The position numbers were made by a program, and so were the translations under genes. DNA of 64,000 nucleotides from Dyadobacter arcticus (GTDB lineage Bacteria; Bacteroidota; Bacteroidia; Cytophagales; Spirosomataceae): NCBI RefSeq assembly GCF_011762185.1, contig NZ_JAASQJ010000001.1, forward strand, positions 620,001 to 684,000. The letters run 5' to 3'. A model generated the notes under the pieces. It worked only from the letters and a program-made list of their open reading frames with translations, was not told the origin of the DNA and did not search any database. The stretch's first letter is position 1, and every line of letters begins with the position of its first letter. Shown one piece after another: positions 1 through 64,000 of this stretch.

Positions 1-1152
1 TTCAACATCACCATTGGCACCTGAACGGATTTTGGCCTCGGCAGCAAGCAGATACACGTCCGCTGTTCTCAGAAACGGTGCATTAAGACTTTGGCTCATA
101 TCGCCATTGTCGACAAACTGTGTGTATTTCTTGAATGCATAACCGGTAACCCGTGTCATATCTTTTGCAAATGTTTCTTTTCCAAGGCCCTTCCGGTCTA
201 CCTGGTCGCCCGGGCTGAAAATGGAGGATGCCTTCCGCGTGTCCCCTTTTTCAAATTCCTTCACCAGATCGTCGATAGGTTCGTGAAAGCCCCAGCCGCC
301 AAATGCCTGCGGTGTATGATAAAAAGTCGGGGAATTGTCTGTTGTCCAGCCGGTTTCATATTGAAGTGAAAATAATATCTCCGGATTATTTTCGGTCGCC
401 AGCTCAAAATTCTGGTTAAAGCCGGTTGCCAATTTGTAAGCAGCATTGGAAGTCACTTTTGCGCTTGCTTCGATGGCTTTTGCCCATTGTTCCTCATACA
501 CATATAATTTGGCCAGAAAACCAAAAGCAGAGCCCTGGGTAACCCTTCCAGCTTCCGCATCACCGTAAGAAACCGGCAACAATGTGGAGGCTTTCAGAAA
601 ATCCGCCTCGGCCTGGGCACGAACTTCTGTCAGCGTGGATTTAGGCTTGTTGTAATTAAGTTTCAAAGCATCGTCTTCCAGCAATATCGGAACTTCACCA
701 TAAACCAGCGAAAGTCTCCAATAGATGAAGCCTCTCAGAAAGTAAGCTTCACCCATGCTGCGGTTTCTCAAAGTCTCGTCCATTGAAACTTTCGGAGCGT
801 TGATCAACACGGTATTGGCGCGGGAAATGACTTCGTACTTGGCTTTCCAGGTCGCCAGGATGTGTGAATTGGAGGCATCGAAAGTGAACATTTCGAGCGC
901 CGTTTCATCGGAATGGTCGCCCGCGCGGTTCATATCATCCGAGCAGTTGTCAAATGTATATTCGGTATGCGCAAAGCCGTCTTCATCGAGCAATGGGGAG
1001 TAAACTGCATTCACTGCCGCCACCACATCATCGCCGTTTCGCCAGTATTGCTGGGAGGTAACCTGTCCGTATGGCGTGGTTTCGAGCAAATCGCTGCAAC
1101 TGGTCAGCATGGCAAGCAGTATGTATCCGGATAGTATTGTTATCTTTTTCAT
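1..1152 (-). CDS. SusD/RagB-family nutrient-binding outer-membrane lipoprotein (3' end cut by window)
   Basis: Surface lipoprotein that would cap the SusC channel encoded just upstream and bind its ligand. The reading frame is open from an ATG at 1152 to the window edge, giving 384 residues without the C-terminus. A lipoprotein signal peptide ends at Cys19 in LTSC, followed by the SusD-like start with DLLETTPYGQ and the TPR-type region containing AEAYFLRGFIYWRL. It lies 39 nt downstream of the SusC gene on the same strand, which is the usual SusCD pair order. The ligand cannot be read from the sequence. The family call is firm; only the missing end is uncertain. Confidence 0.93.
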   Translation of the reverse strand, partial: MKKITILSGYILLAMLTSCSDLLETTPYGQVTSQQYWRNGDDVVAAVNAVYSPLLDEDGFAHTEYTFDNCSDDMNRAGDHSDETALEMFTFDASNSHILATWKAKYEVISRANTVLINAPKVSMDETLRNRSMGEAYFLRGFIYWRLSLVYGEVPILLEDDALKLNYNKPKSTLTEVRAQAEADFLKASTLLPVSYGDAEAGRVTQGSAFGFLAKLYVYEEQWAKAIEASAKVTSNAAYKLATGFNQNFELATENNPEILFSLQYETGWTTDNSPTFYHTPQAFGGWGFHEPIDDLVKEFEKGDTRKASSIFSPGDQVDRKGLGKETFAKDMTRVTGYAFKKYTQFVDNGDMSQSLNAPFLRTADVYLLAAEAKIRSGANGDVE

Positions 1153-1191
1153 AAATGAATCAAATTCTTCGGTGTAAATCTGAATGTTGGG

Positions 1192-4100
1192 TTAGAAAGA
1201 AATGGTAGCTCCGATGGTCCAGGTGCGGGCCAATGGGTACTGTGCATAATCTACATTCAGCTGGTTGTAAGACCCGTTTCCGCCGCCTACGTATCCCAGT
1301 TCAGGATTCAAACCTGAATACTTCGTGAAAGTCAGAATGTTCTGGCCCGTCACATATATTCTCGCCTGAGACATTTTAAGCTTGCTGATTGCATTCTTTG
1401 GAACGGAGCAACCCAACGTCAGGTTTTTCAAACGCAGGTAATCACCTTTTTCAACGAACAAGTCCGATGGTCTGAAATTCCGGTTTGCATTGTCGATGCT
1501 TACGCGTGGTACCGTGGTACTCGTTCCCGGCCCGTTCCAGCGCTCATTTTCTTCCGCATACAAATTGAAGGAATAGCTCGCATCCAATCCCTGCATCCGG
1601 TCAGCATTGTAGATTTTCGAACCGCCAACGCCTACAAAGAACAAAGTCAAATCAAATCCTTTGAAATTGGCACCTGCCGAGAAGCCGTAGTTTACTTTCG
1701 GCTGGGGACTTCCAATGGTCGTACGATCCAGGTCGTCCACAATACCATCGCCATTTAAGTCTGAGAACCGAACGTCACCGGGCTTGATCAGCCCGTCTGT
1801 GCGTCTTGTGTCGTTGGCAATGTTGCCGTCCGAATCGATTTCTCCCTGGCTTTGGTAGATGCCATTTGTTTTGTAACCATAGAAAGTACCATAAGGCTGG
1901 CCCTCATAAGTCCTTACAATTTCCTGCTGACCGCGTCCATAGAGCTGCGTCGCCAGAAATCCGCCTGGAGTGGCTAGTCTGGTTATTTTGTTTTGGATAA
2001 AAGTTGCATTGCCGCTCACATTGAATGTTACCTGGCCCACAGTGTGCCGATAAGAAGCCTCAATTTCCAAACCTTTATTTCGAAGCTGGCCAATGTTCTG
2101 ATCAGGGATCGTTGCAGTACCAATCGTACCGATCGAAGGCGGCGCGAGCAGCATGTTCTTGGTGTTTTTAATAAAATAATTGACCGACAAGAACAGACTG
2201 TTTTTGAAAAGCTCAGTTTCTAACCCAAAATTCGTCATCTCAGCCGTTTCCCAGCCGATATTCAGGTTAGCCAAGCGACTTTGTGCCGCACCAGAAACCT
2301 GGTTCTGAACGCCCCCATTTCCAAATGCGTACCGGTACGTGGAGTTGATCAATGCCAGGTATTGCAGGGAAGCCACATTCTGATTGCCCAATCTTCCCCA
2401 GCCGCCTGTCAGCTTGAAATTGCCGAACATCGGAAGTGCATTCTTGAAAAAATCTTCTTCTGAAACGCGCCATCCTGCGGAGAATGCAGGGAAATATCCC
2501 CATTGATTTCCGGGAGTGAACTTAGAGGAACCGTCACTTCTTACGGTGGCCGTAAGCAGGTAACGGTCTTTGAACGAATAATTGACCCGACCAAAAACGG
2601 AAGCCAAAGCGTCGTAGCTCCTGCCACCATTTCCGCCGTTATTTAAAGGAACAGAAACGATAGTTCCGGCATACTGCATGTAACGGAGCGATGGATCTTC
2701 ACTCGGAAAATCCCGTCCCCATTGGTTGGAGTAGCGACTATTGAATGTTTGGGAAGTAAAACCACCCGTCATGTTAAGAGAATGTGAGCCAAACCGTTTG
2801 TTATACGCCAAAAAATATTCCTGCAGAAACGACCAGCTTTTATCGTGGCCCTGGCTTAGCTGATTGTAAGAATTCGTCCTGAACTGGTCATTGATTTTAA
2901 TATCAAAAGTATGGCTATCCGAAAAAGTAGCGTCCATGGCCAGGTTAGCACGCAATGTCAAACCATCTAGGATCTCCACTTCACCGAAAACGCTTCCGAG
3001 AAAACGGTTCCGAACATTGTCTTTATCCTGGGTATCTACTGTAAAAATCGGATTGTTGATATCTCCAAATGCACCAATTCCCTGGGTCGAACCGTAAGAG
3101 CCATCCGCATTGCGCACAGGTAATCCTGGGTGGAAACGGATGGCGCTCCAAAGTAAGCCGGTCTGGGAAGACTGGGTGTCGGGCCCTGTGTTATGCGTAT
3201 TGGTAAATTGCAGGTTCTGCCCAACTTTTATGCGGTTACCAATTTTATGATCAGAGTTGATACGGAATGTAAACCGCTTATAAACAGATTTTCCAATAAT
3301 CCCTTTCTCGTTATAATAACCTCCTGATATCGCAAACGAGGAATATTTGCTTCCTCCGCGAATCGCCGCGTCGTAGTTTTGTGTGGTACCTTGTTGCAGC
3401 AGCTCATCCTGCCAGTTGGTTAATTGCGTCTGGTATTTCGTATCATTCCAGATTTCGGGTATTGGAAGTTTATCATTTGTATAGGCTTCGCGTTTCAGGC
3501 TTGCGAGTTCAGGGGCAGTGAGCACGTCGAGCGTTTTAATGCGGTTGGTAACACCCACGTACCCATTTAATGTAACCGAAAGCGGGTTGTCGAACTTACC
3601 TCTCTTTGTGGTAACGATGATAACGCCATTTGCAGCACGCGTTCCGTAGATTGCAGAGGCTGAGGCATCTTTCAGGATTTCAATCGACTCAATGTCGTTC
3701 GGGTTGACGTCGTTCATATTTCCCGAGGGAATTCCGTCGATGACAACCAGCGGGGAGGAATTGTTGACCGTACCAAAACCGCGGATCTGGATGGAGCCTG
3801 CGTCGCCGGGTGCTCCACCATTTCTGACGATATTAACCCCTGCCGCCCGTCCCTGCAATGCCTGTTGCGCACCTCCGGAAGGCAAATTCTGAAAGTCCGC
3901 ACCTTTTACTGATGAAACCGCTCCGGTAATGTCTTTCTTTTCCTGCGTACCATAACCCACCACCACAATTTCCTTCAATGCACTCACGTCAGGTATCAAT
4001 GAAACATTGATTGTTTCCTTATCCACCGCAATTTCCTGGCTTACATACCCGATAAATGAAAATTTCAAAGATGCACTTGCATCGGGGACCGTGATGCGGT

Positions 4101-4626
4101 ACTCACCATTTTCATTGGTTGAAGTGCCTTGCTGGGTGCCAATTATCAAAATGTTTACCCCAGGCAGTCCGGCGCCTTTTTCGTCAACAACTTTGCCGCT
4201 AATGTTCCGATCTACCGCGGTTCCTACCATTGGGAGATCGATACCGCCAGTCGGGGCCGGCGCTTTCTTTCTCAGGAGAATCCTCGAATTTCCAACCACT
4301 TCGTAAGAAACATTCAACGGTGTAAGCAGCTGGTCCAGGACTTTGTTTAAAGGACCTTTAACCTCTTTAAAACCAGTAGTCTGAGTTGCCTGAATGCTCG
4401 AAGTGCTGTATACGAATTTGACGTCCGCCTGCTTTTCGATCATTTGTAATACTTTCTTAATTTCCAGAGATTCTACCTTGAGTGAAACCTCTTTGTTGAG
4501 CAATTCCTGTCCATAAATGCTATGGGCAAATGAAATGCCGCAGCATAAAATGGATAATAGCAGTTGTTTAGCCGTTGTACTCATGACATTGTAAACAACC
4601 CTTTTGAGGGGTATTTTTTTATGCAT
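1192..4626 (-). CDS. SusC/RagA-family TonB-dependent receptor with N-terminal STN signalling domain
   Basis: Outer-membrane TonB-dependent transporter of 1144 residues that would import the ligand captured by the adjacent SusD. A signal peptide covers about residues 1-39. It is followed by an STN (secretin/TonB N-terminal) domain at about 41-118, a carboxypeptidase-regulatory-like beta domain at about 140-215, the plug starting near VVVGYGTQEKKDITGAV, and a 22-strand-type barrel ending in Phe (TIGATISF). The STN domain is the part that contacts a FecR-type anti-sigma factor in the periplasm. A FecR and an ECF sigma gene lie directly upstream on the same strand, so the receptor probably also signals substrate presence to its own sigma factor. 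The substrate is unknown. Confidence 0.95.
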   Translation of the reverse strand: MHKKIPLKRVVYNVMSTTAKQLLLSILCCGISFAHSIYGQELLNKEVSLKVESLEIKKVLQMIEKQADVKFVYSTSSIQATQTTGFKEVKGPLNKVLDQLLTPLNVSYEVVGNSRILLRKKAPAPTGGIDLPMVGTAVDRNISGKVVDEKGAGLPGVNILIIGTQQGTSTNENGEYRITVPDASASLKFSFIGYVSQEIAVDKETINVSLIPDVSALKEIVVVGYGTQEKKDITGAVSSVKGADFQNLPSGGAQQALQGRAAGVNIVRNGGAPGDAGSIQIRGFGTVNNSSPLVVIDGIPSGNMNDVNPNDIESIEILKDASASAIYGTRAANGVIIVTTKRGKFDNPLSVTLNGYVGVTNRIKTLDVLTAPELASLKREAYTNDKLPIPEIWNDTKYQTQLTNWQDELLQQGTTQNYDAAIRGGSKYSSFAISGGYYNEKGIIGKSVYKRFTFRINSDHKIGNRIKVGQNLQFTNTHNTGPDTQSSQTGLLWSAIRFHPGLPVRNADGSYGSTQGIGAFGDINNPIFTVDTQDKDNVRNRFLGSVFGEVEILDGLTLRANLAMDATFSDSHTFDIKINDQFRTNSYNQLSQGHDKSWSFLQEYFLAYNKRFGSHSLNMTGGFTSQTFNSRYSNQWGRDFPSEDPSLRYMQYAGTIVSVPLNNGGNGGRSYDALASVFGRVNYSFKDRYLLTATVRSDGSSKFTPGNQWGYFPAFSAGWRVSEEDFFKNALPMFGNFKLTGGWGRLGNQNVASLQYLALINSTYRYAFGNGGVQNQVSGAAQSRLANLNIGWETAEMTNFGLETELFKNSLFLSVNYFIKNTKNMLLAPPSIGTIGTATIPDQNIGQLRNKGLEIEASYRHTVGQVTFNVSGNATFIQNKITRLATPGGFLATQLYGRGQQEIVRTYEGQPYGTFYGYKTNGIYQSQGEIDSDGNIANDTRRTDGLIKPGDVRFSDLNGDGIVDDLDRTTIGSPQPKVNYGFSAGANFKGFDLTLFFVGVGGSKIYNADRMQGLDASYSFNLYAEENERWNGPGTSTTVPRVSIDNANRNFRPSDLFVEKGDYLRLKNLTLGCSVPKNAISKLKMSQARIYVTGQNILTFTKYSGLNPELGYVGGGNGSYNQLNVDYAQYPLARTWTIGATISF

Positions 4627-4673
4627 ATTTTTAAAAGTTTTTGTGATATGAAACGCAAAGGCAACAAAGTGTT

Positions 4674-4734
4674 CTGTTGATTTTCAACAGCATTTATGCG
4701 GCGGTGATGTTCGAGCATCATCGCCGCTTTTTTT
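4674..4734. other. Two adjacent hairpins between fecR-like and susC-like genes
   Basis: A 7-bp-arm hairpin at 4674-4690 (CTGTTGA/TCAACAG) sits next to a 12-bp-arm hairpin at 4698-4727, which is followed on the plus strand by a run of seven T at 4728-4734. Read on the plus strand the large stem has a G-U pair and looks like an intrinsic terminator, but no plus-strand gene precedes it. Read on the minus strand, the direction of the flanking genes, the A-run precedes the stem and no U-run follows. It may therefore block antisense transcription or act as an RNA-stability or attenuation element between fecR and susC. Confidence 0.55.
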
Positions 4735-4735
4735 A

Positions 4736-5737
4736 CTAATTACTGCAACCAGCACCCTGAACAAATAAGGCAGTTCCTCTTCTATCGTAAGAAATATTGG
4801 CGGACTTACAGATTAAATCCAGTTGCTGAAACAAACTCAATCCATTCAAATCTCCCGTGAAAAGGCAGGAATCGGTTGTATCGTTTTCGAGCACGATATC
4901 TATTCCATACGATTTTTCCAGGGCTGAGAAAACGTTTTTAACTGGAACTTCTGAAAAAGAGAACCCATGTTCAGTTTCACTTACCGGTATCACAAGCAAT
5001 GGATTCTCAATGATCGAGAGCTCCATTTTCCGGGATTTTTTATTAAAAACAATCCTTTGATTCGGCGTTAAGATTACGCCGTTCTTATTGTCGGATTTAA
5101 TATAGTCGTCCTCATAAACAGAAACCCGTCCGCTCTTCACCTGCACCTCTACAGACGGCGATCCGTCATACGATTTTATAGTAAAACTGGTACCCAATAC
5201 CTTGGTCTGAAGACTTCCTGTGGAGACAATGAAGGGCTTGGAAATATTTTTTTTGATCTGGAAAAACGCTTCGCCGTGTAAATAAACCAGTCGGCTTTTT
5301 TCACCGAAATGTTCGGGAAAGCTGACGCTGCTATTTTTTTCTAAGACTACAATGCTGCCGTCTTCCAATGGAATTCGTTGGGGTTTTCCGGATGTGTTTT
5401 TAACCTCAACCACTGTTAAGGTGCCAGCGTCTGGCGATTCTGATGTGATTGCTGGCGACTCTTTCTTCGTAAGGAAATACGAGAAACTCAATACTATCAG
5501 TACCGAAGCCGCTGCTGCCAACCACGGGGTCATTCTGATTATTACGGATTTGCTGGCCGTATTTTTAAGAAGCTTTCTTTTGATGCGTTTTCCAATGATA
5601 TCTTTTTCAGCTTCAAAAACAGATGATTCATCCAAAGGGTTATTTTTCAGATGTTCGAGAATAAATTGCTCTTCCTCAGGCGAATGTTGCCCGGAAAGGT
5701 ATTTGCCCAACGTTTTCTGAAAATCGTACTGATTCAT
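4736..5737 (-). CDS. FecR-family anti-sigma factor
   Basis: Inner-membrane anti-sigma factor of 333 residues that would hold the ECF sigma factor encoded just upstream until the STN domain of the SusC receptor signals. It has a helical cytoplasmic N-terminus (about 1-65), one membrane segment at about 70-90, a FecR domain at about 110-220 with LVYLHGEAFFQI and LGTSFTIKSY, and a C-terminal DUF4974-like segment at about 258-330 with FSFSEVPVKNVFSALEK. The order sigma, FecR, STN-SusC, SusD on one strand is the classic Bacteroidota cell-surface-signalling locus. The gap to the sigma gene is 17 nt, which suggests one transcript. Confidence 0.95.
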   Translation of the reverse strand: MNQYDFQKTLGKYLSGQHSPEEEQFILEHLKNNPLDESSVFEAEKDIIGKRIKRKLLKNTASKSVIIRMTPWLAAAASVLIVLSFSYFLTKKESPAITSESPDAGTLTVVEVKNTSGKPQRIPLEDGSIVVLEKNSSVSFPEHFGEKSRLVYLHGEAFFQIKKNISKPFIVSTGSLQTKVLGTSFTIKSYDGSPSVEVQVKSGRVSVYEDDYIKSDNKNGVILTPNQRIVFNKKSRKMELSIIENPLLVIPVSETEHGFSFSEVPVKNVFSALEKSYGIDIVLENDTTDSCLFTGDLNGLSLFQQLDLICKSANISYDRRGTALFVQGAGCSN

Positions 5738-5754
5738 TGATTTTTATTGAAATA

Positions 5755-6309
5755 CTAGTTGTCTGTTTGATAAATCCAAAGCTGGTCTTTTAAAACCTTC
5801 AGGGACCGGGTAATGTGATATTCTACTGCTTTTTCGGAAATGTGCAATTCCCTGGCAATGCTTTTAACCGATTGATTTTCAAACCGGCTCAGCTGGAAAA
5901 TGCGGCTTGTTTTTTCGGGTAACATTTTCATTGCCTTGTCAATCGCGGCCGCAAGGTCATTGAACAGGATAGCCTCTTCAGTTGAAGATATCTCCTGCAT
6001 CTTGTTCAAAAGCGCATACTCTTGATATTTCCGCCAGGTGATTTTTGACTTAATATGGTTGGTAACCAGATATTTGACTGAAATGACGAGGTAAGAACTC
6101 AGGTGCTTGATATTGCTTTCCAATCGTCTGTTCCAAAGGCTCTCGAACAAATCATGCACCAGTTCCTCTGCCTCTTCTTTGGAACCTGTTTGGTGAAATG
6201 AAATGCAAAAGAGTTTATACCAATAACGATCATATATCTCCTCGAAAGCGCGTTTACTGCTTTCGGAAAGCTGAATCACCAGTTGTTCATCGGTAAATAT
6301 TGCCTTCAT
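5755..6309 (-). CDS. ECF RNA polymerase sigma factor (FecI-like, Bacteroidota type)
   Basis: A 184-residue ECF sigma factor. Region 2 lies at about 20-85 (AFEEIYDRYWYKLF followed by EEAEELVHDLFESLW), and region 4 at about 125-180 (LPEKTSRIFQLSRFE, then the helix-turn-helix HISEKAVEYHITRSLKVL). It is first in an operon with the FecR anti-sigma factor and, after 109 nt, the STN-containing SusC. It probably drives expression of the SusCD genes when the receptor is occupied. There is a possible -7 element upstream at 6330-6337. Confidence 0.95.
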   Translation of the reverse strand: MKAIFTDEQLVIQLSESSKRAFEEIYDRYWYKLFCISFHQTGSKEEAEELVHDLFESLWNRRLESNIKHLSSYLVISVKYLVTNHIKSKITWRKYQEYALLNKMQEISSTEEAILFNDLAAAIDKAMKMLPEKTSRIFQLSRFENQSVKSIARELHISEKAVEYHITRSLKVLKDQLWIYQTDN

Positions 6310-6329
6310 AGGGTTCTACAAATGGGCTG

Positions 6330-6337
6330 CAAAGTTA
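6330..6337 (-). promoter_or_regulatory. Possible -7 element for the sigma/FecR/SusCD operon
   Basis: On the minus strand this reads TAACTTTG, which fits the Bacteroidota TAnnTTTG -7 element, 20 nt before the sigma gene start. I see no convincing TTTG about 20 nt further upstream, so the call rests on one element only. Confidence 0.35.
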
Positions 6338-6423
6338 TAGTCAATTAATCAGCTATAACCCCTAAACCATTTTAAGGGATTTTTAAATTCTTGAAAATTT
6401 AATATTTAGCCAAAGCGAAATGT

Positions 6424-6455
6424 TTTGGTCGACTCCAAACTTATAGCTAATTTTG
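6424..6455 (+). promoter_or_regulatory. guaB promoter (Bacteroidota consensus)
   Basis: TTTG at 6424-6427, a 20-nt spacer, then TAATTTTG at 6448-6455. This matches the Bacteroidota housekeeping promoter pattern TTTG-N19..21-TAnnTTTG at every fixed position. The -7 element ends 28 nt before the guaB ATG, leaving room for a short leader. Confidence 0.75.
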
Positions 6456-6483
6456 CCCGGCAAATAACAATCGTTTATTTGCT

Positions 6484-7965
6484 ATGAGCACAGACCCATC
6501 CAAAGTCCTCTTTGAGGCCCTCACTTACGACGACGTTCTTCTAATACCTGGTTATTCGGAAATTCTTCCTCGCAATACAAACACAAAAACCAAGCTAACC
6601 CGTAACATTGAACTCAACATTCCTGTTGTTTCCGCTGCTATGGACACAGTCACCGAATTTGATCTGGCCATTGCAATGGCCCAGGAAGGTGGAATCGGCA
6701 TTATCCATAAAAATATGAGCCTGGAAGCCCAGGCGGAGCAGGTAAGGAAAGTAAAGCGATCAGAAAGCGGAATGATCCTCGACCCAATCACATTATCTGA
6801 TACCGCAACGCTAGGAGACGCACATCAGATCATGCGGGAATTCAAAATCGGTGGTATCCCCGTCATTGACGACAATCGCAAGCTGATTGGTATCCTTACC
6901 AACCGCGACCTGCGTTTCGAAAGGGAAATGGCCAAGCCGGTTACGGAGATCATGACGAAGGAAAATCTGATCACCGCTTCTGATGGTTTATCTCTTGACG
7001 ATGCAGAGAAAATCCTGCAAGAGTACAAAATTGAAAAACTTCCGATCGTAGATTCTCAATACCGGCTTACCGGCCTTATCACCTATAAAGACATCCTCAA
7101 ACGTAAATCTCACCCGAACGCCTGCAAGGATGAATACGGCAGGCTGCGCGTGGGAGCGGCAGTAGGTGTTACCGCCGATCTTTTGAAACGGGTAGAGGCA
7201 CTTGTAAAAGCAGGAGTTGATGTAATAAGCCTCGATACTGCTCACGGACATTCGAAAGGGGTTATTGACGCATTGAAATCGGTAAAAGCAGCATTTCCCA
7301 AACTGGAAGTCATTGCGGGTAACATTGCTTCTGGCGCTGCCGCGATTGCGTTGGCCGAAGCCGGGGCTGATGCAGTAAAAGTCGGGGTTGGTCCGGGTAG
7401 CATTTGTACCACGCGTATCATTGCAGGTATCGGCGTTCCACAGTTAACAGCGGTCATGTGGGCAGCAGAGGCATTGAAGGAAAATTATCCGGACGTTCCT
7501 GTAATTGCGGATGGAGGCATCCGTTTTTCAGGCGATATGACCAAAGCATTGGCGGGAGGCGCAAGTACCATTATGATCGGTTCCATGCTGGCAGGAAGCG
7601 ATGAGGCTCCCGGCGAAATCGTGATTTATGAAGGGCGAAAATTTAAAGCTTATCGCGGAATGGGATCAGTGGAAGCAATGGAAGACGGCTCCAAAGACCG
7701 TTATTTCCAGGATGCGGAGGATGACGTGAAGAAGCTGGTACCTGAGGGAATTGTCGGTCGTGTACCATTCAAAGGAAAGGTTTCTGAAATTGTGTATCAA
7801 ATGGTCGGCGGACTAAAAGCAGGTATGGGTTATTGCGGGGCAGGTGATATTGCATCCCTGCAAAAAGCCCAGTTTGTAAAAATTACCTCCGCTGGCGTAA
7901 GGGAAAGCCACCCGCACGATATTATGATTCAGAAGGAGGCGCCAAATTACTCGTCCAAATCGTAG
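6484..7965 (+). CDS. guaB: Inosine-5'-monophosphate dehydrogenase
   Basis: Catalyses the NAD-dependent oxidation of IMP to XMP, the committed step of GMP synthesis in the cytosol. The 493-residue length is normal for the family. The N-terminal strands start [22 protein letters not shown]-domain pair occupies about 98-205, and the catalytic loop GSICTTR places the nucleophilic cysteine at residue 308. The phosphate-binding [11 protein letters not shown] and the flap segment with [11 protein letters not shown] are intact. It is a single-gene unit on the plus strand, with a consensus promoter upstream and a terminator at 8015-8050. Confidence 0.98.
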
Positions 7966-7967
7966 GA

Positions 7968-8110
7968 AGCTATTAGCTGTTAGCTGTTAGCTTTTTTAAA
8001 ATTCTTAAAAAACAGAAAAAATGCCTTGCAATACGCGAGGCATTTTTTCTTATCCAAGATTCTTTCAATAGAATCAAATTCAAAAAGCTAACAGCTAAAG
8101 GCTAATAGCT
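7968..8110. repeat. TTAGCT-rich inverted repeat flanking the guaB/dedA terminator
   Basis: The left arm (7968-7997) is built from AGCTATTAGCTGTTAGCTG-type units. The right arm (8082-8110) is nearly its reverse complement, so the intergenic hairpin at 8015-8050 sits inside a second, larger inverted repeat. The arms are close to identical except for the middle unit. No coding sequence lies between them. Confidence 0.7.
8015..8050. terminator. Bidirectional intrinsic terminator between guaB and the DedA gene
   Basis: The stem ATGCCT/AGGCAT is preceded by an A-run and followed by a T-run, so it can serve both guaB (plus) and the convergent DedA gene (minus). The loop is 11 nt. Confidence 0.7.
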
Positions 8111-8116
8111 AAAGGC

Positions 8117-8779
8117 CTAAGCCGCCGTCGGCTTCGGCTTCGCAAACCTGCTCCTCAAATAGCCAAAAACCATTGGTAGTACCGATAATCCGATGATGCC
8201 AAAAATGACCAATTCAAAATTCTTTTTTACAATATCCATGTTTCCGAAGAAGAAACCGAGTAATGTCAAAGCGGGAACCCAAAGTAATGCGCCGATGATG
8301 CAGAATACGATGTATTTGGAATAATTCATGCTTCCTGCGCCCGCTACGAACGGTGCGACGGTGCGAACAATAGGGATGAAACGCGCCATGATGACGGTAC
8401 TTCCACCGTGTTTTTCATAAAAAGCTTCTGTTTTTTCTAGATATTCCCTTTTGAGAAAAAGGATCCTTTCCCGCTTCTTAATCTCCCCTCCGAATCTTTT
8501 TCCGACAAAATAATTTACATTATCCCCCAACAGAGCAGCGACAATCAAAATGACAATGATCAGCCACACATTCAGGCCGGTTCCTTCATTGGCAGCAATA
8601 GCGCCTGCTGCGAAAAGCAGCGAATCACCCGGAAGCAATGGCATGATGACGAGCCCGGTTTCGGTAAAAACGATCAGGAAAAGAATGAGATAAGTGAGGG
8701 TACCGTATTGCTGGACAATGTCAAACAAATGCTTATCCAGGTGAAGAAAAATGTCAATAAACTGCCTGATGAATTCCAT
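8117..8779 (-). CDS. DedA-family membrane protein (VTT/SNARE-associated domain)
   Basis: A 220-residue polytopic inner-membrane protein. The DedA/VTT hallmarks are GLVIMPLLPGDSLLFAAGAI at about 41-60, GDNVNYFVGKRFG, and MARFIPIVRTVAPFVAGAG with the conserved Arg residues. Members act as flippases or scramblases and are linked to undecaprenyl-phosphate or phospholipid recycling and to proton-motive-force homeostasis. The exact substrate of this member is not known. It ends in a hydrophilic KPKPTAA tail. It is probably co-transcribed with the ComA-like gene 29 nt upstream. Confidence 0.93.
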   Translation of the reverse strand: MEFIRQFIDIFLHLDKHLFDIVQQYGTLTYLILFLIVFTETGLVIMPLLPGDSLLFAAGAIAANEGTGLNVWLIIVILIVAALLGDNVNYFVGKRFGGEIKKRERILFLKREYLEKTEAFYEKHGGSTVIMARFIPIVRTVAPFVAGAGSMNYSKYIVFCIIGALLWVPALTLLGFFFGNMDIVKKNFELVIFGIIGLSVLPMVFGYLRSRFAKPKPTAA

Positions 8780-8808
8780 AGCTGCGAATCGGGTGAGTAA
8801 TAATGTAT

Positions 8809-9606
8809 TTAATTTTTAGAATCTATTTTCCATTTCTGCTTCGTTTTGGCATTCAAGAAGTGATTGAAAGTATCTCCTCTCAGGCCTAAACGTATGGTTT
8901 CAAGTGGTATTAATTCCGAAGGGGCAATGTTGCCGAGGTTCACATTAGCGCCCAGCAACTTGACAAACCAAACTTGCTGTGATTTCTGGGGCGCTTCCCA
9001 GAGCATGTCTTCAAATGCAATCTGGGTCAGGATTTCTTCCACCAGACCTTGTCGTACTTCCCCGCTGGCGCGGAACAAACCGACATTCCCTGATTCCCGT
9101 GCCTCACCGATTACTTTCCAGGCGCCGGCCTGAAGTTCGGATTTGATGAGCTGGATCCATTTGTAGGGTGGAATGATTTTGTTTTCATCCTTTGAGCCTA
9201 CCTCGGAGAGGACTATGACCTGCTTGGCAAGCTTACGAATATATTCACACTTAACGTCCTGGGCCATTTCAATGGAGCCATCAGAAACTTCTGCGTATTT
9301 CAGATCGTACTTATCAAGAAGCTTCCTGTAATCATCGAACTGGTTTCGTACTACAAATGCTTCAAACAATGTGCCTCCGAAGTATACCGGAACATTGGCG
9401 TTTTTGTAGACTGCAAGCTTTTCATCCAGATTTGGGCTGACATAGGAAGTGGCCCAGCCCAATTTTACGATATCAATGTAGGGTGCCGCAATAGACAACA
9501 TATCTTCTGTTTCCCTGACACTGAGCCCTTTGTCCATTACCATGGTAATTCCCTTCTGACGGGGTTTTTCGGAGCGTTCAGGAACCTGTGATAACGTAAA
9601 ATTCAT
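8809..9606 (-). CDS. Phosphosulfolactate synthase (ComA family)
   Basis: By family, adds sulfite to phosphoenolpyruvate to give (2R)-phospho-3-sulfolactate. Visible motifs are GITMVMDKGLS, DIVKLGWATSY, YFGGTLFEAFV, AEVSDGSIEM, VLSEVGSKD, EARESGNVG, NVNLGNI and LRGDTFNH, which cover the whole TIM barrel. I start at the ATG at 9606 (265 residues, MNFTLSQVPERS) because the longer frame opens with TTG at 9645 and family members start near this Met. Bacteroidota do not make coenzyme M, so the product more likely feeds sulfolactate or cysteate, possibly for sulfonolipids. That role is inference, since no other sulfolactate-pathway gene is adjacent. Confidence 0.88.
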   Translation of the reverse strand: MNFTLSQVPERSEKPRQKGITMVMDKGLSVRETEDMLSIAAPYIDIVKLGWATSYVSPNLDEKLAVYKNANVPVYFGGTLFEAFVVRNQFDDYRKLLDKYDLKYAEVSDGSIEMAQDVKCEYIRKLAKQVIVLSEVGSKDENKIIPPYKWIQLIKSELQAGAWKVIGEARESGNVGLFRASGEVRQGLVEEILTQIAFEDMLWEAPQKSQQVWFVKLLGANVNLGNIAPSELIPLETIRLGLRGDTFNHFLNAKTKQKWKIDSKN

Positions 9607-9773
9607 ATATGGGTATGCTTTTATCTCTCGCAAAAACTCCGGCAAAGGTAGTAATAACCTTCAAAACTTAGCAATTAAATCCACAGAATTGAGGCTGTGG
9701 CATAGGTATTTCTATGATAATTACTATTTTTCGAATTATCCTCGTATATCATTCCAACATTACCTTATTACAC

Positions 9774-10244
9774 ATGACCGACGAAAGTAAGCCATCCTCT
9801 GAACCTGAAAATATGCGCCTGGCCGTTTTGCAACAGTTTATAGGAAAGTCAATGGAGCAAAGCGTATCTCCAATAGGAAGATGGCTCAATGGTACACTTA
9901 TTAACATTGAAGAGGGGAGCATGGAAGCGGAATTTACAGTTCGAAAAGATATGACGAATCCAATGAGAACCCTTCATGGAGGAATGGCTGCGACGATCCT
10001 GGATGAAGTAGTGGGAACAATGGTGTATGCACTTGGACGGGAATATGCCTATACCTCTGTAAACCTGAACTGCGACTTTCTGCACGCCGCAAAACTAGGC
10101 GATATCATTACCGCCAAGGCAAAGCTGATCAGGGCGGGACGGAATATCGTGCATGTGGAAGGAGTGATCCACGACATTCATGGCAAAATTATTGCCAAAT
10201 GCACCAGTAACCTTATTCAGACTAGCTTGAAAATACCGTTTTGA
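9774..10244 (+). CDS. PaaI/YdiI-type hotdog-fold thioesterase
   Basis: Probable acyl-CoA thioesterase of 156 residues. The hotdog core contains NPMRTLHGGMAATILDEVVG, with the conserved HGG and the catalytic acid in the following helix, then YTSVNLNCDFLHAAKLGD. I chose the ATG at 9774 (MTDESKPSS) because the 20 residues encoded upstream of it in frame look non-native. The substrate cannot be named. Its stop is one base from the stop of the convergent ABC transporter gene. Confidence 0.88.
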   Translation: MTDESKPSSEPENMRLAVLQQFIGKSMEQSVSPIGRWLNGTLINIEEGSMEAEFTVRKDMTNPMRTLHGGMAATILDEVVGTMVYALGREYAYTSVNLNCDFLHAAKLGDIITAKAKLIRAGRNIVHVEGVIHDIHGKIIAKCTSNLIQTSLKIPF

Positions 10245-10245
10245 T

Positions 10246-12081
10246 TTATAAGTAACCTTCCGCTTGTAAATTGAATAGCTCAGCATATTTGCCATCTTGA
10301 TCCAAGAGCGCCTCGTGAGAGCCGTATTCAATCAATTTGCCTTTTTCAAGAAACAAAATCCGGTCGGCCATCCTTACTGTTGAAAAGCGGTGGGAAATCA
10401 ATACAGCCATTTTTCCCTGAATCAGTCCTGAAAATCTTTTGAAAACTTCATGTTCTGCGCGGGCGTCCAATGCAGATGTAGGTTCATCCAGCACCACAAT
10501 TTGCGCATTGCGCATGTAGGCACGTGCCAATGCAATTTTTTGCCATTGACCTCCCGAAAGTTCTGTCCCATCTTTGAAGCGCTTGCCCAGTACCTGTTCG
10601 AATTTGTTAGGTAAACCAGAGATCACGTCCAATGCCATGCTCATGTTTGCTGCATTTTCGATGGCAGCTTTATCATCAATGTTTGAAATATCCCCGACTG
10701 CAATATTATCGGAAACGCTCATTTCATACCGGATATAATCCTGAAAAATGATCCCAATGTTGGCGCGGAGATCGGCAAGCTGATAATCCTGCAAATCAAC
10801 ACCATCTATAAGAATACGGCCTTCTGTTGGTTTGTACAGCGAGGCCAGCAATTTGACCAACGTGGTTTTACCAGCACCGTTTTCCCCCACCAATGCCAGC
10901 TTTTCGCCCGGTTGAATGGTAAAGGAGAGATTTCGGAGTGCCCAAAAATCATTATCGGGATATTTGAAACCCACATTTTCAAACACAATACCCTTCCGGA
11001 TGGGCTTTGGTACAATTTTACCACTCTCATTCGCAGGAATGGTGGGTTGGATTTCGAAAAAGTCAAACAGGTCCTGCAGATACAATGCATTTTCCGCGAT
11101 ACCTGAAAACCGGGTCATAATGCCTTGCAACATACCATGCATGCGCTGAAAAGATCCCGACAGGAAAGTCATGGTGCCAATAGTGATCAGTCCCGATAAT
11201 GTTTGGAGCAACACAAAAAGATATGCTCCGTAATATGCGAATGTTCCGATTGCTGACAGCAGATAGCCCCAGCCAGCCCGGCTGATCGCAATCTTTTTGT
11301 TCGCATCGTAATATTCATCAGAAAGTGATTTGAAACGACTTGCCAGGTAATTTTCCAGCCCAAAGACTTTTACCTCCTTCACGGTTTCCGCACTGGAACC
11401 TAAGTATCTCAGATAATCCAATTCGCGACGTTCTGGCGTCCAGCTTCTTGTGAGAGAGTAAGTCTTTTCATTAAAATGTGTTTCTCCAATGAAAGAAGGA
11501 ATGACAGCTACAATCAAAATAAGGATTAGCCAGGGATTGAACACGACCAGCCCGGCTCCCAGGGAAATCAATGTTAATATATCCTGCATTTGAGCGAGTG
11601 TTTGGGACAACAAAACAGTCCGTCCGGATGTTTGCCGCCGTGCCCTTTCCAGTTTATCATAAAAAACAGGATTTTCAAATTGGTATAGATCGAGTTTTGC
11701 TGCGTGGTGTACCAGATCAACCGATGTTTTATTGGCCACAAGGTCGCCGAGCAGGCTGTCGAAAAGGGTTATGCAGCGGTTGAGCAGATCTGAGATAATG
11801 GTTAATGCCAGCTCCGCGCCCACCAGGATCCAGAGGTATTGGTGAGAATCGGTCCTGTGGTCCATCAGCCTGATTACTTCATCAATAATTTCTTTACCAA
11901 TGTAGAGTACAAGAAGAGGTAACGCGGATTTGATAAGCCGGAAAATGATATTTCCGATGGTCAGTGCTTTATTCGTTTCCCAAACCAGCGCAAAAAATCG
12001 GGGCAGGTTTTGGAGTGCGGAGAATCGCTTTCTAAAGGAGGGCAGATTTTTAGGGGATGCTTTTGGTGGATTTTTTCTCAA
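10246..12081 (-). CDS. ABC exporter, fused permease and ATPase
   Basis: A 611-residue half-transporter working as a dimer in the inner membrane. The N-terminal transmembrane domain spans about 40-330. The nucleotide-binding domain has Walker A GENGAGKTT, Q-loop IIFQDYIRYEMSV, signature LSGGQWQK, Walker B IVVLDEPTSALDA and the switch histidine in LISHRFSTV. This is the MsbA/lipid- or peptide-exporter type, and the substrate is not evident. It stands alone, with mazG divergent upstream and the thioesterase convergent downstream. Confidence 0.93.
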   Translation of the reverse strand: MRKNPPKASPKNLPSFRKRFSALQNLPRFFALVWETNKALTIGNIIFRLIKSALPLLVLYIGKEIIDEVIRLMDHRTDSHQYLWILVGAELALTIISDLLNRCITLFDSLLGDLVANKTSVDLVHHAAKLDLYQFENPVFYDKLERARRQTSGRTVLLSQTLAQMQDILTLISLGAGLVVFNPWLILILIVAVIPSFIGETHFNEKTYSLTRSWTPERRELDYLRYLGSSAETVKEVKVFGLENYLASRFKSLSDEYYDANKKIAISRAGWGYLLSAIGTFAYYGAYLFVLLQTLSGLITIGTMTFLSGSFQRMHGMLQGIMTRFSGIAENALYLQDLFDFFEIQPTIPANESGKIVPKPIRKGIVFENVGFKYPDNDFWALRNLSFTIQPGEKLALVGENGAGKTTLVKLLASLYKPTEGRILIDGVDLQDYQLADLRANIGIIFQDYIRYEMSVSDNIAVGDISNIDDKAAIENAANMSMALDVISGLPNKFEQVLGKRFKDGTELSGGQWQKIALARAYMRNAQIVVLDEPTSALDARAEHEVFKRFSGLIQGKMAVLISHRFSTVRMADRILFLEKGKLIEYGSHEALLDQDGKYAELFNLQAEGYL

Positions 12082-12179
12082 TGATGAAATGTAAATGGTT
12101 CAGTATCAATAATCGTTTTGATGCTGGAAAAAGTTCGCTTGAAAAGGCGATCAGGGACTCGTGTTAACATACGCGTACC

Positions 12180-12187
12180 TATCTTTG
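12180..12187 (+). promoter_or_regulatory. Possible -7 element for mazG
   Basis: TATCTTTG fits TAnnTTTG and ends only 5 nt before the mazG ATG, so the transcript would be leaderless or nearly so. No matching TTTG is found about 20 nt upstream, which keeps confidence low. Confidence 0.35.
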
Positions 12188-12192
12188 TTTTT

Positions 12193-13014
12193 ATGGAAAA
12201 AAGCTTTGAATCACTTACCGACAACAGGAAAAGCCAGCTCATGGCCTTTGACCGGCTGCTTACCATTATGGATGAATTGCGCGAACAATGTCCCTGGGAC
12301 CGCAAGCAAACAATCGAAAGTTTACGGCATTTAACAATTGAGGAAACGTACGAACTGTCCGATGCGATCATGGAAGATGACCTTCCCGAGATCAAAAAGG
12401 AGTTGGGGGACTTGCTTTTGCATATTGTGTTTTATGCTAAAATAGGATCAGAGGAGGGTGGCAGTTATCGATTTGACATTAGGGACGTATTAAATGGTAT
12501 TTGTGAAAAACTAATTTCGCGCCATCCGCATATTTATGGTGATTTTGTGGCTGACACAGAGGAAGCTGTAAAGCAGAATTGGGAAAAACTAAAACTAAAA
12601 GAGGGAAATAAATCGGTTTTATCAGGAGTTCCTGGTTCATTGCCTGCCCTGGTAAAAGCAATGCGCATTCAGGAAAAGGCCAGGGGCGTTGGATTTGATT
12701 GGGATGAAAAACAGCAGGTCTGGGGGAAAGTGGAGGAAGAGTTAAAAGAATTCAGAGATAACTTTAATATTGAAACAGAGGAAGTTATTGATAAGAATGA
12801 GGCAGAAGGTGAATTTGGTGATTTGCTTTTCTCACTGGTTAACTATTCCAGATTTGCGGACATTAACCCCGAAACAGCATTGGAAAGAACAAACAAAAAA
12901 TTCATCAAGCGCTTTCAATACCTCGAAGAAACATCCAAAGCAGATGGCAAATCGCTATCAGAAATGTCGCTTGCTGAGATGGATGAATATTGGAATCAGG
13001 CTAAAAAATTGTAA
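12193..13014 (+). CDS. mazG: Nucleoside triphosphate pyrophosphohydrolase MazG
   Basis: Hydrolyses (d)NTPs to NMPs and pyrophosphate as a housecleaning enzyme in the cytosol. With the ATG at 12193 it has 273 residues, the usual length for the two-domain form. The first MazG domain contains CPWDRKQT, EETYELSDAI and ELGDLLLHIVFYAK. The second contains ELKEF and EFGDLLFSLVNYSRF. An in-frame extension upstream to 12118 is basic and not family-like, so I rejected it. The next gene, thiamine pyrophosphokinase-like, starts 3 nt after the stop, so the two are co-transcribed. Confidence 0.95.
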   Translation: MEKSFESLTDNRKSQLMAFDRLLTIMDELREQCPWDRKQTIESLRHLTIEETYELSDAIMEDDLPEIKKELGDLLLHIVFYAKIGSEEGGSYRFDIRDVLNGICEKLISRHPHIYGDFVADTEEAVKQNWEKLKLKEGNKSVLSGVPGSLPALVKAMRIQEKARGVGFDWDEKQQVWGKVEEELKEFRDNFNIETEEVIDKNEAEGEFGDLLFSLVNYSRFADINPETALERTNKKFIKRFQYLEETSKADGKSLSEMSLAEMDEYWNQAKKL

Positions 13015-13017
13015 CCA

Positions 13018-13683
13018 ATGTCCTCCCATCACATTGTAAAGGAAAAGCAGGAACCTGCATTGATCATTGCCAATGGTGAATCGTGCAGTGAAGAGCTGCT
13101 GGGGCAATTGCTGGAATGGAGCCCCTACATTGTGGTCTTGGATCATGCCATTTACCGCGTTCTTGACCTGGGAATAAAAATAGATGCCTGGCTAGGGGAT
13201 TTTGACCAGCATCATGATTTCGAAGATGTGCGAAGCCGACAACATCCGCTGGAAATCATCGGTACTCCTGATCAGGAAAAAACAGATCTTGAAAAAGGAA
13301 TTGATTTTTTAATTGAGCGAGGATTTCCTGCTGCCAACATTGTATGGGCTACCGGCCGTCGCCAGGATCACGCAGTTACCAATGTTACCAATTTGGTGCG
13401 TTATAAAGATCAAATCAAACTGGTGATGTTCGACGATTATTCGAAAATATTCCCGCTAACAGGTGTTTTTGAAAAATGGTATGTTTCTGGAACACCCATT
13501 TCCCTGATACCGGTTGGTATTGTTGAGGGGATTGAGACAAGCGGATTGAAATACAATTTAAATAAAGAAACCCTGACCATGGGACACCGCACAGGCAACA
13601 GCAATGAAGCCGAAAGTGATGGAATGGTCAGGATTTCAGCTCAGAAAGGCGATCTTCTGATTATGGAATGCTGGGACTTATGA
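13018..13683 (+). CDS. Thiamine pyrophosphokinase family protein
   Basis: By family, transfers pyrophosphate from ATP to thiamine to give thiamine diphosphate. The 221-residue protein has the diagnostic acidic motif DAWLGDFDQH at about 60-69, TPDQEKTDLEKGIDF at about 83-97, and a family-type ATGRRQDHAVTN loop. The C-terminal thiamine-binding half is shorter and more divergent than in the best-studied members, so the substrate is likely but not certain. Its last codons overlap the convergent M1 peptidase stop by 6 nt. Confidence 0.85.
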   Translation: MSSHHIVKEKQEPALIIANGESCSEELLGQLLEWSPYIVVLDHAIYRVLDLGIKIDAWLGDFDQHHDFEDVRSRQHPLEIIGTPDQEKTDLEKGIDFLIERGFPAANIVWATGRRQDHAVTNVTNLVRYKDQIKLVMFDDYSKIFPLTGVFEKWYVSGTPISLIPVGIVEGIETSGLKYNLNKETLTMGHRTGNSNEAESDGMVRISAQKGDLLIMECWDL

Positions 13684-15318
13684 AGCAGGTTTTGTTTCTT
13701 TTGATTCAACATAAAAATTCCGGTCAATCGTCAGCTTTTTCTCAGCCTTTGTCTTAACCGTTTTCCAGTCTGTTGTAGGATAAAGAAACTCATCCTTACC
13801 ATTGCCAATTTTAATTTTCACGGGCATATCGAAACCGTCAACTACATTGCCCCAGCGGTATTGAAGTCCTTTTGACCCAAAGGCATATTCCAAAACAGGA
13901 ACCTGGATAGTTCTTAGATATTGGTCAAATACCTTCGAAAGATTCCTGCCCGACTGATCACTTACATAAGCTTCAATCTGAGACCCATCGACGGTTTGAT
14001 GGTAAAAGGTTTTATTAAGTCCTCTCAATATCGATCTCCATTTCTCATCATCATTTACAATCTGCCGGATCGTGTGCAGCATATTACCTCCTTTATAATA
14101 CATATCACTAGACCCTTCCTGGTTTACACCGTAAATTCCAATGATCGGAATGTTGTTTGTAATATTTGCCCTGGTACCAATCACATAGTCTGAACCAGCC
14201 TCCTTGCCAAAGTAGTATTCAGTGTAAAGGTTTTCGGAGTAGTTCGTAAAACCTTCATGCACCCACATATCCGCCACATCCTTATAAGTAATGTTATTTG
14301 CAAACCATTCATGCCCGCTCTCATGAATGATAATAAAGTCCCATTTGAGTCCCCATCCCGTCTTGGATAAGTCGCGGCCCAGATAACCTTGCTTATATCC
14401 ATTTCCATAGGTCACTGAACTTTGATGTTCCATGCCGAGATAAGGTACTTCAACCAGTTTATAGCCATCCTCATAAAAAGGGTAAGGCCCAAACCAATGC
14501 TCAAATGCTTTTAGCATCATGGGTGCCTGCTTGAATTGCTCTTTCGCTTTTTCCAGATTTTGTGGAAGCACATAATAGCTCAACTGCAGGTCGCCTTTTT
14601 CGCCTTTGTATGTTTCTTTCCAGTTGACATAATTGGCCACATTCATATTCACCCCATAATTATTGATGGGATTTTTGACAACCCAATTAAATGTATGCGT
14701 GTTATCATCATTCTCGACGACAGATCTGAGATTGCCGTTGGAAACATCCGTCATGTTTTTAGGAACGGTAATGCTAATCTGCATGCTGTCCGGCTCGTCA
14801 TACATATGGTCTTTGCAGGGCCACCAAACACTGGATCCCAAACCCTGGCAAGACGTTGAGATAATGGTGTTCCCTTTCCCGTCCGGTATCCATTGTACGC
14901 CGCCGTCCCACGGAGGACGTTTGGCAAGTTTTGGTTTTCCGGTATAAAAAACCTCAATGCTTTCCGCTTTACCAACTTCTTGTTTTTTCTTTAAAACAAT
15001 AAAAAAAGCATTGCCGTCCCGCTTGAATTCGAGCATTTCACCATCCTGGACCACCTTGGTGATTTGTAACGGTTGTTGTAAATCTATTTGGATGTTTTGG
15101 TTTGGGCTGAGGACTTTATAAACCACTTGCGTGCTGCCTGTCAGCGTGCTATCCTGGGCATTGGGCTTTATGCTGAGGTGATAATAAGTCAGGTCCCACC
15201 AGGCGCGCTGAGGGGTTATCGACCCGCGCAATGTATCGGCATGGGTGAATTTTTGAACCTGGGTAAAGCCTGTATATGACAGTAAAATAAATAGACAGCA
15301 AAGAATCGTCCGCAGCAT
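13678..15318 (-). CDS. Secreted M1-family zinc aminopeptidase
   Basis: A 546-residue metallopeptidase with an N-terminal signal peptide (about 1-19). The beta-sandwich N-domain is followed by the gluzincin active site HESGHEWFANN, with the third zinc ligand in WVHEGFTNYSEN. The exopeptidase signature GAMEN is replaced by YLGMEHQSS, as in other Bacteroidota members. It is shorter than classical M1 enzymes because the C-terminal helical domain is reduced. It probably releases amino acids from peptides in the periplasm or at the cell surface. Confidence 0.92.
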   Translation of the reverse strand: MLRTILCCLFILLSYTGFTQVQKFTHADTLRGSITPQRAWWDLTYYHLSIKPNAQDSTLTGSTQVVYKVLSPNQNIQIDLQQPLQITKVVQDGEMLEFKRDGNAFFIVLKKKQEVGKAESIEVFYTGKPKLAKRPPWDGGVQWIPDGKGNTIISTSCQGLGSSVWWPCKDHMYDEPDSMQISITVPKNMTDVSNGNLRSVVENDDNTHTFNWVVKNPINNYGVNMNVANYVNWKETYKGEKGDLQLSYYVLPQNLEKAKEQFKQAPMMLKAFEHWFGPYPFYEDGYKLVEVPYLGMEHQSSVTYGNGYKQGYLGRDLSKTGWGLKWDFIIIHESGHEWFANNITYKDVADMWVHEGFTNYSENLYTEYYFGKEAGSDYVIGTRANITNNIPIIGIYGVNQEGSSDMYYKGGNMLHTIRQIVNDDEKWRSILRGLNKTFYHQTVDGSQIEAYVSDQSGRNLSKVFDQYLRTIQVPVLEYAFGSKGLQYRWGNVVDGFDMPVKIKIGNGKDEFLYPTTDWKTVKTKAEKKLTIDRNFYVESKETKPAS

Positions 15319-15350
15319 TGATTGGCTTGTTTAGCTTGATTGTGTTGATT

Positions 15351-16334
15351 TTACCTATTATTGAGGATCTCCATATCGTCAAGCTCCGGCCCACCGCCGC
15401 GATTGGCCGAACCGGCAGCGATATATACCTTTTTGTTCAGTGACACCGCCTGGGTGCCGTGGCGCCCCTGATGAAGGGAGGGTAACTTCTCCCATTTTTG
15501 AGTTCTGGGATTAAAAGCATCCACTTCATTATGCGCCTCCACATGCGAGTCGCTCTCACCGCCGATGATCAGTAATTTGTTGTCAAAAACGACCGTAGTG
15601 TTGCCTGCGCGCAGGGTAGGGAGATTATTAGCAGGTTCTAATGTGGACCATTTGCCGGTTTTGAAATCATAAACATCCACTTCCTTAATCACCGTATTCA
15701 ATACCTGATTGATCCGCGCTGTGGAGAGGCGCCCTCCGGCCAGGTAAAGTTTATTATTTAGCACCGCAACCTGTACATGGTCCCGTGGCCTGGGCGCATC
15801 GGTTAGCGTTTTCCAGTTTCCTGACGCAGGATCAAACTCATCCAACCAGGTAACCTGTCCATCCCAATGCCCGTCCTGGATGCCGCAAACAAGATATATT
15901 TTATCGTTCAAAACAAAGGCTCCACCAGCTCCGCGCCTTCTGTTTTCGGGGATAGCGGCACCTTTTCGCCACTCATTTTTGATTGGATTAAAAATGTAAA
16001 TGTCAGGGATTGGAATTTCATGTGGATAACTTCCTGTGAAAGCTCCAAGCACGTAAATTTCGTTTTTATAAGTCACAGCCTGGAAATGGCTCATTTCGAG
16101 GGGTGTCTTGCTCAGGCTTGTCCAGGAATCTTTTTTGAAGTCATATTCATCCACCGGCTTTATGCCACGGCCTCCCAAAAGATAGAGCTTCCCGTTTGCG
16201 GTGGCCATCGCATTTTCATGCCTTTTTCCGGGAAGGTTCTCCGGCTCGGATACTTCCCATATTTGCCCGGATGCCGACATCGCCCAAAAGCTCAGGCTTG
16301 CCAGCCATATTCCTGTTTTGTATAGTGGATTCAT
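15351..16334 (-). CDS. Secreted Kelch-repeat beta-propeller protein
   Basis: With the ATG at 16334 (MNPLYKTG) the protein has 327 residues and a clean signal peptide to about residue 23. Six Kelch-type blades are visible from repeated KLYLLGGRG, EIYVLGAFTG, KIYLVCGIQDG, KLYLAGGRLS, KLLIIGGESDS and KVYIAAGSANRGG. The function is not readable. Such propellers bind or epimerize sugars in some systems, but no catalytic residues can be assigned here. A strong terminator at 16385-16419 separates it from the glucanase operon upstream. Confidence 0.88.
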   Translation of the reverse strand: MNPLYKTGIWLASLSFWAMSASGQIWEVSEPENLPGKRHENAMATANGKLYLLGGRGIKPVDEYDFKKDSWTSLSKTPLEMSHFQAVTYKNEIYVLGAFTGSYPHEIPIPDIYIFNPIKNEWRKGAAIPENRRRGAGGAFVLNDKIYLVCGIQDGHWDGQVTWLDEFDPASGNWKTLTDAPRPRDHVQVAVLNNKLYLAGGRLSTARINQVLNTVIKEVDVYDFKTGKWSTLEPANNLPTLRAGNTTVVFDNKLLIIGGESDSHVEAHNEVDAFNPRTQKWEKLPSLHQGRHGTQAVSLNKKVYIAAGSANRGGGPELDDMEILNNR

Positions 16335-16384
16335 CTGGAGGCCTTTTATAAAATACATTATCAAGGTACAATTATATTTCATAA

Positions 16385-16419
16385 AACCGAAAGACCGGCG
16401 TATGGCCGGTCTTTCGGTT
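16385..16419 (-). terminator. Strong intrinsic terminator after the glucanase operon
   Basis: A perfect 15-bp stem with a 5-nt loop, built around ACCGAAAGACCGGC and its complement, lies 20 nt past the stop of the downstream glucanase gene. In the minus direction it is followed by TTTTAT. It closes the polysaccharide utilization operon before the Kelch gene. Confidence 0.85.
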
Positions 16420-16438
16420 AATTTAGTTCAAAAAGTGA

Positions 16439-17818
16439 TTAATTCTTGCTGCTTATTTCCAGCGCAGGGCTTTCGAATCCCAGCTTTTTCAGTCCATTCT
16501 GTATGTCCGGGTCTTTCATAAATAATTTCCATAATAAACCTGTCCTGTAATTTTCAATCATCACAATGATAGGTCCCTGATCTATCGCCAAATGCGATTT
16601 GGCATACCAGTTTTGCGATTCGTTGAATGCATCCACAAATCCATATTCGGACCATAGCTTATCACCCATATCATCATAAAAGTGCCTTAGCGCCTTCATG
16701 GACTGTTCGGGGGTATACGGAAAAGATGATAAGGCAGCCGTTGGAGTGATGGTACCAAAGTCGTTGGTGGGGGAATGCGCATTGTAACCATTGTAAGTGT
16801 CACTGGCAGTCAGTCCCCAGTTATTTTCACCATATCCCTTGAACTTGCCGGGATTCGTGACGCAGTATTTATAATTAACTAGAGTATGGTTCACATTCTG
16901 CTCCCAATAATCGGCGTACTGGTCTTTTAATTTACGTGGGTCAAGTCCTACAAATGAATAGTGGGTAAAAAACAGCGGTCCGCCAAACTCAAATCCTAAC
17001 GGTATCTTGATGCCATAATACTCTTTTCCGTTTTTGAAATGTTCGCTTTGCGCCCAGCATTTGTTATAAACCTGTGCTGTGATAGGGTATCGCGGCGAAG
17101 AGGCGGCCAGGATGTACGTGATCAGCGTTTCATTGTAACCTCTCAACTCAAAATTCATAGCCCAACCGTTGTTCGGACTCCAATGCCAATACAACTGGTT
17201 TGGGTTGCCCCTTGTGTACCAATCCCATTCCGCCTCATCCCAAATCCATTGAATTCGGTTGCGTAGATCCCTTTCCACATCATTATTTGAATTGAAATAT
17301 TGCCTTGCAGCCAGTAATCCTTGAAAAAGAAAGGAGGTTTCTACCAGGTCGCCGCCATCGTCTTTTCGTCCAAAAGGAATGATTTTTCCGGTGGCACCAT
17401 TAAGCCAATGTGGAAAAATACCGTGGTAATGATCTGCTTTCGAGAGGAACTTCACCATTTTCAGGAGCCTTGCTGCCACAGAATCACGCGGTTGCCATTT
17501 CCTTTCCGCAGCCACAATCATCGCCATGACACCGAAGCCAGTACCACCAGTAGTTACAACTTCATTCCCATAGTCATAAGCGACATTGCTTCTTTCACGC
17601 GACATGCCACTGACCGGATGTCCGAATTCCCAGAAGTATCGAAATGTCTGTTTCTGCACCAATTCCAACAAGGCAGTGTCTGATAAGTTTCGTGGACGTT
17701 CAGATGCATTGAAGACAGCAGGTTTAGAAACGGTCTGCTTCTTTTTTTGAGCTATTAAGTCGCCTTGGGAGCAAAGTAATAGCAGCCCCAAAAGGTAATA
17801 GATAGATATCTTCATCAT
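16439..17818 (-). CDS. GH144-like endo-beta-1,2-glucanase (glucoamylase-family fold), secreted
   Basis: A 459-residue secreted glycoside hydrolase with a signal peptide (about 1-23) and the glycoamylase/GH144 (alpha/alpha)6 domain across the rest. Diagnostic segments are LVQKQTFRYFWEFGHPVSG, FPHWLNGATGK, DLVETSFLFQGLLAARQYF, YWHWSPNNGW, GLTASDTYNGYNAHSP and AIDQGPIIVMIENYRTG. GH144 founding members cleave beta-1,2-glucan to sophorose and short oligomers. It lies 16 nt downstream of a paralogue with almost the same motifs. It lacks a clear lipobox, so it may act in the periplasm while its partner works on the surface. The exact substrate is inferred from family only. Confidence 0.85.
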   Translation of the reverse strand: MMKISIYYLLGLLLLCSQGDLIAQKKKQTVSKPAVFNASERPRNLSDTALLELVQKQTFRYFWEFGHPVSGMSRERSNVAYDYGNEVVTTGGTGFGVMAMIVAAERKWQPRDSVAARLLKMVKFLSKADHYHGIFPHWLNGATGKIIPFGRKDDGGDLVETSFLFQGLLAARQYFNSNNDVERDLRNRIQWIWDEAEWDWYTRGNPNQLYWHWSPNNGWAMNFELRGYNETLITYILAASSPRYPITAQVYNKCWAQSEHFKNGKEYYGIKIPLGFEFGGPLFFTHYSFVGLDPRKLKDQYADYWEQNVNHTLVNYKYCVTNPGKFKGYGENNWGLTASDTYNGYNAHSPTNDFGTITPTAALSSFPYTPEQSMKALRHFYDDMGDKLWSEYGFVDAFNESQNWYAKSHLAIDQGPIIVMIENYRTGLLWKLFMKDPDIQNGLKKLGFESPALEISSKN

Positions 17819-17834
17819 TGAGTTTTTAAATGCC

Positions 17835-19508
17835 TTAGTTGAGATTAGGACTATTAAACCCTATTTTTTTAAGTCCCGCCTTTACTTCCGGGCAGCTCAT
17901 AAACAATTTCCAGGGTAGGCCACTTCTTTGATTTTCGATCATGATCACGATTGGCCCCTGATCAATAGAAAGGTACGAATCCGCAAACCATAGTTCCTGC
18001 AATGAGAATGCATCATGAAACCCATATTCGCCCCATATTTTGTCCCCGAGCTTGTAGTAGAAAAATTTAAGGGCTTTCATGGATTCCGTTGGCGTGTATG
18101 GAAACGCGGAAAGGGCGGCTGTGGGCGAAACTACTCCTTTATCATTGGTTGGCGAATTGGCATTATAACCGTTTGGAATGTCGCTTGCAGTGAGTCCCCA
18201 GCACTGGTCGCTGTATCCATAAAATGATTGCGGATTGGTTTTACAGTAATTATAATTGATTAAGCTGTGGTTTTTATTCTGCGTAAAATAATTCGCAAAA
18301 CGGTCTGTCAAACCTGTGGGATTCAGACCGAGGAAGGAATATTGTGAAAAAAACAAAGGCCCTCCATAGGGTTCGCCCAGAGGAAGTACCAGGCCATAAT
18401 ATTCTTTCCCGTTGACGAAATTCGCATTGCCTGCCCAGCCATTGTCGTAAACAACTTTTGTTATGGAATGGGTTGGAGAAGATGCCGCCAATGCATAGGT
18501 GATCAGACATTCATTCCAGCCTTTGATCTGATGGTTCATGTCCCAATTGTATTCAGGACTCCAATGCCAGTACAGGACATCCTCATTGTTTTTCCTGAAC
18601 CAATCCCATTCTACGCTTTGCCAGATTGTGTTAATGTTAGCCCGCAAAGTTGTTTCGGCAGCATTTGCACTATTGAAATACTGACGGGCAGTCAATAAGC
18701 CCTGAATAAGATACGAGGTTTCCACAAGATCAGCCCCATTGTCTTTGGTACTGAATGGCTGAACTGCTCCGGTAGCACCATTGAGCCAATGCGGAAAGGC
18801 ACCATGAAACTTCTGAGCCTTATCTTTTAGGAAACCAACGATCTTCTGCATCCGCTCCAGACCTTGTGTCCTGGAAATGAATTTTCGCTCGATGGCAATT
18901 GGAATGGTCATAACGCCAAAACCGCTGCCGCCACTGGTTACCACATCACCAGAGCTGTTCCTTTCTCTTGCTAAGCCGCTTATTGGATGTCCGAAATCCC
19001 AAAAATATTTGAATGTTTGTTTTTGCACCAGGGTAAGAAGTGCGTCGTCAGAAACAACCGGAAACTTATCCGTCGAATCGAGCGCTGTTGTGAGATTAAC
19101 CTTTACCTCACTGAGCAATGTACCGTTGGCTTTCGACTTTAACGCCTTGGTCGCCGAAACCGTGTAAGCCTGAAGGTAATCCAGATTTGAGGAAGGCGTG
19201 ATCAGGACAGTGCTGTCGCCGTTTTCCAGTGTTGTGGAAAAGGCAATGCTTTCACCCGTTTTGGATTTGAAAGTAATTGCGCTTGCGAAGGAGCTATTAT
19301 TTAAAGAAGATGAAAATGTAAACCTGACTTTTGGTTTCAGGTTCACATTAACGTAGTCAAATCCTGAATAGGAATCATTGACTTTCAGGCTATTAAAACC
19401 GAAAGAGGAGGGGGTGGCTGGTGGTGTAGGCTTGGGATCCTGCTCTGATTTGCAGGAAATCCCAAGCCACAAGAACAGGCCAATATGCATAAGTTTTCTA
19501 AGAGGCAT
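17835..19508 (-). CDS. GH144-like beta-1,2-glucanase lipoprotein with N-terminal Ig-like domain
   Basis: A 557-residue lipoprotein (lipobox GISC, Cys19). An Ig-like (Big_5/SbsA type) domain at about 30-145 with KVRFTFSSSLNN is followed by a complete glycoamylase/GH144 domain: LVQKQTFKYFWDFGHPISG, FPHWLNGATGA, DLVETSYLIQGLL, YWHWSPEYNW, GLTASDIPNGYN and SIDQGPIVIMIENQRSG. It is probably the surface enzyme that makes the first cuts in the polysaccharide. Its ATG overlaps the stop of the LamG-lipoprotein gene by one base (TAATG), which suggests translational coupling. Confidence 0.85.
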   Translation of the reverse strand: MPLRKLMHIGLFLWLGISCKSEQDPKPTPPATPSSFGFNSLKVNDSYSGFDYVNVNLKPKVRFTFSSSLNNSSFASAITFKSKTGESIAFSTTLENGDSTVLITPSSNLDYLQAYTVSATKALKSKANGTLLSEVKVNLTTALDSTDKFPVVSDDALLTLVQKQTFKYFWDFGHPISGLARERNSSGDVVTSGGSGFGVMTIPIAIERKFISRTQGLERMQKIVGFLKDKAQKFHGAFPHWLNGATGAVQPFSTKDNGADLVETSYLIQGLLTARQYFNSANAAETTLRANINTIWQSVEWDWFRKNNEDVLYWHWSPEYNWDMNHQIKGWNECLITYALAASSPTHSITKVVYDNGWAGNANFVNGKEYYGLVLPLGEPYGGPLFFSQYSFLGLNPTGLTDRFANYFTQNKNHSLINYNYCKTNPQSFYGYSDQCWGLTASDIPNGYNANSPTNDKGVVSPTAALSAFPYTPTESMKALKFFYYKLGDKIWGEYGFHDAFSLQELWFADSYLSIDQGPIVIMIENQRSGLPWKLFMSCPEVKAGLKKIGFNSPNLN

Positions 19509-20350
19509 TATTTCCCTCGTGATTCTAGTTTCACCAGCGCATCTACTTCATTGTCTTTCAAGGCAACATCGTAAATACGCACTTCGTCAAGCAGACCGGT
19601 CAGGTAACTTGCCCAATCTTGACCTTTCGCTCCGGTGGTAAGACTTGGGGTAGTTTGGAACTGGACAGTACCAAAAACCATTTGCCCTGGATTTTTCCAT
19701 TTAAGGTTTCCAAACTTGGGAACAGTGCTGGTTGCGGTCTTGGATCCATTGACATATATTGAAAAAGTAGAACTTGTTGCATCGTAGCTCAATGCAATGT
19801 GCGTCCATGAATTGTACAGGTTCACAATACCTTCCTTTGCAACCCAGGTATCCAAGGTGTCATTTTGAATGTGGGCCTTGAAGATTCCGTCGGTAGTAGT
19901 ACCGCCATTTTCGAAAAAAGTCTCAATGTTTCCCCAGAACCCATCTTTTTTAGATAATCCCACCAAGCCGATGATTCCGCCCGCCGCTGTGGTGGACTGG
20001 CTGTTCACCCAATAAGTCATTGTGAAACTCTTCAAACCAAGAATTGCTGCGGTTGGATTAAAAAGCACATATCCACTTTTTGCTCCCTTCATTGCCTTGC
20101 CCTTCAAGCCATTGGCGAAAGTGGTACCTGTGTTAGTACCGGCAGTTTTCGAAACAACATCCACATAGTCGCCGTCGAATGGGAAATAAGCGATGAGATT
20201 AGCAGATGCGATCTCACTTGTTGAAGTGAAACCGCCAATGGATACGCTGGGTGCATAGCTTTCAGGATCGAACTTTTCATAGCAGGAGGAAGCGCCTACT
20301 AGTAGCAAGCCACTGATTACCCATATCATTTTATTCGTTAAAGCTTTCAT
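19508..20350 (-). CDS. LamG/concanavalin-type surface glycan-binding lipoprotein
   Basis: A 280-residue lipoprotein (lipobox ASSC) with one concanavalin A/LamG-like domain at about 50-275. Typical segments are LIAYFPFDGDYVD, FTMTYWVNSQ, WTHIALSYDATSSTFSIYVNG and LLDEVRIYDVALKDNEV. It has no catalytic motif. It occupies the position after SusD that usually encodes a surface glycan-binding protein (SusE/SGBP slot). It probably binds the same polysaccharide as the SusCD pair and the two glucanases, which is an inference from position and fold. Confidence 0.85.
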   Translation of the reverse strand: MKALTNKMIWVISGLLLVGASSCYEKFDPESYAPSVSIGGFTSTSEIASANLIAYFPFDGDYVDVVSKTAGTNTGTTFANGLKGKAMKGAKSGYVLFNPTAAILGLKSFTMTYWVNSQSTTAAGGIIGLVGLSKKDGFWGNIETFFENGGTTTDGIFKAHIQNDTLDTWVAKEGIVNLYNSWTHIALSYDATSSTFSIYVNGSKTATSTVPKFGNLKWKNPGQMVFGTVQFQTTPSLTTGAKGQDWASYLTGLLDEVRIYDVALKDNEVDALVKLESRGK

Positions 20351-20370
20351 CGATAAATCGTGGTTTACAA

Positions 20371-21864
20371 TTAATATCCTGGATTTTGAACCAATACACC
20401 TGCACTCAAGTCCAACTCATTTTGTGGGAGCGGCCAAACTTCATTTTTACCAGCTTTCCAACCTTTTGGTCCAAAAACCTCAGCACCACGTCCCTGACGG
20501 ATCACATCAAAGTAGCGGTCATTTTCCATCGCAAGTTCTACATGACGTTCATTCCAGATTGCCGTACGTAATGCAGCTTTATCAGTTGCAATTACTTTTG
20601 GAAGAATGGTTTTACTGGCCCCTCTTGCACGTGCCCTCACCAATTCCAGAGAAGCCAGCGCTTGCGCGGTATTTCCCAGTTCGTTAGCAGCTTCCGCATT
20701 CATAAGCAATACATCGGCGTAACGGATAACCCTCACATTCTGCTGGGAACCTTCATTGAAACCAGTTGTGTAAAGGCCAAATGGCACATATGACTTTTGG
20801 TTATACATTGGATTATCGCCTATTGCGGCGATCGCGTCACCGGCAGGAGTGGTTTCTCCTCTGAAAATGATGGTAGCATCTCTTCTCGGATCGCCTGCTT
20901 CATAAGAATCTGCCAATGTTTTGGTCGGTGTATTAAATCCCCAGCCGCCGCCGGTAACCCCACGAACCCCCTGAACCTGTGAATATTGCGAATTGGAAGC
21001 ATCTGCATTGGAAGGAATCAGCTCATTCTGGATTTCGAAAATGGATTCAACAGAGTTTTCATTGGCAACGCGGAACAGCGCCTCATAATTTGGAAATAGT
21101 GAATATTGTCCCGATGTGATCACCTGGGTGGTAAGGTCAAAAACCTGCTGCCATTTTTGCTGGTACATGGATACCTTGGCAAGCAAACTCGACGCAGCAC
21201 CTTTGGTAATTCGGCCACGATCAGCTGCTCCATAGCTAAGAGGCAATACTGCGGCCGCGTCGGTCAAGTCTTTCTCGATAGCAGCGTAGACTTCTGCCTT
21301 GGGATTGCGTGGAATGTTGTATTCGGTTGCATCCTTTGGAAGAGTTAACCTAAGTGGAACATCTCCAAATGCCCGCACAAGACGGAAGTAGGAATAGGCT
21401 CGAATGAATTTCGCTTCTGCCAGGTATCTCGCTTTCAGGGTTTCATCCATGCTGATCGCGGGAATGTTATCAATCACCTGATTGGCATAATTGATATTCT
21501 GATATTGCCCAGACCAGAAACCGCCCAACTGTCCGTCGCCGGATCCTACCGAAAAGTTATCATAATCGTTAAAAAATGTTGCATCCGAAGGTGTACTGCC
21601 TTTTTCGGCATCGTCGGAACCGACACTTTCAATGGCGATAGGTGCGAAAGCTGTATTATTCCAGCCACGGAGATTGGCATACATGGCATTCACGGCCTTT
21701 GTTGCATCTTCTCCGCTTTGCCAGAAAACGGTGCCTGCCTGTTTACCCTGAGGGTCGGTGTCCAGAAAACCCTGGTCACAAGCGGAAGGGATCATGAGAA
21801 GCCCAATCAGGCTTAGATAAAGTCCCGTCCGTTTTAAACTATTTTTAAACATTAAATTTTTCAT
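20371..21864 (-). CDS. SusD/RagB-family lipoprotein of the glucan locus
   Basis: Surface lipoprotein pairing with the SusC gene upstream. I start at the ATG at 21864 (MKNLMFKNSLKRTG), giving 497 residues with the lipobox IPSAC. The longer frame would extend into the SusC stop region and spoil the signal peptide. SusD features include FLDTDPQGKQAGTVFW, AEAKFIRAYSYFRLVRAFGDVPL and the C-terminal WPLPQNELDLS, LVQNPGY. It is the second gene of the polysaccharide utilization locus. Confidence 0.94.
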   Translation of the reverse strand: MKNLMFKNSLKRTGLYLSLIGLLMIPSACDQGFLDTDPQGKQAGTVFWQSGEDATKAVNAMYANLRGWNNTAFAPIAIESVGSDDAEKGSTPSDATFFNDYDNFSVGSGDGQLGGFWSGQYQNINYANQVIDNIPAISMDETLKARYLAEAKFIRAYSYFRLVRAFGDVPLRLTLPKDATEYNIPRNPKAEVYAAIEKDLTDAAAVLPLSYGAADRGRITKGAASSLLAKVSMYQQKWQQVFDLTTQVITSGQYSLFPNYEALFRVANENSVESIFEIQNELIPSNADASNSQYSQVQGVRGVTGGGWGFNTPTKTLADSYEAGDPRRDATIIFRGETTPAGDAIAAIGDNPMYNQKSYVPFGLYTTGFNEGSQQNVRVIRYADVLLMNAEAANELGNTAQALASLELVRARARGASKTILPKVIATDKAALRTAIWNERHVELAMENDRYFDVIRQGRGAEVFGPKGWKAGKNEVWPLPQNELDLSAGVLVQNPGY

Positions 21865-21877
21865 GTTGATGCTGATA

Positions 21878-24800
21878 TTAGAAAGTAACATTAATACCAA
21901 AGTTGTAAGTTGCCGAAAGTGGGTACACATTGGCGTCGATTCCGGCCTGCGTTGGTTTATTTTCATTCGCCCTCACCTCAGGGGAAAGTCCTTTGTATTT
22001 GAAGAAATTTAAAGGGTTTTGCGCATTTGCATATAAACGGAGCTTCCTGATTTTCAGTTTTTCGTTCACTGCCTGAGGGAACGTAAAGCCCAGCTGCGCA
22101 TTTCTCACCCGGAAATAACTTCCGCTTTGAACATAGAATGTATTAGGCGAATAATTGGAACCGCCACCAATATTTGCCGATGGGTAAGTGTTGGAAATTC
22201 CTTCCCCATGCCAGCGGTTATCATAGAAATCTTTCGTGAAGTTTTCATTCCCGTACCGCCATCCAAGATTCGCATTATAAATGTCAATCTTAGCGACACC
22301 TTGGAAATCAAGAGATAAGTCAATGTTACGGTAGTTGAAGCTGGTGTTGATACCGTAAGTGAACTTAGGATTGGGATTGCCGATCACTTGTCTGTCCAGA
22401 CCTGTGATTGCGCCGTCGGGGGTACCCGAAGTTCCACTGATATCACGGTATTTAAAATCGCCTGGTTTAGCATTGGGCTGCGCAGACTTAGCGATTTCAT
22501 CCGCATTCTGGAAAATGCCGTCTACGACGTAGCCATAAAATGAGCCAATTGGGTCACCTACTTTCGTACGGGTCGCCAGGGCACCGCTAGTAAGTCCCAC
22601 GCCACCGTCATAAATCGGATTAGCTCCCGATGATACAGCTAAAACTGTATTGTCATTGATACCGCCGTTGAAGCCAATGCTGTAAGTAAGGTCCTTACTG
22701 ATATCGTCTCTCCAGTTCAATGCAAATTCAAAACCTTTGTTCTGAAAGTCAGCCTGGTTACCTACAATCCTTCCCGATTCTGTTCCGATTGAGCTTAGTA
22801 CAGGAATGTCAAAAATGGCCCGCTCTGTTTTCTTGACATAATAATCCAATTCAACTGAAAGCCGTGATTTTAGGAATGATGCTTCCAAACCAATATCCGT
22901 TCCAACACCTCTTTCCCAATAGGTTGTCGGTGGAATAATGGTGTTGATGCTGGCACCTGTATTCAATGCGCCTCCGAAAATAGCCGCAAGTCCGCCACCT
23001 GTTGCAACGGTCAATGTAGAGAGATTGGAAGGCACGGATGCATTCCCGATTTTACCCCAGCTACCTCTGATTTTCAGGTTATCGACAAAATTCTGCCCCT
23101 TCATGAAGGATTCATTACTAATCACCCAGCCCGCACCGATCGAAGGGAAATAGCCCCAGGCATTGCCTCCCTGGAAAAACTTCGAAGATCCGTCGGCGCG
23201 AAGAGAGGCATTAAGCAGGTAACGGTCTCCAAATGAATAGTTAACCCGCCCAAAATAGGATGCATAAGTCGCCAGATCGCCTTCATCCACTACATTGCGG
23301 CCATCGGTATTTCCAAGAGTCAGGTATAAATCACCTTCGCTGGAATAAGGCACATTCAATGCGCTGGCTGTCAGCTTGTAAGACTGGTCACGCTGGGCAG
23401 ACTGGCCGATCAGCGCGGTAAGGCTATGATTTCCGAAATCTTTGGTGTAGGTCAAAGTGTTTTCAAAAATCCAGTAGCGACTTTGCGGACGCGTGAATTC
23501 AAGGCGACTTGTGGTGTTGCGCTGCTTAAAAGTAGCAACGTATTCAGGGTTATAAAAGCGAGTTTCATCCTGCGCATAACGTCCGCCGAGGCTGCTTCTA
23601 AAAGTCAGGCCCTTCAGAATGGATAATTCCGCGTAAGCGTTTCCGGTAAGTAATGTTTTCTTGGTGTTCTGATTGTAGTAATCGATCGTAACCTGTGGGT
23701 TGAAGTTATTACCGTCCCCCAGATTGTAGTCGGTCGGATCGCCATAAGTACCATCGTCGTAATAAACAGGTACAACTGGACCGGCTGCGTACAGCTGCCT
23801 GAATATTCCGCCCGCTTCGTCTTGTGATTTGCTGAAAGAACCGGTTGCGGTATACCCGATTTTTAAAGCCTTAAAAACCTGAAAGTCGTTCTGAAGACGT
23901 GCGGTGTAGCGTTTGAAATTATTTTTTTCAACAATACCATCCTGGTTCAGATATCCGACTGAGAAATTGTAAGTCGAATTTTCTCCTCCGCCGCTGATGG
24001 AAAGCTGGTGATTGTTTACCATCGCATTTCTTAAAATCTGATGATACCAGTCTGTTCCTTCTCCATATTGGCTTGGATCAAGGACGTTTCCCTTGCCATT
24101 GATATTGCTCAACTCGTTAACCATGGTGGCATATTCATTTGCATTAGCCATTTTGATCTGGTTGGTGACTTTTTGGAAGCCCACAAAACCATTGTAGTTA
24201 ACAACTGCTTTTCCTGCTTTTCCTTTTTTGGTTGAAATCAGCACGACGCCATTTGCAGCGCGAACACCATAAATAGACTGGCTTGAGGCGTCTTTCAGGA
24301 TGTTCATACTTTCGATGTCCCCTGAATTCAGGAAGCTGATGTCATCAAACCAAACGCCATCCACAACATACAATGGATTGGCACTTCCGTAAGCCGTTCC
24401 TACACCGCGAATCCGAATTTGGGGAGCTTCACCTGGTTTTCCGGAGTTGTTAATCTGAACACCAGCGACTTTTCCCTGTAAACCACTTACCGCGTTCATG
24501 GAAGGCTGTTTTGAAATTTCCTCACCTTTGATCTGAACGACAGAACCAGTTATGTCCAGTTTCTTTTGCGTTCCATAACCCACAATAACCACTTCATTCA
24601 AGGCTTTGGCGTCTTCCTGCAGGATGACGTTCAGAACAGTTTGTGTTCCAACCGCTACTTCCTGCGCCGTCATCCCGATCATCGAGAACACTAAAATCGA
24701 TTGTACTGATGGTACCTTGATTGTGTAATTCCCTTCGACGTCCGTCGGAACACCTGTTGTTGTCCCTTTTATCAGCACACTTGCTCCCGGAAGAGCAGAA

Positions 24801-24910
24801 CCGTCCGAGCCAGAAGTGACTTTTCCTGTTACATTGATTTCCTGCGCGTAGGAAAGCGTCCCAAAGCATAGGAAAACAAGGATGTACAGCAGTCGTACAG
24901 TAGTTTTCAT
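21878..24910 (-). CDS. SusC/RagA-family TonB-dependent glycan transporter of the glucan locus
   Basis: A 1010-residue outer-membrane receptor with a signal peptide (about 1-22), a carboxypeptidase-regulatory-like domain (about 24-95), the plug starting at VVIVGYGTQKKLDITGSVV and a barrel ending NFGINVTF. It has no STN domain, unlike the receptor at 1192-4626, so it should not signal through FecR. The triple-tyrosine regulator gene upstream fits that. It leads the operon SusC, SusD, LamG lipoprotein, glucanase, glucanase and has a consensus promoter at 24957-24989. Confidence 0.95.
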   Translation of the reverse strand: MKTTVRLLYILVFLCFGTLSYAQEINVTGKVTSGSDGSALPGASVLIKGTTTGVPTDVEGNYTIKVPSVQSILVFSMIGMTAQEVAVGTQTVLNVILQEDAKALNEVVIVGYGTQKKLDITGSVVQIKGEEISKQPSMNAVSGLQGKVAGVQINNSGKPGEAPQIRIRGVGTAYGSANPLYVVDGVWFDDISFLNSGDIESMNILKDASSQSIYGVRAANGVVLISTKKGKAGKAVVNYNGFVGFQKVTNQIKMANANEYATMVNELSNINGKGNVLDPSQYGEGTDWYHQILRNAMVNNHQLSISGGGENSTYNFSVGYLNQDGIVEKNNFKRYTARLQNDFQVFKALKIGYTATGSFSKSQDEAGGIFRQLYAAGPVVPVYYDDGTYGDPTDYNLGDGNNFNPQVTIDYYNQNTKKTLLTGNAYAELSILKGLTFRSSLGGRYAQDETRFYNPEYVATFKQRNTTSRLEFTRPQSRYWIFENTLTYTKDFGNHSLTALIGQSAQRDQSYKLTASALNVPYSSEGDLYLTLGNTDGRNVVDEGDLATYASYFGRVNYSFGDRYLLNASLRADGSSKFFQGGNAWGYFPSIGAGWVISNESFMKGQNFVDNLKIRGSWGKIGNASVPSNLSTLTVATGGGLAAIFGGALNTGASINTIIPPTTYWERGVGTDIGLEASFLKSRLSVELDYYVKKTERAIFDIPVLSSIGTESGRIVGNQADFQNKGFEFALNWRDDISKDLTYSIGFNGGINDNTVLAVSSGANPIYDGGVGLTSGALATRTKVGDPIGSFYGYVVDGIFQNADEIAKSAQPNAKPGDFKYRDISGTSGTPDGAITGLDRQVIGNPNPKFTYGINTSFNYRNIDLSLDFQGVAKIDIYNANLGWRYGNENFTKDFYDNRWHGEGISNTYPSANIGGGSNYSPNTFYVQSGSYFRVRNAQLGFTFPQAVNEKLKIRKLRLYANAQNPLNFFKYKGLSPEVRANENKPTQAGIDANVYPLSATYNFGINVTF

Positions 24911-24956
24911 TAGTATTTAATTAGTTGATAGAATTATTATAAGAATTAATTGTCTT

Positions 24957-24989
24957 CAAATATAAATCCAGGATGTGGAAGGAATCAAA
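24957..24989 (-). promoter_or_regulatory. Promoter of the glucan utilization operon
   Basis: On the minus strand, TTTG (24989-24986), a 21-nt spacer and TATATTTG (24964-24957) match the Bacteroidota consensus. The -7 element ends 46 nt before the SusC start. It lies in the 167-nt gap between the regulator gene and susC. Confidence 0.7.
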
Positions 24990-25003
24990 AAAAGCACTAC
25001 ATC

Positions 25004-25034
25004 ACCATTACATCAATGGGAATAATGCAATGGT
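25004..25034. promoter_or_regulatory. Palindromic operator candidate upstream of the glucan operon promoter
   Basis: Inverted repeat with 10-nt arms, ACCATTACAT and ATGCAATGGT, complementary at 9 of 10 positions and separated by 11 nt. It ends 14 nt upstream of the -33 element of the susC promoter, a natural site for an activator dimer. The regulator encoded immediately upstream (25078-27933) is the obvious candidate to bind it. This is an inference. Confidence 0.5.
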
Positions 25035-25077
25035 TGATTAAATTATGGGGCTTTTATCTCAGATAAATGCAAGTGGC

Positions 25078-27933
25078 TTAAATATCCATCATAGCTTGCA
25101 CAAGATTGGCTTCCAAATTTAATCCCAGTTTTTTCCGGAGTCGGTAACGCTTTATTCCCACACCACGGATGGATATTCCCAATACGGGAGCCATTTCCTT
25201 TGTTGAAAGATTCATGCGGAGGCAGGCGGCCAGACGTAGTTCTGAAGGGGATATGGAAGGATATGATTGTCGGAGCCTTTTGAAGAATTGCTCGTGGACT
25301 TCGTCAAAATTTTGCTCAAAAAGCACCCAGTCATCCTTTCCTGCAACATTACGTTCAATGCTATTGAGTAGTTTCTGATAATGTATATTGGGAAGCTGCT
25401 GCCCAAGCTCTTCCTTAACCTGTTTTAGCTCGTCCCTGATTTCTTCGAGGATCTCATTTTTGCGCACCACATTAATGGCCACATTGCTAAGCTGCTGGCT
25501 CTTGCTTTGAATATCGCTCTGAAGTTTTTCATTTTGGATTCGCATAATTTGCCGCTCACTCGAAAGACGTTGTTGATGTAATTTCTCTTCCTGCTCCTCA
25601 ATCAATCTTGAACGGTGACTTGCTAAACGTTTCTCCTGATAATATATTAGTCCAAGTAATAACATCAACGTCAGCACAGCAAATAGGATCCTGGCGAAGA
25701 CGGTTTCTCTCCAAAAGGGTTTAATGCTAAATGAATACAATGCGCTCGAATCATTCAAATTGCTACGGATCTCAAAAATATAGTCAGCCGATTCCAAGTT
25801 TGTAAACTCCACGAAATTCTGGCTTGTCCATTCGGACCATTGGTCTGTAAGACCTTTCAAACGGTACTTGAATTGAATATTTTGCCCATATTCGGGCAGC
25901 GCATACATGATCCTGACTGCGCGTACCTCCGAAGGCAAGGCGGGTTTTCCTGAGATACCGAACGTTTCTGAAAGATTTCTCAGATTAGCAACCTTCCGAA
26001 TGATTGGCACTGAAATAATCTCATTCTCTTCCTTGTCGGATACTCGGTTATACAAAGCATAGCCATTGTCCAAACAGAAAAAGTAATATCCGGCTGAAAT
26101 TGGAATGATGGTTTCGTTATTTCTGATCAGGGTTAAGGCTAGATTTGCTGGCTTTTTACCGGCCGGATAAAAGGTCACCCGATTCATGAAGACCTTAAAC
26201 CAATCGCCATTAGTCCCGATCCTGACTTTAAAAGCTTCGTCTTCTGTTGGGAAATCTGGACTCGGGCGTAAGTTGTTTTTAGAATCTGGTTGAAGAAAAG
26301 TATGTCCTGACCGGATGAGTATTTGTTTTTTCCATTCGGTTATTTCAATTGAAAATTCGCTGGGCAGTTTTTTTGGGGCCTTCAATTCCCTCCATTGGAA
26401 CGCTGAGTCCAGTTGTGGGGTTAGGCGAGCTGTAAAAAGGCCTTTGTAAGCATGTCCAAGCCAAAATGTTCCTTTGATATCCGTTTCAATCTGGCGGATC
26501 GGAATGGGCAAAACCGCTTTAACAGGGTATGCGTATGACCAAAGCTTCTGAGGATTCTTCCTGTATACGTGTAAGCCATTGTAGGTACCCTGGAGAAGCA
26601 AGGTATCATTTCCATTCACAACCGGTCGAATAATCCAGCCTCCTGTAATGTCGGATATTTTTTTGATCCCATTTTCTTCAATGCGATAAGTGGCATCGTT
26701 GTGCCCGCACAAAAGCTGGTCGTCGAATACAGTCAGGGCCCAGGTCTGTCCTTCGAGCCCGGGAACGGAGCGGAATGGTTCGGAGGAGAGCCATTTTTTT
26801 ACAAATACTCCTTTATTGGAGCCCACATATAATTTTTCATGCCAAATAGCGGCAGCGTAGGTAGAGCCTAATGGGTTGTCGTTGGTTTGGTAGGAGATAA
26901 TCGGAGAAGACATTTTAATCATATCGATGCCTTGATCAAGGCCTATCCAAAGTTGTTTGCGAGTGTCTTCTGTCAATCCAAGTACCGTATTGTTTTGTAA
27001 CCCTGTTTCCTTATTAAATTGATATTTAAGATTTCCATCCTTCGAAAAAACGTATACGCCGTTCTGAATCGTCCCAAATACAAGACTGCTGTCCTGGCTC
27101 AGAATAATAGCTCGGTTGAGGATATTTCGTTTCAATTCTTGCGAAAGAGGAATGTTCCAGGGCTTAATACTTCCATTTCGCCAGACAAATAGCCCTTTCT
27201 TAGTGGTAGTGATCAAAAGCCTGTCATTGGACAAGGGAAGAATAGACGAAACAATGGTGGCGGCCAAAGATTCTGTACCCGGCACAGGTTCGAATTTCGT
27301 GTCTTTGAGTTTATATAACCCCTTGCCAATGAGCTGGATAAGCAGACGGCCTTGCACATATCTCAGAAACATAAAATTTCCGGACGCCCCTATTTCTACC
27401 AGGTTTTTCCCGTCATATCGGTAGATTTTGGCGAATGATTGAAAATAAATGTAATCCGGAGTTTTTAGGATGTGCCAGATTTCCTCGGTTTTAAGGCTCG
27501 GGAAATTTGCCTTGCTGCTAAGCGAATAGTATTTAAGCTGACCGTCTGCTTCTTTTTTCCAATATCCAAACTCTGCAAACCCACCTGCATAAATGCGCTT
27601 CTCCCGATCCGTTTCGTCGAACAACACAGTTCTTACAATCTGACCATCGGGCAAAGGATATAGCCGCCAGGATGCGCCGTCGTATTCCAACAAGCCATCG
27701 GAATTCGCAGCATAAATCATGTGGTCGGAACTTTGACTGATCTGCCAATTCTGATTATGTGCCTTAAATAATGATGAGGAATAGTGGACGAGTGGCGGTG
27801 TTTCCTGTGCGTGGAGGTTTGAAAAAATCAACAATAGAAACAGTAAGGCAGCCAACAAACCAGTCTTGTGTTTTGACGACCGGTATGTTCGTTTAGCATG
27901 CGTGTGTAGCCTTACTGGATGGTCGAAAATCAT
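25078..27933 (-). CDS. Triple-tyrosine-motif sensor with LuxR-type DNA-binding domain (locus regulator)
   Basis: A 951-residue one-protein sensor-regulator. A signal peptide or anchor (about 24-42) leads a periplasmic part with propeller (Reg_prop-like) repeats such as GLTEDTRKQLWIGLDQGID. A Y_Y_Y domain follows (ALPEYGQNIQFKYRLKGLTD, then QWSEWTSQNFVEFTNLESAD), then one membrane segment at about 735-755 (ILFAVLTLMLLLGLIYY), a coiled coil (about 760-850), and a C-terminal LuxR-type helix-turn-helix (SPSELRLAACLRMNLSTKEM, then GVGIKRYRLRKKLGLN). It lacks kinase and receiver domains, so it should sense a sugar in the periplasm and bind DNA directly. It lies upstream of susC on the same strand. 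Confidence 0.9.
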   Translation of the reverse strand: MIFDHPVRLHTHAKRTYRSSKHKTGLLAALLFLLLIFSNLHAQETPPLVHYSSSLFKAHNQNWQISQSSDHMIYAANSDGLLEYDGASWRLYPLPDGQIVRTVLFDETDREKRIYAGGFAEFGYWKKEADGQLKYYSLSSKANFPSLKTEEIWHILKTPDYIYFQSFAKIYRYDGKNLVEIGASGNFMFLRYVQGRLLIQLIGKGLYKLKDTKFEPVPGTESLAATIVSSILPLSNDRLLITTTKKGLFVWRNGSIKPWNIPLSQELKRNILNRAIILSQDSSLVFGTIQNGVYVFSKDGNLKYQFNKETGLQNNTVLGLTEDTRKQLWIGLDQGIDMIKMSSPIISYQTNDNPLGSTYAAAIWHEKLYVGSNKGVFVKKWLSSEPFRSVPGLEGQTWALTVFDDQLLCGHNDATYRIEENGIKKISDITGGWIIRPVVNGNDTLLLQGTYNGLHVYRKNPQKLWSYAYPVKAVLPIPIRQIETDIKGTFWLGHAYKGLFTARLTPQLDSAFQWRELKAPKKLPSEFSIEITEWKKQILIRSGHTFLQPDSKNNLRPSPDFPTEDEAFKVRIGTNGDWFKVFMNRVTFYPAGKKPANLALTLIRNNETIIPISAGYYFFCLDNGYALYNRVSDKEENEIISVPIIRKVANLRNLSETFGISGKPALPSEVRAVRIMYALPEYGQNIQFKYRLKGLTDQWSEWTSQNFVEFTNLESADYIFEIRSNLNDSSALYSFSIKPFWRETVFARILFAVLTLMLLLGLIYYQEKRLASHRSRLIEEQEEKLHQQRLSSERQIMRIQNEKLQSDIQSKSQQLSNVAINVVRKNEILEEIRDELKQVKEELGQQLPNIHYQKLLNSIERNVAGKDDWVLFEQNFDEVHEQFFKRLRQSYPSISPSELRLAACLRMNLSTKEMAPVLGISIRGVGIKRYRLRKKLGLNLEANLVQAMMDI

Positions 27934-28012
27934 TTCAACTGCTTTTTGATACTTTTTAACGCTCCATTAAAGATTGAGTATGCGATTTGCCCTAAAATTG
28001 ATCACGTTTATA

Positions 28013-28145
28013 ATGAAAAAAATACTTTCATAATGCTGCTTAGCATTAACCTGGCCACGGCGCAAGTAAGCCTTTCGACGGCAAGACCAGGAGCGATATT
28101 CGCTACAATCTTAATGAATCCGGTTCATACTATGTAAAACAATGA
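28013..28145 (+). pseudogene. Remnant of a small secreted-protein gene, two frameshifts
   Basis: ATG at 28013 opens MKKILS and stops at once. One extra base in the A7 tract at 28016-28022 would give a good signal peptide that continues IMLLSINLATAQVSLS. A second shift near 28076 would give DGKTRSDIRYNLNESGSYY, ending VKQ and a stop at 28143-28145. The pieces look like the start and the end of a real secreted protein with its middle lost. The intact relative cannot be named. Confidence 0.4.
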
Positions 28146-28161
28146 AATTTGAGCAAAAGAA

Positions 28162-28189
28162 AAGCCGATCCAAAATTTTGGACCGGCTT
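28162..28189 (-). terminator. Intrinsic terminator of mdh
   Basis: In the mdh direction the stem AAGCCGGTCCAAAA/TTTTGGATCGGCTT (one G-U pair) is followed by TTTCTTTTG. It lies 23 nt past the mdh stop. Confidence 0.75.
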
Positions 28190-28212
28190 GTATGGTGGGC
28201 ATATTTAAGTTG

Positions 28213-29139
28213 TTACAAACTTAATGCGCCGTTCATTGAGCGAACGGCTTCGGCAGACTTTTCAAAAGCGGCTTTTTCCGTGTCGCTCAGACGAAGGTTG
28301 ATAATTTTTTCCCAACCGCTTCTTCCCAAAACAACTGGTACGCCCATGCAAATATCCTTTTGGCCATATTCACCATTAAGGTAAACGCTGCATGGTACGA
28401 TGCGTTTCTGGTTACGGACAATGCTTTCCACTAATAGCAAAGTAGCTGCACCTGGCGCATACCATGCAGAAGTACCGATCAGTTTGGTTAATGTAGCGCC
28501 GCCAACCATGGTATCGGCTGCTACTTTTTCCAATTGTTCAGCGGAAAGAAAACGGCTTACGGGAATACCATTGTAGGTTGCAAGCCGGGTAAGCGGGATC
28601 ATGGTTGTATCTCCGTGCCCACCAATCACCATGCCGTGAATATCCAGGGGCGATGCATCCATGGCAAGTGCCAGATAGGTTTTAAAGCGAGCGCTATCCA
28701 ACGCCCCGCCCATTCCGATCAGACGTTTTTTTGGAATACCAGACTCTTTCAGTGCCAGGTAAGTCATCGTATCCATCGGATTTGACACGACAATGATGAT
28801 GGCTTTGGGGGAATATTTGAGAATATTTTCAGTAACTCCTTTAACGATCCCAGCATTAATACCAATCAATTCTTCACGGGTCATTCCTGGCTTACGTGGC
28901 AAACCAGATGTGACCACAACAACATCGGATCCTTTGGTTTTTTCGTAATCGTTGGTAGAGCCGATGGGTTTGGTATTAAAGCCAAGCAATGCTGCTGTTT
29001 GGTACATGTCGAGTGCTTTGCCTTCGCTCACACCTTCTTTGATATCAAGCAAAACGACCTCCTCTGCCAGTTCACGACGAATAATATTATCGGCAGTGGT
29101 TGCACCGACGGCGCCCGCACCTACAACAGTAATCTTCAT
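28213..29139 (-). CDS. mdh: Malate dehydrogenase (LDH-like group)
   Basis: Interconverts malate and oxaloacetate with NAD in the TCA cycle. The 308-residue protein has the Rossmann start VVGAGAVGATTADNI, the substrate loop SGLPRKPGMTREEL (Arg at the position that separates malate from lactate enzymes), VSNPMDTMTYLAL, and the catalytic His in GMVIGGHGDTTMIP. It is a single-gene unit with its own terminator at 28162-28189. Confidence 0.97.
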   Translation of the reverse strand: MKITVVGAGAVGATTADNIIRRELAEEVVLLDIKEGVSEGKALDMYQTAALLGFNTKPIGSTNDYEKTKGSDVVVVTSGLPRKPGMTREELIGINAGIVKGVTENILKYSPKAIIIVVSNPMDTMTYLALKESGIPKKRLIGMGGALDSARFKTYLALAMDASPLDIHGMVIGGHGDTTMIPLTRLATYNGIPVSRFLSAEQLEKVAADTMVGGATLTKLIGTSAWYAPGAATLLLVESIVRNQKRIVPCSVYLNGEYGQKDICMGVPVVLGRSGWEKIINLRLSDTEKAAFEKSAEAVRSMNGALSL

Positions 29140-29332
29140 AGAAAAATATGGTTAATTGTATAGAAATTAATGCTTTTTAAATTTTTGCCTAAAAGTAGGA
29201 TACATAATTTGTTTAACCCAAGACGAATGTAATTTTTTGCCAGAAAACTCGTAGTGGTGATCCAAAATGCAATTATTTACGTATCTTGATAGTTATATTG
29301 GCATTACAAACCACTTTTTCTTGCTTAATATA

Positions 29333-29764
29333 ATGAAGGATGAGTCAATGATTTCACAGATTTTAAGATCAGTTTTTTTTAAAAGCGCCGCGGGAAAAGC
29401 AGGCCGTTATGCCAAGAGTTCAGGCAAGTTGTTTGAATTGGTCAAAGAGACGGTCAGCAAGCTTCAGAAAGTAGGCTTTAAAGAGAACTTTTCGGAGTTT
29501 CAAACCAATGTGCAGTTGTTGATCCGGATGATCCGGGCTTATGCTTCCGGGGAGTATAGAAACCTGCCTTGGAAGAGCTTACTTTCCATTGTTGCAGTGC
29601 TTATTTATTTCGTTTCCCCGATTGACTTAATACCTGATTTCCTGCCATTTATAGGCATTACGGACGATGTTGCGCTGGTCGTTTGGCTTATCAAAACTTT
29701 CGCTGACGATGTGAAGAAATTTGGTGAATGGGAGAAGCAGGAAAAAACGATTAATATAGGATAA
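29333..29764 (+). CDS. DUF1232 (YkvA-type) small membrane-associated protein
   Basis: A 143-residue protein from the ATG at 29333 (MKDESMISQ). It has an amphipathic N-terminal half and the DUF1232 core in the second half, where IYFVSPIDLIPDFLPFIG and DDVALVVWLIKTF follow one another. The family is widespread and uncharacterized. The SPIDLIPDF motif is its hallmark. The frame is open further upstream to 29267, but that segment is AT-rich and hydrophobic without family resemblance. Confidence 0.85.
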   Translation: MKDESMISQILRSVFFKSAAGKAGRYAKSSGKLFELVKETVSKLQKVGFKENFSEFQTNVQLLIRMIRAYASGEYRNLPWKSLLSIVAVLIYFVSPIDLIPDFLPFIGITDDVALVVWLIKTFADDVKKFGEWEKQEKTINIG

Positions 29765-29802
29765 AGTAGTAATCAGTTATAGTTCTTGTAAAAAAGAATA
29801 GT

Positions 29803-29810
29803 TATTTTTG
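29803..29810 (+). promoter_or_regulatory. Possible -7 element for tatA
   Basis: TATTTTTG fits TAnnTTTG and ends 22 nt before the tatA ATG. The nearest TTG upstream (29786-29788) is only 14 nt away, too close for the usual spacing. Confidence 0.4.
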
Positions 29811-29832
29811 TAAACATTAAAAAAGAAAAAAC

Positions 29833-30033
29833 ATGGAATCAATAACCGTTTTAGGCATCATGGGATTAGGTGGACAAGAAATCTTTTTGGTTGCCTTGTT
29901 CGTCTTACTCTTCTTCGGTGCGAAGAAAATTCCTGAATTGATGCGCGGCCTTGGCCAAGGTATCAATGAGTTCAAGAGCGCAACCAAAGACGTTAAAGAA
30001 AATATTGAGAAAAGCATGGAAGACCCAAAGTAA
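29833..30033 (+). CDS. tatA: Twin-arginine translocase subunit TatA/E
   Basis: Pore-forming subunit of the Tat system that exports folded proteins. The 66-residue protein has one N-terminal membrane helix (about 15-28) with [19 protein letters not shown], the Phe-Gly hinge and an amphipathic helix, then a charged tail. tatB/tatC are not in the window. Two proteins encoded in this window carry Tat-like RR signals (46840-48555 and 61167-62552) and could be clients. Confidence 0.95.
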
Positions 30034-30060
30034 CTCTTCCCTCTTATCGATTTCATAACC

Positions 30061-30090
30061 AGAGCCTATAAGCTTCAACTTATCGGCTCT
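30061..30090 (+). terminator. Probable terminator after tatA
   Basis: The stem AGAGCCTATAAG/CTTATCGGCTCT has one mismatch and a 6-nt loop, and is followed by GATTCTTTATTT. The T-run is imperfect. Confidence 0.45.
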
Positions 30091-30125
30091 GATTCTTTAT
30101 TTACAACCCCACAAAAATTTCTACA

Positions 30126-31583
30126 TTGAAGGAATATCTGACGCTAGCCGATATACAGGAAGATTTGCGTGCAGGAGATTTGACCTGTGTCAAGTTAGTT
30201 GATCATTATTTACAAAAAATTGAATCCAATAAACATCTGAATGCCTTTGTCGAAGTTTATGCTGACGAAGCAAAAAAAGCAGCCCTTGCTTTGGATGAAA
30301 AAATAGCTACCCAAACTGCTGGGAAATTGGCAGGTCTGGTGATTGGATTAAAAGACGTACTTTCTCTCAAAGGACACGGTTTGCAAGCCGGTAGTAAAAT
30401 CCTTCAAGATTATAAAGCTCCATTTACCGCGACAGCCGTTCAACGCCTGATTGATGAAGATGCGATTGTCATTGGAAGGCAAAATTGTGATGAATTCGCA
30501 ATGGGTTCCTCAAACGAAAATTCTTCATTTGGTCCCGTATTGAATGCGGCCGACAATACAAAGGTTCCGGGCGGTTCGTCCGGAGGGTCTGCTGTTGCAG
30601 TTCAGGCTGGAATGTGCCATGCTTCTTTGGGTAGTGATACTGGCGGTTCTGTCCGGCAACCTGCTGCTTTTTGTGGGGTAATTGGGGTAAAACCTTCATA
30701 TGGCAGGGTTTCGCGATATGGCCTCATCGCCTATGCATCGTCTTTTGATTGCATCGGGCCAATTACAAAAAGTATAGAAGACGCTGCATTGATCCTGGAA
30801 ATTATGGCTGGCGCTGATGATTTCGATAGTACAGTTTCTGAAAAGCGGGTACCTTCTTATTCTTCGCTTTTGATGTGGAAAGGAAATGCCAGGATTGGCT
30901 ATATCCGTGAAGCGGTAGAAAGCACTGCAATATCTCTCGAAATCCGTCAGCAAACCCTTGAAATGCTGAATCGGCTACGTGCCGAAGGACATGAAGTCAC
31001 TCCTGTTGAGATTCCGCTGGTTGATGCATTGCTGCCAACTTATTACATTTTGACTACCGCGGAGGCCAGTTCGAACTTGTCCCGGTTTGATGGTGTGCGG
31101 TATGGTTACAGAAGTTCCGAAGCAACCGACCTTGAAAGTATGTATAAAAAAACACGTACAGAAGCATTTGGGGAAGAGGTAAAACGGAGAATATTGCTCG
31201 GCACTTTTGTGTTAAGTGCAAATTATTATGATGCATACTATACCAAGGCGCAACGCGTTAGAAGATTGGTGCGGGAGGAAACGGATAAGTTTTTCGAATC
31301 ATTTGATTTTCTGATTTCCCCGGTTACACCAACAACCGCCTTTACAATAGGAGAAAAAACAGAAGATCCGTTGCAAATGTATCTTGCTGATATATTTACG
31401 GTTCAAGCCAATGTGGTGGGGAATCCTGCTATTTCAATTCCAAATGGTGTGGACGATAATGGGATGCCTATTGGAATTCAGGTAATGGCTCCTTATTTTG
31501 GGGAAGAAAAAATGCTGGCATTTGCCCATTATCTTTCCGGGCTGAATAAAAAGGTTGCCGAAGAATACGATACAAATCACTAG
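30126..31583 (+). CDS. gatA: Asp/Glu-tRNA(Asn/Gln) amidotransferase subunit A
   Basis: Amidase subunit of GatCAB that turns mischarged Glu-tRNA(Gln) or Asp-tRNA(Asn) into the correct amide form. The 485-residue protein shows the amidase-signature Ser-cis-Ser-Lys residues: the Lys in GLVIGLKDVLSLKG, then VPGGSSGGSAVAVQ and LGSDTGGSVRQPAAFCG. The start is TTG at 30126. No downstream ATG precedes the conserved N-terminus (TLADIQEDL), so TTG is the best choice. gatB and gatC are not adjacent. Confidence 0.95.
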   Translation: MKEYLTLADIQEDLRAGDLTCVKLVDHYLQKIESNKHLNAFVEVYADEAKKAALALDEKIATQTAGKLAGLVIGLKDVLSLKGHGLQAGSKILQDYKAPFTATAVQRLIDEDAIVIGRQNCDEFAMGSSNENSSFGPVLNAADNTKVPGGSSGGSAVAVQAGMCHASLGSDTGGSVRQPAAFCGVIGVKPSYGRVSRYGLIAYASSFDCIGPITKSIEDAALILEIMAGADDFDSTVSEKRVPSYSSLLMWKGNARIGYIREAVESTAISLEIRQQTLEMLNRLRAEGHEVTPVEIPLVDALLPTYYILTTAEASSNLSRFDGVRYGYRSSEATDLESMYKKTRTEAFGEEVKRRILLGTFVLSANYYDAYYTKAQRVRRLVREETDKFFESFDFLISPVTPTTAFTIGEKTEDPLQMYLADIFTVQANVVGNPAISIPNGVDDNGMPIGIQVMAPYFGEEKMLAFAHYLSGLNKKVAEEYDTNH

Positions 31584-31590
31584 ATTGCTT

Positions 31591-31610
31591 AACTGTATGC
31601 AGTTATTTTT
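31591..31610 (+). terminator. Weak terminator after gatA
   Basis: A 5-bp stem AACTG/CAGTT with loop TATG is followed by ATTTTT, starting 8 nt past the gatA stop. The short stem limits confidence. Confidence 0.4.
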
Positions 31611-31861
31611 GTGATCATGCTTACTAAGCTGCATTTGTATCAGGACCCAGTGTTTGAACGAAAAATATCATGCCAGTATAACAGGCGGTTTTGTTAAAGT
31701 TATTCGGTCAAAGATTTTTTGTGAGCGGGGCGTGAAATGTGTTAGAGATTATTCTGATTCATCAAGGAAAATTAAAAGGGATTTTTTATCTGTAAGTTGT
31801 TCATTAACAGGTACGAGCCATTGAAAACCGTGAATTGATTAACCTTCAAAAAGTATTATTG

Positions 31862-33427
31862 ATGAGGATTTCGAAAAAAGTGTTGTGGCTCGGAGCCATG
31901 TGTTTGGGATACTGGAACTCGGCCGCGTTGGCGAATATTCCACAGGAGAAGTTAGCATTCGAGCCAGATACGCTGGAAACAATTACTCAGGCAGATGAAA
32001 AACTGCTACCTTATTTACCAGAAGTAGAAGAGATTGGCCCTAATCCTGCGGTGCCCCAGGAACTTCTCAGAGAGCGGTTTGCAAAACTTGAAAATGCAAT
32101 CCCGCTCACCTACCATAAGTCTTCTCACGAATTCGTAGAATATTTTATCTACAAAAAGGCGGACTTTACGAAAACGATGATGGAGAAAATGCCGCTCTAT
32201 TTTCCCCTTTTTGAAAAAGCACTGGCGCGTCATGGCCTGCCTACCGAACTCAAATATCTTTCAATGATAGAATCGGGGCTTAACCCGACAGTGATTTCAC
32301 GTGCCCGAGCTGGCGGATTGTGGCAGTTTATGCCGGCAACAGGTCGTGAGTTTGGCTTGCATCAAGACAAATACATTGATGAACGTTTTGAACCCGCCAA
32401 AGCCACAGAGGCCGCATGCATGTACCTTGCGCAGCTATATCGGATTTTTGGTGATTGGGAGCTTGCACTCGCTTCCTACAATACAGGACCGGGCAATGTG
32501 AAGCGAGCCATGAGACGCTCTCGCGGAACCACTTTTTGGACTATCTACAATGTACTTCCCCGCGAAACACGCTCCTATGTTCCGCAATATGTCGCCATGA
32601 ACTATATGATGAATTATGGGTATGACCATGGTATCTATCCGGAAAAAATGGAGTTTCAGATTCCAAATGATACCATACATATTGACGGCTATATTGATCT
32701 GGTTACTTTTTGCCAGCAAAGCAATATCAATTTCGAAGATCTCAAAAAACTTAATCCCCAGATTACCAAAACATCACTTCCTGATCAAACAAGGGATTTT
32801 ATATTAAAAGTACCGAGTGTTCAGTATACTTACTTTGTCAGCAACCGCAATGTGATCATGGATTCGTGCACCAGAAGGTACACAGCTTCGGGGATGATGA
32901 TCGCGAAGGTAGATAGCACTACGGTGGATTCATTGAGCAGGAATTCGGCATTTCCATACGCTTTGGTAAGTAATGAGGTCGGCTCGGGCGAAGATGAGGA
33001 AAACGAGGAAAAGGAAGTAGTGGTAACGAGCCGCAGCAAAACAAAAAAATCATCCCACACTGTTCGGCGTGGAGAAAATTTGGGAGCTATTGCCAGGAGA
33101 TATCACGTTTCCGTCTCGGAGCTCAGAAGATGGAACCACATTCGCCGGAATAACATCCAAAGAGGCCAGCGACTGGTGATTTACAGGGAGGTAAGAGTAA
33201 CTGCACCTACAACTCGCGTGGCAATCGCATCTTATCGTGCCGATGAACAGCAGCAGCCTGCGAAAAAGGCCAGGCATATTAGTAAACGTTACCATACCGT
33301 ACAAAAAGGCGACACCTTATGGATCATTTCGCAGCGTTACGGACTGGAAATCGGGCAATTGAAGAAGCGGAATAGAATCAGGGGCAACGCGATCAAGCCA
33401 GGCCAAAAATTGATCATTTCGACCTAG
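31862..33427 (+). CDS. MltD-like lytic transglycosylase with two LysM domains
   Basis: Cleaves peptidoglycan glycan strands in the periplasm. From the ATG at 31862 the protein has 521 residues and a signal peptide (MRISKKVLWLGAMCLGYW, to about residue 24). The SLT domain at about 110-240 has the catalytic Glu in YLSMIESGLNP, then LWQFMPATGREFGL and ALASYNTGPGNVKRAM. Two C-terminal LysM domains start HTVRRGENLGAIARRYHVS and YHTVQKGDTLWIISQRYG. The linker between is acidic then basic. The frame upstream to 31835 begins with TTG and is rejected as start. Confidence 0.95.
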   Translation: MRISKKVLWLGAMCLGYWNSAALANIPQEKLAFEPDTLETITQADEKLLPYLPEVEEIGPNPAVPQELLRERFAKLENAIPLTYHKSSHEFVEYFIYKKADFTKTMMEKMPLYFPLFEKALARHGLPTELKYLSMIESGLNPTVISRARAGGLWQFMPATGREFGLHQDKYIDERFEPAKATEAACMYLAQLYRIFGDWELALASYNTGPGNVKRAMRRSRGTTFWTIYNVLPRETRSYVPQYVAMNYMMNYGYDHGIYPEKMEFQIPNDTIHIDGYIDLVTFCQQSNINFEDLKKLNPQITKTSLPDQTRDFILKVPSVQYTYFVSNRNVIMDSCTRRYTASGMMIAKVDSTTVDSLSRNSAFPYALVSNEVGSGEDEENEEKEVVVTSRSKTKKSSHTVRRGENLGAIARRYHVSVSELRRWNHIRRNNIQRGQRLVIYREVRVTAPTTRVAIASYRADEQQQPAKKARHISKRYHTVQKGDTLWIISQRYGLEIGQLKKRNRIRGNAIKPGQKLIIST

Positions 33428-33460
33428 TAAACGAGAGTTACAAGCACACATACTACATAT

Positions 33461-34051
33461 ATGATTGCCTACGTTAACGGAACTGTAACCTATAAAGATC
33501 CGGCTTACGCCATTATTGATGTAAATGGAATAGGCTATGAAGTACGCATTTCATTACAGACCTATACTTCACTTCCGGACTTGGGTGAGCGTTGCAAATT
33601 GGTAACGTTTTTGAGTATACGGGAAGATGCCCACGTTCTTTTCGGCTTTTGGGGAATTGATGAAAAAGCGCTTTTTCTTGACCTGGTTGGTATTTCGGGA
33701 ATTGGACCCTCGACAGCTCTGATTATGCTTTCTTCACTCTCCTCATCAGAAATCCGGCGGGGGATTATAGATGAAGACCTGCGCCTGATTCAATCGATTA
33801 AAGGCATCGGATCAAAAACTGCTCAACGCGTTATTCTGGAATTAAGAGATAAAATACGCAAGGAAGAGCTGACATCAACAGGTCCTAAATCCTCAGAAAC
33901 ATCTTCCAACCATTTAAGAAGTGAAGCATTAGCTGCATTGGTAACGTTGGGAATCCCCAAGGCCACTGCGGAGAAAAGTCTGGACACCATTGTAAAACGG
34001 GAAGGACTGGATATGACTGTTGAAAACTTAATAAAACTGGCGCTTCGTTGA
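33461..34051 (+). CDS. ruvA: Holliday junction branch migration protein RuvA
   Basis: DNA-binding subunit that targets RuvB helicase to Holliday junctions. The 196-residue protein has the OB-fold N-terminus (MIAYVNGTVTYKDPAYAIID), two helix-hairpin-helix motifs (LVGISGIGPSTALIML and IKGIGSKTAQRVILEL), and the C-terminal RuvB-interacting domain (SEALAALVTLGIPKATAEKS). It lies 99 nt upstream of sprA on the same strand, a neighbourhood I associate with other Bacteroidota. Confidence 0.97.
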   Translation: MIAYVNGTVTYKDPAYAIIDVNGIGYEVRISLQTYTSLPDLGERCKLVTFLSIREDAHVLFGFWGIDEKALFLDLVGISGIGPSTALIMLSSLSSSEIRRGIIDEDLRLIQSIKGIGSKTAQRVILELRDKIRKEELTSTGPKSSETSSNHLRSEALAALVTLGIPKATAEKSLDTIVKREGLDMTVENLIKLALR

Positions 34052-34150
34052 CCAGTACCACAATGATATTTGGCGAAAAATTTTACGATAGTAAATTAGT
34101 ATTGGTGGCTTTGATTTTAGATACAACCTTCTCTAAATAAGTACATTACC

Positions 34151-37100
34151 TTGTCATCAACGATTTACTCATTTCTTTTTAAGATACTAAGCATTTCGAC
34201 CGGAGCGGTATTATTAGCCAACCTCTCGGTTGACATGGATGAACCATATGCAACGCAGGCCCAGGACTGGGCAGTGTTTGCAGATACGATTATAGAAGAT
34301 ACTACGAAGAAAAATGTAGACCGCTCCGGTAACCAGCTGATCACACGCTGGAAGGATTATTACTCCAACAGGATCACCGAACCCCGCCCAAGATCGCCAT
34401 TCTATATGCGCGATCCTTCCAATATTTCTACTACTATCATCCTGGACAGTGCTGGAAAAGTAGCAGTTACCGAAAAAATCCAGACTCCGTCCGGCAATCT
34501 CGACTTCCGTGCACCTGAGCGGATGGACTTGGAAACGTACGACAAGATTCAGGAAGACCGGGCATTTAAAAGCTTATTGCGCGAATATGCGGGTCGGCAA
34601 GATGGAAAAAGCGCTATGGGTGCGAGAGGATTGCTGCCCAAGCTGGATCTCCCGCCAGCATTGTCTAAATTGCTAGGCGACGACTTTGTCAATTTTAAAC
34701 CAACTGGCTTTGTTTCACTTGATCTGGGGTTAATGCACCAATTTTTGGATAACCCTTCCATCCCCATCCGCCAGCGGCGCAATACCCAATTCATATTTAA
34801 CGAACAGATCAGTATCAATTTTGATGCGAAACTGGGGGATCAGCTTGGTTTTCAAACCAACTTTGATACCAAAGCAAATTTCAATTTTGAGAATGCGATC
34901 AAGCTGAATTATAAAAATCCGGAAGAGAGTTTCATCCGGAAAATTGAGGCCGGTAATATCAACTGGGCCATTAATAGCCAGCTTATTCCAGGGGTTCAAA
35001 ATTTGTTCGGGTTAAAAACTGATTTCCAGTTTGGGAGATTAAGCGCAACATTTGTTGCTTCCCAGCAAAAGTCCAGCAAAGAAAGGATCGTATTGCGCGG
35101 AGGAGCTCAGAACAGGGATTTTGAACTCAGAGCAGATACTTACGATGAAAACCGCAACTTCTTTCTTTCTCAATATTTCAGGAACAAGTATGAAGGTTCT
35201 CTGCAAAATACACCCACGATCACTTCCGGCATAACTGTTACGCGGCTTGAAGTGTACGTGACAAACCGCACGACCACGACAGAATCTTTGCGAAATGTGG
35301 TCGGCTTTGCTGATTTAGGAGAACCAGCACCTTATAAATCAGCAAACCCCAGTTTACAACCGATCCGCTCGACATCGCCCGCAGACAATGCAGCGAATGG
35401 ACTTTATCAGGCATTGACTTCAAACAATGCGTTCAGGCAGGTTGATAATACCAATAGCGCAATCACCGCGTTGGGGCTGGAAAGAACAATAGACTATGAA
35501 TTATTAAGAGGATCGAAAAGACTGATAGCTGATCGTGATTACACTTTTCACCCCCAATTAGGATATATCTCCCTGACCAATGCATTGAGAAACGACGAAG
35601 TATTGGCTGTTTCTTACGAATATACCCTCAATGGGCGTGCCTTTAAAGTAGGAGAATTGACCGAAGATTATCAGGCGAGAAGGGACAACGAGGTGATTGC
35701 GTTGAAATTATTGAAATCATCCACGATCAGGAATAATACCAATCTTCCGATGTGGGACCTGATGATGAAGAATGTTTACTCACTCGGAACCAGCCAGATC
35801 GATAAGCAGGGTTTTCAGCTCAGGATTATTTATAAAGATGACCAGACGGGTATTGATAATCCCAATTTGCAGGAAAGCAGCATTGCCAATGTTCCCTTAA
35901 TCCGCCTTGCAGGGCTCGACCGTCTTAATCCCGTCAACGACCTTCAACCCGACGGAAACTTTGACTTTGTAGACGGCATTACCGTAGACAGCAAAACTGG
36001 GCGCATTATTTTTCCAGTACTTGAACCATTTGGTACCAACCTTTCCAGAAAATTTGGTGCGGGAGAAGATCAGTTTCGGAACAAATATGTCTTCAACGAG
36101 TTGTACCGGACTACGATGATCGACGCGCAGCAGGTTTCGGAGCGTAACAAGTTTTTTATCAAAGGTACTTATCAATCCAGCGGTGGTGCAGAGGTGCAGC
36201 TTCCTTTTGGGGTTTTGGAAACTTCCGTGACGGTTACTTCCGGCGGCGTACCTCTTTCCCCGGGTTCCGATTACATTGTGGAGGCGCAGATTGGCCGCGT
36301 CAGATTGTTAAATAGCAGCGTGCTTAATTCGGGACGGGAGATCGTCATTGAATACGAACGTCCTGATATGTTCCAGAATCAGATCCGCTCATTGCTGGGA
36401 ACACGTCTGGATTATGTTTTGAACAGAGATTTGAGCATTGGCGCAACCATCATGAAATACCGTGAGCGGCCGGCTGGGTTTTTGTCCCGTGTTTCTATCG
36501 GCAACGAACCCGTGAACAATACAATGCTGGGTTTCGATATCAATTTCCGTAAAGATGTTCCTTTCCTGACCAAATGGCTGGATGCATTGCCGCTTTTGCA
36601 GACAAAAGAAATGTCTAGCATTCAGTTTAAGGGGGAATTTGCCAAACTCTTGCCGGGGGTTTCCAAAGATGTGAACAATCGCTCATTAGTCGATGATTTT
36701 GAAGCTGCACGAACGATTTACGACCTTTCCCGCCAGCCTCAAAAATGGCGTCTGGCATCGGTTCCCACAAAATTCCGCGAAGGGTTTGATGGAAAAACAT
36801 TGAATTATGCCTATAAGCGGGCCAAAATCTCTGCTTATACTGTCGATAATATTTTTGGAGGATCACAAGGTTTGGGTGGAGGTTATCAGCCTCCGAGCAA
36901 CATTGAAGATGCCGACCGTAAATTCTTTTACGAAAGACTTTTTCTTCCTAATGAAATCTTTCCAAACAGGGCGATTGCTGGTTTGGTTACATACCCCCAA
37001 CAGGTCCTCGACATTGCATACTATCCAAGCGAAAGGGGGATGTACAATTACAATGCAGATCTCGCGACCGATGGACGTTTGAAAACACCAAGGCTGAATT

Positions 37101-40100
37101 TTGGTGCCATCAGCCGTGCTATCACATCTGATAACGATTTTGACAATGCTAACATTGAAAGCATTGAATTCTGGATGCTTGATCCCTTTATCAACACGCC
37201 GGATGGAGTAGTGAGGGACGGGGTTGAGAATAGAAACAATACAACCGGAGGGAAACTGGTGTTCAATCTTGGGGATATTTCCGAAGACGTTGTCCCGAAC
37301 GAACGCTACGATTTTGAAAACGGGCTTCCATTGGTTCCAAAACAGATTGGGGTGAATGTTGATTCTACCGCCTGGGGATATGCCACCAAATCTCAGTATC
37401 TGATCAATGCATTCAGTAACGAATCGGGGGCGAGAGAGAAGCAGGATGTGGGGCTGGATGGATTGAGTAATGAAGAAGAACGTAATTTCTTCAGGAAATA
37501 TCTGGACCGCTTGCCCGCTAACCTTACCGCGGAAGCAAGAGAGAGAATACTTTCCGATCCATCTGGGGATGATTTCAAATTTTTCCTCGGCGCCGATCTG
37601 GACAGCGCCGGGTTGAAAGTCCTGGAACGTTACAAAAACTACATCGGGATGGAGAATAACTCACCCGAAAGCCAGGGCCGGTCTACCGACGTTACGCCCG
37701 CTTCCACCAATGTTCCGGATGGTGAGGATATGAATGTGGACAATACCATCAACGACAACGAAGCTTATTATGAATATGAAATTGATCTGAAACCCAACCA
37801 GCTCGCAATTGGGAATGGATATATCGTTGATAAAACATTAACAAATGGTCAGAACTGGTACTTATTCCGTGTTCCCATAAAGGAATTCTCAGGAATAGTC
37901 GGCAATATGAATGGTTTCAAATCCATTCGTTTCATGCGGATGTACCTCACTGATTTTCAGCAGCCGGTTATCCTTCGCTTTGCACAGTTGCAAATGGTAG
38001 GGCAGCAATATCGCAAATACACGTCCAACCTTGACGCACCTGGATTGCAGGAAGTTCCAGAGCCTTACGATGCGAAATTCACGGTTGGAACGGTTAGTAT
38101 TGAGGAAAATAGTGACCCACGCGGCGGCGCCAACAAATACATTTACACCATCCCTCCCGGCTGGAAACGTGACCAGGACAATACACAAAGGCCACCTTTG
38201 TTGCTGAATGAACAATCCATGAGCCTTTGCGTGACCGACCTACGCGATGGCGATTCGCGGGCGGTATTTAAAAATGTAAACCTGGACCTGTTGTTCCGCA
38301 AAAGATTGCGCATGTACGTCCACATGCAAAATGAGCAAAGTGAAGATGGCATGGTGGGTACATTCATGAGGATTGGAACTGACCTTACTCAAAATTACTA
38401 CGAAATTGACCTGTCAACATTACAGGCCACCCGTCCTTCTGCTACCGACGCATCGGAAATATGGCCGGAGGGTAATGAGATTAACATTGCGTTGGCAGAT
38501 CTTATCTCAGTAAAATCACAGCGTAACAGGCAGATTGATAGAAACCTTAGCGTGCCTTATACCATACTTACCTCCGACGGCAGGTTCAAGCTAACCGTTG
38601 TCGGCAACCCTGACCTTAGTTCCGTTCGAATTATGATGATTGGAATGAGAAACCCCAAATCTGCCGATCAGCGTCCTAAGAGTTTCTGCCTCTGGACCGA
38701 TGAAATGCACGTGGAAGGTTTTGACGATACTGGCGGTATTGCCGCTATTGCGCAGTTGAATGCGAAACTGGCTGATTTTGCAACGGTAACAGCTTCCGGA
38801 AGAATAGAGACATTTGGTTTTGGAAGTGTTCAGCAACGGATCGGTGAGCGCTCCCGTAATTTCACCCAGGAATATGGATTTTCATCCAATGTTGCATTAG
38901 ATAAGCTGCTCCCGGCACAATGGGGATTCAGTATCCCGCTATTTTTAAGTTATGACAGGCGGAATGTAAAACCACACTTTAATCCACTCGATCCAGATAC
39001 ACCGCTGACTACTTCGCTGGATAATCTACTTTCTGACGAAGAGCGAGATGGTTACAGCCGGTTGGTGGAGGAAAATGCCGTCAAGCGGGGAATCAATTTT
39101 TCCAATGTCAGGAAAATTAAAATGAAGCCAGGTGCCAAAAATCACTTTTACGATTTCGAGAACTTCTCCTTCACCTATGCTTTCAGTGACGATAAGCGGC
39201 GCAATGTACTGACGCAAGAATACAATCAACGCAATTACAGAGGTGGGATATCCTATGTTTACAGTAGTCAGCCCAAAGCTTTTGAGCCATTTAAAAATTG
39301 GAAAGCAACAAACCGATGGGCTGAATTGATCAAGGATGTGAACCTTACCTTAATGCCAAACATGGTTTCGCTCCGTACCGACGTGGACCGGCGTTTCCTG
39401 AAAACCCAATTGCGGAATGCCGACCTGACTACTGATGGCATTCAGCCTTTGTTTGAAAAATACTTCTGGTTTAACCGCTATTATGATTTTGGCTGGAACC
39501 TGACCAGAAACTTGACATTGACCTACAATTCGTCGGCTAACTCCATTATCGACGAGCCGATGGGGGATATTAATAGCACTCAGAAAAAAGATTCGTTGTG
39601 GACAAATTTTAAAAATCTGGGGCGGATCAAAAATTTTGATCAGAAAATAGACCTGACCTACCGTTTGCCATTGGATAAAATTCCGCTGGTCGACTGGATG
39701 ACTGCTGATTACAAACATTCAGTGGCTTACCAGTATCAGGCGAATGCATTGGGATTAAAGGATACGACCGGACTTCCGTTCGGAGATATCATCCGGAACA
39801 GCCGTGAGCGGGGCGTGACCGGGAAAGTGGATTTTGTTTTACTTTATAATAAACTACGCTATCTGAAATTCGCCAATACGCCTTCGACCGCGCGTAAGAA
39901 CTTTGCAAGAAGTCCGGGTGACATTGAAGAAATCGACATGCGCACGACGGATATCCTCAAAAGCGTAACCCGCGCCCTCATGACGGTGAGAGGAATCAAT
40001 TTTAGTTATTCGGTGCTGGAAACAACTGCGTTGCCTGGTTATTTAAGGGCGCCAAAATATTTTGGGATCGACAATACCAATGCGCCCGGATTACCATTTG

Positions 40101-41308
40101 TATTGGGGCAACAGGGTCGGAATTTCCAGATTAAAGCCGCAGAAAAAGGGTGGATTACGAGAAGTGAGCAACAGAATATGCCATTCCAGCAAACCATCGC
40201 GAAAAATTTCTCGGCCAATACAACTCTCGAACCATTCAAAGACTTCCGGCTGATCATTGAAGCACGTTTGACGAGACAGGATGCTTATCAGGAATTCTAT
40301 CGCCCCGATTCTTCCGGAGATTTTGTTTCGCAAAGCCCGCTTAGGAATGGGCAGTTCAGTATGTCATTTTTGTCATTCAGAACTGCATTTGCGAAGATGA
40401 AAAGAGATAACTCGTCACCAGTTTTCGACAAATTCAGGGCTTATCGTGCCATTCTGCGCGATCGCCTTAATAATGAAAATCAGAGCGGCGGTGAATACAA
40501 TGAGACCTCGCAGGATGTTCTGATCTCTTCATTCTTTGCTGCTTATACCGGCAAGGATCCCAACACCGTCCGTACCAATCCATTTTTGAAATTTCCGATG
40601 CCCAATTGGGACTTGAGTTACAACGGATTGTCGCAGCTGCCCATGTTCAAGAGAATGTTCAGTTCATTTACGCTGAAACACAAGTATATGTCCAATTACA
40701 GCGTCGGCAACTTCACTTCGTCATTGGATTACGAAGCACTTTATGTGAACCTGGCCGTGACAGGTTATCCGTTATCTTCTAGGCTAAATGATTTGGGACA
40801 GTACATTCCGGTGTTCTCAATGAGTACCATTACGCTTTCGGAAAAATTCCAGCCATTGGTTGGTGTTGAATTCCGAACTCAAAGCAGGGTTACGGCAAGG
40901 ATCGAGTACAACCGTGATAGGACAGTTGCATTGAATCTTTCTAATTCGCAGATGGCTGAGCTGTTCAATCAGGACGTTACGGTCAACATTGGTTTTACTA
41001 AAAACAATGTGGCAATACCATTTAAGATCAATGGGGTAAAAAGGAAGCTAAAAAATGATATGACCATGCAGCTGGGCCTTACATTCAGGGATACCAGGTC
41101 GATCCAGCGGAAGTTCGACGGCGAGAATATACCAATCGCCGGAAATATCAATTTCCAGCTCCGGCCGACCATTAACTATATGGTCAATAACAGGTTAAGT
41201 GTACAGTTTTATTTTGACCGCACCTTCAATGATCCGCTTGTTTCCAACTCATTTTATCGCGCCAGCACATCCGGTGGTGTGCAGCTAAAATTCAATTTGG
41301 CAGAATAA
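34151..41308 (+). CDS. sprA: SprA, outer-membrane translocon of the type IX secretion system
   Basis: Giant outer-membrane beta-barrel through which T9SS cargo crosses to the surface. It has 2385 residues, typical for SprA/Sov. The start is TTG at 34151. The first in-frame ATG (residue 29) would remove the signal peptide (about 1-25), so TTG is preferred. Recognizable family segments include GLLPKLDLPPALSKLLGDD, RRNTQFIFNEQISINFDAKL, GDQLGFQTNFDTKANFNFEN and the C-terminal barrel ending VQLKFNLAE. A likely cargo, the subtilase at 52736-55087, has a T9SS-type C-terminal domain. Confidence 0.96.
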   Translation: MSSTIYSFLFKILSISTGAVLLANLSVDMDEPYATQAQDWAVFADTIIEDTTKKNVDRSGNQLITRWKDYYSNRITEPRPRSPFYMRDPSNISTTIILDSAGKVAVTEKIQTPSGNLDFRAPERMDLETYDKIQEDRAFKSLLREYAGRQDGKSAMGARGLLPKLDLPPALSKLLGDDFVNFKPTGFVSLDLGLMHQFLDNPSIPIRQRRNTQFIFNEQISINFDAKLGDQLGFQTNFDTKANFNFENAIKLNYKNPEESFIRKIEAGNINWAINSQLIPGVQNLFGLKTDFQFGRLSATFVASQQKSSKERIVLRGGAQNRDFELRADTYDENRNFFLSQYFRNKYEGSLQNTPTITSGITVTRLEVYVTNRTTTTESLRNVVGFADLGEPAPYKSANPSLQPIRSTSPADNAANGLYQALTSNNAFRQVDNTNSAITALGLERTIDYELLRGSKRLIADRDYTFHPQLGYISLTNALRNDEVLAVSYEYTLNGRAFKVGELTEDYQARRDNEVIALKLLKSSTIRNNTNLPMWDLMMKNVYSLGTSQIDKQGFQLRIIYKDDQTGIDNPNLQESSIANVPLIRLAGLDRLNPVNDLQPDGNFDFVDGITVDSKTGRIIFPVLEPFGTNLSRKFGAGEDQFRNKYVFNELYRTTMIDAQQVSERNKFFIKGTYQSSGGAEVQLPFGVLETSVTVTSGGVPLSPGSDYIVEAQIGRVRLLNSSVLNSGREIVIEYERPDMFQNQIRSLLGTRLDYVLNRDLSIGATIMKYRERPAGFLSRVSIGNEPVNNTMLGFDINFRKDVPFLTKWLDALPLLQTKEMSSIQFKGEFAKLLPGVSKDVNNRSLVDDFEAARTIYDLSRQPQKWRLASVPTKFREGFDGKTLNYAYKRAKISAYTVDNIFGGSQGLGGGYQPPSNIEDADRKFFYERLFLPNEIFPNRAIAGLVTYPQQVLDIAYYPSERGMYNYNADLATDGRLKTPRLNFGAISRAITSDNDFDNANIESIEFWMLDPFINTPDGVVRDGVENRNNTTGGKLVFNLGDISEDVVPNERYDFENGLPLVPKQIGVNVDSTAWGYATKSQYLINAFSNESGAREKQDVGLDGLSNEEERNFFRKYLDRLPANLTAEARERILSDPSGDDFKFFLGADLDSAGLKVLERYKNYIGMENNSPESQGRSTDVTPASTNVPDGEDMNVDNTINDNEAYYEYEIDLKPNQLAIGNGYIVDKTLTNGQNWYLFRVPIKEFSGIVGNMNGFKSIRFMRMYLTDFQQPVILRFAQLQMVGQQYRKYTSNLDAPGLQEVPEPYDAKFTVGTVSIEENSDPRGGANKYIYTIPPGWKRDQDNTQRPPLLLNEQSMSLCVTDLRDGDSRAVFKNVNLDLLFRKRLRMYVHMQNEQSEDGMVGTFMRIGTDLTQNYYEIDLSTLQATRPSATDASEIWPEGNEINIALADLISVKSQRNRQIDRNLSVPYTILTSDGRFKLTVVGNPDLSSVRIMMIGMRNPKSADQRPKSFCLWTDEMHVEGFDDTGGIAAIAQLNAKLADFATVTASGRIETFGFGSVQQRIGERSRNFTQEYGFSSNVALDKLLPAQWGFSIPLFLSYDRRNVKPHFNPLDPDTPLTTSLDNLLSDEERDGYSRLVEENAVKRGINFSNVRKIKMKPGAKNHFYDFENFSFTYAFSDDKRRNVLTQEYNQRNYRGGISYVYSSQPKAFEPFKNWKATNRWAELIKDVNLTLMPNMVSLRTDVDRRFLKTQLRNADLTTDGIQPLFEKYFWFNRYYDFGWNLTRNLTLTYNSSANSIIDEPMGDINSTQKKDSLWTNFKNLGRIKNFDQKIDLTYRLPLDKIPLVDWMTADYKHSVAYQYQANALGLKDTTGLPFGDIIRNSRERGVTGKVDFVLLYNKLRYLKFANTPSTARKNFARSPGDIEEIDMRTTDILKSVTRALMTVRGINFSYSVLETTALPGYLRAPKYFGIDNTNAPGLPFVLGQQGRNFQIKAAEKGWITRSEQQNMPFQQTIAKNFSANTTLEPFKDFRLIIEARLTRQDAYQEFYRPDSSGDFVSQSPLRNGQFSMSFLSFRTAFAKMKRDNSSPVFDKFRAYRAILRDRLNNENQSGGEYNETSQDVLISSFFAAYTGKDPNTVRTNPFLKFPMPNWDLSYNGLSQLPMFKRMFSSFTLKHKYMSNYSVGNFTSSLDYEALYVNLAVTGYPLSSRLNDLGQYIPVFSMSTITLSEKFQPLVGVEFRTQSRVTARIEYNRDRTVALNLSNSQMAELFNQDVTVNIGFTKNNVAIPFKINGVKRKLKNDMTMQLGLTFRDTRSIQRKFDGENIPIAGNINFQLRPTINYMVNNRLSVQFYFDRTFNDPLVSNSFYRASTSGGVQLKFNLAE

Positions 41309-41316
41309 TATTTTGA

Positions 41317-41349
41317 TTTGGAAAAGACAACGCACATCCTGTAATTTGC
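41317..41349 (+). promoter_or_regulatory. Possible gcvH promoter
   Basis: TTTG at 41317-41320, a 21-nt spacer, then TAATTTGC, which is one T short of TAnnTTTG. It lies 35 nt upstream of the gcvH ATG. Confidence 0.35.
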
Positions 41350-41384
41350 GGTTCAATGAATGTTCTACTTTACCTGATTAAATC

Positions 41385-41765
41385 ATGAATTTCCCGCCAG
41401 AAATAAAATATACAGAAGATCACGAATGGATTCGCATTGATGGAGATATAGCGACGATTGGTATAACAGACCACGCGCAGAATGAATTAGGTGACATTGT
41501 GTATGTTGACATTAATACAATTGGCGACGCCCTTCAAAAAGGCGAGATTTTTGGATCAGTGGAAGCAGTAAAAACAGTTTCTGATCTCTTCATCCCAATA
41601 GCCGGTACCGTGCTTGAAGTGAATGAAAAGCTAGATGGAGAACCTGAATTAGTCAATACAGATCCTTATGGCGATGGCTGGATGGTGAAAATCAGCATTG
41701 ATAGTCCGGGAGAGGAAGGCGGTTTATTGTCCGCAGAGGATTATCAAAAGTTTATAGGTGCCTGA
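41385..41765 (+). CDS. gcvH: Glycine cleavage system H protein
   Basis: Lipoyl carrier that shuttles the aminomethyl group between the P, T and L proteins of glycine cleavage. The 126-residue protein has the lipoyl site GSVEAVKTVSDL with Lys63, and the surrounding beta-barrel (YTEDHEWIRIDGDIATIGIT, PYGDGWMVKI). It follows sprA by 76 nt on the same strand but has a possible promoter of its own. An excellent terminator follows. Confidence 0.97.
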   Translation: MNFPPEIKYTEDHEWIRIDGDIATIGITDHAQNELGDIVYVDINTIGDALQKGEIFGSVEAVKTVSDLFIPIAGTVLEVNEKLDGEPELVNTDPYGDGWMVKISIDSPGEEGGLLSAEDYQKFIGA

Positions 41766-41775
41766 GAAAAGGTTT

Positions 41776-41800
41776 AAGCTCCATTTGGAGCTTTTTTTTT
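41776..41800 (+). terminator. Intrinsic terminator after gcvH
   Basis: A perfect 7-bp stem AAGCTCC/GGAGCTT with loop ATTT is followed by seven or more T residues, 10 nt past the gcvH stop. Confidence 0.9.
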
Positions 41801-41847
41801 GAATCCGGTTTTTCTTTTGATACTCCGGGCATTTGTTTTGACACAAC

Positions 41848-43131
41848 ATGAAACTAGTAATCCGTTCAGTTCGAATCATTGATAAAAAGTCCACCTTCAA
41901 CGGGCAGGTTAGGGATGTATTGATTGAGGAAGGGAAAATTAAGGAGATAGGGCAGGATCTTGATGCTAATAACGCCGAAATTTGGGAAGCGAATGGGTTG
42001 TGTATGTCGGCAGGCTGGATTGATATGCGCGTTGCCTCACGTGATCCAGGCTTTGAACATAAAGAGGACTTGACTTCCGTTCGTGCGGCGGCGTCCCACG
42101 GAGGATTTACTGAAATCGTATTGTTGCCAAATACCCAGCCGGTTGTCCACAGCAAGGATACATTGAACTATATCAGGCAATCAGGTTCGGGAGGACTGGT
42201 GAAATTGCACGTTGCAGCAGCTGTCAGCCGGAATGCCGAAGGAGTGGATTTCACCGAAATGATCGATTTGCATGAGGCTGGGGCGATTGCATTTACTGAC
42301 GGCGAGCAACCCGTCCAGAATCCGGACCTTTTTCTCAAAACCATTTTATATCTCCAGCCGCTGAATGCATTGCTGATGAACCGCCCGGAGGACAGGCAGC
42401 TTACGCTTTACGGACAAATGCACGAAGGCGTGACCAGCACATTGATTGGGCTGAAAGGTATACCCTCGCTGGCAGAAGAAATGATGCTGAACCGCGATCT
42501 TAAATTACTCGAATACGCCCTGGAAAATAATATGTATCCATCGGAAGTTCCGGCCCTTCACATTTCGCTAATCTCAACCGTTGCAGCTGTTCACCTGGTG
42601 AGGGAGGCAAAGAAAAAAGGACTTCCCGTTTCCTGCGATATCGCAGCGCATCAGCTTGCTTTTGAAGATAAGGACCTGATCGATTTTGATACCAATTTGA
42701 AAGTAAGCCCGCCATTTCGCTCGGCGGCTGATTTGCAAGCATTAAAACAAGGATTGGCAGACGGTACGATCGACGCCATTGTTTCGGATCATAATCCACA
42801 TGATGAGGAAAGTAAAAATCTGGAATTTGACCATGCGGATTTTGGGATAACTGGATTAGAAACCGCATTTTCACTGGCCATAACGCATAGCGGGTTGGAT
42901 TTAGAAGATATTATTGAAAAACTGACTTCTGCACCAAGACACATCCTCCGACTTGCAGAAAATAAGATTGAAGTGGGAGCCGCAGCCAACATTACCTGTT
43001 TTGAGCCGGACGCTAAATGGAATTTTAATAAAAGCTATTCAAAATCAAAGAATACACCCTTTCTGGGAAAAGAGCTAATCGGGAAAGTAAGAGGGGTAAT
43101 TAACAATGGAAAACAGGAGTGGTATTCATGA
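41848..43131 (+). CDS. Dihydroorotase-like protein lacking the HxH metal motif (PyrX type)
   Basis: A 427-residue amidohydrolase-fold protein related to class I dihydroorotase. The strand that normally carries D-x-H-x-H reads D59-M-R61-V-A63, so both zinc-ligand histidines are missing. Other parts of the barrel are kept, for example AFTDGEQPVQ and AIVSDHNPHDEESKN. In other bacteria such pseudo-dihydroorotases support aspartate transcarbamoylase rather than catalyse. A true dihydroorotase would then have to be encoded elsewhere. Its stop overlaps the start of the DUF4199 gene (ATGA at 43128-43131), so the operon is coupled. Confidence 0.85.
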   Translation: MKLVIRSVRIIDKKSTFNGQVRDVLIEEGKIKEIGQDLDANNAEIWEANGLCMSAGWIDMRVASRDPGFEHKEDLTSVRAAASHGGFTEIVLLPNTQPVVHSKDTLNYIRQSGSGGLVKLHVAAAVSRNAEGVDFTEMIDLHEAGAIAFTDGEQPVQNPDLFLKTILYLQPLNALLMNRPEDRQLTLYGQMHEGVTSTLIGLKGIPSLAEEMMLNRDLKLLEYALENNMYPSEVPALHISLISTVAAVHLVREAKKKGLPVSCDIAAHQLAFEDKDLIDFDTNLKVSPPFRSAADLQALKQGLADGTIDAIVSDHNPHDEESKNLEFDHADFGITGLETAFSLAITHSGLDLEDIIEKLTSAPRHILRLAENKIEVGAAANITCFEPDAKWNFNKSYSKSKNTPFLGKELIGKVRGVINNGKQEWYS

Positions 43132-43688
43132 AATCAATTATTGCATATTTTAATAAACCGATTTTAAAACTTCCCCTGCTTTTCGGGTTGGTAACAGGCG
43201 TGCTGGTTTTTATATTTTTCCTCGGACTTTATCTGATTGGCATCGTGCCATTAGGCAATAATAAGGTACTTGACATTGGCATACATATCATTATGATTGC
43301 CGGAGCTTGCTGGTATTACCGCAAAAAAGTGGGAAATGGATTTTTACACCTTTGGGAAGCATTGACGATCGGTTATGTCGTAAACACCATTGGTGCGCTG
43401 GTCGGCGGCTGGCTGATCTATTTTTTTATTACCTATGCTGATCCGTCTGTATTTACAGACTACCTCGCTCAAATGAAAGTATTGATGCTGGATGGGAAAA
43501 AGGAATTGGTCAAGAACATTGGGGAAGCTGAATTTCTTAAAATGTACAATGGTGTGGGAAGTATGCAGCGGTCCGAGATCATTATGGATGAGGTTAGCAA
43601 AAAAACATTGATGGCGATCATCCCAATTCTGGTCATTTCATTAATTTTCAGAAAGCAGGATTACGGCGTATTTCAGAATAAACCTTAA
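43128..43688 (+). CDS. DUF4199 membrane protein (first copy)
   Basis: A 186-residue protein with four predicted membrane helices: about 14-35, 45-62, 80-105 and 155-175. I start at the ATG at 43128, which overlaps the upstream stop as ATGA and has GGAG 8 nt before it. Family segments are LGLYLIGIVPLGNN, IMIAGACWYYRKKVGNGFLH and LWEALTIGYVVNTIGALVGG. Function is unknown. It is a paralogue of the next gene. Confidence 0.85.
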   Translation: MKSIIAYFNKPILKLPLLFGLVTGVLVFIFFLGLYLIGIVPLGNNKVLDIGIHIIMIAGACWYYRKKVGNGFLHLWEALTIGYVVNTIGALVGGWLIYFFITYADPSVFTDYLAQMKVLMLDGKKELVKNIGEAEFLKMYNGVGSMQRSEIIMDEVSKKTLMAIIPILVISLIFRKQDYGVFQNKP

Positions 43689-43698
43689 TTTTATTGAC

Positions 43699-44214
43699 AT
43701 GGACGAAAAAATATCTACTGCCCGCGTTGCGCTGAAATATGGCATTTTAGGTGCTGTTGTAATTATGGTCTATACAACGATCATTAACATTTCGGGCTTC
43801 TCCCAAAATAAGATACTGTCGTCCCTGTCGTTCCTGTTCATGATCATTGCCATTGTACTGGCGATGAAAAATTTCAGGGAACAAAGTAAGGGTTTTATGT
43901 CTTACGGCGAAGGTCTGGGATTAGGTACCCTCACTTCGGCCGTTCTGGGGTTATTGAGTTCGGCGTTTACCATGTTTTACGTCCAATTCATTGATGACAC
44001 GCTGCTAGCGCAGGCACTGGACAAGGTACGGGAGGATATGGAGAGTAGAGGTAAAGACGATTCTGAAATTGAGATGGCAATGGAATTGTCCCAAAAACTC
44101 ATGTCGCCAGCAATCGTATTTCCGGCAAGCATATTGGTTTATGTCATTACCGGCTTTGTTATTTCACTCGTTGCAGCAGCAATTATACGGCGTGAAAAGC
44201 CAGTTTTCGAGTAA
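43699..44214 (+). CDS. DUF4199 membrane protein (second copy)
   Basis: A 171-residue membrane protein with the DUF4199 layout: helices at about 13-32, 37-55, 70-95 and 135-160, and YGEGLGLGTLTSAVLGLLSS in the third. It starts 10 nt after the first copy and probably arose from the same ancestor. Function is unknown. The two may act together, given their constant pairing here. Confidence 0.85.
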   Translation: MDEKISTARVALKYGILGAVVIMVYTTIINISGFSQNKILSSLSFLFMIIAIVLAMKNFREQSKGFMSYGEGLGLGTLTSAVLGLLSSAFTMFYVQFIDDTLLAQALDKVREDMESRGKDDSEIEMAMELSQKLMSPAIVFPASILVYVITGFVISLVAAAIIRREKPVFE

Positions 44215-44251
44215 AATGCATTAGGATAGAATTGTTCAAATCACCGGAAGC

Positions 44252-44980
44252 GTGCTAGCAGTTTTTAACAAAGAGATAGGTAGTTTCTTCAATTCACTGA
44301 TCGCTTACATTGTAATGGCGGTCTTTTTGACTGCAATCGGATTAATTGTCTGGGTTTTCCCTGATTCCAACATTCTAGATTACGGTTACGCTGACCTTGG
44401 TTCCTTTTTCAGTCTTGCTCCCTATGTATTAATTTTCCTGATCCCCGCGATCACAATGCGTTCATTGGCCGAAGAAGCCCGCTCCGGAACGCTTGAACTT
44501 TTACTTACAAAACCTTTGCGTAATGCTGAGCTGGTACTCGGTAAATTCCTCGCTAACTGGGTCCTAGTTCTAGTTACAATTCTGCCAACGCTTGTTTATT
44601 ATTACAGCGTCTACAAACTTGGAAATCCTGAAGGTAATGTTGATTCTGCTTCTGTCTTCGGATCTTATATCGGATTGCTGCTTTTCAGCGGCGTGGTGGT
44701 GTCCATGGGAATCTGGTCGTCTTCGCTCAATGAAAACCAGATCGTCGCCTTTATCCTTGGCGTTTTCCTCGCATTTGTCTGGTATATCGGTTTCGGTGCC
44801 GTTGCCACATTATTTGGCGCGGGACCGATCTCCCAGTTTTTTTCCTGGGCGGCTTTGAACGGGCAGTACCAGTCACTGGGAAAAGGCGTGGTTGATTCCC
44901 GCAATGTTATTTACCTTTTCAGCATCATGAGCCTGTTCATTTTTCTCACCTTTTTGAGGATCGAAAACCTCAGAAAATGA
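44252..44980 (+). CDS. gldF: Gliding-motility-type ABC transporter permease GldF
   Basis: A 242-residue ABC-2 type permease with six membrane helices. Family segments are EIGSFFNSLIAYIVMAVFLT, APYVLIFLIPAITMRSLAEE and GTLELLLTKPLRNAELVLGK, close to GldF of gliding Bacteroidota. The start is GTG at 44252. In flavobacteria gldG follows gldF, but here the next gene is an ECF sigma factor. The substrate is unknown. GldF also occurs in non-gliding species. Confidence 0.88.
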   Translation: MLAVFNKEIGSFFNSLIAYIVMAVFLTAIGLIVWVFPDSNILDYGYADLGSFFSLAPYVLIFLIPAITMRSLAEEARSGTLELLLTKPLRNAELVLGKFLANWVLVLVTILPTLVYYYSVYKLGNPEGNVDSASVFGSYIGLLLFSGVVVSMGIWSSSLNENQIVAFILGVFLAFVWYIGFGAVATLFGAGPISQFFSWAALNGQYQSLGKGVVDSRNVIYLFSIMSLFIFLTFLRIENLRK

Positions 44981-45220
44981 ACGGCTTTTTACGAACGTAA
45001 AAGCTTTTTGATCCAATCTTGTGTGTTCAACGTATATCAGAACAAACACACTAAGATGAGAACAATTCAAGCCCGATTAGGTGCACCGCCAATGTGGAAA
45101 GCTATTGCGGTTTCCGGGACACAAGGTACAGGGACAATAATTTGGAATGGCTCTGCCCTCTTTTACGGAAATTTTGCTAGCTTGCCAGTAAGTAATTTAG
45201 AACTAAAAGTTAAGCAACTC

Positions 45221-45766
45221 TTGGCGACTAGCAAGGTAAAATACTCGGAAGAGGAATTGGTGTTAGCTCTTAAAAGAAACGAGCGCACCGCTTTCGAATT
45301 CCTGTACGACCATTACTCAGGGGCATTGTTTAATATCATTTCAAAAACGTTGAGGGACGAGGAGAGAGCCGCAGACGTATTACAGGAGTCCTTTTTAAAA
45401 ATTTGGAAGAACATTGCTTCCTATAATCCCGAGAAAGGACGATTGTTTACCTGGATCATGAATATTGCGCGTAACGGCGCAATAGATGCGGTCAGAGTGG
45501 AAGGAAGGAAACCCGCAATGGATGATATTGACGACAGGGCAGTCCTGAATGAGCGGGATGTGTACGAGGATTCGCAGAATTCAAGTTCGGAAATGAAAGC
45601 GATCATTAACATGCTCAGGCCCGAAAGGAAGATTCTCATTGATATGGCCTATTTTCAGGGCTACACCCATGAGGAAATTTCAGAAGAATTGAGCATTCCA
45701 TTGGGTACGGTTAAATCGAGGATCCGAACAGCATTACAAGAGTTAAAACAATACTTTGCAGCATGA
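45221..45766 (+). CDS. ECF sigma-70 factor (SigK-like, RskA-paired)
   Basis: With the TTG start at 45221 (LATSKVKYSEEEL) it has 181 residues. Region 2 covers about 15-80 (AFEFLYDHYSGALFNIISK, then ADVLQESFLKIWKNI) and region 4 about 120-178 (RKILIDMAYFQGYTHEEISE, then LGTVKSRIRTALQELKQ). The frame stays open upstream to 45008, but that extension has no sigma-factor features. The true start could also lie slightly upstream. It overlaps the anti-sigma gene by 4 nt (ATGA). Confidence 0.9.
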   Translation: MATSKVKYSEEELVLALKRNERTAFEFLYDHYSGALFNIISKTLRDEERAADVLQESFLKIWKNIASYNPEKGRLFTWIMNIARNGAIDAVRVEGRKPAMDDIDDRAVLNERDVYEDSQNSSSEMKAIINMLRPERKILIDMAYFQGYTHEEISEELSIPLGTVKSRIRTALQELKQYFAA

Positions 45767-46677
45767 ATACACAAGCCTACATAGAGTCCGGCATATTAGA
45801 GGAATATGTATTGGGCACTGTTTCTTCTCAGGAAAAACAGGAAGTGGAGTGTATGTCTCATATTTACCCTGAGATTAAGGAAGAGCTGTTACGCACTGAG
45901 AACGCATTGGAGGAATATGCATTAAAGCATCAAACTGCTCCACCTGCGTCTTTAAAAGAATCGCTTTTTGCTAAAATGAATTTTGATTTCGCACAGGAAA
46001 TAGAAGACACACACACCCATGATTTGACCAGTGACTATATTGAAAGCGTAAGCACGACAACAATAGAATCACATGATACGATGCGACCAGTAAATGCAGA
46101 GCCTAAAATTATAGACAATGTATTTGATCAGGTTGAAACCAGGGTGGTAACACCAGCTTGGGCCAAATTTGCAGCAGCTGCGGCAGTTTTACTAGCCATT
46201 TTTGCGGCCTGGTCTGCAAGTCAGATGACCGAGTATAAAGGTAGCAACGAGCAGTTGGCTTCGGAAATGAGTGGCATGAAAATGGAAATGGCAAGCCTAA
46301 AACAAGGTTTTGAGTACAATCAGTCGCTCGCCAATCTATATCGGGATCCGAGTTATAAAGCCGTTCAGTTGGCAGGTCTTCCAAAATCTCCCGAAAGTTC
46401 TGTTGCCGCATTCTGGAACCAGAAAACCAATGAGGTTTTGATTGATGTGAAGAATTTGCCCGCGGCGCCTGCCGGCAAACAATATCAGCTGTGGAGCATT
46501 GTGAATGGTGAAGCCGCACCAATGGATATGGGGATGATCGACAACCAGTTTAGTGGTAAGGTTTTGAAAATGAAAAACACCAAACCAGGCTCAGTAGCGT
46601 TTGCTATCACGCTTGAGAAAGAAGGTGGCGTACCGTCACCGACGATGGAAGAAATGTATGTGATGGGAAAAGTATAG
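45763..46677 (+). CDS. Anti-sigma factor, RskA family
   Basis: A 304-residue inner-membrane anti-sigma factor. The N-terminal zinc-less anti-sigma domain (about 1-75) has YIESGILEEYVLGTVSSQEK. A single membrane helix sits at about 127-147 (WAKFAAAAAVLLAIFAAWSA), then a coiled coil and the C-terminal RskA domain with YQLWSIVNGEAAPMDMG and TPTMEEMY-like SPTMEEMYVMGKV. It should hold the sigma factor encoded just upstream. The overlapping start argues for translational coupling. The inducing signal is unknown. Confidence 0.92.
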   Translation: MNTQAYIESGILEEYVLGTVSSQEKQEVECMSHIYPEIKEELLRTENALEEYALKHQTAPPASLKESLFAKMNFDFAQEIEDTHTHDLTSDYIESVSTTTIESHDTMRPVNAEPKIIDNVFDQVETRVVTPAWAKFAAAAAVLLAIFAAWSASQMTEYKGSNEQLASEMSGMKMEMASLKQGFEYNQSLANLYRDPSYKAVQLAGLPKSPESSVAAFWNQKTNEVLIDVKNLPAAPAGKQYQLWSIVNGEAAPMDMGMIDNQFSGKVLKMKNTKPGSVAFAITLEKEGGVPSPTMEEMYVMGKV

Positions 46678-46683
46678 TTGACC

Positions 46684-46779
46684 TTTGTCATGCTGAGCGG
46701 AGTCGAAGCACGTTACTGGCTCGGTACAATGCCCTTTTGAATACTGCTTCTTGCACTTCGACTGCGCTCAGTGGGACAA
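46684..46779. repeat. CTGAGCGGAGTCGAAG-type inverted repeat, copy A
   Basis: Left arm 46684-46711 and right arm 46754-46779 are near-complementary around CTGAGCGGAGTCGAAG and CTTCGACTGCGCTCAG, with about 42 nt between. 46687-46717 matches the reverse complement of 59416-59446 with one mismatch in 31. It sits between the anti-sigma gene and the FAD oxidoreductase. Confidence 0.8.
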
Positions 46780-46839
46780 TGTAGCAGTTAGTTTGACAAA
46801 GAGCATTTCGCATGACAGTTCCAAGATATCGCTAGATAA

Positions 46840-48555
46840 ATGAAACGTAGAAGTTTTATAGCAAACATCGCCCTCAGTGGCGCTATTGCAAATACAATCA
46901 ACGAAGGTCCGGCTATTGAGTCCGGGCCTTTTTTGCGTGAAAATAAAGCGGAGGAAACGCTTATTGCTGACGTCGCGATCGCTGGAGGAGGACTGGGCGG
47001 CTGCGCTGCGGCATTGGCGGCATTGCGAAATAACCTGTCCGTAATCCTGACGGAAGAAACCGATTGGATCGGCGGCCAGCTTTCCCAGCAAGGCGTGCCG
47101 CCGGACGAGCATCAATGGATTGAAACGCATGGTTGTACGAAGCAGTACCGGGATTTTCGTAAAGCGATCAGGCAATATTACATTAAAAACTATCCGCTGA
47201 CAGAAGAAGCAAAGGGCCGCAAGTTCCTGAATCCCGGTGACGGTGCCGTTTCGCGTCTCTGCATTGAACCGCGTGTAGCGGTAACCGTTTTGATGGATAT
47301 GTTTGCGCCTTACATCAGTTCCGGCAAATTGACTTTGCTTTTGGAGCATAAAGTCGTCTCAGCAAAAGCGAGCGGCAACAAAGTGCAATCATTGGAAGCA
47401 AGAAATAACCGGACTGGCAAGCATCTCATACTTTCAGCACCGTATTTTGTAGATGCTACCGAATTGGGCGATTTGCTTCCGCTAACCGGCACCGAATTCG
47501 TGACCGGGACCGAATCCAAAAGCGAGACCAACGAACTGCACGCCCCGGAAAAGGGAAATCCCGACAACGTACAGGCATTTACCGTTTGCTTTGCGATGGA
47601 TTACCAGCCCGGCAAAAACCACGTGATCCCCAAGCCTGCAGACTATGATTTCTGGAAGGATTACATTCCGAAAATGAGCAAACCCTGGTCTGGAAAGTTA
47701 CTGTCACCTTCCTATTCCAACCCCAAAACCCTCGAACCCAAAGAACTCGGTTTTCATCCCGAAGGCATTGCTACGGGCGACAAGCTGAACCTCTGGAACT
47801 ACCGCAGGATCATCAGCAAAGCCAATTTCGTGCCCGGTACCTACAAAGGCGACATCACGATTGTAAACTGGCCGCAAAACGACTATTTCCTGGGCAACCT
47901 GATCGGAGCCAGCGAAAAGGATTTCGCCAAACATGTCGAAAAAGCCAAACAACTCAGCTTATCCCTGCTCTACTGGCTGCAAACCGAAGCCCCCCGCCCC
48001 GATGGCGGAAAAGGCTGGCCGGGAATCCGTTTCCGGAAAGACATCATGGGCACCGAAGACGGCCTTGCCAAATACCCCTACGTCCGCGAATCGCGCCGCA
48101 TCAAAGCCGTTTTTACCATCAAAGAAGAACACGTAGGAGCCGCAAACCGCGAAATGGCCGTAGCCGCTGGCACCCCAGGCCCCAAAGACAAAGCTGCCGA
48201 ATTCCACGACAGCGTAGGCGTAGGCTACTACCACATCGACCTCCACCCAAGCAGCGCCGGCGACAATTACATCGATTTCGCATCCCTCCCCTTCCAAATC
48301 CCCCTAGGTGCGCTTATTCCTATACGCATGGAAAATTTGTTGCCAGCGAATAAGAATATTGGGACTACGCATATTACGAATGGTTGTTATCGGCTTCATC
48401 CGGTAGAATGGAGCATTGGGGAGGCTGTGGGGTTGTTGGTGAAGTTTGCTTTTGGGAAGGGGGTTACGCCGCGGGGTGTGCGGGAGAGGAGTGAAATGTT
48501 AAAGGGGTTTCAGGAGTTTTTGAAGGGGGAAGGGGTTGAGTTGGCGTGGCGGTGA
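46840..48555 (+). CDS. Exported FAD-dependent oxidoreductase (FAD_oxidored family)
   Basis: A 571-residue flavoprotein with a Tat-like signal (KRRSFIANIALSG) and the FAD-binding start DVAIAGGGLGGCAAALAAL. Then follow EETDWIGGQLSQQGVPPDEH, FVDATELGDLLPLTG and C-terminal THITNGCYRLHPVEWSIGEA. It probably oxidizes a sugar or other small molecule in the periplasm, but the substrate is not apparent. Base use changes abruptly inside the gene. My hand count for 48181-48300 is 46 C and 21 G, and for 48421-48540 it is 8 C and 58 G. The reading frame is kept throughout. Confidence 0.88.
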   Translation: MKRRSFIANIALSGAIANTINEGPAIESGPFLRENKAEETLIADVAIAGGGLGGCAAALAALRNNLSVILTEETDWIGGQLSQQGVPPDEHQWIETHGCTKQYRDFRKAIRQYYIKNYPLTEEAKGRKFLNPGDGAVSRLCIEPRVAVTVLMDMFAPYISSGKLTLLLEHKVVSAKASGNKVQSLEARNNRTGKHLILSAPYFVDATELGDLLPLTGTEFVTGTESKSETNELHAPEKGNPDNVQAFTVCFAMDYQPGKNHVIPKPADYDFWKDYIPKMSKPWSGKLLSPSYSNPKTLEPKELGFHPEGIATGDKLNLWNYRRIISKANFVPGTYKGDITIVNWPQNDYFLGNLIGASEKDFAKHVEKAKQLSLSLLYWLQTEAPRPDGGKGWPGIRFRKDIMGTEDGLAKYPYVRESRRIKAVFTIKEEHVGAANREMAVAAGTPGPKDKAAEFHDSVGVGYYHIDLHPSSAGDNYIDFASLPFQIPLGALIPIRMENLLPANKNIGTTHITNGCYRLHPVEWSIGEAVGLLVKFAFGKGVTPRGVRERSEMLKGFQEFLKGEGVELAWR

Positions 48556-48638
48556 GAGCTAAGGAGGTTTCAATATTTAGATGTAGTGACGTGAAGCTTG
48601 CGAATTAGATTGACAATTAGGCTGGTCTTCCATTGCAC

Positions 48639-49610
48639 CTAAGAGATATCCCATAAATGCTGTGAGATCCGTTTATGCATTATATGTGTTCCCAGTTTAA
48701 CCCAACGATGGCCTGAAAAGAATTCTAGGTAATAGAGGATATCATTTACAAGGGTTGCATAATTATGCATCTTCTCGCCAATTCTTGCTGCGTTTTTTGT
48801 CGAATTGTCAAATACGCCCGAATGGATCGCCTTATTTCGTTCAGAAATGAGATTTTTTGCACTGGCAATTGTTTCTTTTGAAAAGTCCAATCTTGGTTCA
48901 AGCTGCTGAACAAGCTCGCTTATAAGTTTAATCACAGGTGGAGATTGAATGTTTTCTAAAATCCATTCAGTATCTGGACTTCTACTTTTAATAAACTGTT
49001 TGACTCCGATCTCTAACGCAGTGGCTACCATTATGAGAGCCGCTCGTGGAGTAGATGACATTGTAACCTTTGCCTCGTTTAAAATTTCAAAAGGCAGTGG
49101 TTCGGAAATATTTCTGTTCGCTAATTGCGCTAATAAGGATAAATTGAAAATTCTTGAATCTTGCAGTGTAGCACCAGAAATCCACATATCAAACAAGTGG
49201 TACCAGTTGAATTTATCAAAAGACCAATTTTTGGAAGTTCTTCCGGAGGCTAGATTAACGTTAAGAACCCACCGCATCAGATTAAAATACGTCTGTGGTT
49301 TGTCCCATTCACTTATGTGATTATCAATAAAACCTTTTATTATATCATTTGGAGGTATGCGAAGAGGAAAGCCTTTTTTATGAGATTCAGAAATTGCCAC
49401 AAACGCATCGTATGTCTTCACATTTATTTCGTACTCAAATATTGAATTGATTTCAAATTTGAATTTTTCATCAGCCACAAGGTAATGAAAGGATGTCGTA
49501 ATCTTCGGGAGATTGTGCTCCTTTTCTTCACCTACACTAAAAAATTCTCTTACTGCCTGATTATGATCATCATAAACCAGAGTAGATTTTACGTAGATTT
49601 TTAATCCCAT
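48639..49610 (-). CDS. Uncharacterized protein with C-terminal HEPN-like RX4H motif
   Basis: A 323-residue protein I cannot match to a named family. The N-terminal part (about 1-150) is mixed alpha/beta without known motif. The C-terminal part (about 185-300) is helical and has TPRAALIMVATALEIGVKQF followed by ISERNKAIHSGVFDNS, where R258-N-K-A-I-H263 fits the RX4H motif of HEPN ribonucleases. HEPN domains act as RNA-cleaving effectors in many toxin and anti-phage systems. It is the last gene of a three-gene minus-strand unit, 19 nt after the three-Cys protein. It is visibly A+T-rich. An RNase role is inference from the motif and context. Confidence 0.8.
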   Translation of the reverse strand: MGLKIYVKSTLVYDDHNQAVREFFSVGEEKEHNLPKITTSFHYLVADEKFKFEINSIFEYEINVKTYDAFVAISESHKKGFPLRIPPNDIIKGFIDNHISEWDKPQTYFNLMRWVLNVNLASGRTSKNWSFDKFNWYHLFDMWISGATLQDSRIFNLSLLAQLANRNISEPLPFEILNEAKVTMSSTPRAALIMVATALEIGVKQFIKSRSPDTEWILENIQSPPVIKLISELVQQLEPRLDFSKETIASAKNLISERNKAIHSGVFDNSTKNAARIGEKMHNYATLVNDILYYLEFFSGHRWVKLGTHIMHKRISQHLWDIS

Positions 49611-49629
49611 GTATCTTCAACTTTGTACA

Positions 49630-50373
49630 TTATGGATAAGCCTTAGAGAAAGCCGGTTCCTCATTCCACTCTTTTCCTAACAATAATCTACCGTTAGCCT
49701 TCTTATTCCGCTTCAGGCCATCCTCGCCCCAGGTACCCCACTGTTTGAAAAAGAATGAAACTTCTTGGTCATCACATTGTCTTTGAATTTCAGCAGCCCA
49801 CTGCGACTTCATCGGCCTGGCGCGACTACCGCTTTCACCGCCGACAATAACCCAGTGAATGTCAGTAAGATTGAGTTCTCCCATATTTTCCAACAGAGGC
49901 TCAATAGACAGAAATCGAATTTTCGCATCAATGCTTCTTAATGCATCAATACGATTTTTCTTTTTCGCAATTTCAACTGTTACCCCAAGCCAAACATTGT
50001 CAGGAACTGATCTGTTAGCAAAATAGCTGACAAGAATATCCTCTCGCTTGGTAAGTATTTGATATGTATGTTGTGGAGTATCTCGAATAGTAGCGAAAAC
50101 CTCATCCAGATAACTGAAAGGCATCTTTTCGTGAAAAAGATCGCTCATTGAGTTGACAAAAAACTTTGTTGGACGCTTAATTTTTTTCGGCGCATCAAGG
50201 CGGTTGGGTAAGATCTTGAAATCAAATCCGTCTTCATATCCTGGTGCTCCCATCAACATCAACCTTCTGGCCATCGTTTCAGCATAGCAAAATTTACAGC
50301 CAGCTGAAACTTTATCACAGCCCACCGAAGGGTTCCACGTTGCTTCTGTCCACTCTATCTTGCTGTATTTCAT
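49630..50373 (-). CDS. Three-Cys-motif protein (DUF5131, phage Gp37/Gp68-like)
   Basis: A 247-residue protein of the DUF5131/Gp37-Gp68 family. The start is KIEWTEATWNPSVGCDKVSA, followed by GCKFCYAETMARR, giving C19-x6-C26-x2-C29, a radical-SAM-like three-cysteine cluster. Further family segments are FFVNSMSDLFHEKMPF, ILTKREDILV, WLGVTVEI, SIEPLLENMGEL and WVIVGGESGSRARPM, then the C-terminal FFKQWGTWGE. The family recurs next to TcmP, as here, with a one-base stop/start overlap (TAATG). The reaction is unknown to me. Modification of a nucleic acid or base is a reasonable guess. Confidence 0.92.
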   Translation of the reverse strand: MKYSKIEWTEATWNPSVGCDKVSAGCKFCYAETMARRLMLMGAPGYEDGFDFKILPNRLDAPKKIKRPTKFFVNSMSDLFHEKMPFSYLDEVFATIRDTPQHTYQILTKREDILVSYFANRSVPDNVWLGVTVEIAKKKNRIDALRSIDAKIRFLSIEPLLENMGELNLTDIHWVIVGGESGSRARPMKSQWAAEIQRQCDDQEVSFFFKQWGTWGEDGLKRNKKANGRLLLGKEWNEEPAFSKAYP

Positions 50374-51488
50374 TACTTTGGTAGGTTAAAATCTACAAGT
50401 TGCCTTTCTCTGTAGACTTTGTCATATGTAATATATGGTGAAGTAGCTGTGAAATTTATCTCGCCTTTTTGCTTCATCTCTTTCAAAGTCTCAGCCGCGT
50501 GTCTGCCAATGTGGCCTTCCTCGTATGCAAAGTTTAGTGCGTCGAAATTACTCCTAATCTCGCCAGATAGAATTCTTTTTTTCAGGTTTTCTTTGAACTG
50601 TTCAATCTTCGTCAATTTTTTCGTTCCGAATAAATCTAGTTGTGCTTTGCGAAAGTCTTGATCCATATCGAAGTTGGCCTGACCGTTGATTTCATTTCTT
50701 TTCCATGCAATTCCCAGAAATTTTTCAACTGCAAGTGGATGGCTAGCACCGAAGACAATGCCGAAAATATTGGTTCCTTTTTTTATTGAAAATGGATACA
50801 ATTTCAGCTTTGTCTTCCCTGGAAGTTTTTGCTTTAATTGTGTAATTAGATTCCTGTGGACCAAGCTAAATGATCCCTTTTTCAGGGAGTCGACGTCGAG
50901 TGTGACATGCTTTTTGAATTCATCTGTATTACCAAGCCACAGGAAGTATGAGGATGAGACAAAATAAAGAAAATCAGTTTGGACCATTTTTTCGAATTCA
51001 AGCAAATACTTATCCGAAAGGAATTTAATGCCATTTTGGTCAATGTAAACTAATGAAGGATGCTGCTTTATTTCAGAAAGTAGTTTTGGGAAGAGTGTTT
51101 CAAAATCTTTATTAGTAAAGATCAGATCAATTGAGCCCTTAACATCTTGATTAATAGCGAGATATTCGTTGCAAGCGTCTTGCAGTAATTGATATTTATT
51201 TTGCTTTGTTCGATTGGGCTCGTATTCATTGAGGTACAACCGAATGCGAACACTTTTTTCAATAATATAGCCAATATGATCCTTAATTTTTCTCAAAAGC
51301 CTAATTGGGCTACCAGGTATCCCATTTAAATCGTAACCCGTACCCGCAAAGAAGTCGAAAATGCAGATTATTGGAGCCTCCTGCATAACAAATGTCGGAA
51401 TCCAGGCTTGGACATAATCCTCGAAAATTTCGAGTTTTGTAATTGTGCTTTCGTCGAATGGATCTTCGTGTAGATCTTTTGATGGCAT
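50373..51488 (-). CDS. tcmP: Three-Cys-motif partner protein TcmP
   Basis: With the ATG at 51488 (MPSKDLHEDPFDES) it has 371 residues. It has the TcmP hallmarks: TKLEIFEDYVQAWIPTF, the Rossmann-like nucleotide-binding start FDFFAGTGYDLNGIPGSPIR, RIRLYLNEYEPNRTKQ, SLVYIDQNGIKFLS, and a C-terminal winged-helix-like tail (DALNFAYEEGHIGRHAAETL). The FAGxG segment resembles SAM-dependent methyltransferases. The frame upstream to 51530 is possible but weaker. It is the first gene of the three-gene unit with the three-Cys protein and the HEPN-like protein. Biological function is not established in anything I can recall. Confidence 0.9.
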   Translation of the reverse strand: MPSKDLHEDPFDESTITKLEIFEDYVQAWIPTFVMQEAPIICIFDFFAGTGYDLNGIPGSPIRLLRKIKDHIGYIIEKSVRIRLYLNEYEPNRTKQNKYQLLQDACNEYLAINQDVKGSIDLIFTNKDFETLFPKLLSEIKQHPSLVYIDQNGIKFLSDKYLLEFEKMVQTDFLYFVSSSYFLWLGNTDEFKKHVTLDVDSLKKGSFSLVHRNLITQLKQKLPGKTKLKLYPFSIKKGTNIFGIVFGASHPLAVEKFLGIAWKRNEINGQANFDMDQDFRKAQLDLFGTKKLTKIEQFKENLKKRILSGEIRSNFDALNFAYEEGHIGRHAAETLKEMKQKGEINFTATSPYITYDKVYRERQLVDFNLPK

Positions 51489-51659
51489 ATGTAAGAGGAT
51501 ATAAGGTTTGACTATCAAATCTCTTATCAAAGCCTTTTTACTGTCAACGTAATCCCGGTATAGCGAAGTAGTTATTGATCGGCATGGTTGATTTAATTAT
51601 CGGCAAAAAACTGATAAATGAAGCATCTCCTCGACGGTCACGCTATGATCATTACTAAG

Positions 51660-52094
51660 CTATTTACTCCCAATCAACTTTTCCATCCTCCCCATCATCT
51701 CATCCTTCTCCTTCAACATCCGCTCATAAAGCTCCATTTTTTCATTATGCAACTTCCTTATTTCTTCAATTGGGTTGACATTAAAAGTTGGTGCATTTCC
51801 AGTATTGACAAATGCACTATCCTTAAAGTCGTGAAATGTATTTGAAATAATATTCACAGCTTTTTCCTCATCAAAATTCCGAATTGCCTCAACTGGGATT
51901 TTAAGAATCGCCGAAACTTGTTCCAATATGTCGGAATCGATCTTTTCTCTTTGTTCGAGTAGAGAAACCTTTTGCTGGTTCCATTCGTCGCCGAGCTCGA
52001 AGGCGAGCGCGTCTTGCTTAATTCCGAGTAATTCGCGGAAGCGTTTCAGGTTGCGGCCCTCGTGGATCTTAGGGTTGGAGGTAGTGGGTGTCAT
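51660..52094 (-). CDS. XRE-family helix-turn-helix regulator with C-terminal coiled coil
   Basis: From the ATG at 52094 the protein has 144 residues. The N-terminal helix-turn-helix (about 12-70) has NLKRFRELLGIKQDALAFEL and QQKVSLLEQREKIDSDILEQ. The C-terminus is a charged coiled coil (KMELYERMLKEKDEMMGRME). Such small regulators are common in Bacteroidota accessory regions. It ends 171 nt upstream of tcmP on the same strand and could control that unit. The frame is open to 52430, but the extension is basic and lacks domain features, so I rejected it. Confidence 0.88.
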   Translation of the reverse strand: MTPTTSNPKIHEGRNLKRFRELLGIKQDALAFELGDEWNQQKVSLLEQREKIDSDILEQVSAILKIPVEAIRNFDEEKAVNIISNTFHDFKDSAFVNTGNAPTFNVNPIEEIRKLHNEKMELYERMLKEKDEMMGRMEKLIGSK

Positions 52095-52165
52095 GCGGAA
52101 AGCTATTTTTTGAAAAGGCAATTTATATAAATCCTTCGGTAAGTTTTCGGGTAATTTACAAGCAT

Positions 52166-52188
52166 TTCGGCGTAATGTACCAGCCGAA
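52166..52188. promoter_or_regulatory. Inverted repeat upstream of the XRE regulator gene
   Basis: TTCGGC and GCCGAA separated by 11 nt, 72 nt upstream of the regulator start. Similar GCCGAA text recurs at about 52233. It could be an autoregulatory operator, but short perfect arms also arise by chance. Confidence 0.3.
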
Positions 52189-52285
52189 TGTGTTGGGTAC
52201 GATTTGCAGGAAGCCGTGCTTTGCCGAAACCAAATACGAGGCCTTAAAGCAAGGTTTTCATCAACATTTTTAAAATCAGCCACAC

Positions 52286-52540
52286 ATGCAAACAGAACCA
52301 AACCCCCAGGAGTCCGCAGACCCGAAATTGATCGCTTATGGTAAGGAAGTAAGCTCGCTGTTGAGCAGTAGTAATCCCAAAAGCTGGACTGCCGAACTCT
52401 GGACAATGTTCGGCGGCTACGTCCTCGCATTGAAAGAGTTAGGCTACACGCCGGGCCTGAGTAACACGTTTTGGTCGTGGAAGGAGCTGGTTGATTTTTT
52501 TGAGAAGGTTGAGGAGATTAGGAAGGGGGAGGGAGGGTGA
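52286..52540 (+). CDS. Small hypothetical protein
   Basis: An 84-residue acidic protein beginning MQTEPNPQESADPKL with WTAELWTMFGGYVLALKELG in the middle and a lysine/glutamate-rich end (VDFFEKVEEIRKGEGG). I do not recognise the family. The balanced composition and clear start support a real gene. The last codons are extremely G-rich and overlap a G-quadruplex-type run. It is divergent from the XRE regulator gene. Confidence 0.55.
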   Translation: MQTEPNPQESADPKLIAYGKEVSSLLSSSNPKSWTAELWTMFGGYVLALKELGYTPGLSNTFWSWKELVDFFEKVEEIRKGEGG

Positions 52541-52549
52541 GGGGCGGGG
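52525..52549 (+). other. Putative G-quadruplex run over the stop codon of the small ORF
   Basis: Five G-runs in 25 nt, GGGGG-A-GGG-A-GGG-TGA-GGGG-C-GGGG, with loops of 1 to 3 nt. This satisfies the usual G3+N1-7 pattern on the coding strand, and the TGA stop forms one loop. It is the densest such run I saw in the window. Confidence 0.65.
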
Positions 52550-52570
52550 CGGTTACTTCGGGCGTTCACT

Positions 52571-52590
52571 CCGTTGGCTGAAGCCAACGG
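52571..52590. repeat. 20-nt palindrome, copy 1 (CCGTTGGCTGAAGCCAACGG)
   Basis: Perfect 9-bp arms around a GA centre. Flanking TCACT and AGTGA can extend the stem to about 52566-52597 with a small bulge. It belongs to a five-member set in this window whose arms differ but stay self-complementary. Confidence 0.75.
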
Positions 52591-52735
52591 TTAGTGACTT
52601 TTTGGGCTGTTTGTAAATGCTACAAACCGTTCGCTCGATGAAGTCCTGCCGATAGAAAAATTTCAATTTTTAATTCAAAAAATACAATTAGATAGCAGCA
52701 GGTATTTTTAATCTCATTTAAAACTATTTGCCGCT

Positions 52736-55087
52736 ATGATGAAGAAATTACTGTTATTACTAACTCTTACCATCCAAATTTCAGCCGCTCAGGATGCATA
52801 TTATTTAACAAAAGGCGTGCGGTATCCTATTTGGTACAGCAAAACAAAGATCCTTGTAAAGTTCGTGGACATTTCCGGTAGTAGCGATCTCAGGCCGGAG
52901 GATGTATCAGCGAAGGCCAAGCGCATTGAGCCAATTCACAGCATTCCTGATATGGCGTATGTGCTTTTTGATTCCCTGACATCGCAAACGGAGATTGATT
53001 CGGCGATTTCCGCTCTTCGGAAGAATGAAAACGTTAAGTCTACTCACCCAGTGCTGGTCAACGAGTCGGGCGAGGAAGTTGCCGGGCTGACCGACGTTAT
53101 TATTGCCCGACCGAAAAGAAATGCTTTGATTCAAAATATTCTGAACGTATTCAGAACATACAATTTAGACATTGATGCGGATGACACTGATTCTGAAAAG
53201 AACTACTATTTGAGAGGTAAACTCGTCACTAGTAATCCATTTGAGGCCTGTGAGAAACTGGAAGCTACCGGACTCTTTGAATTCATTCAGCCAAATTATC
53301 TCCGATTTTTGGAACTAGCTGGAAATCCGAATGACCCACTTTTTGCCAGTAACTGGGGCCTTGCCAAAATGAAATTGCCGGAAGCCTGGGACATCACGGC
53401 AGGTTGCCCTAATATCAAAATAGCGATTATCGATGACGGCGTACAACTTAATCATCCTGACTTGCAACCCAACTTGCTTCCAGGATTTGATGCAACTCCA
53501 TACGGTACAAACGGAGGAACTGTCGCAGGCGAGGAGCAGCATGGAACCAATTGTGCTGGTTTTGCAGCTGCAAAAGGAAACAATGGAATAGGAATCGCGG
53601 GAGTAGCATATAACAGCAAAATCATTCCAATCAGGGCATTTGGGACAAAACCGGATGGCAGCTTGCGAACCGAAACGCTGGATTCGTACATAGCTTCCGC
53701 CATCAATCATGCTATTAATGTAAAGAATGCAGACATCTTAAGCATGTCGTGGGGAATCATTCCAAGTGTGGTACCTGTCAATCAAAGTCCGGTTATTGAA
53801 GCTGCCCTCAACAATGCGACTATGAATGGAAGAGGAGGCAAAGGGGCGGTTTTGGTGACCAGCTCCGGTAATAAAGGCCTCAACTATCTCGCTCCATTGC
53901 CAGGGAATGTCAAGGACATATTTGTGGTGGGAGCATCGAAATCAAACGATATGCGCTGGGAAGGTTCCAATGGTCCGACGCACCGCATAGATGTGGCGGC
54001 GCCCGGCGCTTATGTAACTACCAAGGATGGTAGCCAATACAACAATCAGCCAGCTGAAAGTGCCACTTCGTGGGCGGCACCCTCGGTAGCAGGAATCGCA
54101 GCGTTGATCCTTTCGGTTAACCCCAGCCTGACTCAAATGCAGGTTCGAAGGATCATCGCTGAGACGTGTGATAAAGTTGGCGGTTATAACTACTTGGTTG
54201 GTAATGGTTCAACATTTTCTGACCTGTCGCATAACAATGATCTTGGTTATGGAAGGGTCAATGCATTGCGTGCAGTAGAAAAAGCAGCGGGCGCACCTAT
54301 CGCAGGTCCGGACCTGATTTGCAGTAACGGAGGTTACACACTTACGCAATTTCCGGCGGGTTCATCCGCAATGTGGTCCGCATCTGCGGGGTTGACAACG
54401 GCAGGAAACCTGGCTACCCGGCAAGGCGGATACAAGGGTGTGGCAACTATTTTTGCAACGCTAACTATTCCGAATGCCTGTGCTCCAGTAACTATCAAGC
54501 GTTCGATTTGGGTAGGTAACCCGAATATCACCAAGACCGTCAATGGTGTAATTACCAGTACCATTTCGGTAAATGCAGGTGGATTGTATAGTCTGGCCGC
54601 TAGTTCGTCGAGTCCGTCGACAAACTTTAATTACAATAACTATGCGGGATCGGGCGATATGGCAATTGACATTTATAATCCAAATAGCGCAAGCACACAA
54701 ATGTACGTATTGGCAAATTCTACAAATGGACTTCGTAAAGTCAAATTGACGGCAGCCAACAGTTGTGGAAATTACGCTGAGGACTTTGTATTTTATCTTT
54801 CCTCGGGGCTAAAAGTTTATCCAAATCCGGCAAAAGATTTGGTAACCCTTGAATTTGGAAGAGCGGAAATTGAAGAAACGCTTCCCGTTCAAATTCAACT
54901 GTTTAAAGAGAATTCGACAAATCCTGAAAGAGTAATTTTGGTGAAAGACGCGCTTGTGAAGCAGAAATCAGAGAGCAAGATAAACATAGGGGTAGGCGAT
55001 TTGCCCCGAGGAACATATTATGTGCATTTGCTTTTTGGTGGTGATAAAAATGAGCGTATTGAGAAAGTGAGAATCGTCTTAAATTAA
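52736..55087 (+). CDS. Subtilisin-like serine peptidase (S8) with T9SS-type C-terminal sorting domain
   Basis: A 783-residue secreted protease. A signal peptide covers about 1-18, a propeptide-like region about 20-190, and the S8 catalytic domain about 200-520. The catalytic residues are Asp233 (IAIIDDGVQLNHPDL), His269 (EEQHGTNCAGFAA) and Ser445 (SATSWAAPSVAGIAAL). The C-terminal about 80 residues start LKVYPNPAKDLVTLEF and end RIEKVRIVLN, the T9SS type A sorting domain. It should therefore leave the cell through the SprA translocon encoded in this window. It probably degrades external protein. Confidence 0.94.
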   Translation: MMKKLLLLLTLTIQISAAQDAYYLTKGVRYPIWYSKTKILVKFVDISGSSDLRPEDVSAKAKRIEPIHSIPDMAYVLFDSLTSQTEIDSAISALRKNENVKSTHPVLVNESGEEVAGLTDVIIARPKRNALIQNILNVFRTYNLDIDADDTDSEKNYYLRGKLVTSNPFEACEKLEATGLFEFIQPNYLRFLELAGNPNDPLFASNWGLAKMKLPEAWDITAGCPNIKIAIIDDGVQLNHPDLQPNLLPGFDATPYGTNGGTVAGEEQHGTNCAGFAAAKGNNGIGIAGVAYNSKIIPIRAFGTKPDGSLRTETLDSYIASAINHAINVKNADILSMSWGIIPSVVPVNQSPVIEAALNNATMNGRGGKGAVLVTSSGNKGLNYLAPLPGNVKDIFVVGASKSNDMRWEGSNGPTHRIDVAAPGAYVTTKDGSQYNNQPAESATSWAAPSVAGIAALILSVNPSLTQMQVRRIIAETCDKVGGYNYLVGNGSTFSDLSHNNDLGYGRVNALRAVEKAAGAPIAGPDLICSNGGYTLTQFPAGSSAMWSASAGLTTAGNLATRQGGYKGVATIFATLTIPNACAPVTIKRSIWVGNPNITKTVNGVITSTISVNAGGLYSLAASSSSPSTNFNYNNYAGSGDMAIDIYNPNSASTQMYVLANSTNGLRKVKLTAANSCGNYAEDFVFYLSSGLKVYPNPAKDLVTLEFGRAEIEETLPVQIQLFKENSTNPERVILVKDALVKQKSESKINIGVGDLPRGTYYVHLLFGGDKNERIEKVRIVLN

Positions 55088-55101
55088 ATTAGGTAAGAGA
55101 T

Positions 55102-55776
55102 ATGAAAACATTAGCTATACTATCAGCAATTATCACAATCAGCCTTTCACAGGCTCAGGCCCAGCAAAATAATTCCTGGGAGTTTGGCATTCAAGCCGAA
55201 TATGGTAACGATTGGTATCACAGAGCGTATTATGAATGGGAGTCGCTTCCCAATGGCTACATTCAGGATTTTCCATCTTACCATTCGCGCGGCGTCGGTA
55301 TTTTCGCCGAGCGAATACTTAACTCGCAATTTTCGCTGCTTGGACAGCTAAATTATACTCAAAAGAAAATGCCTGTTGATATGTTTGGCGAGCGAAGCGC
55401 GACTGGCGCCCGTTGGGTTACGAAGGAAGTTCATCACCGTGGATCTGCGGACATTGGATTGCGTTGGTATGTAAATCCCAAATCTCAGCTCAGGTTTTTT
55501 GTCGACGGAAAGCTGGCTGCAAACATATTAATTGCGGCGGTTCAGCGAGTGGAAGGTTTCGGGAATGTTGCCACATGGAATGCATTTGGATATGATCGTA
55601 TAGCTCCGACGGTATCAGGTTCGGCGGGAATCAAATGGAAGCGTTTGGCAATATCGGTCGAATATCGACATGATCTCGCACCAGTAAAAAGAAATATTAG
55701 CAGGACAGGTATTACAAGTCAGGCTTTGGAGGGCAAGGTTGCCTTTACTCTGTTTAGGTCGGGCACAGCAGATTGA
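55102..55776 (+). CDS. Small outer-membrane beta-barrel-like protein
   Basis: A 224-residue protein with a signal peptide (about 1-20, ending AQA). The rest alternates polar and hydrophobic residues as in small barrels (NSWEFGIQAEYGNDWYHRAY, ADIGLRWYVNPKSQLRFFVD, IKWKRLAISVEYRHDL). I do not recognise a named family. It starts 14 nt after the subtilase gene and is probably co-transcribed. A stem-loop terminator follows at 55859-55895. Confidence 0.8.
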   Translation: MKTLAILSAIITISLSQAQAQQNNSWEFGIQAEYGNDWYHRAYYEWESLPNGYIQDFPSYHSRGVGIFAERILNSQFSLLGQLNYTQKKMPVDMFGERSATGARWVTKEVHHRGSADIGLRWYVNPKSQLRFFVDGKLAANILIAAVQRVEGFGNVATWNAFGYDRIAPTVSGSAGIKWKRLAISVEYRHDLAPVKRNISRTGITSQALEGKVAFTLFRSGTAD

Positions 55777-55858
55777 TGTAAAGCAACGTTGGTATTCACT
55801 TTTCATGAAATTCAGTCATAAGTATCTATTTTTCACAGATAATATTCATATTTCACAA

Positions 55859-55895
55859 AAAAAGCGAGCAGTCCATAATGCGCTGCTCGCTTTTT
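55859..55895. terminator. Bidirectional terminator between the barrel gene and the sugar region
   Basis: Stem AAAAAGCGAGCAG/CTGCTCGCTTTTT (13 bp) with an 11-nt loop, A-run on one side and T-run on the other. It suits the convergent genes on either side. Confidence 0.8.
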
Positions 55896-55905
55896 AAATC
55901 AATTT

Positions 55906-55925
55906 CCGTCGGTTTCAACCGACGG
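55906..55925. repeat. 20-nt palindrome, copy 2 (CCGTCGGTTTCAACCGACGG)
   Basis: Perfect 9-bp arms around TC (GA on the other strand). It is the second member of the five-copy palindrome set. It lies 11 nt past the terminator and 18 nt before the oxidoreductase stop. Confidence 0.75.
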
Positions 55926-55942
55926 GCAACGGGGCCGGGCGG

Positions 55943-57325
55943 CTATTTCCCCTTCGCCTGCTTCAGCGCCATCGTCGTAATCCAATATTTCGTAATCATG
56001 TTCGGCACTTCCCACTCGGGCAGTTTGCCCGCCTTCAAATATTCCATATACTTATTAGCAACCTGCGCAAAGTGCGACTCATGCCCGGTATCGTATTTTG
56101 CTGGAATGGTGATTTCCCAGCCTGCTGCAATCTTTTTCAGCTCGACGCCTGGGTACTTATCCTGTACAGATTTGAATGCACCGGCAACGCCATCTTCGTA
56201 GGCTTTCGACTTGTCCGTGTTTTCGATAAAAAGAACAGGCTTGTACTTTTGCTCTTTGCCCTGGCGGACGATCAGGTTGGCTTTGGAGCCTTTCATGATC
56301 GAATAATGCGTATCACCGGTCCCTTCCGGTGCTTGGAAATTCCAGAGCACAGATACTTTCGCGTGCACGCCTTTCAGCGAATAATTAATCTCGCCGTTTG
56401 AATAAACACTCAATGTGGAATCCTTCACATCCTTGCTCAGGAAGTCGGGATACTTATCGCTTTTTGTTACCAGCTTGAATTGCGATGGCGTAAGCTTGGT
56501 AGCAGTGCGTTTGGTTGATAGTAACTTCACATCCTTTTGATAATCCACAACCGTATTTGGAAAACAGCTCCACTGCACCAGGTCCACAAGGTGCGTGGTC
56601 ACGTCCACTATTCCCTCACCCGACTGATTTACATCAAAAAACCATGTAGGCCGTACCAAGGCTTCACCCGAAATATATTTAAAGTAATGGTGAACGCTTT
56701 CCTTGGCAACAGCAGGGTTTTCCGGTGTCCCCTTTTGTAGTTCTCCAAAAATAGCGGGAAGAGAGGCCAGTTCACGCTGCAATGCATTGGTGATCTCATA
56801 ACGCTCAGTCATGATATCATACAAAAGCACCTTATTTTTGTCGGCACTTGCGAATGCTTCCTTCAATTTCTCAAAACCCGCCACATTGATCGCCATCGGC
56901 TTGTCGGCAAGCACATTCAAACCAGCATCGACAGATTTTTTAATGTAATCGGTTTTCTTCTGATTGTTTCCTGCCAGGACTACTACGTTACCCTTCTTTT
57001 CGGCCAGCATTTTATCGAGAAAATCAGGTCCTGTATAAACTTCCTCTTTCCAATGCGTAGGGTTTTCAGGTGCGCCGTTGTATTTCTGAACTTTATCGAG
57101 GTAGGCTTTTACATCCGGCCCCTCGGACGCATAAACGTGAACAACCGAATCCACATCGTCGTACATGGATTTCTGTACCAATGCCGCATGGAAATGGCCT
57201 GGCTCCACTACGATCAGGCTCAAAGGCTTTTTCGTCCCTTCTTTTGCTTCTGCTTTCTTGGTACTACATCCCTGATTTATTGCCATTGCGCTCAATAAAG
57301 CGATTGTCAAGAGTTCTTTTCTCAT
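55943..57325 (-). CDS. Gfo/Idh/MocA-family oxidoreductase, lipoprotein-like
   Basis: From the ATG at 57325 the protein has 460 residues with a signal ending in NQGC, probably a lipoprotein. The Rossmann half has LIVVEPGHFHAALVQKSMYD and the conserved LNVLADKPMAINVAGFEKL (Lys-Pro of the EKP motif). The C-terminal half includes HLVDLVQWSC and SALHIQNF-type segments replaced by longer inserts. The family uses NAD(P) on sugars, sometimes with tightly bound cofactor. The substrate is unknown. It lies next to nagB/nagA on the same strand. Confidence 0.85.
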   Translation of the reverse strand: MRKELLTIALLSAMAINQGCSTKKAEAKEGTKKPLSLIVVEPGHFHAALVQKSMYDDVDSVVHVYASEGPDVKAYLDKVQKYNGAPENPTHWKEEVYTGPDFLDKMLAEKKGNVVVLAGNNQKKTDYIKKSVDAGLNVLADKPMAINVAGFEKLKEAFASADKNKVLLYDIMTERYEITNALQRELASLPAIFGELQKGTPENPAVAKESVHHYFKYISGEALVRPTWFFDVNQSGEGIVDVTTHLVDLVQWSCFPNTVVDYQKDVKLLSTKRTATKLTPSQFKLVTKSDKYPDFLSKDVKDSTLSVYSNGEINYSLKGVHAKVSVLWNFQAPEGTGDTHYSIMKGSKANLIVRQGKEQKYKPVLFIENTDKSKAYEDGVAGAFKSVQDKYPGVELKKIAAGWEITIPAKYDTGHESHFAQVANKYMEYLKAGKLPEWEVPNMITKYWITTMALKQAKGK

Positions 57326-57370
57326 TTGAATGGATTGAGGTAATGATTGCAAGATAATCTCAAAATGAAA

Positions 57371-58147
57371 CTATGCCTGACTGTACGACGATATTTCTTT
57401 CAACTTCCCTGAACTGTCTTTGTCGATAAATAAAACGGCATTCGGATGATTGCGGAGGATCGTGGAAGGGAATGCTTCCTGGATATCTTCGGAAACGGTA
57501 TGGTAAATCGCATCCGCTTTTTTCTCGCCCGGAACGATGCAAAAAGCGTATTTGGCTTTTAGCAAGGTCGGTATCGTGAGAGTCAATGCAGTTTCCGGTA
57601 CTTCGTCGAATGTGTCGAAACAAGCATCATTTACCTGTTGCTGGCGGCATGCTTGATCAAGCTCTACTTGTTTTACAATCAAAGGATCATCAAAAAATGC
57701 GACATGCGGATCATTGAATGCGAGGTGACCGTTTTCGCCGATTCCGAGACAAACAATATCAATTGGGTTATCTAGTAAAAGCTGAGCATAACGATCACAT
57801 TCATTTTCAAGATCAGGCGCATTGCCGTCGAGATAGGAAACGGAATGGACTGGAACATGATCGAACAAACGGACTTTCAGGAAATAGCCGAAGTTTTGTG
57901 GTGCATCGTCTGCAATGCCTACGTATTCGTCCATGTGAAAAGCATTAATCTTTTCCCACTTAATTCCTTTTTCCTCTTTTAATGAAGCCAAAAACTCGTT
58001 CTGAGAAGGCGCAGAGGCGAAAATGATATTGACGAAATCTTTGGTGTCTTGCAATTCACGGATTTTATCGGCTACTGCTCTTGCGGCCGCTTCGCCCATT
58101 TCTTTTCGTGTGTCGAATATTTTTATATCCAATTGATCAACTTTCAT
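57371..58147 (-). CDS. nagB: Glucosamine-6-phosphate deaminase
   Basis: Turns glucosamine-6-phosphate into fructose-6-phosphate and ammonia. The 258-residue protein has the family motifs NAFHMDEYVGIADDAPQNFG, VCLGIGENGHLAFNDP (active-site Glu-Asn-Gly-His) and ALTLTIPTLLKAKYAFCIVP with GEKKADAIYHTV. Its start overlaps the end of nagA by 11 nt, so the two are one operon for amino-sugar use. Confidence 0.96.
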   Translation of the reverse strand: MKVDQLDIKIFDTRKEMGEAAARAVADKIRELQDTKDFVNIIFASAPSQNEFLASLKEEKGIKWEKINAFHMDEYVGIADDAPQNFGYFLKVRLFDHVPVHSVSYLDGNAPDLENECDRYAQLLLDNPIDIVCLGIGENGHLAFNDPHVAFFDDPLIVKQVELDQACRQQQVNDACFDTFDEVPETALTLTIPTLLKAKYAFCIVPGEKKADAIYHTVSEDIQEAFPSTILRNHPNAVLFIDKDSSGKLKEISSYSQA

Positions 58148-59348
58148 AGTTTGTGGCAGTAAAATTCTTGTTATGCTTTTCGTAGATAATTTTCCCTTTT
58201 ACAATGGTCATTTGTATGTTGATATCTTCGTCAAAAATGATAATATCTGCATCTTTGCCCGCTACCAATGTTCCTTTTTTATGATCCACGCCCATAATCC
58301 GGGCTGGTGTAGCCGTCATCATTCTGACCGAATCCAATAAAGACACATCGGCCATTTTCACCATATTCCTTACCAATCGATCGGTCGTCGAAACGCTTCC
58401 GGCAAATGAAGTGCGGTCAGGTAACTTGGCGACTCCGTCTTCAACGATCACTTTTAAGCCGTTTTTGAGCGAACCCAAAGTGCTTTCTCCCTCCGGCATC
58501 CCAGCTGCGCGCATAGCGTCGGTGATCAATGCGATGCGATCCGGGCCTTTTATTTTATAGATTAATTTTAAAAGCGGCGCGGGCAAATGCACGCCATCTG
58601 CAATGATCTCCACATCCATATCCAGCAAAAAAGCGCTTTCAATGGTACCTGCATATCTGAATGCATTTTTCCGCGTCACGCCCGACATGGCGGAGTAAAG
58701 ATGCGTCGCGAGTGTGTAGCCATTTTCGTATGCTTCCAAAACCTCTTCATAAATCGCATCAGTATGCGCTACTGCCGCCAGAATGCCTTTTTGCTTCAAT
58801 CTTTTACCAAAATCAATAGCTCCTGGCAGTTCAGGTGCAGCGCTCCATCGGGTAATCGACGAGGAATAGGCAAGTACCTCCTCATATTCGGCAGGATCAG
58901 GATTGCGGATATAACGCGGATCCTGCGCACCCGGCTGACTTAATGCGAAATAAGGTCCTTCCAAATGCATCCCGAGGAATTGCGCTCCAAACAAATTATT
59001 AGCATTGGCTTTTTCATAATTGTCCAAGGTGATCAACAAATCCTCTTTTTCGCTGGTCAAAGTGGTGGGTACCAATGCGGTAGTTCCGTATTGGGCGTGT
59101 GTTTCGGCGATTTTTAGAAAAGCCTCAACAGTCCCATCCATAAAGTCATGACCGCCGCCGCCGTGGATATGCAGATCAATAAAGCCTGGGGCGACGTATT
59201 TTCCGCCGGCGTCGATTATGTCGGCGTCTGGTACTTCAATATCTCCCTGGTGAATCCCCGCAATCTTACCATCCTCGATCACCAGCGTGCCGTTTTTGAT
59301 GTAACGGTATGGGGTAATTAGTGTGCCGTTTTTGATTTTTAATTTCAT
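58137..59348 (-). CDS. nagA: N-acetylglucosamine-6-phosphate deacetylase
   Basis: Removes the acetyl group from GlcNAc-6-phosphate, giving the substrate of NagB. The 403-residue amidohydrolase has the metal motif GFIDLHIHGGGGHDFMDG, HLEGPYFAL, AVAHTDAIYEEV, ATHLYSAMSG and ALITDAMRAAGMPEG. It is co-transcribed with nagB. The MFS transporter further upstream on the same strand probably brings in the sugar, though a repeat element at 59375-59449 separates them. Confidence 0.97.
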   Translation of the reverse strand: MKLKIKNGTLITPYRYIKNGTLVIEDGKIAGIHQGDIEVPDADIIDAGGKYVAPGFIDLHIHGGGGHDFMDGTVEAFLKIAETHAQYGTTALVPTTLTSEKEDLLITLDNYEKANANNLFGAQFLGMHLEGPYFALSQPGAQDPRYIRNPDPAEYEEVLAYSSSITRWSAAPELPGAIDFGKRLKQKGILAAVAHTDAIYEEVLEAYENGYTLATHLYSAMSGVTRKNAFRYAGTIESAFLLDMDVEIIADGVHLPAPLLKLIYKIKGPDRIALITDAMRAAGMPEGESTLGSLKNGLKVIVEDGVAKLPDRTSFAGSVSTTDRLVRNMVKMADVSLLDSVRMMTATPARIMGVDHKKGTLVAGKDADIIIFDEDINIQMTIVKGKIIYEKHNKNFTATNYES

Positions 59349-59374
59349 TAATGTATAAGTTATTTGACTTACTT

Positions 59375-59449
59375 TTTGTCACCCTGAGCGGAGTCGAAGG
59401 GCGCTACTCACGAGCAGTAACGTGCTTCGACTTCGCTCAGCATGACAAA
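59375..59449. repeat. CTGAGCGGAGTCGAAG-type inverted repeat, copy B
   Basis: Left arm around CCTGAGCGGAGTCGAAGG and right arm around CTTCGACTTCGCTCAG, flanked by TTTGTCA and TGACAAA. Part of it (59416-59446) is the reverse complement of copy A with one mismatch in 31. It sits between nagA and the transporter gene. Confidence 0.8.
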
Positions 59450-59468
59450 TTTTATACTCCAATACTCC

Positions 59469-60794
59469 TTATCTGAATCCCCACCTCCGCAACTGATGCC
59501 CCCTAACTGCATAAAAAACCAAATACAGGTAGCAAGGCAACAACACCCAATACGCCTGACGCGCATCCAACTTATCAGCAAAGTAGCCGTAGAAAAGCGG
59601 CATAATCGCATTTCCGCACAGTCCCATGATCATGATGGAAGCACCAAGCTTGGTAAATCGACCCAGATCATCCAAAGCCAGCGGCCAGATTCCTGCCCAG
59701 ACCAGTGAGTTAGCCAATCCGAGCAATACTACAAACCAGATCGAAATATCTGCGCTATGTCCCAGGAAGTTAATCTGCCCTTGGGCGAAAATGATCAGCA
59801 ATGTAAAAGCTGTCCCAAGCAAGGTACATATCCGCAATGCATTCACCTGACTGATGAATTTTGGAATAACCGTAATTCCAATCAGATAGCCACAAATGGT
59901 GCAGAAAAGGGTATAAGAAGGAAAAACCTTGGCTTCGAGCAAATCAATGCCCATAGAATTGGCATAACCAATAATGGTATCGATCGCAATCACTTGGGTT
60001 CCGACGTGCAAGAAGATAGCAAGTGCTCCCAATATCAAATGCGGGAATTGAAATATACTGTTCTTTCCAGCATTCACTGTTGCCAAATCCTGGCTTTCGT
60101 GCTCGGTATCAATTTCAGGAAGAGGTGATTTGAAAACCAGGTAACCTAACACAAATAAAAACGTCCCAAGGCAAATATATGGAACGATCACCCTTTGTAT
60201 CAGCTCGTCCAATGCCGCGCTTCTTTGAAGGTCATTCATCGCACTCAGCTGCTTAAATAGATCGGTATCAGTAGGTTTTAAGATCACCGCTGCAAACACA
60301 ATCGGCGATAAAATTCCGGCCGCCTTATTACAAATCCCCATCATGCTGATCCTCTGCGCCGCCCGTTCCTTGGCTCCCAAAATAGTAATGTACGGATTGG
60401 CTGCTGTCTGAAGAATCGATAACCCAATGCCAATCGTAAACAATCCCAAAAGGAAAATCTCATAAGTCCGAGACATAGCCGCCGGCACAAAAATGAATGC
60501 CCCTAGCGACATCGCCCAGAAACCCAGCATCATTCCTTTTTTAAAACCCAGCTTTCTCAACAAAAACGAAGCCGGCACCGACATCACAAAATAGGCAATG
60601 TAAAAAGCGAAAGCCACCAGATAAGCCTGGAAGCTGGTCAGCTCACAGGCAATTTTGAAATAGGGGATCAAGATAGAATTCACCCAGGAGATAAAGCCGA
60701 AGATGAAAAACATCGCCCCGATCAGGAAGATCGAGATGGTTGTTTCCCGCTTGGTTAAGTCTTCGACTTTAATTGCTATGGTTTCGGCTTTCAT
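59469..60794 (-). CDS. Sugar MFS transporter (FucP/GlcP-like)
   Basis: A 441-residue inner-membrane symporter with 12 predicted helices. FucP-family segments are FFIFGFISWVNSILIPYFK, VMSVPASFLLRKLGFKKGMM, SILQTAANPYITILG, and in the second half FLHVGTQVIAIDTIIGYAN and WPLALDDLGRFTKLGASIMI. In this context GlcNAc is a likely substrate (nagA and nagB follow), but glucose or fucose cannot be excluded. The start is ATG at 60794. Confidence 0.92.
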   Translation of the reverse strand: MKAETIAIKVEDLTKRETTISIFLIGAMFFIFGFISWVNSILIPYFKIACELTSFQAYLVAFAFYIAYFVMSVPASFLLRKLGFKKGMMLGFWAMSLGAFIFVPAAMSRTYEIFLLGLFTIGIGLSILQTAANPYITILGAKERAAQRISMMGICNKAAGILSPIVFAAVILKPTDTDLFKQLSAMNDLQRSAALDELIQRVIVPYICLGTFLFVLGYLVFKSPLPEIDTEHESQDLATVNAGKNSIFQFPHLILGALAIFLHVGTQVIAIDTIIGYANSMGIDLLEAKVFPSYTLFCTICGYLIGITVIPKFISQVNALRICTLLGTAFTLLIIFAQGQINFLGHSADISIWFVVLLGLANSLVWAGIWPLALDDLGRFTKLGASIMIMGLCGNAIMPLFYGYFADKLDARQAYWVLLPCYLYLVFYAVRGHQLRRWGFR

Positions 60795-61166
60795 GTTTTT
60801 ATTTTGCTTTGTCTGAGCTTGCCGTATCGTATCTGTTTGTGGCTGCTTGCTGAGCTACTTGTCATATGCCCACGCTGAGGCCTTTGGGTTGAGGGTTTTG
60901 CTTTTTGCTACTGCCTCTCCTGGGGTTGAAACCCCGGGTTAAGATATCGGTCACCGCTCTGCGGTTTGCTCTTGCATTGCACTGCCTAACCGCTGAGCGG
61001 TTTTTTATCCTTTGTTGTTCCTGGGATCGAAATCCCAGGTTAAGACATCCGTCACCGCTCTGCGGTTTGATCCTTGTATGCACTACTCAACCGCAGAGCG
61101 GTGCAAAATCTAATTGCCCCGGGTTTCAACCCGGGGATCCAGGGATCACAGAAAGAAAGAATAAGG
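60795..61166. other. Gene-free stretch made mostly of palindromic repeats
   Basis: No supportable coding sequence in 372 nt. It contains the composite repeat at 60919-61136 and, outside that, only short AT-rich and CT-rich text. The promoter of the MFS gene should lie near 60795-60850, but I see no clear consensus. Confidence 0.7.
60919..61136. repeat. Tandem composite palindromic repeat element
   Basis: Two degenerate direct units. Unit 1 runs 60919-61006 and unit 2 runs 61020-61102. Each starts with a 20-nt palindrome (CCTGGGGTTGAAACCCCGGG; CCTGGGATCGAAATCCCAGG), then a shared 18-bp GTCACCGCTCTGCGGTTT (60950-60967 and 61051-61068), a 20-to-30-nt loop and AACCGC(T/A)GAGCGGT, which pairs back. 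A third palindrome, CCCCGGGTTTCAACCCGGGG (61117-61136), closes the element in inverted orientation. The two 14-nt hairpin arms of unit 2 are perfectly complementary, and unit 1 has one mismatch. Confidence 0.8.
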
Positions 61167-62552
61167 TCAAATAGTCGGCTCCCAGCCTTTTTCATATTCC
61201 CTCTTCCAAAGCTTCTCTGCAGCTTTATTCCCTTTAATATGCCCGTTTGTCGAATCAATATTCAAAGTTTCCCCTGAGCGGATCGCAATGTTACCCAGCT
61301 GCGCCAGCAGTGTACTCTGATGCCCGCCGACAATTTCAGAAGCGAGCGGAGCTCCTTTTTTGATGGCGTCGAAAAAGTTTTGGATGTGCAATGCGTCCAG
61401 ACCCTGTGATGGGTTCATCTTGTTTCTTGGGTCGATCACAAAATCATTTTTTACTTCCTTAATCACTTTATTATCAAGCCCGTAAATCGTGTAAGCATTA
61501 CCTTCCCAGATTTGTAGTGAGCCATTTTCACCATAGAAAATCACTCCCACACTGCTGCCTTCATTGGTACGCCCATTGCAGCTGCGTCCTTCCCATGACA
61601 TAGCCGTGTTGTTGGCAAATTCCAGATTAATTACCTGTGTATCTGGTGCTTCCCAATCGTCTTTGTAACGGTAGCGCCCGCCCGATGAAGTTACCCGGGT
61701 AGGATAGTCGACCTGTAAACCCCAGCGCATGAGGTCCAGCATGTGGGTTCCGTTGTTCAATGCTTCGCCGGTTCCCCAATGCCAGAACCAATGCCAGTTG
61801 TAATGGATCACATTGTCTTTATAAGCCTTGCGGGGTGCAGGGCCCTGCCATAAATCATAGTTCAGCCAGGAAGGGGCAGCCGTTTCTTTGCCTATTCCAA
61901 TGGACGCACGGTTGTTGGTATACCAGCCTTTTACAAAATACGGCCTGCCGATCGCGCCATTATGTACCTCCTTAATCCCGGCAGCCACATTCGGCCAGGA
62001 ACGGCGCTGGTTGCCCATTTGGATCACATTCTTATATTTTTTTGCAACCGATACCAGAAGCTCCCCCTCATGTGGGTTGTGGCTGCAGGGTTTTTCCAGG
62101 TAAACATGTTTTCCAGCCTTGGAAGCAAGAATTGCGGCTGGCGCATGCCAATGGTCGGGAGCTGCCACGACCAGCGCATCCAAATCTTTGTTTTCCAATG
62201 CTTTACGAAAGTCGGGGACGTTCGCAGGTTTGGACTTCGTAATGTCATTTACCGTCTCGATCGCTTTATCGGCCGCGCGGGTGTCCACATCAGAAATAGA
62301 AATTACCTCGCAATTGGGCTGTAAGGCATAGTTGGAAGAAAGCGCCAGTCCACGGCTATTCACACCCATTACACCTACCCGTACCTTTTCATTTGCTCCC
62401 AAAATTTTGCCATAGCTTTTTGGACTAAAACCTGGCAAAACACCACCAAAAGTAATCACAGCGCTTCCAGCCAATGTTTTTTTGATAAAATCTCTGCGGT
62501 TATCCGATTGATTACAATCCATATCTTTTTTTGTCTGATTGATATTTTGCAT
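61167..62552 (-). CDS. Gfo/Idh/MocA-family oxidoreductase with Tat signal
   Basis: A 461-residue protein with a twin-arginine signal (NRRDFIKKTLAGSAV), the Rossmann motif VGVMGVNSRGLAL, VVAAPDHWHAPAAILASKAG, the catalytic-region HVYLEKPCSHNPHEGELL and the C-terminal HIQNFFDAIKKG. It should be exported folded with NAD(P) bound, presumably by the Tat system whose TatA is encoded at 29833. An ATG at 62522 is an equally good start and keeps the RR motif. The sugar substrate is unknown. It lies 18 nt downstream of the propeller-like gene. Confidence 0.9.
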   Translation of the reverse strand: MQNINQTKKDMDCNQSDNRRDFIKKTLAGSAVITFGGVLPGFSPKSYGKILGANEKVRVGVMGVNSRGLALSSNYALQPNCEVISISDVDTRAADKAIETVNDITKSKPANVPDFRKALENKDLDALVVAAPDHWHAPAAILASKAGKHVYLEKPCSHNPHEGELLVSVAKKYKNVIQMGNQRRSWPNVAAGIKEVHNGAIGRPYFVKGWYTNNRASIGIGKETAAPSWLNYDLWQGPAPRKAYKDNVIHYNWHWFWHWGTGEALNNGTHMLDLMRWGLQVDYPTRVTSSGGRYRYKDDWEAPDTQVINLEFANNTAMSWEGRSCNGRTNEGSSVGVIFYGENGSLQIWEGNAYTIYGLDNKVIKEVKNDFVIDPRNKMNPSQGLDALHIQNFFDAIKKGAPLASEIVGGHQSTLLAQLGNIAIRSGETLNIDSTNGHIKGNKAAEKLWKREYEKGWEPTI

Positions 62553-62570
62553 GGAATAAGCGTTTAATGT

Positions 62571-63890
62571 TCATTTGAATGGATTAGGGATTTTGATTAG
62601 GCCCTGAATAATTTTTTCATCGTGCTCGAGCCGGCCAAGAGTGTAAACGCTGCCATCCGCACCGACCGCGATCGAATTCACATAAGTAGGTCGGGCGCCA
62701 TTTTCGTAAAATATGGGGCCGTGATCCATGTATGTCTGGCTTGGAAGGTTATAGGTGATCAAATGAAGGTTTTCCAACCCTTTCGCCGCACCTTTCGCAA
62801 TTTGCGTTTCTCCTTTTACCCGTTTACCATCTTGATACACAGGCCCGCCGGTAAGATAATAGATTGTTTCCTGATCAGGCCCAAGCTGAAAACCAAGGTA
62901 ACCATAGCTAAACTGGTCAAACATCCCGCTTCTTTTGGACGGCCCGGACGTAATGCGTTCGACTATCTCAATCCTCTCCGACTTTGGATCAAAACGGAAG
63001 AGATATCCTGAGTTACCGTGTACGCCGTACGCAACATTCTCGGTCGGGTGCCAGAAGATTTTCCGCCAATTGTACGACATGCTTCCAGGCCGGGTAGGGT
63101 CGTATTTCCCAAAATAGTCCAGCCGCAAATCCACGTTTTCCAGCTTGCGGATCGCAATGGTTTCCGGATCATAACAAAAAATATCACCCTCAGCCACTGA
63201 GAAATAAACCTTTCCATTTCTAGCATCCACAAAGAGCGATCGGCAAAGAGAGCGAAAATCCTGCCCGGGCGCTCCCGCTTCGCCGCCATGGGAGATCGGG
63301 CCGAGAATCCTTAACGCCTTCTGATCAACATCATAATGCACAAAATTGCCATGGGGCCACGTAATGCCATACAATTGTCCCCGATCACGGTCCATAGTCA
63401 TTGAAACTACTCCCTCGCCATTCTGGATTTTGGCCAGATCTTCAAATTGCCCTGTTTTTAAATCATAAGAAAGGAAATGTCCGCCCGGATATAGCCCATA
63501 TCCCTCTGGAGGCGTTTCCGGCAGCCGTTCCATTCCGTCAATTGACTGATAGTAGCCGACATGTGTGGAGAAATACAGCTTTCCATCTCGTTCGTAAAAC
63601 CGGACGTGGCTTTTGCCTTGCGGAATTGTTTTCGAATCCTTCTCTCCGCAAATTTCAGTAAGGTCACCCAAAAACCGGATCGAATCGTTTTCAGGATCAT
63701 ACACATACATTTGACCTCCAACTTCGTGATTGTCGGAAGACAGAACGTAATATATTTTGCCGTCACTCGCAGCTGAAATCGCATTGTAAGTATCATGTGC
63801 TTTTTCAAAACCCGAGTAATAAAGGTTGGCAGTTAAGGTTTCCTTATCCGTCAAAGACTCAAATGCCACAAAATAGTCGGTACGATTCAC
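62571..63890 (-). CDS. Uncharacterized beta-propeller-like protein
   Basis: A 439-residue protein starting with GTG at 63890 (MNRTDYFVAFE) and without signal peptide. It has repeated propeller-type strands such as GKIYYVLSSDNHEVGG, GKLYFSTHVGYYQSI, LYGITWPHGNFVHYDVD, GKVYFSVAEGDIFCYDPE and DGSVYTLGRLEHDEK. I cannot name the family or activity. It is encoded between the Tat-exported oxidoreductase and a further upstream gene, all on one strand with small gaps, so it may be part of the same sugar pathway. Confidence 0.75.
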   Translation of the reverse strand: MNRTDYFVAFESLTDKETLTANLYYSGFEKAHDTYNAISAASDGKIYYVLSSDNHEVGGQMYVYDPENDSIRFLGDLTEICGEKDSKTIPQGKSHVRFYERDGKLYFSTHVGYYQSIDGMERLPETPPEGYGLYPGGHFLSYDLKTGQFEDLAKIQNGEGVVSMTMDRDRGQLYGITWPHGNFVHYDVDQKALRILGPISHGGEAGAPGQDFRSLCRSLFVDARNGKVYFSVAEGDIFCYDPETIAIRKLENVDLRLDYFGKYDPTRPGSMSYNWRKIFWHPTENVAYGVHGNSGYLFRFDPKSERIEIVERITSGPSKRSGMFDQFSYGYLGFQLGPDQETIYYLTGGPVYQDGKRVKGETQIAKGAAKGLENLHLITYNLPSQTYMDHGPIFYENGARPTYVNSIAVGADGSVYTLGRLEHDEKIIQGLIKIPNPFK

Positions 63891-63900
63891 GATCGGAACA

Positions 63901-64000
63901 TTAGTTTTTGATTACCCGCGATTCGGGTTTGACTACGCCAGCCTGCTTTGCCAGCTGCACCATTCCATTCAAAATTTCAATTTCCACATCCGAGGCCCAG
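63901..64000 (-). CDS. C-terminal end of an unidentified protein (cut by window)
   Basis: The minus-strand frame from the window edge to a TAA at 63901-63903 reads WASDVEIEILNGMVQLAKQA, then GVVKPESRVIKN. Thirty-two residues are too few to identify. Its stop is 10 nt before the GTG of the propeller-like gene, so they are likely co-transcribed. Confidence 0.6.
   Translation of the reverse strand, partial: WASDVEIEILNGMVQLAKQAGVVKPESRVIKN

Follow-up and report, generated by a model that had tools for sequence, protein, structure and literature searches.

Defence hotspots are known from E. coli (PMC10121019) and from Pseudomonas islands (PMC12629846), and these reports depict fixed chromosomal sites that hold diverse defence cargo, some of the islands having no clear mobility genes. 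The locus analysed here, in a window of 64,000 nt (the whole stretch of DNA under study) from Dyadobacter arcticus, shares these traits, and differs in two ways: the sites, many in each genome, are marked by members of one paralogous XRE family, and the XRE 3' end is where the variable cargo begins. No prior report of XRE-marked defence sites in Dyadobacter was found in the open literature searched.

The closest catalogued system is PDC-M30, for which PADLOC demands two proteins, PDC entries being defence candidates. The locus holds adjacent TcmP-type A and DUF5131-type B genes that match the two models near full length and stand in the order found at most loci of the pair, and departs from PDC-M30 in having a HEPN-like gene after the pair and an XRE gene before it. 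On balance, we favour a reading in which this trio is one exchangeable cargo docked 3' of a resident XRE gene, the XRE gene marking the docking site. In most congeners the XRE gene stays at the site, and the DNA behind it gives way to unrelated low-G+C cargo, often defence-matching.

Layout and composition of the locus

The genes concerned are as follows.

48639..49610, minus strand: HEPN-like protein, predicted RNase, 323 aa (alignment of 7 sequences)
49630..50373, minus strand: DUF5131 three-Cys protein (PDC-M30B), radical-SAM-like (PF07505, 6e-100)
50373..51488, minus strand: TcmP, SAM-methyltransferase fold of class I (Rossmann) resembling RlmJ/Trm1, and a GMT-like wHTH at the C-terminus
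51660..52094, minus strand: XRE-family gene, proposed multicopy anchor of exchangeable cargo (10 matches in its own genome)

An earlier reading made from the sequence alone had described three tandem minus-strand genes, a TAATG stop/start overlap between TcmP and DUF5131, a 19-nt gap before the third gene and an XRE gene upstream; all four elements were recovered, the overlap being 1 nt. The three genes are probably co-transcribed as one exchangeable cassette, which lies directly 3' of the XRE gene, at a site enclosed by a gene for an FAD oxidoreductase that is widely kept on one side and a Gfo/Idh-type core gene on the other. The low G+C reported for the cassette held in direction, and its hand-counted size (32-35% against 40-60% in the flanks) did not: in 500-nt steps the cassette has about 35-41%, and the other steps of 40000-60000 have 38-56%, mostly at least 42%, so that the contrast is real yet weaker than the hand count.

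The TcmP/DUF5131 pair

The pair carries the following motifs and domain.

51336..51356, minus strand: motif I of TcmP (SAM loop), D45-x-F-x-G-x-G51, from row conservation
50439..50657, minus strand: GMT-like wHTH of TcmP, PF22560, residues 292-364 (TTG-start numbering)
50287..50319, minus strand: C-x6-C-x2-C of the DUF5131 protein, residues 19/26/29, invariant in 115/115 rows

The TcmP ORF encodes 371 aa from its ATG, with a possible alternative TTG start 14 codons upstream, and matches TIGR04474 (8e-29; 101.4 bits, above the curated cut-off of 53) as well as PADLOC PDC-M30A (4e-140). The SAM-type domain suspected earlier is supported by a predicted structure with a methylase fold and by motif I, in which D45, G49 and G51 occur in 100% of 85 rows and F47 in 99%; the model places TcmP confidently among the class I methyltransferases, SAM binding and activity being predicted. 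The nearest structural matches of the model are the RNA methylases RlmJ and Trm1 (7-13% identity), from which TcmP differs by the added wHTH and by a DQNG sequence at the position that motif IV takes up in methylases. GRAS-domain and histamine-methylase rows were near-tied with RlmJ in the VIA-align structure list, and the claim is therefore limited to a methylase fold.

The DUF5131 ORF (247 aa) matches PDC-M30B (8e-116) and, below the equivalog cut-off of 355, NCBIfam rSAM_mob_pairA (3e-31; 108.5 bits). Its three-cysteine motif, already noted in the sequence-only reading, is spaced x6/x2, compared with x3/x2 in canonical radical SAM proteins. The two genes do form a recurrent pair, as had been noted earlier, being neighbours in order in 73 of 80 loci. 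Their distribution is patchy: the pair occurs in 5/48 genomes of the genus sample, and TcmP in 59/395 genomes of the phylum sample. The phage collection yielded no TcmP relative under the limits applied, and neither did viral contigs searched by word patterns. With an RNA-methylase-like fold and wHTH on one side and a radical-SAM-like partner on the other, TcmP and DUF5131 may act jointly in defence, as two enzymes that modify or sense nucleic acids.

The HEPN-like protein

The HEPN signature combines Rx4-6H, with a polar residue after the R, and Ex3[KR] (PMC3710099). Both elements occur in the third gene.

48822..48839, minus strand: R258-N-K-A-I-H263, HEPN RX4H motif; R, N and H invariant in 7/7 sequences
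48999..49013, minus strand: E200-x3-K204, second HEPN motif; invariant in 7/7 sequences

The RX4H motif reported earlier is thus present together with its companion in all seven aligned sequences, and the third gene is a candidate divergent HEPN RNase. The protein itself matched no Pfam family, PF18735 included; three relatives match PF18735 weakly (best 28.0 bits against a gathering cut-off of 28.4), and the structure model, at pLDDT 36.7, was too poor for fold comparison. Its likeness to the RiboL-PSP-HEPN (PF18735)/ApeA-like stand-alone phage-defence proteins lies in the Ex3K and RNx3H signature; one relative is labelled 'ApeA N-terminal domain-containing' in its source record, and no ApeA domain model match was seen for the N-terminal region of the protein studied here. 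The closest relative, P0002, is 47% identical, and the relative in Dyadobacter sandarakinus adjoins an apparent integrase gene, as judged by eye. Under the limits applied, the phage collection contained no relative, and a word-pattern search of GTDB contigs gave none.

Cargo replacement at a fixed site

Among 27 congeners with both flanks, 24 keep the XRE gene at the window site (one copy, L187, being broken), and in the remaining three FAD-side cargo of this sort is absent. Counting genes of at least 130 aa, on ORFs from a simple longest-ORF script rather than a gene caller, the 25 XRE sites including that of the window fall into 19 cargo groups, with 15 unique sets and 10 sets in 4 sharing groups. 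The cargo found in the same place in congeners includes CBASS cyclase, SIR2, AbiU and PDC candidates; among 20 proteins picked by hand, for which 20 of the 24 congener sites supplied one apiece, 12 match PADLOC at 1e-8 and 8 have no match. Conserved flanks thus enclose variable defence cargo, as at a defence hotspot, and both the defence-like setting suggested by the sequence-only reading and presence/absence at a fixed site are upheld; the trio is not a set of core genes in all relatives, the outcome that reading had named as counting against it. The site copies are related rather than independent, so p-values computed from them overstate.

The XRE family and its 3' end

Two further features belong to the XRE gene.

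51660..51683, minus strand: cargo junction, the conserved XRE 3' end, a 14-nt core plus 10 nt including the stop, at which similarity to other copies stops
52151..52180, minus strand: predicted operator pair of XRE, with GTAANTTAC-like sites at a spacing of 21 nt (alignment and motif count)

The XRE family is nearly confined to the genus, with at least one copy in 43/48 genomes of the genus sample. The 84 copies analysed were selected from the roughly 201 that this sample contains; 60 other XRE regions were taken, of which L234 gave no XRE, leaving 59, and the site loci L196, L208 and L209, which have no XRE, were omitted. In the XRE tree, from which the broken L187 was left out, the site label requires 5 changes, compared with 21 when shuffled, and these five changes imply that the XRE genes are at times replaced too. 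Upstream, at least one exact GTAANTTAC occurs in 53/84 XRE copies, compared with 1.4% of random 140-nt windows; the pair in the window comprises one exact GTAANTTAC and one GTACATTAC. The XRE protein may autoregulate from this conserved predicted operator, and might thereby set cargo expression.

In 82 of the 83 copies compared, the XRE stop codon is where DNA similarity to the window copy breaks off: between -13 and +41 nt of the stop in 23/24 site copies, the exception being D. soli, which shares cargo, and between -22 and +13 nt in 59/59 other copies (the information profile of the junction omits 6/84 copies that have no close 3'-core match). The XRE 3' end is repeated beyond the cargo, past a HigA-like gene, in 5/84 copies. 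As a general feature such far-end repeats were rejected, a few copies excepted, since the best match to the last 24 nt, taken over all copies, is near chance (14.7 of 24, shuffled ends 14.3). Neither a recombinase nor a defined attachment site was identified at the XRE/cargo loci. Recombination at the 3' end of XRE may be how new cargo enters.

The two sides of the XRE gene also differ in composition and content. Over 2 kb, G+C is 40.7% behind and 46.2% in front of the other XRE copies (lower behind in 52/58), and 37.4% and 46.4%, respectively, at the window site (lower behind in 20/20), 6/84 copies with less than 1500 nt on one side being omitted. Toxin-antitoxin-like families lie within 2.5 kb behind 21/59 of the other copies and in front of 0/59, although at the window site they occur behind in 9/25 and on the front (Gfo) side in 10/25 within 2.5 kb and 13/25 within 4 kb, there mostly HigA-like. 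This wider count, less favourable at the window site, supersedes a narrower one (29 behind and 4 in front of 84 copies; two nearest ORFs, families from the 3' side), and the families counted were mostly chosen for recurring behind XRE, which biases toward that side. PADLOC families matched number 279 behind (108 proteins) and 65 in front (106 proteins); among the best 25 of those 65, CBASS-type cyclase and HNH-SAVED models dominate. Among the families listed, 25 each of 279 and 65 for PADLOC and of 98 and 107 for Pfam, housekeeping Pfam families occur behind XRE too.

Competing explanations

The sequence-only reading had joined TcmP, DUF5131 and the HEPN-like gene into a single dedicated system, of the defence or toxin-antitoxin kind, that couples modification with an effector, as their tandem order, 1-nt overlap, 19-nt gap, HEPN motifs and defence-like setting would suggest. 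The linkage on which it depended was not conserved, and the dedicated system was dropped for that reason and is now regarded as very improbable: a HEPN profile at E up to 10 gave zero matches among ORFs at the other TcmP loci (L004-L033, L035-L079, L081-L090, L093-L172), D. soli has, at the same site, the pair but no HEPN-like gene, TcmP is absent from the four plasmid contexts of HEPN relatives viewed (of 199 records), and the HEPN family occurs in 2/395 phylum-sample genomes, of which D. arcticus alone also carries TcmP. Among the contexts viewed, HEPN and TcmP stand side by side only in D. arcticus, an outcome that the sequence-only reading had named as refuting it. The HEPN protein may instead be an RNase effector acquired separately and carried in the same operon. 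The pair itself could serve to modify or repair RNA/DNA, play no part in defence and happen to lie at a variable site, given its resemblance to housekeeping rRNA/tRNA methylases and the fact that the literature searched yielded no experimental defence test of TcmP/DUF5131; we consider this unlikely in view of its patchy occurrence, its PADLOC candidate status and the listing of TcmP SMa2243 of S. meliloti together with the Hna defence gene SMa2245, by locus tag, in one report (PMC12445080). The CBASS cyclase, SIR2, AbiU and other cargo that hold the same place in congeners argue likewise against it.

A stronger contender, if still short of even, is that the XRE gene is merely a co-transcribed defence regulator of the CapW/BrxR kind, a general kind of defence regulator, spread by homologous recombination, its stop codon being the end of a shared promoter-regulator unit with no role in recombination. 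Such a view accommodates the conserved operator-like repeats upstream and the 62/84 first genes that are co-directional with XRE, 35 of them within 100 nt; the 22/84 first genes that are opposed speak against a simple shared operon, as do, against the regulator view at large, the stable position of XRE while the cargo changes and the XRE 3'-end repeats that flank some cargo. The preferred reading, a trio docked as exchangeable cargo behind a resident XRE gene, can be extended further, and here we are rather doubtful. XRE would then be a dedicated docking gene at whose 3' end recombination swaps immune cassettes exactly, each new piece bringing its own final codons and stop, with some ten sockets per genome that each bear the same self-regulated promoter; TcmP/DUF5131 could mark RNA to be spared by the HEPN RNase, an RNA-level restriction-modification arising by cassette stacking.

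Implications for Dyadobacter

Many interchangeable cassettes, the trio among them and probably with an anti-virus role, stand directly behind copies of one small regulator gene, a pattern suggesting that the gene serves this group of bacteria as a socket for swapping immune systems. How cassettes that lack visible mobility genes are swapped becomes testable with a gene family that labels many such sites in each genome and has a boundary defined to within a few tens of bases. By the same neighbour logic the case for assigning TcmP/DUF5131 to defence grows stronger, and there is a handle for discovery, any obscure gene directly behind XRE in Dyadobacter becoming a defence candidate.

A proposed XRE-marked docking site and its cargo

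The XRE-marked, sharply bounded docking arrangement described here is new in the material searched: a search of the open literature found nothing like it, and general defence hotspots are well described (PMC10121019 and PMC12629846). In the window, the arrangement involves the following genes:

48639–49610, minus strand: HEPN-like protein (third gene)
49630–50373, minus strand: DUF5131 three-Cys protein
50373–51488, minus strand: TcmP
51660–52094, minus strand: XRE gene

The site is the interval from an FAD oxidoreductase gene to a Gfo/Idh gene, and cargo denotes the genes between XRE and the FAD gene; "behind" is the 3' (cargo, FAD) side of XRE and "in front" the 5' (Gfo) side. Both flanks are conserved across the 48-genome genus sample (FAD oxidoreductase gene 41/48, Gfo/Idh gene 48/48). 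Among the 27 congeners in which a single contig holds the two flanks no more than about 10 kb apart, XRE is present at the site in 24, one copy being broken, and the DNA from XRE to the FAD gene varies. Comparison of genes of at least 130 aa across 25 XRE sites, including the window, yielded 15 unique cargo sets and 10 in four groups with at least one common gene; shorter MNT/HepT-like genes (<130 aa) recur at further sites. When one cargo protein from each of 20 sites was compared with PADLOC at a threshold of 1e-8, 12 of the 20 matched: a DNA cytosine methylase, an AriA/AbiLi-like ATPase, PDC-S06, SIR2, HEC-01A, a CBASS cyclase, PDC-M68B, a HEC-04/Septu-like ATPase, PDC-S71, AbiU, a helicase and, as a weaker match, PD-DExK. 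No cargo of this sort lies beside the FAD gene at the three XRE-less sites, two of which carry a ROK-type-regulator-like ORF (by eye) and one only short ORFs; one of the three retains a HigBA-like pair that is found on the Gfo side in several congeners.

Recurrent XRE cargo also includes a P-loop kinase of 194 aa that by eye resembles a zeta toxin (cluster of five), seen at the fetched loci L201, L206 and L207 and at other XRE loci; the L207 protein had no match in PADLOC. At locus L187, the broken XRE is followed directly by a second XRE 3'-end fragment and then by an AbiU-like gene.

A three-gene cassette in the window

The sequence-only reading had drawn attention to three minus-strand genes in tight order, and their 1-nt overlap and 19-nt gap are present, as are the C-x6-C-x2-C and RX4H motifs; the lower G+C reported for the cassette was likewise confirmed. 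The cassette is real, mobile and defence-like. Its TcmP/DUF5131 pair is an already known candidate (PADLOC PDC-M30), and the HEPN gene is an addition without linkage to that pair. TcmP relatives occur in 5/48 genus-sample genomes including its own: in D. soli the pair occupies this site with no HEPN gene, and the remaining three carry a more distant TcmP at other locations. Between D. soli and the window (49630–51488), DUF5131 is 92% but TcmP only 70% identical, which suggests a mosaic cassette.

The third gene matched no family in Pfam or PADLOC and gave only weak matches in NCBIfam and PHROGs. A word-limited search of 5.8 billion proteins returned a single close relative (47%), a profile search added D. 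sandarakinus and one metagenome protein, and by tblastn 199 plasmid records, 187 from Enterococcus, carried distant relatives. Ex3K and R-N-x3-H, which are HEPN criteria according to PMC3710099, are invariant over seven family sequences, and relatives match PF18735 (HEPN) at 2.5e-6, 8e-4 and 1.3e-3, every one under the curated cut-off; on these motif and profile matches, the third gene is a candidate HEPN RNase. The family is present in 2/48 genus-sample and 2/395 phylum-sample genomes, and TcmP is absent from the contexts viewed for its relatives, namely four plasmids (gene tables), D. sandarakinus and genome G377.

The XRE family and its sharp 3' boundary

XRE has 10 matches in its own genome, one with an internal stop, and at least one in 43/48 genus-sample genomes (about 201 copies, summed from the per-genome table); outside the genus, matches, all weak, occurred in 1/31 genomes. 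Across 84 copies examined from hand-chosen genomes (25 from this site, 59 from other sites), DNA similarity to the window copy breaks off at the gene's own end: it stops −13 to +41 nt from the XRE stop in 23/24 site copies, the exception being D. soli, which has cargo in common with the window, and −22 to +13 nt from it in 59/59 copies elsewhere. Correspondingly, information content over 78 copies, about 1.5–2 bits at most positions, drops to about 0.1 bit past the stop. An exact GTAANTTAC occurs one or more times in the 140 nt upstream of XRE in 53/84 copies (24/25 at this site, 29/59 elsewhere), compared with 1.4% of windows drawn at random from these loci; a pair of exact sites with a spacing of 21 nt is present in 12 copies.

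Divergent from XRE lies an ORF of 84 aa (52286–52540, plus strand), which recurs at the site with 51–66% identity in 14/27 congener loci and had no match in Pfam, NCBIfam or PADLOC. Besides its intact XRE, locus L230 holds a partial second copy with its promoter, located about 3.5 kb further upstream.

Asymmetry behind and in front of XRE

In 62/84 copies XRE and the first gene behind it run in the same direction, and in 35 of these they also lie within 100 nt of each other, compared with 5/83 in front. G+C over 2 kb is lower behind than in front, both elsewhere (40.7% vs 46.2%; 52/58 copies) and at this site (37.4% vs 46.4%; 20/20). Non-redundant neighbours matched 279 PADLOC families behind (108 proteins) and 65 in front (106 proteins), counts of families rather than proteins whose ratio is indicative only. 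Among the 25 Pfam families listed for each side, those behind include AAA ATPases, AIPR, reverse transcriptase, EcoO109I and YhcG as well as some housekeeping families; those in front include AraC regulators, TonB plug and SusD. CBASS-type models dominate the best 25 of the 65 front-side PADLOC families, and probably derive from a CBASS-like cyclase (locus L216) and a SAVED-effector-type HNH protein (locus L241), front-side genes assigned by cluster.

Toxin-antitoxin-like neighbours within 2.5 kb were screened with eight query proteins labelled by resemblance (a Pfam scan covered the MNT representative), six picked for their recurrence behind XRE and two from the front side. They lie behind XRE in 21/59 and in front in 0/59 of the other copies; at this site they lie behind in 9/25 and in front in 10/25 (13/25 within 4 kb), so the front side here is not free of such genes. 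A HigA-like gene (cluster of 13) is located on the Gfo side at L185, L186, L188, L196 and other site loci, accompanied in some by a HigB-like gene.

How cargo may move

Five copies have a 38–70-nt repeat of part of the XRE 3' end 618–799 nt downstream, past a HigA-like gene; insertion at the XRE 3' end would leave such a repeat. Since a far-end repeat search over all copies gave none above the shuffled control and no recombinase was identified, cargo integration at the XRE 3' end is put forward as a hypothesis only. In a tree of 83 XRE copies, the label for this site needs 5 changes vs 21 in shuffles, and XRE thus mostly stays in place while its cargo changes, with XRE itself sometimes replaced.
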